IMG/VR virus record: IMGVR_UViG_3300031974_002523
Span: 1 to 37,648 of that record
DNA length: 37,648 bases
From: a virus
Direction: 5' to 3' (one strand)
Shown here: positions 1 to 37,648 of the stretch, piece by piece
How the letters are laid out: every line of letters begins with the position of its first letter
Position numbering within the stretch: position 1 is the first letter of the stretch
Program-made: the position numbers and the translations under genes
The notes under the pieces: generated by a model
Databases searched by the model: none
What the model was told of the DNA's origin: nothing
Seen by the model: only the letters and a program-made list of their open reading frames with translations

Positions 1-665
1 TCTTTCATCATGTGCAAAGTTTTAAACCTTGAACTAACATCAGAATATTCATAATCGTCAAGTTGTGAGCTTTTTAGGTAAGAAATAGAGACTGCATCTT
101 TGTATTCGTTGGTAACATTTACTTGTTTTGTTGGATAAAAGATGATTTTATTTACGAAGTTATCGTCAGAGTCAATATAATCATATTGATGCTTTTTGCC
201 TGACTTTACTGAAAACCAATCACGAACTTCAATTAAGTCACTTGATTTGTTTTGTTGTTTTGTTTTTATTCCATAAACATTGTGATAATCAAAAATAAAA
301 ATATTTTTATACTTTATCTTTACCATTCTGGCATTGTCTGTGAATGCTTTTAACTGACCTTCTGATATTCTTATCGAGGACAATTCAGAAGGAACAATGA
401 TGTTGCCGAATAAAGAAAGAGAAAAATAAATCTTTTCCCACAAATATTTTTTCTTTATGCCGATTAACTTGTGGCCATTTGGAGATACTATTTTTTTAGT
501 TGCATTATCAATTGAAAGATGACTTAAATCTAAGTCAGGATCGAAATGATCATTAAACCATGGCTTTGCTAGTCTTGTGTATAAGAGTTTGTAATCATTA
601 TAGTAAGCATATAGCATGGCTTCAAGAGATGAACCTATGACAATGTTTCCAAAGTCATAGTTCAT
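1..665 (-). CDS. Partial conserved phage protein of unknown function with a Rossmann-like N-terminus (3' end off window)
   Basis: An open frame of 221 codons runs off the left edge without a stop. The chosen ATG at 665 begins MNYDFGNIVIGSSLEAMLYA, a beta-strand followed by a glycine/serine turn and helix that resembles the first unit of a nucleotide-binding Rossmann fold (compare FAD-dependent oxidoreductases). The rest is rich in Lys, Tyr, Asp and Phe and has no motif I recognise; there is no membrane segment. The frame is open back to a TAG at 744-746, so a GTG start about 23 codons earlier is possible, but the ATG puts the glycine motif at the N-terminus where such folds have it. It is the last gene seen in the run that includes thyX. 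Cofactor binding is inference only; the product could equally be a non-enzymatic Rossmann-like protein. Confidence 0.7.
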   Translation of the reverse strand, partial: MNYDFGNIVIGSSLEAMLYAYYNDYKLLYTRLAKPWFNDHFDPDLDLSHLSIDNATKKIVSPNGHKLIGIKKKYLWEKIYFSLSLFGNIIVPSELSSIRISEGQLKAFTDNARMVKIKYKNIFIFDYHNVYGIKTKQQNKSSDLIEVRDWFSVKSGKKHQYDYIDSDDNFVNKIIFYPTKQVNVTNEYKDAVSISYLKSSQLDDYEYSDVSSRFKTLHMMK

Positions 666-767
666 GTCTCTTATTTTTGAATGAAGATCTCTATTTGTCT
701 GTTCTGATGATAATTTCACAGGCAAGAATCCATAAAATGGCTGCTATGATAAGCTTTATGTATTGGT

Positions 768-1067
768 CTAGTTCCAATTCAAAGGTTCAAGTTTGTTTCT
801 GATTCGCTTTGTAATGCTATTTGTTAATTCTGTTATTTCTCTGATTTCTTTTAGAATGAAATCTCTGCAATTTGCATAATCACGATCAACAAGAACTTGT
901 AGTGATTGGCTTCTGGTGATGACATTGTTAAAGTCTTCTAGCAAATGCGATACCATATCTTGCTTGATCGGATCATCTTCGCATAAAGCAGCTGCATCTC
1001 TTAATGCTCTAGATGATTTTAAATAACCTTCAACCAATTCTACAAATTCGTTATCAATCTCTTGCAT
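768..1067 (-). CDS. Small helical protein of unknown function
   Basis: About 99 residues, almost entirely predicted alpha-helical and charged (MQEIDNEFVELVEGYLKSSR at the N-terminus, ending in LEPLNWN). I place the start at the ATG at 1067 because a GAGG lies six bases upstream. A longer in-frame extension to 1211 exists, but it would lie entirely on top of the cupin gene and adds sequence that looks like out-of-frame translation. The gene overlaps the cupin gene by 14 bases, so the two are probably translationally coupled. There is no recognisable domain, signal peptide or membrane segment. Confidence 0.6.
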   Translation of the reverse strand: MQEIDNEFVELVEGYLKSSRALRDAAALCEDDPIKQDMVSHLLEDFNNVITRSQSLQVLVDRDYANCRDFILKEIREITELTNSITKRIRNKLEPLNWN

Positions 1068-1407
1068 AATCATCCTCGTATCTAATGATATCATCTTCGC
1101 CAAAATAATCACCAACTTGGACTTCGACGAAGACAAGAGGTTTTTCTCCATTGCATTCAATGCGATGCTTGGCCTCTCTTGGAATAAAAAAGCATCTTCC
1201 TGGATATGCATCCAACTCTTGACCTTCCAGCGTTACAATGCCATTTCCTGCAACAACTGTCCAAACTTCCATCCTTTGATGATGTGACTGATAACTTAAT
1301 CGTTGACCAGGATTGACAACAATTTCTTTTAATTTATATAATTTTCTGTCCTCAAGAATCTCAAATGTTCCCCAAGGTCTTTCTTCAGTGTAGTTTTGAT
1401 TTTTCAT
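1054..1407 (-). CDS. Cupin related to the C-terminal domain of type II mannose-6-phosphate isomerase
   Basis: A 117-residue single-domain cupin. It opens with RPWGTFEILED and continues through YKLKEIVVNPGQRLSYQSHH, EVWTVVAGNGIVTLEG, FFIPREAKHRIE and VEVQVGDYFGEDDIIRYEDD, which follow the order and spacing of the cupin part of bifunctional mannose-1-phosphate guanylyltransferase/mannose-6-phosphate isomerase (PF01050 family). The family interconverts fructose-6-P and mannose-6-P. The usual HxH metal motif reads HHQ, so one expected ligand is Gln, while the Glu and the later His are kept. The start overlaps the end of thyX by 23 bases. It would feed the phosphomannomutase encoded at 8584-9384, although the guanylyltransferase domain needed for GDP-mannose is absent here. 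Family assignment is firm; the reaction is inferred. Confidence 0.82.
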   Translation of the reverse strand: MKNQNYTEERPWGTFEILEDRKLYKLKEIVVNPGQRLSYQSHHQRMEVWTVVAGNGIVTLEGQELDAYPGRCFFIPREAKHRIECNGEKPLVFVEVQVGDYFGEDDIIRYEDDYARD

Positions 1408-2092
1408 ATGCGCCTACTGTAATTGGATATAATTCCTTTGTTATTTTTAATATTGCTTCTGCAACTTTTTGAATTTCCCATTGAGCACCTTCATGAATAC
1501 GAAGGTCAACAAACTTCAGCAAATTGCTAAGATTACAAGTTCCATAATATTCTGTATACATATTTTGTGGCAAAACGCCGCGAGCTTGCTCTCTACAGAC
1601 ACCAACTGACATCATATCTTCATACAACTTCAAAGATTCTTTATGATGTTTGGCCAAGGCTTGCGAGCAACGGAATTTACTGTTAATAACTCGATCTGGA
1701 TGAATTGCCGGATCAATAAGTTCATCAACATTGCTTGCTTGCCTATTTGATTTATGCTGAGTTCTGAACTGTTTCGGTTCATAAAACTCAATATTATAAT
1801 CAGTATATCGCCTTGATATTTCGTTATAACTCCAAGTTCTATGCCTGTGATGCTGTGATCTTACAAACAAAGGAACTTTGAATCTGAAAGTTACAAGACA
1901 ATGCTCAAGTGTGGATGTGTGACGATGCTTAATCAAATAATTGATAAGCTTTTCATCTTTTTCATCCAACATGTCTTTGTGCTTTCCAAAAGAAACACGA
2001 GCAGAGTTAACAACAGAAAGGTCGCTTCCCATGTGCTCAACATATTCTACTTTGCCGATGTCATCGCCATAAATGTAAACTGGTTCAATCAA
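1385..2092 (-). CDS. thyX: Flavin-dependent thymidylate synthase ThyX
   Basis: ThyX makes dTMP from dUMP using methylenetetrahydrofolate, FAD and NADPH. The 235-residue protein carries the diagnostic motif RHRxxSxNExSxR as RHRTWSYNEISRR at residues 83-95, and a conserved EQARGVLP segment ahead of the C-terminal helix. Length is normal for the family. The start codon is a TTG at 2092 that overlaps the TGA of the upstream gene; a GGAG lies ten bases before it. A perfect-consensus sigma70 promoter lies just upstream inside the preceding gene. With the B12-dependent ribonucleotide reductase it forms the phage deoxynucleotide supply, and it replaces the ThyA-type enzyme (td) of T4. Confidence 0.97.
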   Translation of the reverse strand: MIEPVYIYGDDIGKVEYVEHMGSDLSVVNSARVSFGKHKDMLDEKDEKLINYLIKHRHTSTLEHCLVTFRFKVPLFVRSQHHRHRTWSYNEISRRYTDYNIEFYEPKQFRTQHKSNRQASNVDELIDPAIHPDRVINSKFRCSQALAKHHKESLKLYEDMMSVGVCREQARGVLPQNMYTEYYGTCNLSNLLKFVDLRIHEGAQWEIQKVAEAILKITKELYPITVGAYEKSKLH

Positions 2093-2517
2093 TGTAAATC
2101 TTCTCCATTATAAAAGCTGAATACCTCATTTGTCAAGCCAATAATTGTATAAAATCTATCTTCTGGTTTCTCAAATGAACATTTTGCATAAGAATGAACA
2201 ATGTTGGAATCCTTATCAATTATATAAGCATAAGGATCAATATCGTGCGGAGGCTTATACAGTATCGAGTCATAACCACATTTATTAATCATGTCAACGC
2301 AATCTTTAACAACACTAACATGATTGTCTGGAATCAAATATGATAATATTTCTTTTCCTGATGTGAACATTCCTCGACAATATAAAAAGTCATAGAATTT
2401 ACTTTCCAGATAATCTTCTACAATGTCAATTTTATCTTCTTCTATTCCGACAACGACAAAGCCATTGTCAATTAAACTACTCAGAATCCTCTTCTGGTTC
2501 GTCAGGCTTTTCTTCAT
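2089..2517 (-). CDS. Hypothetical protein
   Basis: A 142-residue protein I do not recognise. It starts MKKSLTNQKRILSSL, alternates short helices and strands, and contains YCRGMFTSGKEI and a hydrophilic Asp-rich C-terminal half (KPPHDIDPYAYIIDKDSN). It overlaps the end of the upstream GNAT-like gene by 41 bases, more than its neighbours do, and there is no clear ribosome binding site before the ATG at 2517. The start is therefore uncertain, but no other ATG lies near the beginning of the frame. Its TGA overlaps the TTG start of thyX. Confidence 0.65.
   Translation of the reverse strand: MKKSLTNQKRILSSLIDNGFVVVGIEEDKIDIVEDYLESKFYDFLYCRGMFTSGKEILSYLIPDNHVSVVKDCVDMINKCGYDSILYKPPHDIDPYAYIIDKDSNIVHSYAKCSFEKPEDRFYTIIGLTNEVFSFYNGEDLH
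2107..2136 (-). promoter_or_regulatory. Sigma70-type promoter for thyX
   Basis: On the minus strand TTGACA (2131-2136) and TATAAT (2107-2112) are separated by 18 bases, a 12/12 match. The predicted start of transcription is about 2100, eight bases before the TTG start of thyX. It lies inside the 3' end of the preceding gene. Confidence 0.65.
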
Positions 2518-3214
2518 CTTGTTCTGGCTTTACATTTGGTTCTTGGCAGTTTGGATGAAATCGATAAATTACATCTTGTTTGCCATATTTTTCTTCAAAA
2601 TCTTTTGGAGCATAATCAGGATTAAACTCGTATCTCATATACTCTTTGAAGCCCAAATCTCCATACAATTTTGACAAAAATCCATCGAAATGATCAAGAT
2701 AACACCCACCATTATCAATTGCTGACTTCATCAAAATCTTGCCAATTCCGCCAACTCCTGGCTCATTGTTGTGAACTGCAACAATCTCTGACTTTCCAAA
2801 CTCTTTCTTATCAGTTGCTGGATTTGTAAATTCTTTTAAAGCAAATCCAATATCATGATCTTTCAATTTGTAAAGACTCATTTGGCCAAGCTCAGATGTC
2901 GAGTATGGTGTTAGCATTTCTGGCTTATCAGACTTTTCCAACGAATCAAGAAACTCATCTGGCGAAGGATTCTCATACGAATCTGACTTAATCAATTCAA
3001 TAACTTTTTGAACCTTTTCTTTGTCAATCTCTTTCTCATCAAGCTTGAAAAGGGAACGAAGATTCTCTTGATCATACATTCTTTTATCATAAGCAGTATA
3101 TTGTTCTGAAATAACATGAGATTCCCAAAGTTTTTGATTATATACTCTTCTGGCATACTTTCTAACCTGTTCTGTCACAAGCTTTTTCAAATCACTTAAT
3201 TTAAATTCACTCAT
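2477..3214 (-). CDS. GNAT-like acetyltransferase-fold protein with acidic tail
   Basis: About 245 residues in three parts. The N-terminus is an amphipathic helix (FKLSDLKKLVTEQVRKYARR). The middle (about residues 105-225) resembles the GNAT fold: a strand, then NNEPGVGGIGKILMKSA matching the acetyl-CoA pyrophosphate loop (R/Q-x-x-G-x-G/A type), then LSKLYGDLGFKEY matching the usual YxxLGF end motif. The last 25 residues are almost all Glu, Asp and Pro. The start is placed at ATG 3214 because AGGTG lies six bases upstream; a TTG one codon earlier is possible. It overlaps the co-chaperonin gene by eight bases. Substrate unknown. The N-terminal helix resembles that of the 3833-4306 product, which may matter for targeting. 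Confidence 0.7.
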   Translation of the reverse strand: MSEFKLSDLKKLVTEQVRKYARRVYNQKLWESHVISEQYTAYDKRMYDQENLRSLFKLDEKEIDKEKVQKVIELIKSDSYENPSPDEFLDSLEKSDKPEMLTPYSTSELGQMSLYKLKDHDIGFALKEFTNPATDKKEFGKSEIVAVHNNEPGVGGIGKILMKSAIDNGGCYLDHFDGFLSKLYGDLGFKEYMRYEFNPDYAPKDFEEKYGKQDVIYRFHPNCQEPNVKPEQDEEKPDEPEEDSE

Positions 3215-3569
3215 CAATTACACCTACAACATAGTTTTGGTGGACGATTTCAAACTTCTTTCCATCAATAACTACTTCTTCAATCATGCTTTTGTCCACG
3301 ACAAGAGAACATGAGCCATTTTTCTGGGCTGATGAGATAAAAACATCATCTCTTGTTCCAGTTGCTGTTGCCCATGTGTTTTGCCCATTTAGATTTTGCA
3401 GAAACCTTTCACAATCTGTTGCGGCACAAACAAAGCTAACTGTCTGATATCTTGAGTTATCTTTTAGTTTTGCACCTTCTGGAATCAAAACTCCTGATTG
3501 TGATTTTGGTTCTTCCTTTTGTTTGGACTTTACAAGCACATGCTTGTTAAATGGCCGAAACTTACACAC
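3207..3569 (-). CDS. GroES-like co-chaperonin (possible functional equivalent of T4 gp31)
   Basis: A 120-residue protein whose N-terminus FRPFNKHVLVKSKQKEEPKS follows the GroES pattern (I-R-P-L-x-D-R-V-L-V-K), then SGVLIPEGAK matches the region around the mobile loop, and the C-terminus returns to a short beta-strand (YVVGVIDE) as in GroES. The middle is longer and more divergent than GroES, as in T4 gp31. In T4, gp31 replaces GroES on GroEL and is needed to fold the capsid protein gp23, which this phage also has. The start is a GTG at 3569, overlapping the previous gene by eight bases, with a GAGGA eight bases upstream. The GroES fold is likely; capsid-folding is inferred. Confidence 0.75.
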   Translation of the reverse strand: MCKFRPFNKHVLVKSKQKEEPKSQSGVLIPEGAKLKDNSRYQTVSFVCAATDCERFLQNLNGQNTWATATGTRDDVFISSAQKNGSCSLVVDKSMIEEVVIDGKKFEIVHQNYVVGVIDE

Positions 3570-3822
3570 TTGGAATTTCCTCCTTTACAATCTCCATAAA
3601 AGTAGAAAGATCGTCAAGGTCTACTCGCGTCTTAACAGCATTGTATGCTTTCTTTACGAGAGAAATTTCTTCATTTGATAGCCATTCATTTTCAATATAT
3701 TCTTTACGCAAATCTTTTCGTTGCTCTTGATAAGGCAAGATTGCTGAATCAATTGCTTTATATGATTTAATCAAATTTGAAATGTGTTTTTTCTTTTCAT
3801 CTGTAATTGCTATTGTTGCCAT
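3562..3822 (-). CDS. Small helical protein of unknown function
   Basis: An 86-residue protein, mostly helical and highly charged, without Cys or membrane segments. The region KKHISNLIKSYKAIDSAI followed by PYQEQRKDLRKEYIENEWLS and EEISLVKKAYN gives two or three helices with a turn; the layout loosely recalls small helical DNA-binding proteins such as GapR, but I see no diagnostic motif. An AAGGTGA lies just before the ATG. It sits between a probable structural or internal protein and the co-chaperonin in a tightly packed run. Confidence 0.7.
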   Translation of the reverse strand: MATIAITDEKKKHISNLIKSYKAIDSAILPYQEQRKDLRKEYIENEWLSNEEISLVKKAYNAVKTRVDLDDLSTFMEIVKEEIPSV

Positions 3823-3832
3823 TTAATCACCT

Positions 3833-4306
3833 TTATGCATTATTTTCTGGCTCTTGTTCGGAGCCTTGTTGTTGATCAGGTTGCTGATCTGGTTGTTGTT
3901 GTGGTTCTGCATTGGATGCAGCACTCATTAATTGTTCAATGGCCGATTGTGCTTTTTTTAAATCACTAACAGCCCCTTTGATATTTTGATTCTTTACAGG
4001 ATCAACATGGGTTACTTTTTCATAAAATTCTACAATCTCTTTTAATCCTTGATTGTATTTGCGAGGATCTGTTTCTCCCTTAAAAATACCTTCTTGAGGT
4101 GCCTCTTCTCCCTTCAATCCAGCCATGAATGATCGAAATGGATCTGTGCTTGTTCCATAACCCTTCTTTGGGCCTGCTCCTCTCATAGCTCTGCCACGAT
4201 TTACAGATGCTTTGGCTGCTTGCTTGGCTGCCTGCTTTATTGCATCTTTAAAGGATTCGTTAATTAACCTTTCTAGCTCTTCGTAGTTCATTTTTTTCTT
4301 AGACAT
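3833..4306 (-). CDS. Hypothetical protein with basic N-terminus and Gln/Pro-rich tail
   Basis: A 157-residue protein with three zones: an amphipathic N-terminal helix (NYEELERLINESFKDAIKQA) running into a strongly basic Ala/Lys/Arg stretch with GRAMRGAGPKKGYG, a middle helical domain (about residues 85-130), and a low-complexity tail of Gln, Pro, Asp and Glu. This architecture resembles no enzyme I know. The N-terminal helix resembles that of the GNAT-like neighbour. A GAGG precedes the ATG, and the gene overlaps the ribonucleotide reductase stop by eight bases. It might be an internal virion or DNA-associated protein; this is a guess from composition. Confidence 0.68.
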   Translation of the reverse strand: MSKKKMNYEELERLINESFKDAIKQAAKQAAKASVNRGRAMRGAGPKKGYGTSTDPFRSFMAGLKGEEAPQEGIFKGETDPRKYNQGLKEIVEFYEKVTHVDPVKNQNIKGAVSDLKKAQSAIEQLMSAASNAEPQQQPDQQPDQQQGSEQEPENNA

Positions 4307-6170
4307 ATTTTACCTCACATGCGCCTCCAGCGCAAGCAATTTCTCCACTTAAATTCGTATTATCGTCTATTTCTTGAACTTGTGTAAGGTCAATCTCTTT
4401 AATTGTGGATAATAGGTTAATATATGTGAACTCATCACAATCTTCCAAAGGAGCTTGCTTGTATGTTCCGCCATCATAAGGAAGGACTGATAGGCCATTA
4501 TAGTAATTTCTATTTTCCCACATCCATTCTTTGATGTCTCCCCACTCTTCTTTCTTGACCGACAAAGTTGCAGAAATGTTGTGAGTATTGCTTCCTTTGC
4601 TATGCCCTGGTTTAATCCAGTTTTGATAAAACCATTTAACTCTTTCTGCCAAATCTAAAGCAGATTCGGTTCGCAAGATAGCTGTTGATGGAGCCTTTTG
4701 CGGAATAGAAATAACTGCCGTATCATGTGGCCTATAATATTCATCCTCGACAAGCTCTGGATGATTGATTGCCAAATAATGATAAATGTCTTCATTTTTT
4801 GCGACACGCAGTCTTCTGATATAAAAATCATTATGCCAAGCATGAATACCGCTTGAACAACCCAAAACAAGAGAAGATGTTCCACTTGGCTTAATTGTTG
4901 TTACTCTTGCTGCTTTGTTAATTCCAAAAAGCTCTGCTGCTCTTTTGTTTTCTTCTTTTGCAATTTTTGCAGACTGAGACATATCCATTGTTTGAGCAAC
5001 GCCAGAGCCAATTCCTGTCAAGCCAACGCCAACAAGAGCTTCTTTTTCTGTTGTTCGCTGCCAGATTGGACGAAGATAGTGAAAGTTTGTGTATGTTGCT
5101 TGAAGTGTTCCAATAAATGCAGCAGCACGAACACGATTATTTAAATCTTCTTGAGACTCAATGTTGCTGACATTTACTTCGCAAAGATTGCAGAATTGAA
5201 ATGGGCGAAGTGCAATCTCACAACAAGGATTTGTTCCCATATCTTTGTCGTTTGAAAAATAAATTCCTGGCTCACCTGAATTTGAATGCTCAATTCTATC
5301 GGCCAACTTCATGAAAAACTCTTTCTCAACACGATGACGAACAAGAACAGCAGAATTATTTGCTCTTGCTCTTTGTGGATTCTTTTCCCACCAATTTCCT
5401 GATTTGCAAGCAATCATTTCATCATCATCAGCAGAAAATAGAGAAATAAGTGCAGCTCGACGGATACCACCAGCAAGAACTGCATCTGCAATATGACAAA
5501 CAATATCATGAACTTCAATAGAATCAAGCTGAGAGCCTTCTTCTTTCTCATTCAAGATTGATTTAATTTGACGAATACAAATCTTTAGTGGCTCTGGTCC
5601 AGGAGCTTTACCACCTGAAGTTACAAGCTTTGCACCCTTTGGACGGATATCAGAAAAATCAAATTCAATTGTTGATGTTCCCTCAAAATAAGATCTCATC
5701 AAAGCTTTAACTGCATCGGCCCAACCTTCAATAGAATCGCCAACGAGGAATCTGCGCTTTCTATTTGCACGAGGATGTCTGATTTCTGGAAGCTTTTCAA
5801 TGTGATGCTTTTGGACTGAGAATCCAATACCAGTTCCGCCTAGTAAAAGAAAGAGAATTTCGCTGAAAGCTCTGTAATCATCAACAGGCAAGTAACCACA
5901 ATTATAAATGCGGTTTGGACTGATTTCAATTGGCTTTCCTCCAAATTGAAGAGAACGCATTGATGGCAGAATTTTCTTATCATAGACATACTTATAAGCT
6001 TCTTCAATTTCTTCCTTTGCAGAAGGAAACTTTTTAATGTGCATTTCCTTGTTTCTTGTTACTAATTCTTCCCATGTTTCTCTTCGACCAAGTTCTGGTC
6101 TGTATTTTGCATACTTCATGAACACTGTGATGTCCGAAAGTATCTTGTTTGATATATCCATTTTAAGCAT
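4299..6170 (-). CDS. rtpR: Monomeric adenosylcobalamin-dependent (class II) ribonucleoside-triphosphate reductase
   Basis: Reduces ribonucleoside triphosphates to deoxynucleotides with B12 as radical source. Visible landmarks: redox Cys91 (NCGYLP), a glycine-rich GGTGIGFSV, GGIRRAALISLF, the radical-site motif NPCCEI (Cys316 and Glu318), the partner Cys327 (FCNL, eleven residues on, the same spacing as in the Lactobacillus leichmannii enzyme), the KPSGTSSLVLG loop and a C-terminal CAGGAC cysteine pair (613 and 618) for re-reduction. At 623 residues it is shorter than the roughly 740-residue Lactobacillus enzyme but keeps all these residues. It overlaps the helicase stop by eight bases, so it is transcribed with DNA replication genes. 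T4 uses the oxygen-dependent class Ia enzyme instead. Confidence 0.95.
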   Translation of the reverse strand: MLKMDISNKILSDITVFMKYAKYRPELGRRETWEELVTRNKEMHIKKFPSAKEEIEEAYKYVYDKKILPSMRSLQFGGKPIEISPNRIYNCGYLPVDDYRAFSEILFLLLGGTGIGFSVQKHHIEKLPEIRHPRANRKRRFLVGDSIEGWADAVKALMRSYFEGTSTIEFDFSDIRPKGAKLVTSGGKAPGPEPLKICIRQIKSILNEKEEGSQLDSIEVHDIVCHIADAVLAGGIRRAALISLFSADDDEMIACKSGNWWEKNPQRARANNSAVLVRHRVEKEFFMKLADRIEHSNSGEPGIYFSNDKDMGTNPCCEIALRPFQFCNLCEVNVSNIESQEDLNNRVRAAAFIGTLQATYTNFHYLRPIWQRTTEKEALVGVGLTGIGSGVAQTMDMSQSAKIAKEENKRAAELFGINKAARVTTIKPSGTSSLVLGCSSGIHAWHNDFYIRRLRVAKNEDIYHYLAINHPELVEDEYYRPHDTAVISIPQKAPSTAILRTESALDLAERVKWFYQNWIKPGHSKGSNTHNISATLSVKKEEWGDIKEWMWENRNYYNGLSVLPYDGGTYKQAPLEDCDEFTYINLLSTIKEIDLTQVQEIDDNTNLSGEIACAGGACEVKYV

Positions 6171-7539
6171 TCGCCCCTTTTACTAGTTTCTTATATTTGT
6201 CAAGAAGATAATTTGCTTGCTCTTCTTTTGAAAGTTGTGGAGTTCTCGACTCCTCTTGTGTGTATCGATCCAAAATCTTAATATCAATATTGGCTGTATC
6301 CATAAAGATATTATACACTAATCCATCAGGTCCATTTCTATTTTTTGCAATGTAAACTCTTCCACCGTTTGTTTGCTTATCGTCTGCTGTTCTTGAAACA
6401 GAGAAAATAAGATCAGCAACAAAACACTTATTAAAAGCTTCTGAAATACTTTGCATTGTAATGATTTCTGCCTGTAATCCTGTGCGATTTGTTTGTGATG
6501 CAGTCCAGCCAACAACTTGGTTCTCCATCATAATCGCTCGTAGTTCTTCGTAAATAGATTCAAGTTCTTCTCTCTTCTCACTTCTTGCTGATAAAGTTTT
6601 CAAAAGATCAGCATAGTCAACAATAATCATATCTGGAATGATGTCCTGTTGTTTTAATTTCTGAAGATGAGCACGAATTGTATTTGTTGTTGCTGTTTTT
6701 GTTGGATACTCTTTTACGATAAGCGTTCCATCAATATCTCGCAAATACTCTCGAATTTCTTCTTTTCTGTCCATCAATTCATTCAATGGAATGCCAGTAA
6801 TGCACGAATCATATCGGCTTGCAATAACTGTATCTTTTAATTCAAGCGTATAGTGAACAACTGTCATTCCTGCTTTGACTGCTTCAGCACCAAGATGAAC
6901 GAGAACCATTGATTTTCCAACTCCTGTTGGAGCGATAACAACGCCGATTTCACCTCGACCACCTCCGCCACCAGTAATCTCATCCATTTTCTTCCAGCCG
7001 GTCGTGATTGTCTCTCGTCCCGTGAACTCGAATCTTTCTTCAAAATCTTTGATATAATCGTAACCAAAATCTGCATCGGCACCTGCCTTCAATGCATTGT
7101 TGATTACCACAGAAATTTCATCAAATGAGCATTTTTGGAGCAGTGTAGTTGATTTTAACATTGCTTCTCTGAGTTTCTGCTTTCTACAGAAATCAATGGC
7201 TGTATCTTTTACAAATTCACAAGACTCAAGGATTGAGATATCGGCCATAGCTTTGGCATAATAATCTCTGATTTGCTTTTGTGTCACTTCATTAAGATCA
7301 TCGATGCCGGACCGAATGATCGTCTTCATTGTTTCATTTGATGGATGTGATGAATATTTTTTCTTGTATTGGAAAATCTTCTCGACAAATGCTTGAAGAT
7401 ATCTATACTCCAAGAATTCAATATTAAGAACTTCCATCATTCGATCTGCAAAAACTCTATCATCTAAAACGATGAAAGCGAGCTTCTCCTGAAATGATTT
7501 ACCGTATTTTGAAAATGAAACTTTTTCTGTAGTGATCAT
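6163..7539 (-). CDS. 41: Replicative DNA helicase, DnaB/T4 gp41 type
   Basis: A 458-residue hexameric 5'-3' helicase of superfamily 4 that unwinds DNA ahead of the fork. An N-terminal helical domain (about 1-170) is followed by a RecA-like motor: TTGWKKMDEITGGGGGRGE, Walker A APTGVGKS at residues 203-210, HYTLEL (motif H1a), Walker B MIIVDYADLL, and a later ASQTNR motif with the conserved Gln. The length matches gp41. It begins with a strong AAGAGGA ribosome binding site and lies 75 bases downstream of RNase H with its own promoter. It overlaps the ribonucleotide reductase gene. No gp61-like primase is seen in the window. Confidence 0.95.
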   Translation of the reverse strand: MITTEKVSFSKYGKSFQEKLAFIVLDDRVFADRMMEVLNIEFLEYRYLQAFVEKIFQYKKKYSSHPSNETMKTIIRSGIDDLNEVTQKQIRDYYAKAMADISILESCEFVKDTAIDFCRKQKLREAMLKSTTLLQKCSFDEISVVINNALKAGADADFGYDYIKDFEERFEFTGRETITTGWKKMDEITGGGGGRGEIGVVIAPTGVGKSMVLVHLGAEAVKAGMTVVHYTLELKDTVIASRYDSCITGIPLNELMDRKEEIREYLRDIDGTLIVKEYPTKTATTNTIRAHLQKLKQQDIIPDMIIVDYADLLKTLSARSEKREELESIYEELRAIMMENQVVGWTASQTNRTGLQAEIITMQSISEAFNKCFVADLIFSVSRTADDKQTNGGRVYIAKNRNGPDGLVYNIFMDTANIDIKILDRYTQEESRTPQLSKEEQANYLLDKYKKLVKGANA

Positions 7540-7563
7540 AAATCCTCTTGTTAGTGTTCTTGG

Positions 7564-7592
7564 ATCATATACGAACTCATGACAAAAGTCAA
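7564..7592 (-). promoter_or_regulatory. Sigma70-type promoter for the helicase-RNR operon
   Basis: On the minus strand TTGACT (7587-7592) and TATGAT (7564-7569) are spaced by 17 bases in the 75-base gap before the helicase gene. Transcription would start near 7557, leaving about 18 bases of leader with the AAGAGGA site. The -35 lies in a short inverted repeat (TGACTTTTGTCA). Confidence 0.7.
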
Positions 7593-7614
7593 GAGTTATG
7601 TTAGATAACTAGTG

Positions 7615-8574
7615 TTATTTTTTGGCAACGATAGATCTAAATTTCTGAAAAAGCGATTCCCAATTGAACTCAGAAATGCCATCTTGGATCATCATTTTTG
7701 TAATGTTGGTTCTGTTGACAGTAGGAGCGAAATTCTCAACAGTGTCTTTAATTCTCAGCGAACTTTTCATCGAAATATTTGGTGCATATAATTGCATTAA
7801 TTTATAATTCAGTTCAACTTTTTTTCTTTCAGTCAGAATGTTTTGGAAAATTTTCGCTCCGGTATCATCCGATTTGCAGTAATTGAAAATGTCATCAAGA
7901 GTGCTTGGAAATTCATCTGCAAGGAATGTCATTTTCTTTGCAATTGTTTTTAGGCCAGCACCTTTAACACCTTCAAGGTTATCTGATTTGTCACCATCAA
8001 TTGCTCTAGCCAGGGCAAAATTGTTTGGATGAATATTAAAATTTTCAAGAATTCTTTTTTTGTTTATAAATTCATCTTTAATTGGAGAGTAGACCATTGT
8101 CTCATTGTCGCACAATTGATAGAAGTCTTTGTCCATTGAAGCAATAATTTTAATTGTGCCTTTCAAGAAAGGCATTCTGCAAACATAAGCAATAACATCA
8201 TCTGCCTCGACATCATCAATCAATAATTGAATGACGGGCATCTCATTTAGATATTCTACTGTTCTTGATAATTGTCGATAACGATTTTCTGATTCTTCAA
8301 GAGCTGACATTCCTGAATAAGCACGATTTAATTTTAGTGGCTTTCGGCCATCCTTGTATTGTTTTGCAAGTGCTCGACGCTTGGCAGAACCTCCGCCGCC
8401 ATCCCACACAACAACAATTTTATCAGGATTAATTTCACGAGACATCTTTTGCAAAGACATTAAAAAGCCTTTTGTGCCTCCAATTGGTGCGCCATCAGCG
8501 GCTAAGGAAGGATTCATTACATAATTTCTTATGAATGCATTCATTGCATCGACAATCAATATTTTCTCTGACAT
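7615..8574 (-). CDS. rnh: 5'-3' exonuclease/flap endonuclease of the T4 RNase H (FEN) family
   Basis: Removes RNA primers and flaps from lagging-strand fragments. The 319-residue protein shows the FEN layout: ILIVDAMNAFIRNY at the very N-terminus (first metal-binding Asp), VVVWDGGGGSAKRRALAKQY, IDDVEADDVIAY, ASMDKDFYQL, and the helix-hairpin-helix region AIDGDKSDNLEGVKGAGLKT. The acidic metal ligands expected for activity are present. The length is close to the 305 residues of T4 RNase H. The ATG at 8574 must be the start because the first catalytic strand follows at once, yet it has no ribosome binding site; a consensus promoter places the transcript start two bases upstream, so it may be translated from a leaderless message or by coupling to the preceding gene. 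Confidence 0.93.
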   Translation of the reverse strand: MSEKILIVDAMNAFIRNYVMNPSLAADGAPIGGTKGFLMSLQKMSREINPDKIVVVWDGGGGSAKRRALAKQYKDGRKPLKLNRAYSGMSALEESENRYRQLSRTVEYLNEMPVIQLLIDDVEADDVIAYVCRMPFLKGTIKIIASMDKDFYQLCDNETMVYSPIKDEFINKKRILENFNIHPNNFALARAIDGDKSDNLEGVKGAGLKTIAKKMTFLADEFPSTLDDIFNYCKSDDTGAKIFQNILTERKKVELNYKLMQLYAPNISMKSSLRIKDTVENFAPTVNRTNITKMMIQDGISEFNWESLFQKFRSIVAKK

Positions 8575-8582
8575 TATAAGGA

Positions 8583-8612
8583 ATTATAGCAGAGATTGGA
8601 TGATGCTGTCAA
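8583..8612 (-). promoter_or_regulatory. Perfect-consensus sigma70 promoter for RNase H
   Basis: On the minus strand TTGACA (8607-8612), 18 bases, TATAAT (8583-8588). The -10 overlaps the TAA stop of the phosphomannomutase gene. The predicted start of transcription, about 8576, is two bases from the ATG at 8574, which implies a leaderless mRNA. Confidence 0.7.
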
Positions 8613-9384
8613 TGATTTTTATCGTTTCTTGTGGATTTTTTACTTCAAATGCTTGATTTGGGGTGTTTTCCCTTACTTTATCGTAGATTGGCTTGTCATT
8701 TCCAGTCTCTACAGTGCATCTATCGCCCACAAACCAATGATTGTGGCCTTCATAGTAGTTTAAAGCATAGGTTTTATCCCAACCATGCGGATAAATGTCA
8801 ATAGAGGTGTTTCCCCCCAAAGAAAAGGCTAAATCTTCTGATAATTCGCTATTTTTTAACTTTTCGAGCACTTCCAGACGAACATTGTGTTCTTTGTCGT
8901 ATTTTTTGAACTCTTCTCTGTCTTGATTGTTGGCAGAACGACCAATTGGGCAAAAATTAACAAGAGAATCACGATAAGATATGAAATTTCCAGTTGCAGG
9001 CATCTTATATTGATGTGAAAGTGACAAAACATACAACCTTTCAATTAAAATTGATACGAGGACTCTATATTTATCTTCTCCAAGATGCTCTCTCATGTCC
9101 AAAGAGAACTCTTTTTGCCACAATCCATTTTCCCACTCATTTCTATCCCAAGAATATTTTTGAGTCCCGTTACATGGAAGGATTAGAAAGTTTGAAAAGT
9201 CTTTACTTGACTTAAAAAGCGAACCACATTGTTGCATCACATATTCAAAAGTGCTGCCAGTGACAATTCCAACTTTTGCAACTTTTGAAAGGGCTATCAA
9301 AGCTTCTTCCATATCTTGTTCAATTGATTTTCTGGCTGGTGTTAGTGTGCCATCCATATCAAATAAAACTACATTATCCATCAT
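8584..9384 (-). CDS. Eukaryotic-type phosphomannomutase (HAD superfamily)
   Basis: Interconverts mannose-6-P and mannose-1-P. The family is the human PMM2/yeast SEC53 HAD type, not the bacterial ManB type. Landmarks: VVLFDMDGTLTPARK with the two catalytic Asp; GIVTGSTF; ILPCNGTQ; the substrate-binding cap with GNFISYRDSLVNFCPIGRSA and YDKEHNVR; FSLGGNTSIDIYPHGWDKTYAL; and HWFVGDRC for Mg binding. About 266 residues, slightly longer than PMM2 (246). I use the ATG at 9384, seven bases after AAGGA; a TTG five codons upstream and an ATG one codon downstream are also possible. It overlaps the small HAD gene by about eleven bases and is the last gene of the sugar cassette. Mannose-1-P would normally be activated to GDP-mannose, but no guanylyltransferase is in view. 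Confidence 0.92.
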   Translation of the reverse strand: MMDNVVLFDMDGTLTPARKSIEQDMEEALIALSKVAKVGIVTGSTFEYVMQQCGSLFKSSKDFSNFLILPCNGTQKYSWDRNEWENGLWQKEFSLDMREHLGEDKYRVLVSILIERLYVLSLSHQYKMPATGNFISYRDSLVNFCPIGRSANNQDREEFKKYDKEHNVRLEVLEKLKNSELSEDLAFSLGGNTSIDIYPHGWDKTYALNYYEGHNHWFVGDRCTVETGNDKPIYDKVRENTPNQAFEVKNPQETIKIIDSIIQSLL

Positions 9385-9781
9385 TATCATTTCCTTCAAT
9401 CATTGAAAGCTCATTCAAAGCTTGGCTCCAACTATTAAACCTAATTGCTTTATCGTCTATATATACAATTGCTCTTGGCTTTTCACTAGTTACTTCGCTA
9501 ACATACTGTGATAAATTATACTTTTCAAGCCATTCCCATATAAGTTCGACTCCTGTCTTGCCATTTACAAGTGGCCGATCTGGCTTTGCTTTTGCTGAAA
9601 AGACGACAATATTGTATCTATCTGACAAACTTTTGATTGCTTCAATTGCTCCATCGATTGGCTCATCATATACAGTTCCATCATGAAAACCTTTTGAATT
9701 CTTATGAATAACTCCATCGAAGTCGATAGATATATTATTGCTGTTTTCGTGATTTTGCTTTTTGTTATATTCGTCAATCAT
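9374..9781 (-). CDS. Small HAD-superfamily hydrolase
   Basis: About 135 residues with a minimal HAD fold: the nucleophile motif SIDFDGVIH, a VVFSAKAKPDR segment at the second motif, and RAIVYIDDKAIRF for the Mg-binding acidic pair. There is no cap domain, so the substrate may be large or phosphorylated sugar-like. I choose ATG 9781, which overlaps the preceding stop as ATGATTGA; a TTG nine codons upstream keeps the frame open. It lies in the sugar cassette between the DUF6165 gene and the phosphomannomutase. A role like that of KdsC or sialate-phosphate phosphatase, both HAD enzymes, would fit the cassette but is inference. Confidence 0.82.
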   Translation of the reverse strand: MIDEYNKKQNHENSNNISIDFDGVIHKNSKGFHDGTVYDEPIDGAIEAIKSLSDRYNIVVFSAKAKPDRPLVNGKTGVELIWEWLEKYNLSQYVSEVTSEKPRAIVYIDDKAIRFNSWSQALNELSMIEGNDNDG

Positions 9782-10160
9782 ATTTTTCGTATATCTTTTC
9801 TTCAACAAACTCTGAATTAAGAAGTATATTGATTTCCTTTTTTATTACAGCTCGTTTATCATTGGTTACATAAACGCTTCTGGCCAAATCAATAAATCCT
9901 TGATCAAATGACTTATCTTTCTCCTTAAGTCTAATTGAGTCTTCAATATCCCATAAAGCTTGATTGACATCTTTCAAATCTTTATATAGATCTTTCAGCT
10001 CAGTTGATTCAAAATATTTGCTTAACTTTTCTTTGATATATGATAACTCATTATTAATGTTTATCTTTTTATCATTGTCGCTAACATTTTGTGCTTTAAT
10101 TTCTAAAATAGTCATCTTGTCGAATGCATCTCCAAGAGGAACTTTCATATCAATAGACAC
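9774..10160 (-). CDS. DUF6165-like protein
   Basis: About 128 residues. The pattern VPLGDAFDKMTILEIKAQ, NELSYIKEKL, VNQALWDIEDSIRLKEKD, FIDLARSVYVTNDKRAVIKK, and a final EEKIYEKY matches, from memory, the DUF6165 family of small proteins found near glycosyltransferases in surface polysaccharide loci. Function unknown. The start is a GTG at 10160 with GAGGAG eight bases upstream; a longer frame up to 10193 would only add residues overlapping the upstream stop. It lies in the middle of the sugar cassette, in keeping with the family's usual context. Confidence 0.75.
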   Translation of the reverse strand: MSIDMKVPLGDAFDKMTILEIKAQNVSDNDKKININNELSYIKEKLSKYFESTELKDLYKDLKDVNQALWDIEDSIRLKEKDKSFDQGFIDLARSVYVTNDKRAVIKKEINILLNSEFVEEKIYEKYD

Positions 10161-10165
10161 TTGTA

Positions 10166-10846
10166 TTACTCCTCGTCGTATATATAATTCCAATCATTGT
10201 TTTTGGTCCACTTTTCGTTGATTATAAATTGTAAAACTTTGTTGTGAACATGACCTCTGTTAAAAAATGATTGCCTACAATATAGATGTGAATTAATTTT
10301 TTTGCCTGATAAAGCTGATTCTGAAAAATTCACAAAACTACCCTCATATAAATGAATCTCTTTTGCGTTTTCAAGAACCTTGGTATAATCAAGTATGAGT
10401 CGAGGATTTAAGCCATTATCTTGCATCCAATTATGGTCCAAATTTACAACTGGAGAATTAAACTTTATGTATTTTTTATTAATTGGAACTAGTTTAAAGC
10501 CATTATTGTCAGTTGGTCTCCAATGAGAAATGACATAATCTTTGCCAAATTTATTGACAATCTCGTCATACGCTGATTGTTCTTCTTTAAGATTCCTATC
10601 CCATCTAACTTGACGCCAACTCGGATGCGCGATTGCTTCATCAAACTCTATGTTGTGTGGCGTAGCTGATGGCGCATTAAAAGATATGTTGTCCGTGTCA
10701 GAATAAAGTCTTTTAAACAAATATTCTAACCTAGGAACATGCAAGTTGACTACATCATATTCTTTGCAATATTTTTCTTTTATTATTGACGAAAACATGA
10801 TGCCATCCCCTGTTCCGCCTGCATGAGTCAAGTTTATTAGGCTCAT
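10166..10846 (-). CDS. Putative glycosyltransferase (GT-B-like), uncertain
   Basis: A 226-residue soluble protein. It starts NLTHAGGTGDGIMFSSIIKE, a strand-glycine loop-helix as in the first unit of GT-B transferases such as the heptosyltransferase (GT9) group, and later has LDYTKVLENAKEIHLYEGSF followed by NFSESAL, which resembles the donor-binding second half (strand-x-x-S-helix) of these enzymes. It is shorter than typical GT9 enzymes (about 320 residues). A strong GGAGATAAATA precedes the ATG. The call rests on this pattern and its place between the 2OG oxygenase and DUF6165 genes; it could be another Rossmann-type protein. Confidence 0.55.
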   Translation of the reverse strand: MSLINLTHAGGTGDGIMFSSIIKEKYCKEYDVVNLHVPRLEYLFKRLYSDTDNISFNAPSATPHNIEFDEAIAHPSWRQVRWDRNLKEEQSAYDEIVNKFGKDYVISHWRPTDNNGFKLVPINKKYIKFNSPVVNLDHNWMQDNGLNPRLILDYTKVLENAKEIHLYEGSFVNFSESALSGKKINSHLYCRQSFFNRGHVHNKVLQFIINEKWTKNNDWNYIYDEE

Positions 10847-10850
10847 TTAT

Positions 10851-11534
10851 TTATCTCCTCTTTCTTGTGATTGCTGCATAGATAAATTTTCTAGGTATTT
10901 CACAGTTTGTAATCTCGTTTACTGAATGATAGCTTACATCATTTGACAAAAACATGAGTGCTCTATTCTTTCTATGATTTACCATAACAGCCTTCTCGAC
11001 ATTTGTTGGGTATTGCTGTGCCTTGTTGCACCCTTCTTTTGCCCTATAAAGACATATCTCTCCGCCATCATGCTTGCTATCATTAAAAGAGAACAAAAAG
11101 ACTATCAATCTACCATTTGTATCTCTGTGGACTTCTCGGCTATATCCATCCTCACCAATACTGATGTCATAGTCTAGGTAATAATCCTCTTTGCATAGTT
11201 TCTCTAGATCGAAATTATTATCTTCTATCCCCAAATAATTTAATACATGCTGCTTAAATGGATTTATCATGTTCATCATAAACTCATCTGATCTAACAAT
11301 ATCCATAAAATTATTAAGAGATTGGCCATACTTTATAGGGTTCGATTCATATACAGCTTTCATGATCCTTCGGCGGCCAAACATTCGGTCATCGATGTTT
11401 CTATCCATCCTTGAAAAAAATTCTTTTTCAATATTATTTATCAATTCAGCATCCATAAAATCATCAATCATTACAAATGGATATGGATCTTCTTTGACCA
11501 TGCTGCTATCTATTAATTTGTATTTAGTCTGCAT
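10851..11534 (-). CDS. 2-oxoglutarate/Fe(II)-dependent oxygenase
   Basis: A 227-residue double-stranded beta-helix oxygenase of the prolyl-4-hydroxylase-like group. The iron ligands are visible: His136 and Asp138 in EVHRDTNGRL, and His203 in DVSYHSVNEI; the 2-oxoglutarate-binding basic residue is Arg215 or Lys216 in IPRKFIYAAI. Between them GGEICLY and RALMFLS form the expected strands. Such enzymes hydroxylate proteins, nucleic acids or small molecules; many aquatic T4-like phages carry one, usually with unknown target. It sits just downstream of the fused aldolase/CMP-sugar gene with a short gap and its own AAGG site, so a sugar or sugar-protein substrate is possible. Confidence 0.88.
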   Translation of the reverse strand: MQTKYKLIDSSMVKEDPYPFVMIDDFMDAELINNIEKEFFSRMDRNIDDRMFGRRRIMKAVYESNPIKYGQSLNNFMDIVRSDEFMMNMINPFKQHVLNYLGIEDNNFDLEKLCKEDYYLDYDISIGEDGYSREVHRDTNGRLIVFLFSFNDSKHDGGEICLYRAKEGCNKAQQYPTNVEKAVMVNHRKNRALMFLSNDVSYHSVNEITNCEIPRKFIYAAITRKRR

Positions 11535-11537
11535 ACC

Positions 11538-13217
11538 TTACTTCACCTTTAATAGCTGTTCTTCGACAACTGGAATATCTTCTGGAAAATCAACAGCATA
11601 TGAAACATTATCGACAAGAAGCATCTTGACTGGGATTGATTTCTCTAAAAACCTTACAATTTCTATATCTTCCTGTGATTCTAAAGGAGTCTTTGTTTCG
11701 CTCTTAAAGTCATTTAATTGTTTTTTACTAAAAGCGTAAATACAAACTTGCTTATACACATCTTTAGTCTTTCCAGCTTTGTTACCAGGCAAAACATTTC
11801 TGCTGCAATATAACAGATTATTGTCAAGATCGCAAATAACTTTTGGTATTTTTCTGTCTTCTGGGTTATCTTCTTTGCATACTGAAGACATGCAATTTAT
11901 AACATGATTTGGGTTTCTCTTTTTAAGATCAATAGCCCTTTTGATATCTTCTGGGTCAATCATTGGCTCATCGCCTTGGACATTCACAAAAATATCTGCA
12001 TCGATCTCTTCTGCTGCTTCGGCTACTCTGTCTGTCCCCGTCAAACATTTATCTGATGTGATGACTACTTTATATCCATTTTTCCTTACCACAACAGCAA
12101 TTTCAGAATTTTCAGTTGCAACATAAACATTTTCTTTTCCGACTGCTTGTTCTGCTTTCTCCGCGACATGAAGAATCATCTCTTTGCCATTTATCTTTGC
12201 TAATGGCTTTCCAGGAAATCTAGAAGATTTATATCTTGCAGGAATAACAACCACTGCTCTTTGCTCTTTTAGATCATCCAAAAGTGATGGATCATACGAT
12301 GATTGCCCTTTGAGAGAATTAAGAGACTTGACTAGAGAATCATTTGATAAATTTGAGCCATTCAGATCCTGAACATAGAGTGGATGGATCGTGTGCTTGC
12401 CAGCCATCATATATAATGGATTTTGGCCCCATTTGTATACATCTTTCATCTCCTGAACCATGTCAATGCAATCCAATAGAGATGGCAATATTGTTCCAGA
12501 ATCTTGAAGCAATTGCTCTGTCTTTACATTGCCGACGCCTCGGCCCATTCCAAGCAATGTGCCATCAATATAATTTGCTCCACATTTAACGGCCTCAAGA
12601 CAATTCGCAAATGCTAGGCCCATATTGTCATGAGTGTGGATGCCATCAATGTCCCTAGTTCTAAACATTTTTCTGACATCATATGGTGTTAGCGAACCAT
12701 ATGAATCTGCAATATACTTAACACCTATTCCTATTCTTTTGCACTCACTAATAAAACTATCAATCTGAGCATCTGATAGAATTGATGCCGTCATTAGATT
12801 GCAGAACACCTCATATCCAAGCGAAGCGATACATTCATTAAGTGTCTCAAGATATCGCAACTCATCAATTTTTATAGCTATTCTACAAACATCAAAAGGA
12901 GAAGATGATTTTTCTTTTATGATGTCAAATAAGAGATCTTTATTTACTTTGCCGGTGTCGATGAAGTCTTTAGCATCGATCATGAATGCTAGCTTGGCCA
13001 TTACCGGAAAGTCAACAACAGAAGATATAAATCCGTCATTGCATTTTCTATATGGGCCACCAAGCTTTGGAGATTTGTATCCAAGCTCAATGATGTTAAC
13101 GCCGTGTTTGTCTAAAGATTTTACCAAAGATTTAACAAAAATCTCTGAGAAATCCCAATCTGTATAATATCCACCATCTCTAAGAGTGCAGTCTAAAATA
13201 TTAACATTTCTGCTCAT
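11538..13217 (-). CDS. Fused pyruvate-type aldolase and CMP-ulosonate (KdsB-like) cytidylyltransferase
   Basis: A 559-residue two-domain enzyme. Residues 1-about 310 are an HMG-CoA-lyase-like TIM barrel close to 4-hydroxy-2-oxovalerate aldolase: ILDCTLRDGGYYTDWDF (Asp9, Arg13), HTHDNMGLAFAN (metal ligands His194 and His196) and GTLLGMGRGVGNVKTEQLL. Residues 320-559 are a CMP-Kdo synthetase: VVIPARYKSSRFPGKPLA, VNVQGDEPMI (residues 411-420), YKQVCIYAFSKKQL, ESQEDIEIVRFLE and AVDFPEDIP. The pairing suggests that the first domain builds a 2-keto-3-deoxy sugar acid from pyruvate and an aldehyde and the second activates it with CTP. The exact sugar cannot be read from sequence. The gene overlaps the next upstream gene by four bases (ATGA). 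Both active sites look intact. Confidence 0.93.
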   Translation of the reverse strand: MSRNVNILDCTLRDGGYYTDWDFSEIFVKSLVKSLDKHGVNIIELGYKSPKLGGPYRKCNDGFISSVVDFPVMAKLAFMIDAKDFIDTGKVNKDLLFDIIKEKSSSPFDVCRIAIKIDELRYLETLNECIASLGYEVFCNLMTASILSDAQIDSFISECKRIGIGVKYIADSYGSLTPYDVRKMFRTRDIDGIHTHDNMGLAFANCLEAVKCGANYIDGTLLGMGRGVGNVKTEQLLQDSGTILPSLLDCIDMVQEMKDVYKWGQNPLYMMAGKHTIHPLYVQDLNGSNLSNDSLVKSLNSLKGQSSYDPSLLDDLKEQRAVVVIPARYKSSRFPGKPLAKINGKEMILHVAEKAEQAVGKENVYVATENSEIAVVVRKNGYKVVITSDKCLTGTDRVAEAAEEIDADIFVNVQGDEPMIDPEDIKRAIDLKKRNPNHVINCMSSVCKEDNPEDRKIPKVICDLDNNLLYCSRNVLPGNKAGKTKDVYKQVCIYAFSKKQLNDFKSETKTPLESQEDIEIVRFLEKSIPVKMLLVDNVSYAVDFPEDIPVVEEQLLKVK

Positions 13218-13915
13218 TTTAGAACCCTTCTTGGAAATGAATCTGATATCCTGGATTTTGTGGAAAGTATTTCCGATGTGATTCCCTTTTCGCTTAGATA
13301 ATCATACAACACATTGCTTGATTCTATAATCAAATTAGCTTCATTGTTTCCCAGCGGGGCCGAAGGATTGTGAAAAACTCTTCTGTTTTGGTGCCCATAA
13401 AAATGATTTAAGTGGCCATCTTGATTGTTCAGAGTGTAGTCCCATCCAATAAACTTAATGTGAGAGAATCCACAATGAACAATAAATGGAATAACAGTTT
13501 CATACATTATTCCTGGACCCCAAGTAACAATCTTATCTGATGAGTCAAACTCGTTTAACGAGAAATCTTCTTTTCCAGCTACAGTATTGTTAATAGAGAA
13601 CCCATCTTTTATTGGAAAGAAATAAGAAACTGGCTTTGAACAAAACGGCCTAAAATTGAACTTGCCCATTCCAGATGCAGTGATAATCTCTGTTTTGTCA
13701 GAATAGGAATAATAAACTAAGTTATTGTCGTTAATAAAGTGATAATCGCACTCTTCTACAAATTCATATTGTGCTTGCTTGACACAGATAACAACATCAT
13801 CTTCAATCTCATTCTGATATTGTTGTTTCGTATACTCTTGCAAGCTTGGTCCACATGCCGCAATAAAAGCGGTTTGGCCTTTATGCTTATCCTTAATGGC
13901 CATTATGTCTTTCAT
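13214..13915 (-). CDS. Putative CMP-sugar transferase, GT42/DUF115-like
   Basis: A 233-residue protein beginning, after 15 residues, with TAFIAACGPSLQEY. The GPSL loop is typical of the DUF115/MAF motility-glycosylation family and of the Campylobacter sialyltransferase CstII (GT42, GNGPSL). Further matches to that group are VVICVKQAQYEF, WGPGIMYETVIPFIVHCGF and HIKFIGWDYT, where CstII has the segment ending in a conserved Gly-x-Asp. It overlaps the fused CMP-sugar gene by four bases, which supports a role in using its product. It also overlaps uvsX by four bases (ATGA). Fold family is likely; donor and acceptor are inferred. Confidence 0.72.
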   Translation of the reverse strand: MKDIMAIKDKHKGQTAFIAACGPSLQEYTKQQYQNEIEDDVVICVKQAQYEFVEECDYHFINDNNLVYYSYSDKTEIITASGMGKFNFRPFCSKPVSYFFPIKDGFSINNTVAGKEDFSLNEFDSSDKIVTWGPGIMYETVIPFIVHCGFSHIKFIGWDYTLNNQDGHLNHFYGHQNRRVFHNPSAPLGNNEANLIIESSNVLYDYLSEKGITSEILSTKSRISDSFPRRVLK

Positions 13916-15054
13916 TTAGAAACTTCCTCGCTAGATGTTTCTGGCTCTTCTTCGCCTTCAAGAGTATAGAATGAGCTTGCATCACCTGTTTTATCATTAA
14001 ACTTCTGAATGACTTCTTCGTCGATAATATCATAAACAAGGTTTGCAAATGCTTGATCAGTCTTCATAAGCTTTGGAAATGTTGCTGCTTGGAACTTTTT
14101 ATCATATCCTTCAAGAGTAAACCAAGCACCAGCATTCTTTAATTTATCTGATGGCTTAATGGCTGTCAGAAGTGACTCATCGTTCATAATACCAACTTCA
14201 TCACCACCCCATATGATCTTGAAATTACATACACGACCTTGAGTTCCAAACTTTGATTTTTCAAGTTTTGCTTTTACTTCTGAGCCAATTCGGAATCCGC
14301 TTTCATTCTCAACATAAGATTTCTTGCTTTTCAATCCTGTTAGCCAAATTCTGAGAGAATAAGCATAAATGATTGCTTTGCCACCTGGAGTGAACCATGG
14401 CTGGGAAAGCATCATCATTGGGTTGCTTGTGTTGATGTTTGTCTTTAATTGATTGAGAACAAGGAATGTTGATTGTGTTTGGTTGAGACCAACAGTCAAT
14501 TTCTGCATACCTAAAGAAAGAACTCTTGGTTTCTGAGCCATTGAACCTTGTGGGTTAAAGTCTTTTTCAAGATCTGCTCGACATGGAGTCATTGCCAAAG
14601 AATCAAGAATAAAAAGATAACGACTATCTGGATCATTGGCCATACAAAGCTCAACAGTTTCAAGAACCATTTCGACATCATCTGGTTGAATAATGATAAT
14701 TTGATTGTCACCATCCATATCACAACCAAGTTTCTGCAAGAATTCAGAAGTCATTGTTTGTTCAGAATCAAAATACATAACTTTAATTCCTTTCTTTTGT
14801 GCTTCTGCTGCAACTTGTCCAGCCATGTAAGACTTACCGGAAGATTCAAGACCTGCAATCTCTGTCACTCTTCCAACTGGAATACCTGCTAATTGTCCTT
14901 GACAGATGATTGAGTCAAGCCACCTTGAACCAGTTGAAATCCAATCTCGAATATTTGCTGGATTTTCTTCTTCAGCTGTGAAAGCAATTTGCCTTCCAGC
15001 CTTCTTGTTGATGAGATTTAATATGTCTTTTTGTGATACTTTTCCGTTAGCCAT
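13912..15054 (-). CDS. uvsX: RecA-like recombinase UvsX
   Basis: A 380-residue strand-exchange recombinase used in recombination-dependent replication and repair. Walker A is GLESSGKS at residues 68-75, followed by VMYFDSEQTMT, Walker B LFILDSLA, and VLNQLKTNI for the conserved Gln of loop 2, then WFTPGGKAIIYAYSLRIWL as in T4 UvsX. The C-terminus is acidic (EGEEEPETSSEEVSK). Length is near that of T4 UvsX (391). The leader contains a hairpin 20 bases upstream of the ATG. It follows gp32 in the operon; the two proteins cooperate on ssDNA. Confidence 0.96.
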   Translation of the reverse strand: MANGKVSQKDILNLINKKAGRQIAFTAEEENPANIRDWISTGSRWLDSIICQGQLAGIPVGRVTEIAGLESSGKSYMAGQVAAEAQKKGIKVMYFDSEQTMTSEFLQKLGCDMDGDNQIIIIQPDDVEMVLETVELCMANDPDSRYLFILDSLAMTPCRADLEKDFNPQGSMAQKPRVLSLGMQKLTVGLNQTQSTFLVLNQLKTNINTSNPMMMLSQPWFTPGGKAIIYAYSLRIWLTGLKSKKSYVENESGFRIGSEVKAKLEKSKFGTQGRVCNFKIIWGGDEVGIMNDESLLTAIKPSDKLKNAGAWFTLEGYDKKFQAATFPKLMKTDQAFANLVYDIIDEEVIQKFNDKTGDASSFYTLEGEEEPETSSEEVSK

Positions 15055-15060
15055 TATTTA

Positions 15061-15098
15061 AAAACCTATAATAAAGGCACCTGTTAATCCTGTGCCTT
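15061..15098 (-). terminator. Hairpin with weak U-tail between gp32 and uvsX genes
   Basis: On the minus strand AAGGCAC (15092-15098) and GTGCCTT (15074-15080) form a perfect 7-bp stem with an 11-base loop, followed by TATTATAGGTTTT. The tail is interrupted, so it may act as a partial terminator or as a leader structure for uvsX. Confidence 0.5.
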
Positions 15099-15158
15099 CC
15101 CGTGGATACATATATCAAGTATTTTTATGATATGTAAGCATAATTATTTACATTTTTC

Positions 15159-15893
15159 TTACGCAGTGAGTTCACGAATAGCTTCGTCAACACTACTTAC
15201 AATGCCAATATCCGCATTCATTGGTCCTTCAGTTGGATTTAAATAAGACTCAAGGATCGCTTGCACTTCGGAGGATGACTTTCGAGAGAATAGAGTCTCG
15301 ATGTCTGGCACATTCGTCAACAACTCGTTCACTTCAGCTTTGGATTTCAATAGGGGGGAAGATTTTCGCTTCGGAACAAGATTTGTCTGAGGAAACGCTC
15401 CCTTAGTCTTAGGCAATGTATAAGTTAATGTAAAATCAACACCGTCGTCTACATCGGTGATATCTCCATAGTCGGGATTGAGAACAAGGCCAAGAAGGGT
15501 TTCATAAATGGTTTTACCATAACCCCAAATCTTAACACCTGATTCTTCTTCTCCACGAACAATTACAGGAGAAAAGAATCGTTGGCGAACGAAAAGATTC
15601 TTAGCCATCTTCTTGCTGTCATCTGTTCCCTCTTGCCAAAGCTTTGAAGCAAAGTCACAAACTGGACATTTATCTCCATAGTTTCGCTGTGGACACAAAA
15701 CACCACCACGAGCTGATTCTCCTAGATTATAATGAAAATGAAATACCTTGAACGGATCTCCGTCAGCAGTTGGAACAAATCGAACTTCTTGATCGCCTTC
15801 GCTTGGCTTCCAAAAAATATTATCCTTCTTTGATTTTCCACCATTTTCCAATTCGTTGAGCTTTGCTCGCATTTTAGCCATATCTAACGCCAT
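15159..15893 (-). CDS. 32: Single-stranded DNA-binding protein gp32
   Basis: A 244-residue gp32 homologue that coats ssDNA in replication and recombination. A basic N-terminal segment (MAKMRAKLNELENGGKSKKD) precedes DNIFWKPSEGDQEVRFVPT as in T4-like gp32. The zinc site is visible as a His in KVFHFHYN with Cys67, Cys76 and Cys79 (CPQRNYGDKCPVC). It is shorter than T4 gp32 (301) and its C-terminal tail is only mildly acidic. AGGAG lies before the ATG. The gene has a 54-base leader with a hairpin, and an internal promoter lies upstream in the tubulin-like gene. Confidence 0.93.
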   Translation of the reverse strand: MALDMAKMRAKLNELENGGKSKKDNIFWKPSEGDQEVRFVPTADGDPFKVFHFHYNLGESARGGVLCPQRNYGDKCPVCDFASKLWQEGTDDSKKMAKNLFVRQRFFSPVIVRGEEESGVKIWGYGKTIYETLLGLVLNPDYGDITDVDDGVDFTLTYTLPKTKGAFPQTNLVPKRKSSPLLKSKAEVNELLTNVPDIETLFSRKSSSEVQAILESYLNPTEGPMNADIGIVSSVDEAIRELTA

Positions 15894-15919
15894 TTTAATT
15901 TCTCCTGTTTTTTAAGGTA

Positions 15920-15941
15920 AGATTGACAAATATCTCAATCT
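15920..15941 (-). promoter_or_regulatory. Leader hairpin upstream of gp32
   Basis: On the minus strand AGATTGA and TCAATCT form a 7-bp stem with an 8-base loop in the leader 27 bases before the gp32 ATG. No U-tract follows, so it is not a typical terminator. T4 gp32 represses its own translation through a structured leader; a similar role here is only a possibility. Confidence 0.35.
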
Positions 15942-15947
15942 CCCGGT

Positions 15948-16781
15948 TTATTTTTGTATTATAGATGTATGTTTAACGCAGTAAACATAATCCTGCTCAT
16001 ATTCAGTTTCAAAGATGCCGTATGAAACTCTAACATTCTCTGTTGTTTTCTCATTAATCGACATCTTTATTTGTTTCATTAGATTAGAATCATTTTCCAA
16101 TCTTTCTTTATTGTATGCATAATAATACATTATATCTGACACGCTGTCAAGTGTAAAAAACATATTATCTACATTTTTTTCTGGTGAAGCAATTCCAATA
16201 GTTGTGATTCTTGCTCCAGGTGGAAGAACATAAAATGTATCGTCCACTGATTTGATATGATTGTATTTGTTAATCATATGCATTGTAGAAACAAGAATCT
16301 CGTTAATCTTTTCGTTATATAACTTTACTGGAACTCCACCAATAATATTTTCTAATTCTGAATTGGAAACGATATAAAGTCTTTCAAATAAGCCTGAACG
16401 AGCATATTCTTGAAAAACATTGTATACCATCCTTTCCAGCTTTTGTTTTAGAGGTGATAAAAAAGACATGTCTGGCTTTACATAAAGCACATTAATCTTA
16501 CATTTATTTTTAAGATGCTTTAAAATTGCCAATGATGCAGATGATACAGAACCTGATCCTCCAACAACAAATAACACTTCTCCTCTTACGCCTCTGAAAA
16601 AATACTGAAGATTTGGCAATTTCTTTTCATAATCTTCAGTCTTTGAAAACTGTGGCAATGGAAATGTTGTCTTGGTTTTTTCAAGACCAACATCAATTTT
16701 ATATGTTCGATATTGTGGATACTTTGCAAATTGATCTGCAATGTTGCATCCAGCACTTCCAAGGCCAACAATAATATCCAT
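15948..16781 (-). CDS. Divergent tubulin/FtsZ-superfamily GTPase-like protein
   Basis: A 277-residue protein whose layout follows FtsZ/tubulin. It starts IIVGLGSAGCNIADQFAK (glycine-rich T1 loop, compare FtsZ and tubulin VGxGxxGxN), has LFVVGGSGSVSSAS at residues 71-82 in place of the GGGTGTG signature, LYVKPDMSFLSP like the FtsZ TRPFSFEG segment, IVSNSELENI like IPNDRLLEI, an Asn at 160 in the ribose-binding region, and ITTIGIAS like the strand after the T7 loop. The last Gly of the signature is Val, and I cannot identify the catalytic acid with certainty (Asp180 or Asp181 are candidates). It is smaller than FtsZ and lacks an obvious C-terminal tail. It lies between a MazG-like gene and gp32, overlapping the former by one base. 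Phage tubulins (PhuZ, TubZ) position or move DNA; that role here is inferred. Confidence 0.72.
   Translation of the reverse strand: MDIIVGLGSAGCNIADQFAKYPQYRTYKIDVGLEKTKTTFPLPQFSKTEDYEKKLPNLQYFFRGVRGEVLFVVGGSGSVSSASLAILKHLKNKCKINVLYVKPDMSFLSPLKQKLERMVYNVFQEYARSGLFERLYIVSNSELENIIGGVPVKLYNEKINEILVSTMHMINKYNHIKSVDDTFYVLPPGARITTIGIASPEKNVDNMFFTLDSVSDIMYYYAYNKERLENDSNLMKQIKMSINEKTTENVRVSYGIFETEYEQDYVYCVKHTSIIQK
16122..16150 (-). promoter_or_regulatory. Intragenic sigma70-like promoter upstream of gp32
   Basis: On the minus strand TTGACA (16145-16150), 17 bases, TATTAT (16122-16127), 11/12 match, inside the tubulin-like gene. It could supply extra gp32 transcript with a leader of about 220 bases. 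A second TATAAT nearby is at an unusable 10-base spacing. Confidence 0.4.
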
Positions 16782-17095
16782 TAATCCTGAACCTCCAAAA
16801 GAATGTATCTCTTTGAGAATCCTCCACGATTAATGTTCTTTGCAATTCTTTGCTCTTCTAAAAGTGTATCCCATCCATTTGCTTCTGCAATGGAAAGAAT
16901 TACTTCTTGAATGTCTGCAAGCTCTTCAACGCAAGGTGTTTCTAAGTATTCTTCGACTTCTTCTTGAAGTTTCTTTTTTAGATGTGCTGAGTATTCAATC
17001 TCATTTGCGATTGTTACTTTTGCTTTCTTGCCTTGATTAAAAATGATTTCAGGAACCTTATCTCTGATAAGTTTGTTATACTTTTTTAGAGTCAT
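16781..17095 (-). CDS. MazG-like nucleotide pyrophosphohydrolase
   Basis: A 104-residue all-alpha NTP pyrophosphatase-like protein. It begins YNKLIRDKVPEII, the usual start of the phosphoribosyl-ATP pyrophosphohydrolase-like branch of the MazG group, and has the metal-binding signature LQEEVEEYLE followed by VEELADIQEVI (ExxE...ExxD). The C-terminal GGFSKRYIL is also typical. Such enzymes hydrolyse NTPs or (d)NTP analogues; phage versions are thought to tune nucleotide pools. Coupled to clpP and the tubulin-like gene by TAATG overlaps. Confidence 0.88.
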   Translation of the reverse strand: MTLKKYNKLIRDKVPEIIFNQGKKAKVTIANEIEYSAHLKKKLQEEVEEYLETPCVEELADIQEVILSIAEANGWDTLLEEQRIAKNINRGGFSKRYILLEVQD

Positions 17096-17706
17096 TATTC
17101 ACCTTTATCAAATTCAATATTAACATCAAAGTTAATCTTTAGTTTTGGAAGACGCAAGTGCTGGACAATATTATGCTTAACACATTCGTCAGAATCTAGA
17201 AACCAATCTGCATGGCCTTTTTCATGAATGATATCCAAAAAATAATCTTTGTTCTTTCCGCAGTTTTTAGCCATCATTTGAAAAACAATTTTGTTTAATC
17301 TTGCAGCTTCTTCGGTGCTCGCTTTCATCTCTTCGATTTTTCCCCATGCCATTGAAGAAACATCGTGAATCATTACTGTGGCATTTGGATCCATAAATCT
17401 CATGCCTTTTGCACCAAATGTAGATAAGATTGCTCCACATGACATTGCTTTTCCTTGGATGATTGTGGCAACTGGAATGTCAGAGTTTTGAATCTCTGAT
17501 ATCATTGCCATCAAGCTATACACTTGGCCACCATAAGAATCAATAACAACAGGGATGACTGGTTGTCCTGTGTTGTGTGCTGCTTCCATTTGAGCAGAAA
17601 ATTCTTTGGCTGAGTCTGGATCAAAGTTTTCAACTCTGATTATTACTGGTTCGTTAATTAATTCAGCATCCTTCAAAAGATTGCTTCGCTTGTAGACTCG
17701 TTTCAT
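17095..17706 (-). CDS. clpP: ClpP-family serine protease
   Basis: A 203-residue ClpP-like peptidase. The catalytic triad is intact: Ser89 (GKAMSCGA), His114 (VMIHDVS) and Asp167 (HADWFLDSDE). The segment VVIDSYGGQVYSLMAMISEI aligns with the substrate-binding INSPGG region, with Tyr in place of Pro. Length is normal. Some phages use ClpP-like enzymes as prohead proteases, but this one lies between the DNA polymerase and MazG genes, away from the capsid genes, so a cytoplasmic regulatory or host-protein target is equally possible. No ClpX/ClpA-type unfoldase is seen. It overlaps the polymerase gene by four bases (ATGA) and has GAGGAAG upstream. Confidence 0.93.
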   Translation of the reverse strand: MKRVYKRSNLLKDAELINEPVIIRVENFDPDSAKEFSAQMEAAHNTGQPVIPVVIDSYGGQVYSLMAMISEIQNSDIPVATIIQGKAMSCGAILSTFGAKGMRFMDPNATVMIHDVSSMAWGKIEEMKASTEEAARLNKIVFQMMAKNCGKNKDYFLDIIHEKGHADWFLDSDECVKHNIVQHLRLPKLKINFDVNIEFDKGE

Positions 17707-18905
17707 TTGAGCTTCCTCATGTTTCCAAAGTTTGTGCCAATACTAGCATTAACTTTAAATTTACCAAACTCAGTATTACTGAATTCGTTAACTAAACTTT
17801 TAAGGATTTCTCTATCTTCCCCAGAAAAATCTATTACCATACTATCATGAATCAGGCCCATTATGTAGCTTTTTTTTCCTTTTAATGCATTTTTTATTTT
17901 GATTGCTTTTCTCAAAAAGATATCTGATGTTGTGCTTTGAATAATAAAGTTCAATGCTCTAAAGCGATCACATTCAATCTTTCGACCAAAAGGATTATTT
18001 ACATATTTTCCGTCCCAATACTTTTCAACTGTTCCGACTTTGTTATAGAAGTTTTCAATCTCTGGCATTCCCAAAGTTGCTGATTCTCCTCCATAAAGCC
18101 ATGAAAACATTTTAACCTTAATTTCTTCTCTTGTCAAGTTTTCAGAATAGATATTGTTTATTTTTTCTCTGTGCCATTCATGGATATCTCCATCTGGTTG
18201 TGACTGTTCATTCAAGGCCAACAAACATCTTAATTCTGCCGCATTGAAATCAAGTTCAAGAAAGAAATCATTATTTGGACTGAGAATATCTCGATAAGCT
18301 TTGTCCATTGTCAAGATCGGAAAAGAATCTTTCTTTGTTGTTAATCTTCCTGTGACAGTTCCAAAAACATTATAATTTACAAATGGAGATGTTCTTGAAA
18401 GTTTCTCTCTGAACTTTCTTGCTTTGTATTGATGAAGCTTATCATTCATCTTGTTTGCATCAACATTCAAAGGTCTTTTTGAAATATCATTTACAAGATC
18501 ACTTAATCCAACCAAGAAATCATAATTCTCTGGTTTTCTAAAATTCTTGAAAACATAATCAGTTATTTTTGATTTTACTTTATTGTAATCTAAAACAAAT
18601 GATTCAGGAACAAGATCATAAAAACAATAATCAGAAGAAATAACTTTTGCTTTTTGAAATGATCTCAAATAAGAAAAATGTTTTTTCTTAATATCATCCC
18701 ATTCTTCTTTCAAATGCTCAGGACAACATTGATCAATGTTTTTTCCTCCAACATACAAAGAAGCAAAATCAATATTATGATCCAATAAAGAAGAATCAAA
18801 TGACCATGTTTTAGATAACATATTGTAATCAGGATGTTTATCTATATGATCATTGACAAAAATGCTATTGCATTCTTTTTTGTTATCAATAATATGGAAT
18901 AACAT
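17703..18905 (-). CDS. Family A DNA polymerase, polymerase domain only
   Basis: A 400-residue DNA polymerase I-type catalytic domain. Visible motifs: FGTVTGRLTT (template contact), motif A FLELDFNAAELR (catalytic Asp, usual DYSQIELR), motif B region EIKVKMFSWLYGG, NFIIQSTTSDIF, and motif C LIHDSMVIDF (catalytic Asp; the usual HDE reads HDS). There is no 3'-5' or 5'-3' exonuclease domain, so the N-terminal 150 residues only contain divergent helical sequence. T4-type phages normally use a family B enzyme (gp43); a separate family A polymerase domain is known from the distant T4 relative Rhodothermus phage RM378. The ATG at 18905 is chosen because the promoter just upstream starts transcription about two bases away; a GTG at 18923 would lie upstream of that start site. 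Confidence 0.9.
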   Translation of the reverse strand: MLFHIIDNKKECNSIFVNDHIDKHPDYNMLSKTWSFDSSLLDHNIDFASLYVGGKNIDQCCPEHLKEEWDDIKKKHFSYLRSFQKAKVISSDYCFYDLVPESFVLDYNKVKSKITDYVFKNFRKPENYDFLVGLSDLVNDISKRPLNVDANKMNDKLHQYKARKFREKLSRTSPFVNYNVFGTVTGRLTTKKDSFPILTMDKAYRDILSPNNDFFLELDFNAAELRCLLALNEQSQPDGDIHEWHREKINNIYSENLTREEIKVKMFSWLYGGESATLGMPEIENFYNKVGTVEKYWDGKYVNNPFGRKIECDRFRALNFIIQSTTSDIFLRKAIKIKNALKGKKSYIMGLIHDSMVIDFSGEDREILKSLVNEFSNTEFGKFKVNASIGTNFGNMRKLK

Positions 18906-18913
18906 ATTATAAG

Positions 18914-18942
18914 ATCTTATCACAGATCGCAGAACATGTCAA
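18914..18942 (-). promoter_or_regulatory. Sigma70 promoter for the polymerase operon, leaderless start
   Basis: On the minus strand TTGACA (18937-18942), 17 bases, TAAGAT (18914-18919), 11/12 match, overlapping the end of the upstream gene. The -10 is eight bases from the ATG at 18905, the same geometry as at the RNase H gene, so the mRNA should have a leader of only about two bases. Confidence 0.7.
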
Positions 18943-20069
18943 CTGCTTTTTTTGAAAAAAGTTGAAACATAATTTAATGCTTCGCTCATACCATTTCTAT
19001 CGAATATTAAATTGGCTCTTGATGATATTGTCTTCTTTGTTTCGTTCGATAATTTGGTTCCACTCTCAATGGCCATGACATTGATATAATAATTTAACCA
19101 ATACTTTGGAGTATAGTTTGATTCGATTTGCTGTTTACTTACAAAGGATCTTTTAACCAATTTTCCCACCGTTTTTTGCTTACATTCTGAATACATATAC
19201 TTTGTGAAAGATGGATATGCAGTTGAGAATGTATAATAAAATCTTCCGAACATATCTTTCATTAGTTGTATGTCTTTTTCGTAGGCTAAATTATAGTATT
19301 CATTGAGGATTTTGTCAAGTGTTAAATCGAAATTTATCTCCCAATAAGGGGATCCGAGATCAGCAATTAACCTCCATGGAGCATTTTTATCGATTTTGAA
19401 GCCAAACTTTTCGGCTGTCTGAGCATAACAAACAAAATTTGCATTCTGAAGGAGATCATCATATTTTTCAGCATCCGATCCATGATCCAATTCTGATAAC
19501 TCAATCATAATTCCAGATGCCAAAGGCGATACAAAAGAGGACAAATGATAGTTGGAAAGAGTTAAAGGAAACTCAGCACCATATTCATTAAAGAACTCAT
19601 AAAATTTATTTAAAAAGTCGTCGAAAGATAAGATGCTTGACTTTCGATTATTGATCGTGATATAGTTGTTACCATAAAGATCATAAAGTTGTCCAATGTA
19701 TATTTCTCTATTATCAACAGAACTTTCCCAGCCTTTGACAGGGAGCAATTCTTCAAAGACAGTTCCAGCAGCATTTTCTTTATTTAGGAATAGAAATTCA
19801 TTTCTGAAGTTTTCAAATGCATCTGCAACAAAGTCAAGAACAAAAAGATCTGTTTCAGCTGATTCAACTCTTTTTAGCTTTTCTTCTATTACGATTATTG
19901 GCTGCCCTTTTTTATTAATCCTGCCATAAAGTGGTTTGTCATACCAGAGATCAAAAGGAGTTGGAGCACCAGTTGTAGATGTCAAAGGGTAAGAAGAATC
20001 TTTATATCTCTTTCTTTGAACAAAAAGTTCAAAAGAATTTAGATCATTTGTCCCAGTTGGTTTTGTCAT
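18939..20069 (-). CDS. Unknown protein at the end of the baseplate block
   Basis: A 376-residue soluble protein rich in aromatic residues, with no motif I recognise. Conserved-looking stretches are PFDLWYDKPLYGRINKKG, LDFVADAFENFR and NYTPKYWLNYYINVMAIES. It overlaps the hub gene by four bases (ATGA) and has AGGAAGAG before the ATG, so it is translated with the baseplate genes and is likely a virion or assembly protein. It ends inside the polymerase promoter. An internal consensus promoter lies at 19290-19318. Confidence 0.75.
   Translation of the reverse strand: MTKPTGTNDLNSFELFVQRKRYKDSSYPLTSTTGAPTPFDLWYDKPLYGRINKKGQPIIVIEEKLKRVESAETDLFVLDFVADAFENFRNEFLFLNKENAAGTVFEELLPVKGWESSVDNREIYIGQLYDLYGNNYITINNRKSSILSFDDFLNKFYEFFNEYGAEFPLTLSNYHLSSFVSPLASGIMIELSELDHGSDAEKYDDLLQNANFVCYAQTAEKFGFKIDKNAPWRLIADLGSPYWEINFDLTLDKILNEYYNLAYEKDIQLMKDMFGRFYYTFSTAYPSFTKYMYSECKQKTVGKLVKRSFVSKQQIESNYTPKYWLNYYINVMAIESGTKLSNETKKTISSRANLIFDRNGMSEALNYVSTFFKKSS
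19290..19318 (-). promoter_or_regulatory. Intragenic perfect-consensus sigma70 promoter
   Basis: On the minus strand TTGACA (19313-19318), 17 bases, TATAAT (19290-19295), a 12/12 match with ideal spacing inside the 18939-20069 gene. It faces the polymerase operon about 380 bases downstream and may give an additional early transcript with a long leader. Confidence 0.45.
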
Positions 20070-22690
20070 GAACTCTTCCTCTTCTTCGGTGCATCATTTA
20101 TTTTCTCATTCATGATAGAATTTTCTTTTTCTTTCGTTGAGTTCTTATTTGAGTTAAGAATATTCAGGCCAACAGTGTTTACAGTTTCTAATGTAGTTGT
20201 AAACACACCAGACTTAATGCTGTGCTTGACTTTTAGAATGTCATAGTATCCGCCAATCCCAATTTCTTCTGCCCATATTTTAAATTCTGTTCCCTCTGCT
20301 GTATTGCTGTCTTGTAATATTTTTTCTCTTATTCTTGCAGCAGGTGTATTGCCAAGGCCCAAAGATCTTGGGTCAATATATATTTGTGTTCCGTTTACAA
20401 AGAGTGGACAACCATATAAACTAATATCTGCATCATATTTGTCAGCAAGAAGGATGTTTGTTTGGACACCAAATTTATTATTTAATATCTGAGCCTCTAA
20501 TCTTTTTGGAACTGGTGTTCTCTTGAAGCCAACTTTCTTAACCATTCCTCTTGTGTTTCCTGCAAATATGTGAGGAATAAAATAACTCTCATTCAAGTCG
20601 AACACATTTTGACCAATACCAGGAATTGGAGATCTAGAATCAGTATAGATAAACAAATACTCTTCAGCTTCTTGAGATGTTTTTTGCTTCTTTTCAGCTC
20701 TTCTGTTTATTCTATGGCTTACAATTTCATCAACAGATATTCTTTTTTCATAATTTCCATTCCATATTTCATTGATTGCTTCGCCCTTTGGTAGTGCAAG
20801 AGTCGTAAACTTTGGAGTTGCTCCTTGTGGCAATTTACCGATTCCTAAATCTTCTGGTGAGATGGCCGATGTCATAAGAGTTCCCAAACAATCAATTAGG
20901 AATTGATGTAAAGGATATGATGTTCGCTCTGGCCTGACGACAAACCTTAGCCACCACTCCTGAAATAGATTTAAAGATATAGGAATATCCGCAAGTGGCT
21001 TTGGCTCAAGTCTTCCAGTATTGCGATTAAGGATGTTGACTGTCCCCAACATCAGTCTTGTTTCGTTGTAATTGTCGTTTGATTTTGTTGTCTTGCCTAA
21101 GACATTGTTTGTGCATTTGTCGTATGTTGTTGGGCGATCATTAACAATAGACATTGCTGCATTTATAAGATCTCCAAGAAAGAAGAAGTTAATTCTGTAA
21201 TCACTGCCAATCTTATTTAGATCTCTTCTGTTTCGTAAAAGTCTATTTGTTTTACTTATTTCTTTTGTTTTGTTTTTTTCGTTTGTAGTTTTTCTTGCGT
21301 TAGTTACAGCTTCAGAGAATTTTACACCGCTTTGACCAGCACCTTTTACATTAGATAATTTGCTGGCGATTTGTCTTTTATATCTTTTCCTTGCCTCGAT
21401 AAGTTTTTCTTGTCTTCGCTCTCTCAATTCTTCAGAACTTATTTCCGGTATTTGTTCTTTGGCTTCTTTTATTTCTTTTTTTGCATCCATGTAAGCCTTC
21501 AATTGCTCTTTGGGGATCTGAATATAAAACATTCTTCCGCTTTTATTATCGCCACCGTCGCTAATACTGTCTATTCTTCCTATAAGTTTGCTCCAAGCTT
21601 TCTCAAGAGTTTCGTTCTTCAGGTCTCCTAATTTTCTTTTTAAAACATCAATCCTTTCTTCAATCTTTTCAATTGATTTTTCTTGAATCGCTCTTGCAGC
21701 CTTTGCCTGCTTTTCAGTCTTTTTAGACAGATCAGGGTGTCCTTTTGACCAATTGGTTTTCTTCTCTATTTCTTCATCCAACTCATTCAGCTCTTTTCTG
21801 GCTTCTTTAAGTTCTTCTCGTGCTGCACGAAGATCCTCTCTTCTTTTTTTCTTTGTCTGTGCAAATACAACTGCTTCTTCTGCGGATTCATCAACCAAAA
21901 ACAAATCATGAGTTGTAGAATTCATCAATGCCTCTATTCTACCAACCAGATCGACATCTAATACAACCGCACCATTTTCTTGAAAATTAATACCAGACCT
22001 AACCATGTTCAAGTTGATGGTTGTGGTAAGATTTGAAATTTCCTCTATCTCGCTTCTGCTAAAAAGAATATTGCTTGGATCTGTTGGGACAGACCATCCA
22101 GCCTCAACTTGAATTGGAAATGGCCTATTTGCGTCAGTCGCTGCAATGTCCATGGCGTTAGTTGACTCTTGATATCCGGTAGACACCAAATCACCAAAAC
22201 TTATTTTGCGTTTATTACCTTTAGAATCAGTAGCATCCCTCATCATAAAAAGGCTTTCAAAGCTCTGAAAATATAAGACTAATCTTGCTTTTCTTGTAAC
22301 TCCGCCGTGACCGATAGATTTACCAGTATCTTCCCAATCAAAACTCTTCAGACCAACATCAGTCCCTCTTTGCTCTAAAGATGCTAAAATATCATCAACT
22401 GTCGGAGTTTTGTTTATGGGGAACTCTAGCTTGGTTCCATCAACCAAGACTTTAAATATTTTAATTTTAGGAACTAAAAGAGATATTTGAGCAGGAGAAA
22501 GAGTGTTCAAGATATCCATCTTTGGAAGATCAATTAGTTTATTGGCCATCCCAGTAGAATCACCAGTTACTTGAACTAAGTTTTCATATGATGTTGGCTT
22601 CTTTTCTTTGCCACCAGTTGATAAGTTTTCAATAATGTCAGCAAACTCTATCAAAAAAGACTGCTCATCAAATAAGTCTTGTTTAGCCAC
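20066..22690 (-). CDS. Probable baseplate hub protein with large coiled-coil insertion
   Basis: An 874-residue protein. The C-terminal part (about 720-850) has the beta-rich pattern of myovirus hub proteins (T4 gp27/P2 gpD type), ending GGYYDILKVKHSIKSGVFTT, where this family typically has Y-x-V-x-x-V-x-H-x-I-x-x-G-x-F-x-T. Residues about 280-365 and 393-445 form long charged heptad-like helices (REDLRAAREELKEARKELNE and similar), an insertion absent from T4 gp27 (391 residues). The start is a GTG at 22690 with GGAG nine bases upstream. It follows the LysM-like wedge gene and precedes the unknown at 18939. The hub would link the tail tube to the central spike; family level only. Confidence 0.68.
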   Translation of the reverse strand: MAKQDLFDEQSFLIEFADIIENLSTGGKEKKPTSYENLVQVTGDSTGMANKLIDLPKMDILNTLSPAQISLLVPKIKIFKVLVDGTKLEFPINKTPTVDDILASLEQRGTDVGLKSFDWEDTGKSIGHGGVTRKARLVLYFQSFESLFMMRDATDSKGNKRKISFGDLVSTGYQESTNAMDIAATDANRPFPIQVEAGWSVPTDPSNILFSRSEIEEISNLTTTINLNMVRSGINFQENGAVVLDVDLVGRIEALMNSTTHDLFLVDESAEEAVVFAQTKKKRREDLRAAREELKEARKELNELDEEIEKKTNWSKGHPDLSKKTEKQAKAARAIQEKSIEKIEERIDVLKRKLGDLKNETLEKAWSKLIGRIDSISDGGDNKSGRMFYIQIPKEQLKAYMDAKKEIKEAKEQIPEISSEELRERRQEKLIEARKRYKRQIASKLSNVKGAGQSGVKFSEAVTNARKTTNEKNKTKEISKTNRLLRNRRDLNKIGSDYRINFFFLGDLINAAMSIVNDRPTTYDKCTNNVLGKTTKSNDNYNETRLMLGTVNILNRNTGRLEPKPLADIPISLNLFQEWWLRFVVRPERTSYPLHQFLIDCLGTLMTSAISPEDLGIGKLPQGATPKFTTLALPKGEAINEIWNGNYEKRISVDEIVSHRINRRAEKKQKTSQEAEEYLFIYTDSRSPIPGIGQNVFDLNESYFIPHIFAGNTRGMVKKVGFKRTPVPKRLEAQILNNKFGVQTNILLADKYDADISLYGCPLFVNGTQIYIDPRSLGLGNTPAARIREKILQDSNTAEGTEFKIWAEEIGIGGYYDILKVKHSIKSGVFTTTLETVNTVGLNILNSNKNSTKEKENSIMNEKINDAPKKRKSS

Positions 22691-22693
22691 TTT

Positions 22694-23032
22694 TTACAGC
22701 TCCAATATCGATAATACTCTTTCTAATGGATTCGGAATATCAATGACATCGCCAATCTCTAGATGACCTTCTGTTGGGACTTTATTAAACCATGCGATAA
22801 CCCACCAAAGAGATGCGTCATTGTAATATCTGTGGGCAAGCTTAAAGAATCTATCGCCGCTTTTCCATGTATGTGATACCAAATTTAATCTTGATATTTC
22901 TTTTGCGGTTGGATGCTTTAAGTTCGGAGTGAAATATTGCCTCATGGTTTTGACATTTCTCTCTTCACGAACTTTAGAATATAATTCTGTATCATTCACG
23001 CCCAATCTTCTTGTATTATATCTTGAAGTCAT
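22694..23032 (-). CDS. 53: LysM-like baseplate wedge protein, gp53 type
   Basis: A 112-residue protein whose second half is a LysM-like module: HTWKSGDRFFKLAHRYYNDA, WWVIAWFNKVP and LEIGDVIDIPNP. This is the pattern of T4 gp53, a wedge protein that clamps the baseplate, and of small tail LysM proteins (gpX) of other myoviruses. It sits between the tube-initiator-like gene and the hub gene, as such proteins often do. AGGAC precedes the ATG. The fold is confident; the T4 number is by analogy. Confidence 0.8.
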   Translation of the reverse strand: MTSRYNTRRLGVNDTELYSKVREERNVKTMRQYFTPNLKHPTAKEISRLNLVSHTWKSGDRFFKLAHRYYNDASLWWVIAWFNKVPTEGHLEIGDVIDIPNPLERVLSILEL

Positions 23033-23034
23033 AA

Positions 23035-23826
23035 TTATTGTCCTGTCATTTTATTAATATCGGCCTGCTTTTTCTCATCATTCCTCTGACTTGGGTTCTC
23101 TCTATTGTTTGGTTTATCTGTTACTGTAATTTGACCACCAGCAACATACACTCCATAAGGAAAATTAACATTCTGAACTGAATAAGCAGAGTTGATTGTG
23201 CCTTCACCAGTGTCAATATCTTCTTTTGTCCATCCCAATCTTTCTTCATGAATAACAGTATAGTTTACTGTAACATCATATCTCTTTGGAAATATTTTGC
23301 CTTCAAATTGGAAAACGCCAACCTCCAAATTTGGAGCGTATGTAACGCCATCCATCTTGCCCAATAGTCCAGTTCCATCGGCAGAGTTCTGAACCCAATT
23401 CATAAATTGAAGCTTTATTAAAGGAGCTGATTTAATAGTTTGTGTGTCATTTTTGCCACCTTCAAAGACAGGATAAAGCATATTTATTAATCCTGATATT
23501 TTTTCAAGGTTTAAGCGTGATTCTTCCCCTGATGCAGCAGGAACACTAAAGCCAAGACTAATTGTTCTTGATGTGTTTTGGAATGTCTGTATATTATCCA
23601 TTTTGCCATATGCTGGCTCAGATGTCCAATTCGATTGATAAGAGTCTCCGAAAGATGTTAGAAATGCCTTAAATTGAACCTTTGCGCCTGTTGGGACATG
23701 CGTGAATTTAACAAACTGTCCTTTTTTACTTTCTAGCAGGTCAGTTTGATCAGCAAATGTCAAGTCTAGCCCAACCGCTCTTCTGAATGCTCCTAAAGCT
23801 CCTGGATTTCTATCGAATATAGGCAT
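23035..23826 (-). CDS. Baseplate/tail-tube-initiator-like structural protein
   Basis: A 263-residue beta-rich protein located immediately after the tape measure. It contains FTHVPTGAKVQFKAFLTSFG, TISLGFSVPAASGEESRLNL, GLINMLYPVFE and FEGKIFPKRYDVTVNYTVIH, and ends in a polar Asn/Asp/Lys-rich tail. The strand pattern is that of tube-like proteins which cap the tape measure and start the tube in T4 (gp48, gp54); by position it is one of these. I cannot tell which. A candidate late promoter lies 18 bases upstream of the ATG. Confidence 0.62.
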   Translation of the reverse strand: MPIFDRNPGALGAFRRAVGLDLTFADQTDLLESKKGQFVKFTHVPTGAKVQFKAFLTSFGDSYQSNWTSEPAYGKMDNIQTFQNTSRTISLGFSVPAASGEESRLNLEKISGLINMLYPVFEGGKNDTQTIKSAPLIKLQFMNWVQNSADGTGLLGKMDGVTYAPNLEVGVFQFEGKIFPKRYDVTVNYTVIHEERLGWTKEDIDTGEGTINSAYSVQNVNFPYGVYVAGGQITVTDKPNNRENPSQRNDEKKQADINKMTGQ

Positions 23827-23843
23827 AGTAATTCTCTATTATG

Positions 23844-23851
23844 TAAATAGA
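23844..23851 (-). promoter_or_regulatory. Candidate late promoter (TCTATTTA variant)
   Basis: Minus-strand TCTATTTA, one base from the recurrent ACTATTTA element, in the 60-base gap before the 23035-23826 gene. Its end lies 18 bases from the ATG, like two other copies. Confidence 0.4.
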
Positions 23852-23886
23852 TTAAAAAACGATTATTTCAAATATGAAGTTGTGGA

Positions 23887-25935
23887 TTAGTTTCCAAAAT
23901 CAGTAGGATTGGATTTTGAATCAACATAGTCCAAAACGAACTCACCGAGGTTGGTTCCATCTGCGAGTCTTAGGACGCCCATAACAGGAGTTTGATTTTG
24001 GTGAGCATAAGCTTGTGACGATGCTCCTGGTGGGAAAGCTGCATTTATCTCTGCTCTATTTACTGGTGCTACCATTCTTGGGGCAGGTGGTTGAGTGCCT
24101 AATTCTTCTTCGGTCAAGGGTCGTGCTGTGGCCTCCTCTTTTCCGAAGATGAGATCTCTAGCAACACCACCAGCTCCTCTATTCCTATAAGTTCGTATAA
24201 CATCAGCCGTTACGCCAATGGCATCTGCAAGGGCACCGAGAATTGCGGATATATCATTAAATATTGATTTTATTTCATTAATGCTTCTATCTATTACACC
24301 TTCAAATCCGCCTTCAAAAAATCCTGTTTGATTGTTGAATTGTTCCATGAATTTGGTAACAAACGGTGCGATATGTTCATCATATTTTTCTTTTAAGAAC
24401 GCGAATGCTTCTGGTAATTTCTTTTTGACCCACACATATGCTTTTTTCATAGCCCCAACAAGTGGAAATTTCTCTTCGTATTCTCCAAATAGGCCCATGA
24501 TTTTTTCATCTAATGTTGTAAAAAGTCCTTTAATGCCTTCTATGCCTTTATCAAAAGCGGCTGTCAGCATATCCCAATGTTTAATCACAAGCACAATCCC
24601 AGCCCCAATCAAGACCCAAGGATTCATCATGGCTGAAAGGACTGGATTGATTATTCTTCCTGCTTGCGAGAATGCAAATCCGAGAGCACCAGCTTTTAAA
24701 ACTAAAGAGCCTATTGTTTTTATCGGCTCTTTATATTGTTTAAGGAATTTAATTCCTTTTCTCAATCCACTAGCAAAATTATCAAATATGCCTTCTGTAG
24801 CTCCAAGACCTTCATCACCAGTTATAAACTCTATTATATCCTTTAGCAAAGGCTTAAGAGCTTGAGAAACTCTCATAGACAATTGCTCAAATGCTGCTCG
24901 AAATTTATCTGCAATTTTCACACCAGCTTGCAAAGCTTTGGTAAGTTCTTGCTGTGCTTTAACAGATGGATCAACTTTTTCTTCGAGATCTTCTATCATA
25001 GCTTGCTCAGTGCCAAATAAGCGGACAGCATCAGCAACATCTCCAATACCAGCAGCTTGTGCAATCGCTTGCTTTTCAAACCTGTTCATTGATTCAAAGC
25101 TTCTGCCGGTTGCATTGACAGCCTGTCTAATCATGTTAACTCTTTCTGCTTCGTTGGCAGTTAATAACTGAACACTGTTTAGAAGTGGTCCACCCAAAAT
25201 AGCATTTAAGTTTCCTGCTGCTTGTGCAGCACCTTCAAAAGTATCAAATCTTTCGGTCATTGCAAGAAGCTTGCCCATCTGAACTCCAGTTGCTTTTGAT
25301 TGAGCTGCCAATTGTTTAAACACACGAATACCAGATTTGCCATATTTTGCAAGCTTTGGCCCAGCCTGAACAAAGTCTTGAGCCATCTTTGCTGGTGCTT
25401 CTCCAATTGCAAGAGCAAAAGAAGCTAATTCTTCATTTGTTGCAATAGCTTGATTCTGTGTCATGCCCATTGCTTTAATTAATATTTCTTGACTTTGGGC
25501 AGTTGTTTGGGTTGAGATTCCCAACTTTTCCATTGCAGCTGCTTGTTTTACTAAAGCTCTTTGTGTTTTCGGGGCAAGCAAAGAAAAGTTTGAATAAGTT
25601 GCAAAAAGACCTTTTGCTGCATTTGCTGCGTCAGATGTTGCAACCCCAAGATTTTTAAGCTGCCCAGCAACACCAGTCGCCATGTTAGCAAACTTTTCAC
25701 CTTGACCTGTTGCTTGCTGCAACTCAGCACTTAGATCAATGAGTTCGAGAGCAAGATCTTTAAAGCCTTTAAATCCGCTTGTAGCTCCAAGTTCTCCAAC
25801 AAATTTATTTGTTGCTTGAGCTGCTTCCTCAAATGGTTGCGTAAGTGCATCTACAGCACCTCGAAGTCCATCGATAATTCCCGTTAAATCTAATATCGCG
25901 GCTTTTGCTTCGCTTCCGTCATCACCATTAGCCAT
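23887..25935 (-). CDS. Tail tape measure protein
   Basis: A 682-residue mostly helical, Ala-rich protein that sets tail length and passes into the host during injection. The first 400 residues are long amphipathic helices (LSAELQQATGQGEKFANMAT, AAAMEKLGISTQTTAQSQEI). A hydrophobic segment MNPWVLIGAGIVLVI near residue 445 may insert in the membrane, as is usual for tape measures. The C-terminal 80 residues are Pro/Ala-rich and end in a beta-strand region (VMGVLRLADGTNLGEFVLDY). T4 gp29 has 590 residues. Position between the chaperone genes and the tube-initiator gene is the conserved place for tape measures. Confidence 0.88.
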   Translation of the reverse strand: MANGDDGSEAKAAILDLTGIIDGLRGAVDALTQPFEEAAQATNKFVGELGATSGFKGFKDLALELIDLSAELQQATGQGEKFANMATGVAGQLKNLGVATSDAANAAKGLFATYSNFSLLAPKTQRALVKQAAAMEKLGISTQTTAQSQEILIKAMGMTQNQAIATNEELASFALAIGEAPAKMAQDFVQAGPKLAKYGKSGIRVFKQLAAQSKATGVQMGKLLAMTERFDTFEGAAQAAGNLNAILGGPLLNSVQLLTANEAERVNMIRQAVNATGRSFESMNRFEKQAIAQAAGIGDVADAVRLFGTEQAMIEDLEEKVDPSVKAQQELTKALQAGVKIADKFRAAFEQLSMRVSQALKPLLKDIIEFITGDEGLGATEGIFDNFASGLRKGIKFLKQYKEPIKTIGSLVLKAGALGFAFSQAGRIINPVLSAMMNPWVLIGAGIVLVIKHWDMLTAAFDKGIEGIKGLFTTLDEKIMGLFGEYEEKFPLVGAMKKAYVWVKKKLPEAFAFLKEKYDEHIAPFVTKFMEQFNNQTGFFEGGFEGVIDRSINEIKSIFNDISAILGALADAIGVTADVIRTYRNRGAGGVARDLIFGKEEATARPLTEEELGTQPPAPRMVAPVNRAEINAAFPPGASSQAYAHQNQTPVMGVLRLADGTNLGEFVLDYVDSKSNPTDFGN

Positions 25936-25942
25936 AATCTAA

Positions 25943-26269
25943 TTACCTAAGAGGCCACTCAACACCCATTCTTCTTTCAAAATCTTTAATCTCTTTGTCA
26001 AGTCTTGCACGAACTTTAACAGTTCTTGGATTATCTGGGCCATAATCTCTATATGTTTCCATATATTTTTTTTCTTGCCCAAGAACTCTAACAAAGGACT
26101 GAACTTGCTGTTTTGTTCCTTCAACTGAGATTGGTTTATTTGAATATCCCATCATTGTCATTAACAAGTCTTTCACAAGATTTGAGAATTGTCTAACATA
26201 TGCTTCGACTTCATTTAATTGCCCTAATTGTGAAAGTTTTATGACTTGATTTTCATTTGAGTTATTCAT
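25943..26269 (-). CDS. Small tail-block protein of unknown function
   Basis: A 108-residue helical, charged protein (QLNEVEAYVRQFSNLVKDLL, YMETYRDYGPDNPRTVKVRA). It lies directly upstream of the tape measure gene, after a strong terminator, with AGAGGGA before the ATG and a copy of the late element 20 bases upstream. No family recognised. A role in tape measure or tail assembly is suggested only by position. Confidence 0.72.
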   Translation of the reverse strand: MNNSNENQVIKLSQLGQLNEVEAYVRQFSNLVKDLLMTMMGYSNKPISVEGTKQQVQSFVRVLGQEKKYMETYRDYGPDNPRTVKVRARLDKEIKDFERRMGVEWPLR

Positions 26270-26288
26270 CGGATGTCCCTCTATAGGT

Positions 26289-26296
26289 TAAATAGT
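26289..26296 (-). promoter_or_regulatory. Candidate late promoter (ACTATTTA)
   Basis: Minus-strand ACTATTTA directly after the terminator and 20 bases before the ATG at 26269. It would restart transcription for the tape measure genes after the stop signal. Confidence 0.5.
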
Positions 26297-26301
26297 TTGC
26301 A

Positions 26302-26335
26302 AATTAAAATAAAAAACCCCCAATGAAGGGGGCTT
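26302..26335 (-). terminator. Rho-independent terminator after the tail-chaperone genes
   Basis: On the minus strand CCCCC (26328-26332) pairs with GGGGG (26317-26321) around a 6-base loop, extended by G-U and A-U pairs, then TTTTTTATTTTA. A typical intrinsic terminator just after the stop at 26340. Confidence 0.85.
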
Positions 26336-26339
26336 CAAA

Positions 26340-26588
26340 TTATCTTTTGGTTGTTGAGTTCTTTTTCTTTGCTTTTTCAATCTGTTCTCGTTCTTTTTCA
26401 AACTCTTTTCCGAGTCTTCCAATCCACCACTCCCTTAATTGGATGGGCAAACTGTAAGCTTCTGCAAAGCTCCAACCACCATATTGCTTGAGGTAGAACA
26501 TTTGTTCATAAACAGATTTTATATACTCATTAGTCAGGCCAAAAAAAGTTGGTTGAGAAAGGTAAATCAACAGCATTTTCAGCATCAC
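26340..26588 (-). CDS. Tail assembly chaperone extension, probably made by frameshift
   Basis: An 82-codon frame overlapping the gp26-like gene by 59 bases. Its real content begins after the overlap, GLTNEYIKSVYEQMFYLKQY, then GGWSFAEAYSLPIQLREWWI and a Lys/Glu-rich tail. The first 16 residues are out-of-frame translation of the upstream zinc-ribbon region and there is no ribosome binding site before any start codon. It lies in the +1 frame relative to the upstream gene, joined at a run of seven T on the coding strand (26541-26547). A tail-chaperone gene with a frameshifted extension between the tube and tape measure genes is a conserved feature of tailed phages. Expression as a fusion of about 340 residues is inferred; independent translation cannot be excluded. 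Confidence 0.68.
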   Translation of the reverse strand: MMLKMLLIYLSQPTFFGLTNEYIKSVYEQMFYLKQYGGWSFAEAYSLPIQLREWWIGRLGKEFEKEREQIEKAKKKNSTTKR

Positions 26589-27363
26589 AAGATTCGCAAG
26601 TGAAATCGTAGCTCATGTCAACATCTGGCCGCGCTCTTTCATATTCTTTGCGAAGATGTGTTGCGTCAAGTGCAGGCATGAGATCTACAAATTCCTCAAC
26701 CGTCCTCCTTTCTGATACTCCATTGAGCGTGACAATAATAGCTTTGTATTGGTCAGTCAATGCTGTATCGGGCAACTTTAACTTCTTTCTTTTTTCTGCT
26801 TTTGCAGATAAGATTTTTTCATCATTTCCAGTTAACAAACGACATTCAGCAACAACGCCTGTTTTTGGAAGAGTGATAAAAAATGTCCCATTGTCAGAAA
26901 ACTTAATGTCTTCTGGCGTTTCTCTTGTTTTGACTTCTGTAAGATCAAAGCTTTGCTCACAAGCAGCACCACAATGAGTGCAAGTTACTTGCGCTTCATA
27001 ATCATTTCCGAATCCACTGATTCTTGATGCAATAATGAGAGCATTCTTGTCTCCGACAAACAAGTCTTGGCATTTAATATTTTTGTCGATAATAATACTT
27101 TCCAACATTCTGTCAATCGCAACACCTTTTTTGAGAAGTGTTTTTGATGTGAGAATGTCAGTTTCTTTCGCTGTCATATAGCGAATTTCAATTGTGTCTT
27201 TCTCGTGTAAAGGGTGATTTGCAGGATAGAACTTGCCTTTTGTTGGCAAATCAACAAATTCCGTTGGTATTACAAAATTTAAAAGTGATTGTGCATCCTG
27301 CGATACTGCTGGTGAGTCACCATCAGATTGAACTCCCAAGCGAGAGTCATCATTTCTTGGCAT
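26530..27363 (-). CDS. 26: gp26-like baseplate/tail assembly protein with zinc ribbon
   Basis: A 277-residue protein. The core FVDLPTKGKFYPANHPL, IEIRYMTAKETDILTSKTLL, LFVGDKNALIIASRISGFGN follows the T4 gp26 family (PF12322). Two CxxC pairs (Cys128/131 and Cys256/259) probably bind a zinc ion. In T4 gp26 is assigned to baseplate hub assembly. Here it lies between the tail tube and tape measure genes, where tail assembly chaperones are encoded, and is followed by an overlapping frame reachable by frameshift. AAGAGG precedes the ATG. Family call good; exact role in assembly uncertain. Confidence 0.8.
   Translation of the reverse strand: MPRNDDSRLGVQSDGDSPAVSQDAQSLLNFVIPTEFVDLPTKGKFYPANHPLHEKDTIEIRYMTAKETDILTSKTLLKKGVAIDRMLESIIIDKNIKCQDLFVGDKNALIIASRISGFGNDYEAQVTCTHCGAACEQSFDLTEVKTRETPEDIKFSDNGTFFITLPKTGVVAECRLLTGNDEKILSAKAEKRKKLKLPDTALTDQYKAIIVTLNGVSERRTVEEFVDLMPALDATHLRKEYERARPDVDMSYDFTCESCDAENAVDLPFSTNFFWPD
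26541..26547 (-). other. Candidate programmed frameshift site (T7 run)
   Basis: The coding strand reads AAC TTT TTT TGG in the gp26-like frame. A slip of +1 (or -2) on the Phe codons re-pairs perfectly and continues GGC CTG ACT into the extension frame; the zero frame stops nine bases later at 26530-26532. Confidence 0.5.
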
Positions 27364-27382
27364 ATAAACCTCTTAATTTATT

Positions 27383-27946
27383 TTAGTTAGCTCCTGAAGT
27401 TTGTGGGAACTTGCCAACGCCATTTACATTTAGATAAGCGTTGTCATATCTAACAGTAACTTCAACATTTAGTAGACCTTCATCTTCATATGAAAGGTCG
27501 CCAAAGGTTGCATTTGTTACGAAAGGATTGTTAAGCACCCATTCTTCAACTGTGTTTCCGTCTGAATCGAGAGTTTTAATTCTCATTTGGCCCAAAGCTT
27601 GAACAGATTTTCTTTTTGAAACTGTTGCAAGTGTATCTGGACCTTGTGGAGTTAGTGGCAATTCATATCCAGCATTCTCAAGAATTGTCATCAAATCCTT
27701 TGATGCATTTGAGTCTGGATCAACTGTGTCAACGATTGTAAAATTGATTTCGTTCCACTCAACACTTCCTGGATAATGGAATGTGTGATTTAGATATTTG
27801 TGACTATCTGTGTTAATAGTGAAAGAAGGCTTGGTAACACTCTTAATCAAGTATTGCTTAATGCCTAATGAAGCTCCTCCTGGAATGCTTAATACAAATC
27901 GATAACCTCTTTTAGGTTCTAAGTTGGGATCTTGCCAAAAACTCAT
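27383..27946 (-). CDS. 19: Tail tube protein gp19
   Basis: A 187-residue tube subunit. It begins SFWQDPNLEPKRGYRFVLSI, continues with YLIKSVTKPSFTINTDSHKY and FHYPGSVEWNEINFTIVDTV, and ends with NVEVTVRYDNAYLN, the pattern of the T4 gp19 family. Length is close to T4 gp19 (163). It follows the sheath gene, the usual order. The late element lies 20 bases before the ATG, with AGGAG between them. Confidence 0.93.
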   Translation of the reverse strand: MSFWQDPNLEPKRGYRFVLSIPGGASLGIKQYLIKSVTKPSFTINTDSHKYLNHTFHYPGSVEWNEINFTIVDTVDPDSNASKDLMTILENAGYELPLTPQGPDTLATVSKRKSVQALGQMRIKTLDSDGNTVEEWVLNNPFVTNATFGDLSYEDEGLLNVEVTVRYDNAYLNVNGVGKFPQTSGAN

Positions 27947-27965
27947 GTGTTATATTCTCCTAATC

Positions 27966-27973
27966 TAAATAGT
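27966..27973 (-). promoter_or_regulatory. Candidate late promoter (ACTATTTA) for the tail tube gene
   Basis: Minus-strand ACTATTTAGATT in the 38-base gap between sheath and tube genes. The same 12 bases occur before the neck gene at 33664-33675. Confidence 0.55.
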
Positions 27974-27984
27974 CATCTTTGACA

Positions 27985-30900
27985 CTAATCTTCAAAAGAT
28001 GCTCCACTATTTGTAATTACAAAGTCAATCGCGATAAACTCAATTGCTTTTGCAGGTTTTAAGAAGATTTTTGCATACATTGTGTTTCTGTCAATTAAGT
28101 CAGGAGTAGTTGTTGAGCGATCCAACAATACTCTGTAGTCTTCCAAACCAAGTCTTACCTTAACTGAGTCAAGGAATGGAACAACTTGACCAGTAAATCT
28201 ATCCCATGTTGATTCAACATTTTGGTCGAACAACAATCTTGCAGAGATTCTAGAAATTTCTTTCTTAACATAAATCAACATTCTTCTGACATTAACTCTA
28301 TCAAGAGCTGATGGAGTAATTTGAAGTGTCTTTTGTCCAAAAATTACAATTCCTTCTGCTGGGAATTGAGCAATTGGGTTAATGTTTGCTTCATAAAGCT
28401 TGTCTCTGTCTTTAGATGTCAATCTTTGTTTGACGCCAATGACAGGGATACCAGCAGCACCTTCAGTTAGACCACCGCGAGTAAAGCCAGCAGGAGCGAA
28501 CCAAAGCTCAGAGTTTGCTTCTGTGCTTGAGTAAGTTCCGAAAGCAGCGATTGATGGAGGTGCCCAAAGCGAGAGACCTGTGTTGTCGTCTTTGATTCTT
28601 ACCCAAGGATAATAAGCTGAACCGTAGCTGTTGTTGATTTGTCTATTATTAAGAGTATCAACAGCAGTTTGAACATTTCCAACAACAGTTGAGTCAGAAT
28701 CGCTAGCAACATAACTTGCTCTGTCTTCGCGAGGCAAGTAGTTTCCTTCGATATCAATGATTGCCATTGCATCTCCGCGACTCTCACAAACTTTCAACAT
28801 TTGATTTGTCAAGCCTTCTGTCCAGATGCCTGGAGCAGTAAGCATGTTGCAATCAATTACTTCTGGGTCGCTAACTGCATCAATTGCACACTTAACAGAG
28901 TTGTAAGCATAGCTGTTAAACTCAGTAATTGTTGAAGTGTTAGTTCCGCCGAGAACATAATTGTTAAATGGATTTCTTTCTGTGATGTCAAGGCCATCAA
29001 ATCCGCCAACGATTGGCATTGTGAATTGGTCAAAGCCAGCATCAAGAACATTTTTGTAAGTTGCACCAGAGCCAGTAGCAGTTAATGAAAGGCTGCTTGC
29101 GCGGGAACCTGAAAGGTAGAATCCTTGTGTTGTTGATGGGGTATTTGTTACTACTGGAGCACTACCAGAATGCCTTGTGATGTCATCAAGAGAGAAGACA
29201 TAAGAGAATTCTGTGTAACTATTTTCAGTATCAAATGTTCCAATCAAGTTATCATTTAAGCCTCTAACAACATCAACATAAGAATTTTCAAATCTGTTTG
29301 AGCTTCCTGATTTTGTTGTGTCAACGCCAAAGTAAGCGTCTTTTGGACTTGCCAAGTCACCAGTTTCAGTTGATCTTCTTAAGCGTGTTTTTGGAAATGC
29401 GAAAGAACCAGTGAATGAGCCACCAAAATATACAAGAGGATTTCCTGTTGCTCCACCAGAGCCTGTATTCATGTTTTGAACCATCGCTTCTGCAAAACCA
29501 GTTGAAGGGTCGCCAAATGCAGATGCACTTGTTTGAGTTGCGCTATCGATTGACCAACCTTTGTATCTTAATGGACCGAAATATCCAAATGGAAGAAGTT
29601 CAGGATCGGTCGCTCCGCCATGAACATCAGGATTCATATCCACATAAATATATTTTGAGCGATTTGGGAAATCTCCATATTCTCTAAATCTACGGTCAGT
29701 ATCAGACCATTCTGCATAACTATTACCGATTTTCTCAGCAATGTAGTTTCTAGAATATGGATTCAGTGTGCAGTTCGTAAATACTTCAAGCGGTTGAGCA
29801 GCATTGTCTGTATCTTTTGCATCTCTAATTTCTACTGTGAAAGAGCCATATTTCTCAATATCGTTTGCAGATGGCCTAATATCTCTAATTGAAACTTTGA
29901 TATTTGACTGATTCCATTGGCCACCCTCAAGAGATTTAAACTTGAAGAGTTTTTGCATGTTTCTTGGGCTATAGTCTCCAGGAGCACCACCCATGTCTTG
30001 GCCAATAACCCAGCCAGTTTCTGCTTTTGTAAGGCTTGCACGGTTGATATTTGCATCAGTTGAGCTGTTGTGAAGAGGAAGAACAACTCCAAAAACATTT
30101 CCGCCTGCGCCATTGTTAGTGATTGCTTCATCTATATCTCTGTCAAATGTTTCCCCAAGGAAGTAATTTTTTACAGAGCCAGATGCATATTCACGAGTAT
30201 TGTCTACTAAAGTTGGATTTGTGCTAAAGACTTTACGAATATAATTTTTTGAATTTTCATTAAAATTAAATGTAAGAGTTTCAGTAACTGCCCCAGATGA
30301 GCTTCTGATAACTGCATTAAATTCAAGACCAGTCCCAGCTGATTCAATAAGATGGTTTGTGCTTGCTGTTGTATTTACCTCACCAGCGATTGTTCCAGAT
30401 AAACCAACATTACCATCTTGGCAATAGAATGTTGCTGCAAGTGTTCCAGTTTGAGCTGTTCCACTATTAATCAAGAACAAGCCATATGCCGCACCTCCAG
30501 ATAGGTTAGTGCTGACAGGAGAACTACCAATTTGCCAACCTGCTTCACCAGCAGCTGTAGCGTCAGTATTTGCACGACCAAGAAGTCTCACATAAGTGAT
30601 TGGGTTATTGTTTTTTAACCATGCTTGTGCTGCATAGGCACCGTATGTAGGAGCAACGCCATAACCTCCATCTCTCCAAATATCTCCACCTTTGTTACCA
30701 GCCTCTGGTGAACCAAAGATTTCAACAAATTCAGAAAATGAAGAAACTTTAACAGGTCTTAGACCTGGACCTTGGTTTGCTGTCCCGATGATTACAGGAC
30801 CAATGTTTTCTGGAATTTGAGGTAATTGAGAGTTATCAATTTCTGCGATTTGCACTCCTGGTGATACAAATCTAAATTTATCGACGCCGGTTTTAGCCAT
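27985..30900 (-). CDS. 18: Tail sheath protein gp18
   Basis: A 971-residue contractile sheath subunit. The N-terminus FRFVSPGVQIAEIDNSQLPQ and GPVIIGTANQGPG are typical of phage sheaths, and the C-terminal 150 residues (YVKKEISRISARLLFDQNVE, WDRFTGQVVPFLDSVK, AKIFLKPAKAIEFIAIDFVI) are the conserved core domain that mediates contraction. It is much longer than T4 gp18 (659); the extra length lies in the Ser/Gly/Asn-rich middle (about residues 130-650), which should form surface-exposed insertion domains. GGAG precedes the ATG, and an 82-base gap with candidate late promoters lies upstream. Confidence 0.97.
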   Translation of the reverse strand: MAKTGVDKFRFVSPGVQIAEIDNSQLPQIPENIGPVIIGTANQGPGLRPVKVSSFSEFVEIFGSPEAGNKGGDIWRDGGYGVAPTYGAYAAQAWLKNNNPITYVRLLGRANTDATAAGEAGWQIGSSPVSTNLSGGAAYGLFLINSGTAQTGTLAATFYCQDGNVGLSGTIAGEVNTTASTNHLIESAGTGLEFNAVIRSSSGAVTETLTFNFNENSKNYIRKVFSTNPTLVDNTREYASGSVKNYFLGETFDRDIDEAITNNGAGGNVFGVVLPLHNSSTDANINRASLTKAETGWVIGQDMGGAPGDYSPRNMQKLFKFKSLEGGQWNQSNIKVSIRDIRPSANDIEKYGSFTVEIRDAKDTDNAAQPLEVFTNCTLNPYSRNYIAEKIGNSYAEWSDTDRRFREYGDFPNRSKYIYVDMNPDVHGGATDPELLPFGYFGPLRYKGWSIDSATQTSASAFGDPSTGFAEAMVQNMNTGSGGATGNPLVYFGGSFTGSFAFPKTRLRRSTETGDLASPKDAYFGVDTTKSGSSNRFENSYVDVVRGLNDNLIGTFDTENSYTEFSYVFSLDDITRHSGSAPVVTNTPSTTQGFYLSGSRASSLSLTATGSGATYKNVLDAGFDQFTMPIVGGFDGLDITERNPFNNYVLGGTNTSTITEFNSYAYNSVKCAIDAVSDPEVIDCNMLTAPGIWTEGLTNQMLKVCESRGDAMAIIDIEGNYLPREDRASYVASDSDSTVVGNVQTAVDTLNNRQINNSYGSAYYPWVRIKDDNTGLSLWAPPSIAAFGTYSSTEANSELWFAPAGFTRGGLTEGAAGIPVIGVKQRLTSKDRDKLYEANINPIAQFPAEGIVIFGQKTLQITPSALDRVNVRRMLIYVKKEISRISARLLFDQNVESTWDRFTGQVVPFLDSVKVRLGLEDYRVLLDRSTTTPDLIDRNTMYAKIFLKPAKAIEFIAIDFVITNSGASFED

Positions 30901-30925
30901 TTATGGGAATCTCCTTACATAGTAA

Positions 30926-30953
30926 TAAATACTTAAATTCTATAATAAATAGT
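30926..30953 (-). promoter_or_regulatory. Candidate late promoters for the sheath gene
   Basis: Two elements on the minus strand: ACTATTTA at 30946-30953 and AGTATTTA at 30926-30933, in the 82-base gap before the sheath ATG. They lie 46 and 26 bases from the start codon. Confidence 0.5.
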
Positions 30954-30982
30954 ATGGTATGCCTCCAAAAGACAAGGAAACA

Positions 30983-31870
30983 TTAATCGTTATACTTTCC
31001 GCCCTTCCAGTCTGGAATGTCTCCGAATATCACATGTTCTCTTGGAGTCCTTACTGCAACAGCATTTTCTCTTCTTACGACAAAAGGTTGTTTTTGGTTT
31101 GAATCAGCACCAATCAAATAGCCAAGAACTTTCATATTGACGGTTGTCTCATAAACGCGAGTTTCTTCTGTCAATTCTGTTATGTTATTGTTTGATGAGA
31201 AGTCAGACTGCATAAAAGATTCATATCTGTGGCCTTGATGACTTAGCAAGACTCTATAATTAATTCCACCTGCATTTACAACAAAAGGCTGAATAAGTTC
31301 GTTAATCTGTTGTTGATATTCTGTTCTTATGCTGATTGTATAATCTACGCTGACATACACTGGCATTGGAACTGTAATTGTTTCATAAACAACTTTTTTA
31401 TCTTTCTTTTTATTTGGAAAGTTTATTTGCCCACCAGTTGGTTGAACGACTCCATTAACACCATATCTTCTTGCAGAGTCAGCATTTAAAAAATTGCCTG
31501 TCTTGTCTTGTTTTATTTCACGAGCAATTGTTACTGATCCGCCTTTCTTATCTCCAACAGGATCAACATTGCCATAAAAATATCCTTTATCTGATAGATC
31601 TTTTGTGAATCCATTTCTTTGAAGGGTAATGATCGGAAAGATCAAAGCACCTTCACTATCACGCAAATCTTTATTGTTTTTGATCTGATTAGCTCGCTCT
31701 CCAGCAACCCAAACGATTGGGACTTTTTTAAATCCTTTGTTTGTTGTGCATGATAAGTCAAGTTCTTTCGTAAGCCAATTATAAATCGAATAATCAATTG
31801 TTTCCAATGTTGATGGCTCAAAAGGAAGAATCTGCTTCATTGTATCATCTTTTTTGTTTGAATCTGACAT
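30983..31870 (-). CDS. 15: Tail terminator/sheath stabiliser, gp15-like
   Basis: A 295-residue protein upstream of the sheath gene, the place of tail-completion proteins. DYSIYNWLTKELDL and VPIVWVAGERANQIKN, then LIFPIITLQRNG, and VPMPVYVSVDYTISIRTEYQ followed by INELIQPF reproduce the order of elements in T4 gp15 (a VPITYAS-like strand, an ILPRINL-like strand, and SIFTRYEDD with a helix). It would form the hexameric ring that closes the tail. There is no clear ribosome binding site; the ATG lies three bases after the previous stop, so coupling is likely. Confidence 0.72.
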   Translation of the reverse strand: MSDSNKKDDTMKQILPFEPSTLETIDYSIYNWLTKELDLSCTTNKGFKKVPIVWVAGERANQIKNNKDLRDSEGALIFPIITLQRNGFTKDLSDKGYFYGNVDPVGDKKGGSVTIAREIKQDKTGNFLNADSARRYGVNGVVQPTGGQINFPNKKKDKKVVYETITVPMPVYVSVDYTISIRTEYQQQINELIQPFVVNAGGINYRVLLSHQGHRYESFMQSDFSSNNNITELTEETRVYETTVNMKVLGYLIGADSNQKQPFVVRRENAVAVRTPREHVIFGDIPDWKGGKYND

Positions 31871-31872
31871 TT

Positions 31873-32364
31873 TTATTTAGCATCAAAAAGACCTTGGCGA
31901 GCACGATAACATTTAGCTGAGATTTCAACTTTGTGTGCTGTTTGGCCAAATAGCTCTCTTGGTTGAGAAAGTGTGACGATCTCATAATATGCAGAACCAT
32001 ATAAAATAAAATCACCTTCTCTTACAAAAAGATCTTGATCTTCTGTTAATCTCCTTTTGTGAAAATGAATGGTAACTGATGATAACCTATCAACACCATA
32101 ATTTGTAGTAGTTGTTTCAGAGCCTTCCCAATCGACAAGAGCATAAACTCGAATAGGAGGTAAAAAGTTTTTCTCAATAGCTTCGCCATACAATGGATGA
32201 AAGTTTGTATGAACATTGCTTATTGGATAATATAAGACTGTTTGTCCAATAACTCTTTCGATTAACTCATCGTTAACTTGCTTAACTAAATCTCTTTCTT
32301 TTTGGTTAAAAAAGAGTGGAGGAGGCGGAGCATCTGGTCTATTCCATTTGTTGTCGTCTGACAT
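31873..32364 (-). CDS. Neck/head-closure protein
   Basis: A 163-residue protein between the neck-like and tail-terminator-like genes. It starts with a Pro-rich segment (RPDAPPPPLFFNQKERDLVK), then ERVIGQTVLYYPISNVHTNF, LYGEAIEK and IRVYALVDWEG, and VREGDFILYGSAYYEIV, a beta-barrel pattern seen in head-completion proteins. Its position matches gp14 of T4, but it is shorter (T4 gp14 has 256 residues). A strong AAGGAGG precedes the ATG. Named by context and pattern. Confidence 0.62.
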   Translation of the reverse strand: MSDDNKWNRPDAPPPPLFFNQKERDLVKQVNDELIERVIGQTVLYYPISNVHTNFHPLYGEAIEKNFLPPIRVYALVDWEGSETTTTNYGVDRLSSVTIHFHKRRLTEDQDLFVREGDFILYGSAYYEIVTLSQPRELFGQTAHKVEISAKCYRARQGLFDAK

Positions 32365-32375
32365 TTAAAGCCTCC

Positions 32376-33650
32376 TTATCCTACATAAATTGACATAGGA
32401 ACATTTACTTGAATTCTATTTGCATCTTCTGCCATCTTAGCATCGCCCTCTACCATTGCATCATATGTTAGAGAATCCAGAATTTGTTTTAATTCTTCTT
32501 TCAATGCGCTTTGTTCATCTTTTGCTTGCGATAAAAGCTCTGATGCATTTAATTGAATGTCGTTTCCTGGGATTGGAATTGAGCCAAACTTGCCTCTGAC
32601 TTGCCCAAGCATTTCTTTTGAAACTGCTAAAGCATATTTTCTAATCCATTGCTTACCAATTGAGTTAATGTTTTCGTATGGTATGTTTGCAAATGGAAGT
32701 GTGTTTACATTATTGACTCCATCAACGCCATCTTTTCTTGTTGGATCTGAATCCCAAGCGTCTTGAGGGATGGTAAACTCAAACCATATTTTTGTTGGTC
32801 CACCATTTCCAACATTAGCATATGCTGGATAAATGCTTATTCTATTGTCTCTAATCTCGTATGAATAGTGAGATGCTCTTGTATAAAGATTTGTTTCAAA
32901 TGCCATTGCTTGTAATTTATTTTGCCAAGCTGGAACAATCTCGAATGTCGATTCATCAGAATATTGGCCATATGTATTTAAATTGCCAACAACATTTAAT
33001 CCGCCATAATACCCATAAAATCTCCACATAGCTGAAGGAGACTTGTAATATACTCTTCTGATTGCAATTCTTTTGTTATTAACAGAGCCACTAAAATCAA
33101 CACCAGAATTTAAAGATGCAGACTGAACAACTTCTTGCAAATCATATGTTTGTTGATTGTTGGATAGTCCAAATGATGCAGTATATATTCTTGCATCACC
33201 AAGAGCTGCTTCTTGAGCCAAGCCATCAGCAATTCTTCGTCCATACTCGAAAGTAAATTTTGGAAATTTAAGAGCAACATGAGTCCCGCTTAAAGATGAT
33301 GAAAGAGGGCCAGCTTTTAATTCGCCTTTATGATCAAATGTTCCTGTTGTTGCCCCAAGAAAGTTGGAGAGAACATTTTTTGCTTGATGATTGTTAATGA
33401 TGTATGAATATTCTAAACAAGCAATTTCATAAGATGCATATACATTTTCTTCTTTTAATTCGATATCAAGAACATCACCGCCAAGCATTTTATATGTAAA
33501 TGCAACTTGGTCAACGGCACCAGAAACAAAATCTGTCGATGTTGAATATATTCCATATGGAAGAGAACCAGTAACATTTCCACTATTGCCTGTAACGGGC
33601 AAGACCACCACACTTGAATTTTGAACAGGAGTTAGAACTGGAACTGACAT
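32376..33650 (-). CDS. Probable neck protein (gp13-like position)
   Basis: About 424 residues, directly downstream of the capsid gene and its terminator. A beta-rich first two-thirds (MWRFYGYYGGLNVVGN, STFEIVPAWQNKLQAMAFET, IWFEFTIPQDAW) is followed by a helical end (SIGKQWIRKYALAVSKEMLG, LLSQAKDEQSALKEELKQIL). The helical part recalls adaptor or neck proteins which contact the portal; T4 gp13 has 309 residues. I use the ATG at 33650, five bases after AGAGG; a TTG five codons earlier is also open. A late element precedes it by 18 bases. Confidence 0.65.
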   Translation of the reverse strand: MSVPVLTPVQNSSVVVLPVTGNSGNVTGSLPYGIYSTSTDFVSGAVDQVAFTYKMLGGDVLDIELKEENVYASYEIACLEYSYIINNHQAKNVLSNFLGATTGTFDHKGELKAGPLSSSLSGTHVALKFPKFTFEYGRRIADGLAQEAALGDARIYTASFGLSNNQQTYDLQEVVQSASLNSGVDFSGSVNNKRIAIRRVYYKSPSAMWRFYGYYGGLNVVGNLNTYGQYSDESTFEIVPAWQNKLQAMAFETNLYTRASHYSYEIRDNRISIYPAYANVGNGGPTKIWFEFTIPQDAWDSDPTRKDGVDGVNNVNTLPFANIPYENINSIGKQWIRKYALAVSKEMLGQVRGKFGSIPIPGNDIQLNASELLSQAKDEQSALKEELKQILDSLTYDAMVEGDAKMAEDANRIQVNVPMSIYVG

Positions 33651-33667
33651 ATATATACCTCTCAATC

Positions 33668-33675
33668 TAAATAGT
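33668..33675 (-). promoter_or_regulatory. Candidate late promoter (ACTATTTA) downstream of the capsid terminator
   Basis: Minus-strand ACTATTTAGATT, identical over 12 bases to the copy before the tail tube gene, placed between the capsid terminator and the neck gene. Confidence 0.55.
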
Positions 33676-33694
33676 GGAAAATGGCACTAAATGG

Positions 33695-33734
33695 TAAAAT
33701 AAAAAGCCCTACCCTCCATAAAGGAAGATAGGGC
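33695..33734 (-). terminator. Strong rho-independent terminator after the major capsid gene
   Basis: On the minus strand a 12-bp stem (GCCCTATCTTCC with GGAGGGTAGGGC, two G-U pairs), a 5-base loop, and TTTTTATTTT. It lies 28 bases past the capsid stop and would separate the abundant capsid message from the tail genes. Confidence 0.92.
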
Positions 33735-33761
33735 CTGAAGATTAATAACTAATTGCTAGAA

Positions 33762-35456
33762 TTAGCCAAGAAGATCTTCAACGATTACAAGACCATACAT
33801 ATCTGGTCTAACCATCTTCTTGCCATAACGAGTCATGACACCCTTACGAGGCACGAAATCGTCTGGTCCAAAAATGGTTGGAGTAACTTGTAGAGGCACA
33901 TAAGGTGCATATACATAACCGCTTTCTAGGAAGCTGTTACCTTTACGACCAACGAGGATAACATTTCTTAGGAAATATGGGTCAACATAGATGTCCCATT
34001 TCTTAGAAAGTTGTCCAACACGAGTCGCACCAGCAGCTCCGCGATTTTCGTCAGCGGTTGTGTCAGCGCGGAAACCAGATGTGAACTCAAGAACATTAGC
34101 AACTTCTGGGCCACAAACGAGGAAGTTTGCGCCACCACGAAGAGTTTTTCTGTGGATTTGAGCAGAAACATCGTTTACTGTCTCAAGAAGAGTCTCATAC
34201 CATTCAGAAACTGTTCCAGTGAAGTCTGGGAATAGGCTTTGGTTGGTAGATTGTCCACCAGTTCTGTCAACAAACTTACCTGGTTTACGAGACCAGTAGT
34301 AGGTTCCAGCTTTAGCACCTTTAACAAGGTCTTCAAGGATTTCTTGGTCAATTTCAAGAGCGATTTGCTCAGAAAGAATGCTTGTCAACTCAACTTCTGC
34401 ATCCAAGTTGTGGTATGCGTTGATGTCTTGTTGAAGCTCTGGAGTCCATTTTGCTTTAAGTTTCTTAGTGATTGCAGTTACAGACACAGAATCAACTTTG
34501 ATGTCGATTTCTGGAATGTTCGTGTTGTCTTCAAGACCCCATGCTGTTGTTCCAACGATTGAGCCAACATCAGCTCCACCATTTGTGAAGTTATCTGAGA
34601 TTGTAAATGTTGCAGCAGTAACACCCTCAACAGAAGCTGTAAGGTCTCCAACTGTCTCAGAACCTGTCGCTTCAAGAACAACAAGAGCAGTAGCTGTAGA
34701 AGAGCCAGAGAATCTTGTCAAGCGACGAACTTGGCGACCAACTGATAGTCCTTCAAGAGTGACTGTTACGAAATCATTTTCGTTGAATTGTGCTGCTGTA
34801 AGCTCAGAAACAGTGATAGTAGCGACAACAGCTAATGATCCAGAAAGATCAGGGTCATATTGAACTCCCTTAGACAATCCACCAGCTGCATCATCACCAG
34901 TTCCAGAACCAACAGTTCCAGAAAGGATAGCAACTGGGTTAGAAATGGTAGCTGATTGTGACACTGGAGATGACCAACCATTGTTAAGAGCGTAGAAGCT
35001 AGTTTCTGCATTTGCGCCAGCAAGATCTACACCACCAGTGATTTGGCGACCGACTCTTCCACCACCGTATACAGATGCGCTGACAGAATATCCGCCCAAG
35101 TTAAGTTGGTCAGGATTTCCGCCATAAGTAAAGTCGAGGAAGAAGATAAGGCCAGATGGCAAGCTCATTGGTTGAACGGAAACAAGTTCATTTGCTACAA
35201 GTCCACCGAATACACGACGAACGATTGGAAATGCAACTGCTGCAAAACCTTCTACATCACCAGCTGCCATTGAGGAAGACTCACGAAGAATTTCTTTCGC
35301 TTGGTTCTCCAAAAGTGCTGCCATACCATTGCGAGTGTGCTCGCTGTTAAGACCTTCCAAAAGTCCAGTCTTTTCCCATTTGTTTAGAAGGGCTTCGCCT
35401 TCTTTTTGAGTGTTGCGTCTAACAACACCTTCTGTCAATTTTTCTACAATAGACAT
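33762..35456 (-). CDS. 23: Major capsid protein gp23
   Basis: A 564-residue capsid subunit. Diagnostic gp23 segments: KTGLLEGLNSEHTRNGMAAL, LENQAKEILRESS, FAAVAFPIVRRVFGGLVANE and VSVQPMSLPSGLIFFLDFTY; the C-terminal half has KLKAKWTPELQQDINAYHNL and ILSEQIALEIDQEILEDLVK. Length is near T4 gp23 (521). A Ser/Thr/Gly-rich stretch (about residues 165-310) is the insertion domain seen in this family and probably faces outward. As in T4, the first 60 or so residues are expected to be removed by the prohead protease, but no gp21-type protease is visible in the window. GGAG precedes the ATG. Confidence 0.98.
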   Translation of the reverse strand: MSIVEKLTEGVVRRNTQKEGEALLNKWEKTGLLEGLNSEHTRNGMAALLENQAKEILRESSSMAAGDVEGFAAVAFPIVRRVFGGLVANELVSVQPMSLPSGLIFFLDFTYGGNPDQLNLGGYSVSASVYGGGRVGRQITGGVDLAGANAETSFYALNNGWSSPVSQSATISNPVAILSGTVGSGTGDDAAGGLSKGVQYDPDLSGSLAVVATITVSELTAAQFNENDFVTVTLEGLSVGRQVRRLTRFSGSSTATALVVLEATGSETVGDLTASVEGVTAATFTISDNFTNGGADVGSIVGTTAWGLEDNTNIPEIDIKVDSVSVTAITKKLKAKWTPELQQDINAYHNLDAEVELTSILSEQIALEIDQEILEDLVKGAKAGTYYWSRKPGKFVDRTGGQSTNQSLFPDFTGTVSEWYETLLETVNDVSAQIHRKTLRGGANFLVCGPEVANVLEFTSGFRADTTADENRGAAGATRVGQLSKKWDIYVDPYFLRNVILVGRKGNSFLESGYVYAPYVPLQVTPTIFGPDDFVPRKGVMTRYGKKMVRPDMYGLVIVEDLLG

Positions 35457-35476
35457 TTTAATTTCTCCTTAAATGA

Positions 35477-36661
35477 TTATTTTGTAATCCCCGCAAGTCT
35501 TCTCATTCTGTCCATTGCAGAATTGTTGACTTGCTTCGTTTCTTTTTTTGATTTTAATACGAGACTGTTATTTTTGCTAACTGCTTCACTTAAGTTTCTT
35601 GGAGCTGTATTTTTGACAGACTTCAAGTTGTGTTGCAATGTTTCATAAATAACTTTTGCCTCTTCAATTGATCTCGCATTAGAAATAGATTCGACAATTT
35701 GTTGTTTTTGTCGCTCATTCAAGGAGTCCGATTTCAGAACACGATTTTCATAAACTAATTTAGCATTTGAAACATTGAGATCTACAAGTTTATCGCTAAC
35801 TTGTTTTGCAAGGCTCTTAAGTTCTTTATAATCAGAACCAAGCTTATTGTTTTCAAGCTTGAGAGAACTGACATGCTCTTCCAATCCCATGATTTTCTTT
35901 AATGCTTTGTTGAGTGCTTTGTTGTCCTCTTCGGCATCATCACACTCCATTTCAGCTGCTGCCACATCCATAGCATATTCTTGCTGTGGTAGTGTTGGGT
36001 GAGTTGTTCCCAAATCACCTCTTGCCTCAACTGACATATCGACTGTTAATTTTTCTGACAAGATATCTTCCATGATTTCAAGGATGTTTTCTTCTGTTAG
36101 TTCGATATCTTCGTCTAACTCTTCTTCTTTTAACTCAACTTCTTCGTTGGTTTCTTTTTTCTTTGCGCGGAGAGCTTCAAGATCTTTTTCGTCAATGTCT
36201 CCGTCTTTGTCTTGGTCCATCACCTTCTCTTGCTTATCAGAAAGCTTTTCTTCCAAATCAAGCATTTCTGCAAGGGCTTCCAAATCTGTTTCAAGTTCTT
36301 CGCCTTCTGGTGCTGGTTCCGCCATCGCAGACATGTCAACCTCTTCTTCTTCTGGTTCGTCACGAAGAGCATCGACAATGCCACTTAGATCAATTGTTAC
36401 AACTTCTTGCTCGTCTGGACAAGGACATGCAGTCTCACCTTCAGTTGCTTTTAAGTTGATGTCACCAATCATCTCGTCTGGTTCGTTATTGGCCATTCCT
36501 GCCATTGGATCCACTTCATCTTGTTCGAGCAAAGCGTCAACTGCTTGCTTTACATCCGATGAATATTTTTCAAGGATTTCTCGTTCCGCATTCTTGATTG
36601 CGGCCTCTTTAAGTGATTGTGCGTCGATGACGGCTTGTTCTAACATTGATGATGACATCAT
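35477..36661 (-). CDS. 22: Prohead core scaffold, gp22-like, with EF-hand-like loop
   Basis: A 394-residue acidic protein just upstream of the capsid gene, the gp22 position. Helical N-terminus, a middle made largely of Glu and Asp, and a coiled-coil C-terminal half (LENNKLGSDYKELKSLAKQV), then LNERQKQQIVESISNARSIE which is typical of gp22. Residues 149-160 read DQDKDGDIDEKD, a canonical EF-hand/dockerin calcium loop with Asp at positions 1, 3, 5, 9 and 12 and Gly at 6. The protein ends MDRMRRLAGITK. Two in-frame ATGs open it (36661 and 36658); GGAG is better spaced for the second. T4 gp22 has 269 residues. Confidence 0.88.
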   Translation of the reverse strand: MMSSSMLEQAVIDAQSLKEAAIKNAEREILEKYSSDVKQAVDALLEQDEVDPMAGMANNEPDEMIGDINLKATEGETACPCPDEQEVVTIDLSGIVDALRDEPEEEEVDMSAMAEPAPEGEELETDLEALAEMLDLEEKLSDKQEKVMDQDKDGDIDEKDLEALRAKKKETNEEVELKEEELDEDIELTEENILEIMEDILSEKLTVDMSVEARGDLGTTHPTLPQQEYAMDVAAAEMECDDAEEDNKALNKALKKIMGLEEHVSSLKLENNKLGSDYKELKSLAKQVSDKLVDLNVSNAKLVYENRVLKSDSLNERQKQQIVESISNARSIEEAKVIYETLQHNLKSVKNTAPRNLSEAVSKNNSLVLKSKKETKQVNNSAMDRMRRLAGITK

Positions 36662-36676
36662 AATCTCCTAAATATA

Positions 36677-36701
36677 AAAATAGTTGTCTTCAATAAATAG
36701 T
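36677..36701 (-). promoter_or_regulatory. Candidate late promoters for the scaffold-capsid genes
   Basis: Minus-strand ACTATTTA at 36694-36701 and the weaker ACTATTTT at 36677-36684, in the 80-base gap before the scaffold gene; the first is 33 bases from the start codon. Confidence 0.5.
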
Positions 36702-36741
36702 GGCCAAAATGCTTAAAAGAAGTAAAATGGATATGTTATGG

Positions 36742-37149
36742 CTAACCTACCCCGGCAGAGCCTGACCAATTGTTCGCTAACACCTCAGATGGGATGTTTG
36801 TTAAGCCAGCGACAATATCAAATCCTATATTGCCTGATTGAGACTTATAATAAAGTCTTGATACTTTAAAATAAAATACTTGCGGAGATGTGTCCTGCAC
36901 TGATGGAGAGCTAAATAATCTAAAATAGTTGTTGGTGTTGAAACCATTTTCAGAAAAAGCAATTAAAGGCCCATCTACTGTTCGCCCAATATTGTTGTTC
37001 CTTATGTGAATCCAATTTGTTATAAATGGAAATTCTATAACTCGGACCACATTATCTGCATTAATTCTACCTTTAAAAAAAGGCTTTCCTGATACTTGAT
37101 AAGCTCCAACATCTCCTAATGATGGTGGTCCGGGAGAATAAACAGACAT
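36742..37149 (-). CDS. Small virion-type protein, paralogue 2 of a tandem family
   Basis: A 135-residue beta-rich protein. It shares with its upstream neighbour the start GPPSLGDVGAYQVSGKPFFK, the middle FPFITNWIHIRNNN, the DIVAGLTNIPSEVL segment and the C-terminus NNWSGSAGVG. The start ATG overlaps the previous TAA (TAATG). Function unknown; placement just before scaffold and capsid genes and the beta-rich, Cys-free sequence suggest a capsid decoration or other virion protein. The two copies differ by loop length in the middle. Confidence 0.8.
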   Translation of the reverse strand: MSVYSPGPPSLGDVGAYQVSGKPFFKGRINADNVVRVIEFPFITNWIHIRNNNIGRTVDGPLIAFSENGFNTNNYFRLFSSPSVQDTSPQVFYFKVSRLYYKSQSGNIGFDIVAGLTNIPSEVLANNWSGSAGVG

Positions 37150-37625
37150 TATCCCACCCCCTCTGAGCCGGACCAGTTATTTGTAATCGTGCTTGTTGGA
37201 ATTCCTGTTAATCCCGCAATTACATCAACATTATCGGCAGCACCAGATAAATAAAGTTTTGTTAACTTAAGTTCTAATCGTGGCGTCCGTGCTTGACGGT
37301 TATAGTTCGGTGTCGGATTTGAATTATCAGTATAGTTATCGTTGACTTGAAAGTATGATCCAGTCAGTTTAGTGCCAGGAAGTCCTGGAACTAATGCATT
37401 TTCAAACCCATTTGCCGAAGCCGCAACCAAAACTCTCTTTGAATTATCACTAGACTTTGATGAATTTCTAACAATAATCCAGCGAGTCACATATGGAAAT
37501 GTTATTTCTAACGGACCATTTGTGTAAAGAGACACATCAATTCCGCCACTTACAAATGGCTTTCCTGAAACCTGATATGAGCCAACATTTCCTAAAGCAG
37601 GTGGACCTTGATTGTAATCTGCCAT
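37149..37625 (-). CDS. Small virion-type protein, paralogue 1 of a tandem family
   Basis: A 158-residue protein homologous along its whole length to the next gene: QGPPALGNVGSYQVSGKPFV, FPYVTRWIIVRNSS, VLVAASANGFEN, LKLTKLYLSG, VDVIAGLTGIPT and NNWSGSEGVG. It has an extra polar loop (about residues 85-115, rich in Asn, Pro, Thr). The upstream DNA ends a third coding frame with the same C-terminal pattern, so at least three copies lie in tandem. Function unknown; likely a virion protein by context. Confidence 0.8.
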   Translation of the reverse strand: MADYNQGPPALGNVGSYQVSGKPFVSGGIDVSLYTNGPLEITFPYVTRWIIVRNSSKSSDNSKRVLVAASANGFENALVPGLPGTKLTGSYFQVNDNYTDNSNPTPNYNRQARTPRLELKLTKLYLSGAADNVDVIAGLTGIPTSTITNNWSGSEGVG

Positions 37626-37628
37626 TAT

Positions 37629-37648
37629 TTAAATACCTTCAGAGCCAG
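37629..37648 (-). CDS. C-terminal end of a third tandem paralogue (5' part off window)
   Basis: The last codons before the right edge read Gly-Ser-Glu-Gly-Ile-stop, matching the SGSEGVG and SGSAGVG ends of the two complete neighbours. Only about 20 bases are visible, so the call depends on this match and position. Confidence 0.5.

Follow-up and report, generated by a model that had tools for sequence, protein, structure and literature searches.

We find that a 37,648-nucleotide stretch of viral DNA, hereafter the window, encodes a degenerate member of the tubulin/FtsZ superfamily, and that this protein belongs to an undescribed family that is widespread in uncultured, mostly marine T4-like phages. 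The protein, P0001, has 277 residues and is encoded on the minus strand at positions 15948-16781, with an ATG start codon at 16781 and a stop codon that ends at 15948. Its family, which we call family A, belongs to the superfamily by fold, yet it fails the sequence features that define active tubulin/FtsZ GTPases. The explanation that we favor, and in which we place roughly even confidence, is that P0001 may serve the phage replication module as a subunit that binds nucleotide without hydrolyzing it, and not as a dynamic filament.

Family A is a real gene and is under purifying selection. Successively broader queries of IMG/VR returned 10, 411, 381, and at least 577 relatives; the reading frame is open in hundreds of relatives, and the median dN/dS across 36 independent pairs is 0.07. 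Residue counts given below refer to an alignment of 183 unique family A proteins. P0001 matches no Pfam model, the Tubulin model PF00091 included, and no PHROG. Judged by its curated cut-off, PF00091 gives only weak matches in 10 of 112 family A members, the best having an E-value of 0.0054. Likewise, phmmer and hmmsearch comparisons of family A to PDB sequences returned nothing significant, and tblastn searches with four members found no match among 50,697 phage records in INPHARED. Given that Pfam, PHROGs, PDB sequences, and tblastn all came back empty-handed, family A is unrecognized by sequence, and it is structure that recognizes it. Our search of the literature turned up no account of the family.

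An AlphaFold2 model of P0001 built from 112 family A members has a pLDDT of 96.5 and a pTM of 0.93. The best 50 PDB matches that Foldseek returns for this model are all FtsZ, TubZ, or tubulin; they extend over the full length of the protein, with a best E-value of 1.7e-12 and TM-scores by query of 0.66-0.75. An earlier AlphaFold model made with 9 sequences was poor (pLDDT 53), and its 47 best Foldseek PDB matches were all FtsZ. The order of strands and helices in the high-confidence model is that of tubulin: S1-T1-H1, S4-T4, S5-T5, S6-T6, a long helix H7 (residues 152-173), and a reduced C-terminal domain, in which the last modeled strand spans residues 265-272 and no helix follows before the chain ends at residue 277. 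Given the high pLDDT and pTM and the uniform identity of the Foldseek matches, the predicted tubulin/FtsZ fold of P0001 is well supported. Thus, structure prediction and Foldseek comparison, the check proposed with the original prediction of a divergent tubulin/FtsZ-like protein, returned a tubulin fold that matches FtsZ and TubZ over its full length, and neither another fold nor an unrelated Rossmann family.

The same model bears on the alternative that P0001 binds NAD(P) as a protein of Rossmann type and resembles FtsZ only through a GxGxxG motif. A few family A members do have weak Pfam matches to the TrkA_N and F420 oxidoreductase models, but PF00091 is also among such weak matches, in the 10 members noted above. 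Furthermore, the model aligns with FtsZ and TubZ through both domains and helix H7, and no Rossmann dehydrogenase is found among the best 50 PDB matches. This identity is largely refuted by the model and its Foldseek matches, and we regard it as very improbable.

The four motifs on which the original prediction was based are present in P0001: GLGSAGCN at residues 6-13, GGSGSVS at 74-80, KPDMSF at 102-107, and SNSEL at 139-143. In the predicted structure they fall at T1, T4, T5, and T6, respectively, which is the loop order of FtsZ and tubulin. As family features they fare unequally, since T1, Pro103, and Asn140 are kept across the 183 members, whereas the T4 'G-box' is variable and the 'EL' of SNSEL is not conserved. 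The T1 glycine loop (positions 16743-16766, minus strand) reads GLGxAG at residues 6-11 of family A and has fewer glycines than the GVGGGG of FtsZ; Gly6 is found in 182 of the 183 members, Gly8 in all of them, Ala10 in 161, and Gly11 in 143, with Ala replacing the latter in 37. Pro103 of T5 is conserved in 178/183 members. Asn140 of T6 (positions 16362-16364, minus strand), which aligns with the guanine-contacting Asn of FtsZ and tubulin, is Asn in 181/183. The core helix H7 (positions 16263-16328, minus strand) carries Asn160 (182/183) and an HMxN motif at residues 168-171, of which His168 is present in every member and Asn171 in all but one. In FtsZ and tubulin, the residue four positions before the H7 Asn stacks on the base; most family A members have an aromatic residue at this position, and P0001 itself has Asn. 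The alignment of Asn140 and Asn160 with the T6 and H7 Asn residues of FtsZ was obtained with hhalign against a comparison set of E. coli FtsZ and five other FtsZ proteins, and this match is statistically weak (probability 0.8%) and is used for register only. Because it is weak, we base the residue equivalences on the predicted fold and on the order of the motifs, not on superposition.

Active tubulin/FtsZ GTPases are defined by GGGTG[T/S]G at T4, which binds GTP, together with NxDxx[D/E] at T7, which is required for hydrolysis (PMC12583498). The T4 position of P0001 (GGSGSVS; positions 16542-16562, minus strand) is degenerate, and the corresponding strings vary across family A (GGSGDISGA, TSCGFVSAA, and VGSSYSSNY, among others), with GGGTG[T/S] found in 0/183 members. 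At the T7 loop position (residues 175-190; positions 16212-16259, minus strand) the catalytic acids are not conserved: a motif scan for N.D..[DE] found it in place at T7 in none of the 183 members, and T7 ranks at the 4th percentile of conservation, so that few stretches of the family vary more. The GAG-type T3 loop is missing as well, and a shorter segment with conserved Glu49, Tyr51, Glu52, and Pro56 stands in its stead. These sequence data agree with the suggestion that the protein could bind nucleotide yet not turn it over normally, a suggestion that now appears stronger, given the absence of both motifs and the lack of constraint on T7. However, PhuZ is a GTPase despite an imperfect G-box, so loss of motifs does not by itself prove that family A has lost GTPase activity.

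The imperfect G-box of PhuZ (GGASGSTIG) also counts in favor of a second alternative, in which P0001 would be a cytomotive tubulin, active like PhuZ and TubZ, that positions or segregates phage DNA by means of a diverged active site, as do the Foldseek matches to TubZ (TM 0.66-0.75) and to PhuZ-type phage proteins. Nevertheless, T7 of family A has no conserved acids, its T3 loop has been replaced by the short segment with Glu49, Tyr51, and Glu52, and the chain of P0001 stops just past its last strand, so that the long C-terminal tail of PhuZ and TubZ is missing. In addition, a 1 bp overlap with the upstream gene and a 54 bp gap to the downstream gene leave no intergenic room for a tubC-type centromere. 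In the absence of T7 acids, a C-terminal tail, and centromere space, a DNA-moving filament of this type is less likely, and we judge it to be quite improbable. Until now, phage tubulins had been described chiefly in jumbo phages (PhuZ) and in plasmid-like phages (TubZ), whose filaments owe their dynamics to GTP hydrolysis. Since PhuZ and TubZ rely on a working GTPase in this way, the idea raised in the original prediction, that P0001 positions or segregates DNA as they do, is not supported.

Comparison to individual relatives places P0001 at some distance from each of them. P0001 shares with FtsZ the two-domain fold and helix H7 (TM 0.75 to S. aureus FtsZ, 4dxd), the T1 glycines, and the Asn residues of T6 and H7. 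It differs from FtsZ in its low sequence identity (11-15%), in lacking GGGTG[T/S]G, the GAG T3 loop, the T7 NxDxxD motif, and the C-terminal FtsZ peptide, and in being a phage-encoded protein of 277 residues within a replication operon. Like TubZ, to which its TM-score reaches 0.75, P0001 is encoded on a mobile DNA element, but it has neither the GTPase motifs nor the long C-terminal tail of TubZ. No tubR/tubC-like arrangement is found at the positions adjacent to the P0001 gene, which are occupied by MazG-like and gp32 genes. PhuZ of the phiKZ-like jumbo phages is also small, phage-encoded, and imperfect in its G-box, and Foldseek matches P0001 to Noxifer PhuZ with an E-value of 7e-7. However, the TM-score is only 0.54, the phage lineage is a different one, and P0001 lacks the T7 acids, the C-terminal tail, and detectable sequence similarity to PhuZ. 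The best viral structural match is A0A6J5RW92 in BFVD (TM 0.79 by query), an FtsZ-like protein of an uncultured Caudovirales phage annotated as 'FtsZ Cell division GTPase', although it has 452 residues and is only 13% identical to P0001. The next viral matches are other phage FtsZ/tubulin-like proteins, including PhuZ.

The best-conserved stretch of family A is a QEYARS motif (residues 124-129; positions 16395-16412, minus strand) that closes the helix linking S5 to S6. It lies at the 100th percentile of conservation, and Gln124, Tyr126, Arg128, and Ser129 are invariant in alignment A6. QEYARS is a new signature and the strongest that the family has, and it is accompanied by His168 and Asn171 in lower H7 and by Arg191 after T7. 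Judging by tubulin topology, these residues would lie at the end of the protein opposite the nucleotide and would form one conserved polar patch.

P0001 is encoded within a replication operon with the order g18942, PolA, ClpP, MazG-like, P0001, gp32, and UvsX, in which ClpP and the MazG-like gene are variable members. Directly downstream of P0001 is gp32, the single-strand DNA-binding protein (positions 15159-15893, minus strand; PF08804, E 3e-15), followed by the UvsX/RecA recombinase (13912-15054, minus strand; PF00154, E 1.8e-34); farther along, beyond UvsX, lie genes for an exonuclease, a DnaB-type helicase, and ribonucleotide reductase. Directly upstream is a small MazG-like protein of 104 residues (16781-17095, minus strand), then a ClpP-like protease (17095-17706, minus strand; PF00574, E 3.5e-24) that is an occasional insertion into the operon, and the upstream partner PolA, a short family-A DNA polymerase of 406 residues (17703-18923, minus strand; PF00476, E 3.7e-14). 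This polymerase replaces the family-B gp43 of T4; Flavobacterium phage immuto likewise combines a family-A polymerase with this gene order. Thus, of the two neighbors originally named for P0001, gp32 is as claimed, whereas the 'mazG' label of the 104-residue protein has no Pfam or PHROG support.

The order PolA, MazG-like gene (where present), family A, gp32, and UvsX is conserved across family A loci, and the position of family A within it strictly so. A gp32 gene lies downstream of the family A gene in 193/193 loci with enough sequence (median gap 80 bp), and PolA lies upstream in 81/81 loci with full flanks; in those 81 loci, the MazG-like gene is found in 24 and ClpP occupies that place in 1. 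This invariant synteny supports the proposed link to replication. Taken by itself, however, co-location indicates co-expression at most and not a role in replication, as operons of T4-like phages hold genes of other functions too. Related phages without family A keep the operon and carry other small genes in that slot. Therefore, family A is not a universal replication protein, but rather an addition that has been fixed in one large lineage. In three relatives without family A (L392:2813-3256, L393:1346-1801, and L394:4374-4763), we observed a conserved-looking protein of ~130-150 residues between the polymerase and gp32 regions, with a C-terminal 'ILVHRK/ISIHRKK'.

The main rival to the replication reading casts P0001 as a decoy directed against cell division: as an FtsZ-like subunit that is dead for hydrolysis, it would bind or cap host FtsZ filaments and thereby stop division during infection. 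A full FtsZ fold with a dead T7 and T4 is the expected look of such a capping decoy, although the phage FtsZ inhibitors known so far are, to our knowledge, not FtsZ-fold proteins. The occurrence of family A inside the replication operon at every locus seen also argues against a decoy, even though phages often block FtsZ, as exemplified by lambda Kil (PMC3961180), T7 gp0.4 (PMC4944311), and T5 Hdi (PMC10714956). Similarly, the T7-side face that would be expected to plug host FtsZ is the least conserved, though a variable face could track host variation. On balance, we consider a decoy function unlikely.

When we searched family A-carrying records with PF00091, a second FtsZ-like protein came to light, which we call family B. 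Family B proteins are canonical and FtsZ-like, with 344-414 residues, an acidic N-terminal extension, and at least 107 relatives in IMG/VR; examples are P0002 (L088:1027-2121), P0003 (L087:937-2145), and others at L089-L168. The two families both belong to the tubulin/FtsZ superfamily and occur in related marine T4-like phages, some genomes of which carry both, but they share no significant sequence match, although hhalign places them in the right register. In contrast to family A, family B has an intact G-box (GGGTG[T/S] in 41/41 members) and an FDxKD T7 (37/41), and its T7 and T4 lie at the 90th and 99th percentiles of conservation, as compared to the 4th percentile for T7 of family A. Family B also has a clear profile match to FtsZ (hhalign, 97%), and its best PDB sequence match is named TUBULIN/FTSZ, GTPASE. 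Its genes lie among structural genes where inspected, near a gp21-like prohead protease in L087 and L114. No tblastn match to family B was found among cultured phages.

The existence of family B raises the alternative of a two-tubulin system in which degenerate family A co-assembles with canonical family B, since the intact motifs of the latter would make one active and one inactive partner available. We sampled 24 records, namely 23 larger than 100 kb and the window. Both families are present in 6 of these, as such a system would predict, but family B occurs alone in 10 and family A alone in 7 and in the window. The 7 large records with family A alone are 123-186 kb in length and possibly incomplete; even so, family A does not appear to depend on family B. 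The separate locations of the two, with family B in structural-gene regions and family A in the replication operon, also count against co-assembly, which we regard as having only a small probability.

The window carries T4-type genes for a major head protein (PHROG E 5e-72), a tail sheath protein (PHROG E 6.5e-67), gp32, and RecA/UvsX. The description of the phage as T4-like therefore holds with respect to these genes, but it is only a distant relative of T4 and has a family-A polymerase. The tail sheath protein (positions 27985-30900, 971 residues) contains a long insertion when compared to the tail sheath profile, which has 496 positions. Elsewhere in the window, a 559-residue open reading frame without a PHROG match (positions 11538-13217) looks, by eye, like an HMGL-type aldolase (N-terminal half) fused to a CMP-KDO synthetase-like domain (C-terminal half). 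Among cultured phages, the capsid protein is closest to those of Microcystis phage Mel-JY01, Flavobacterium phage immuto, and Rhodothermus phage RM378. This sequence relationship only suggests that the phage belongs to the 'Far-T4' group, of which RM378 is the isolate. Flavobacteriales or other Bacteroidetes have been proposed as hosts of this group (PMC4360716, PMC7198788, PMC13037479), and those three reports make no mention of tubulin or FtsZ. Family A is absent from RM378 by profile search, and from immuto, Mel-JY01, and LR756508 by both profile and operon position. In a test for a cellular origin of family A, 84,980 species genomes yielded a single match, in a WOR-3 MAG (L383; CP070664.1, labeled 'chromosome', locus 5514-10873). 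The match is a phage fragment of ~5.5 kb with polymerase, family A, gp32, and UvsX genes; it adjoins a run of N and is joined to bacterial genes, so that it is probably an assembly chimera.

To return to the reading that we favor, P0001 would retain both domains of the fold in full, together with part of a purine-nucleotide pocket, would have lost the parts that hydrolyze GTP, and might dock on the polymerase/gp32/UvsX machinery as a stable scaffold, cap, or regulator. We infer guanine-nucleotide binding, the absence of GTPase activity, a role in replication, and the identity of these partners. That a GTPase-dead tubulin homolog is a fixed part of the DNA replication machinery in a large group of uncultured T4-like phages is a more tentative proposition, and one that we hold as possible. 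If it is true, replisome scaffolding or regulation, and not division, transport, or DNA partition, would be the job of a tubulin-fold protein; we know of no earlier tubulin-fold protein with such a role. Family A puts the tubulin fold, stripped of its GTPase motifs, into a strictly conserved replication-operon slot of abundant ocean T4-like phages. This suggests that a relative of tubulin has been repurposed for phage DNA replication, and it allows one to test whether DNA replication can be served by a tubulin fold in the absence of polymer dynamics.
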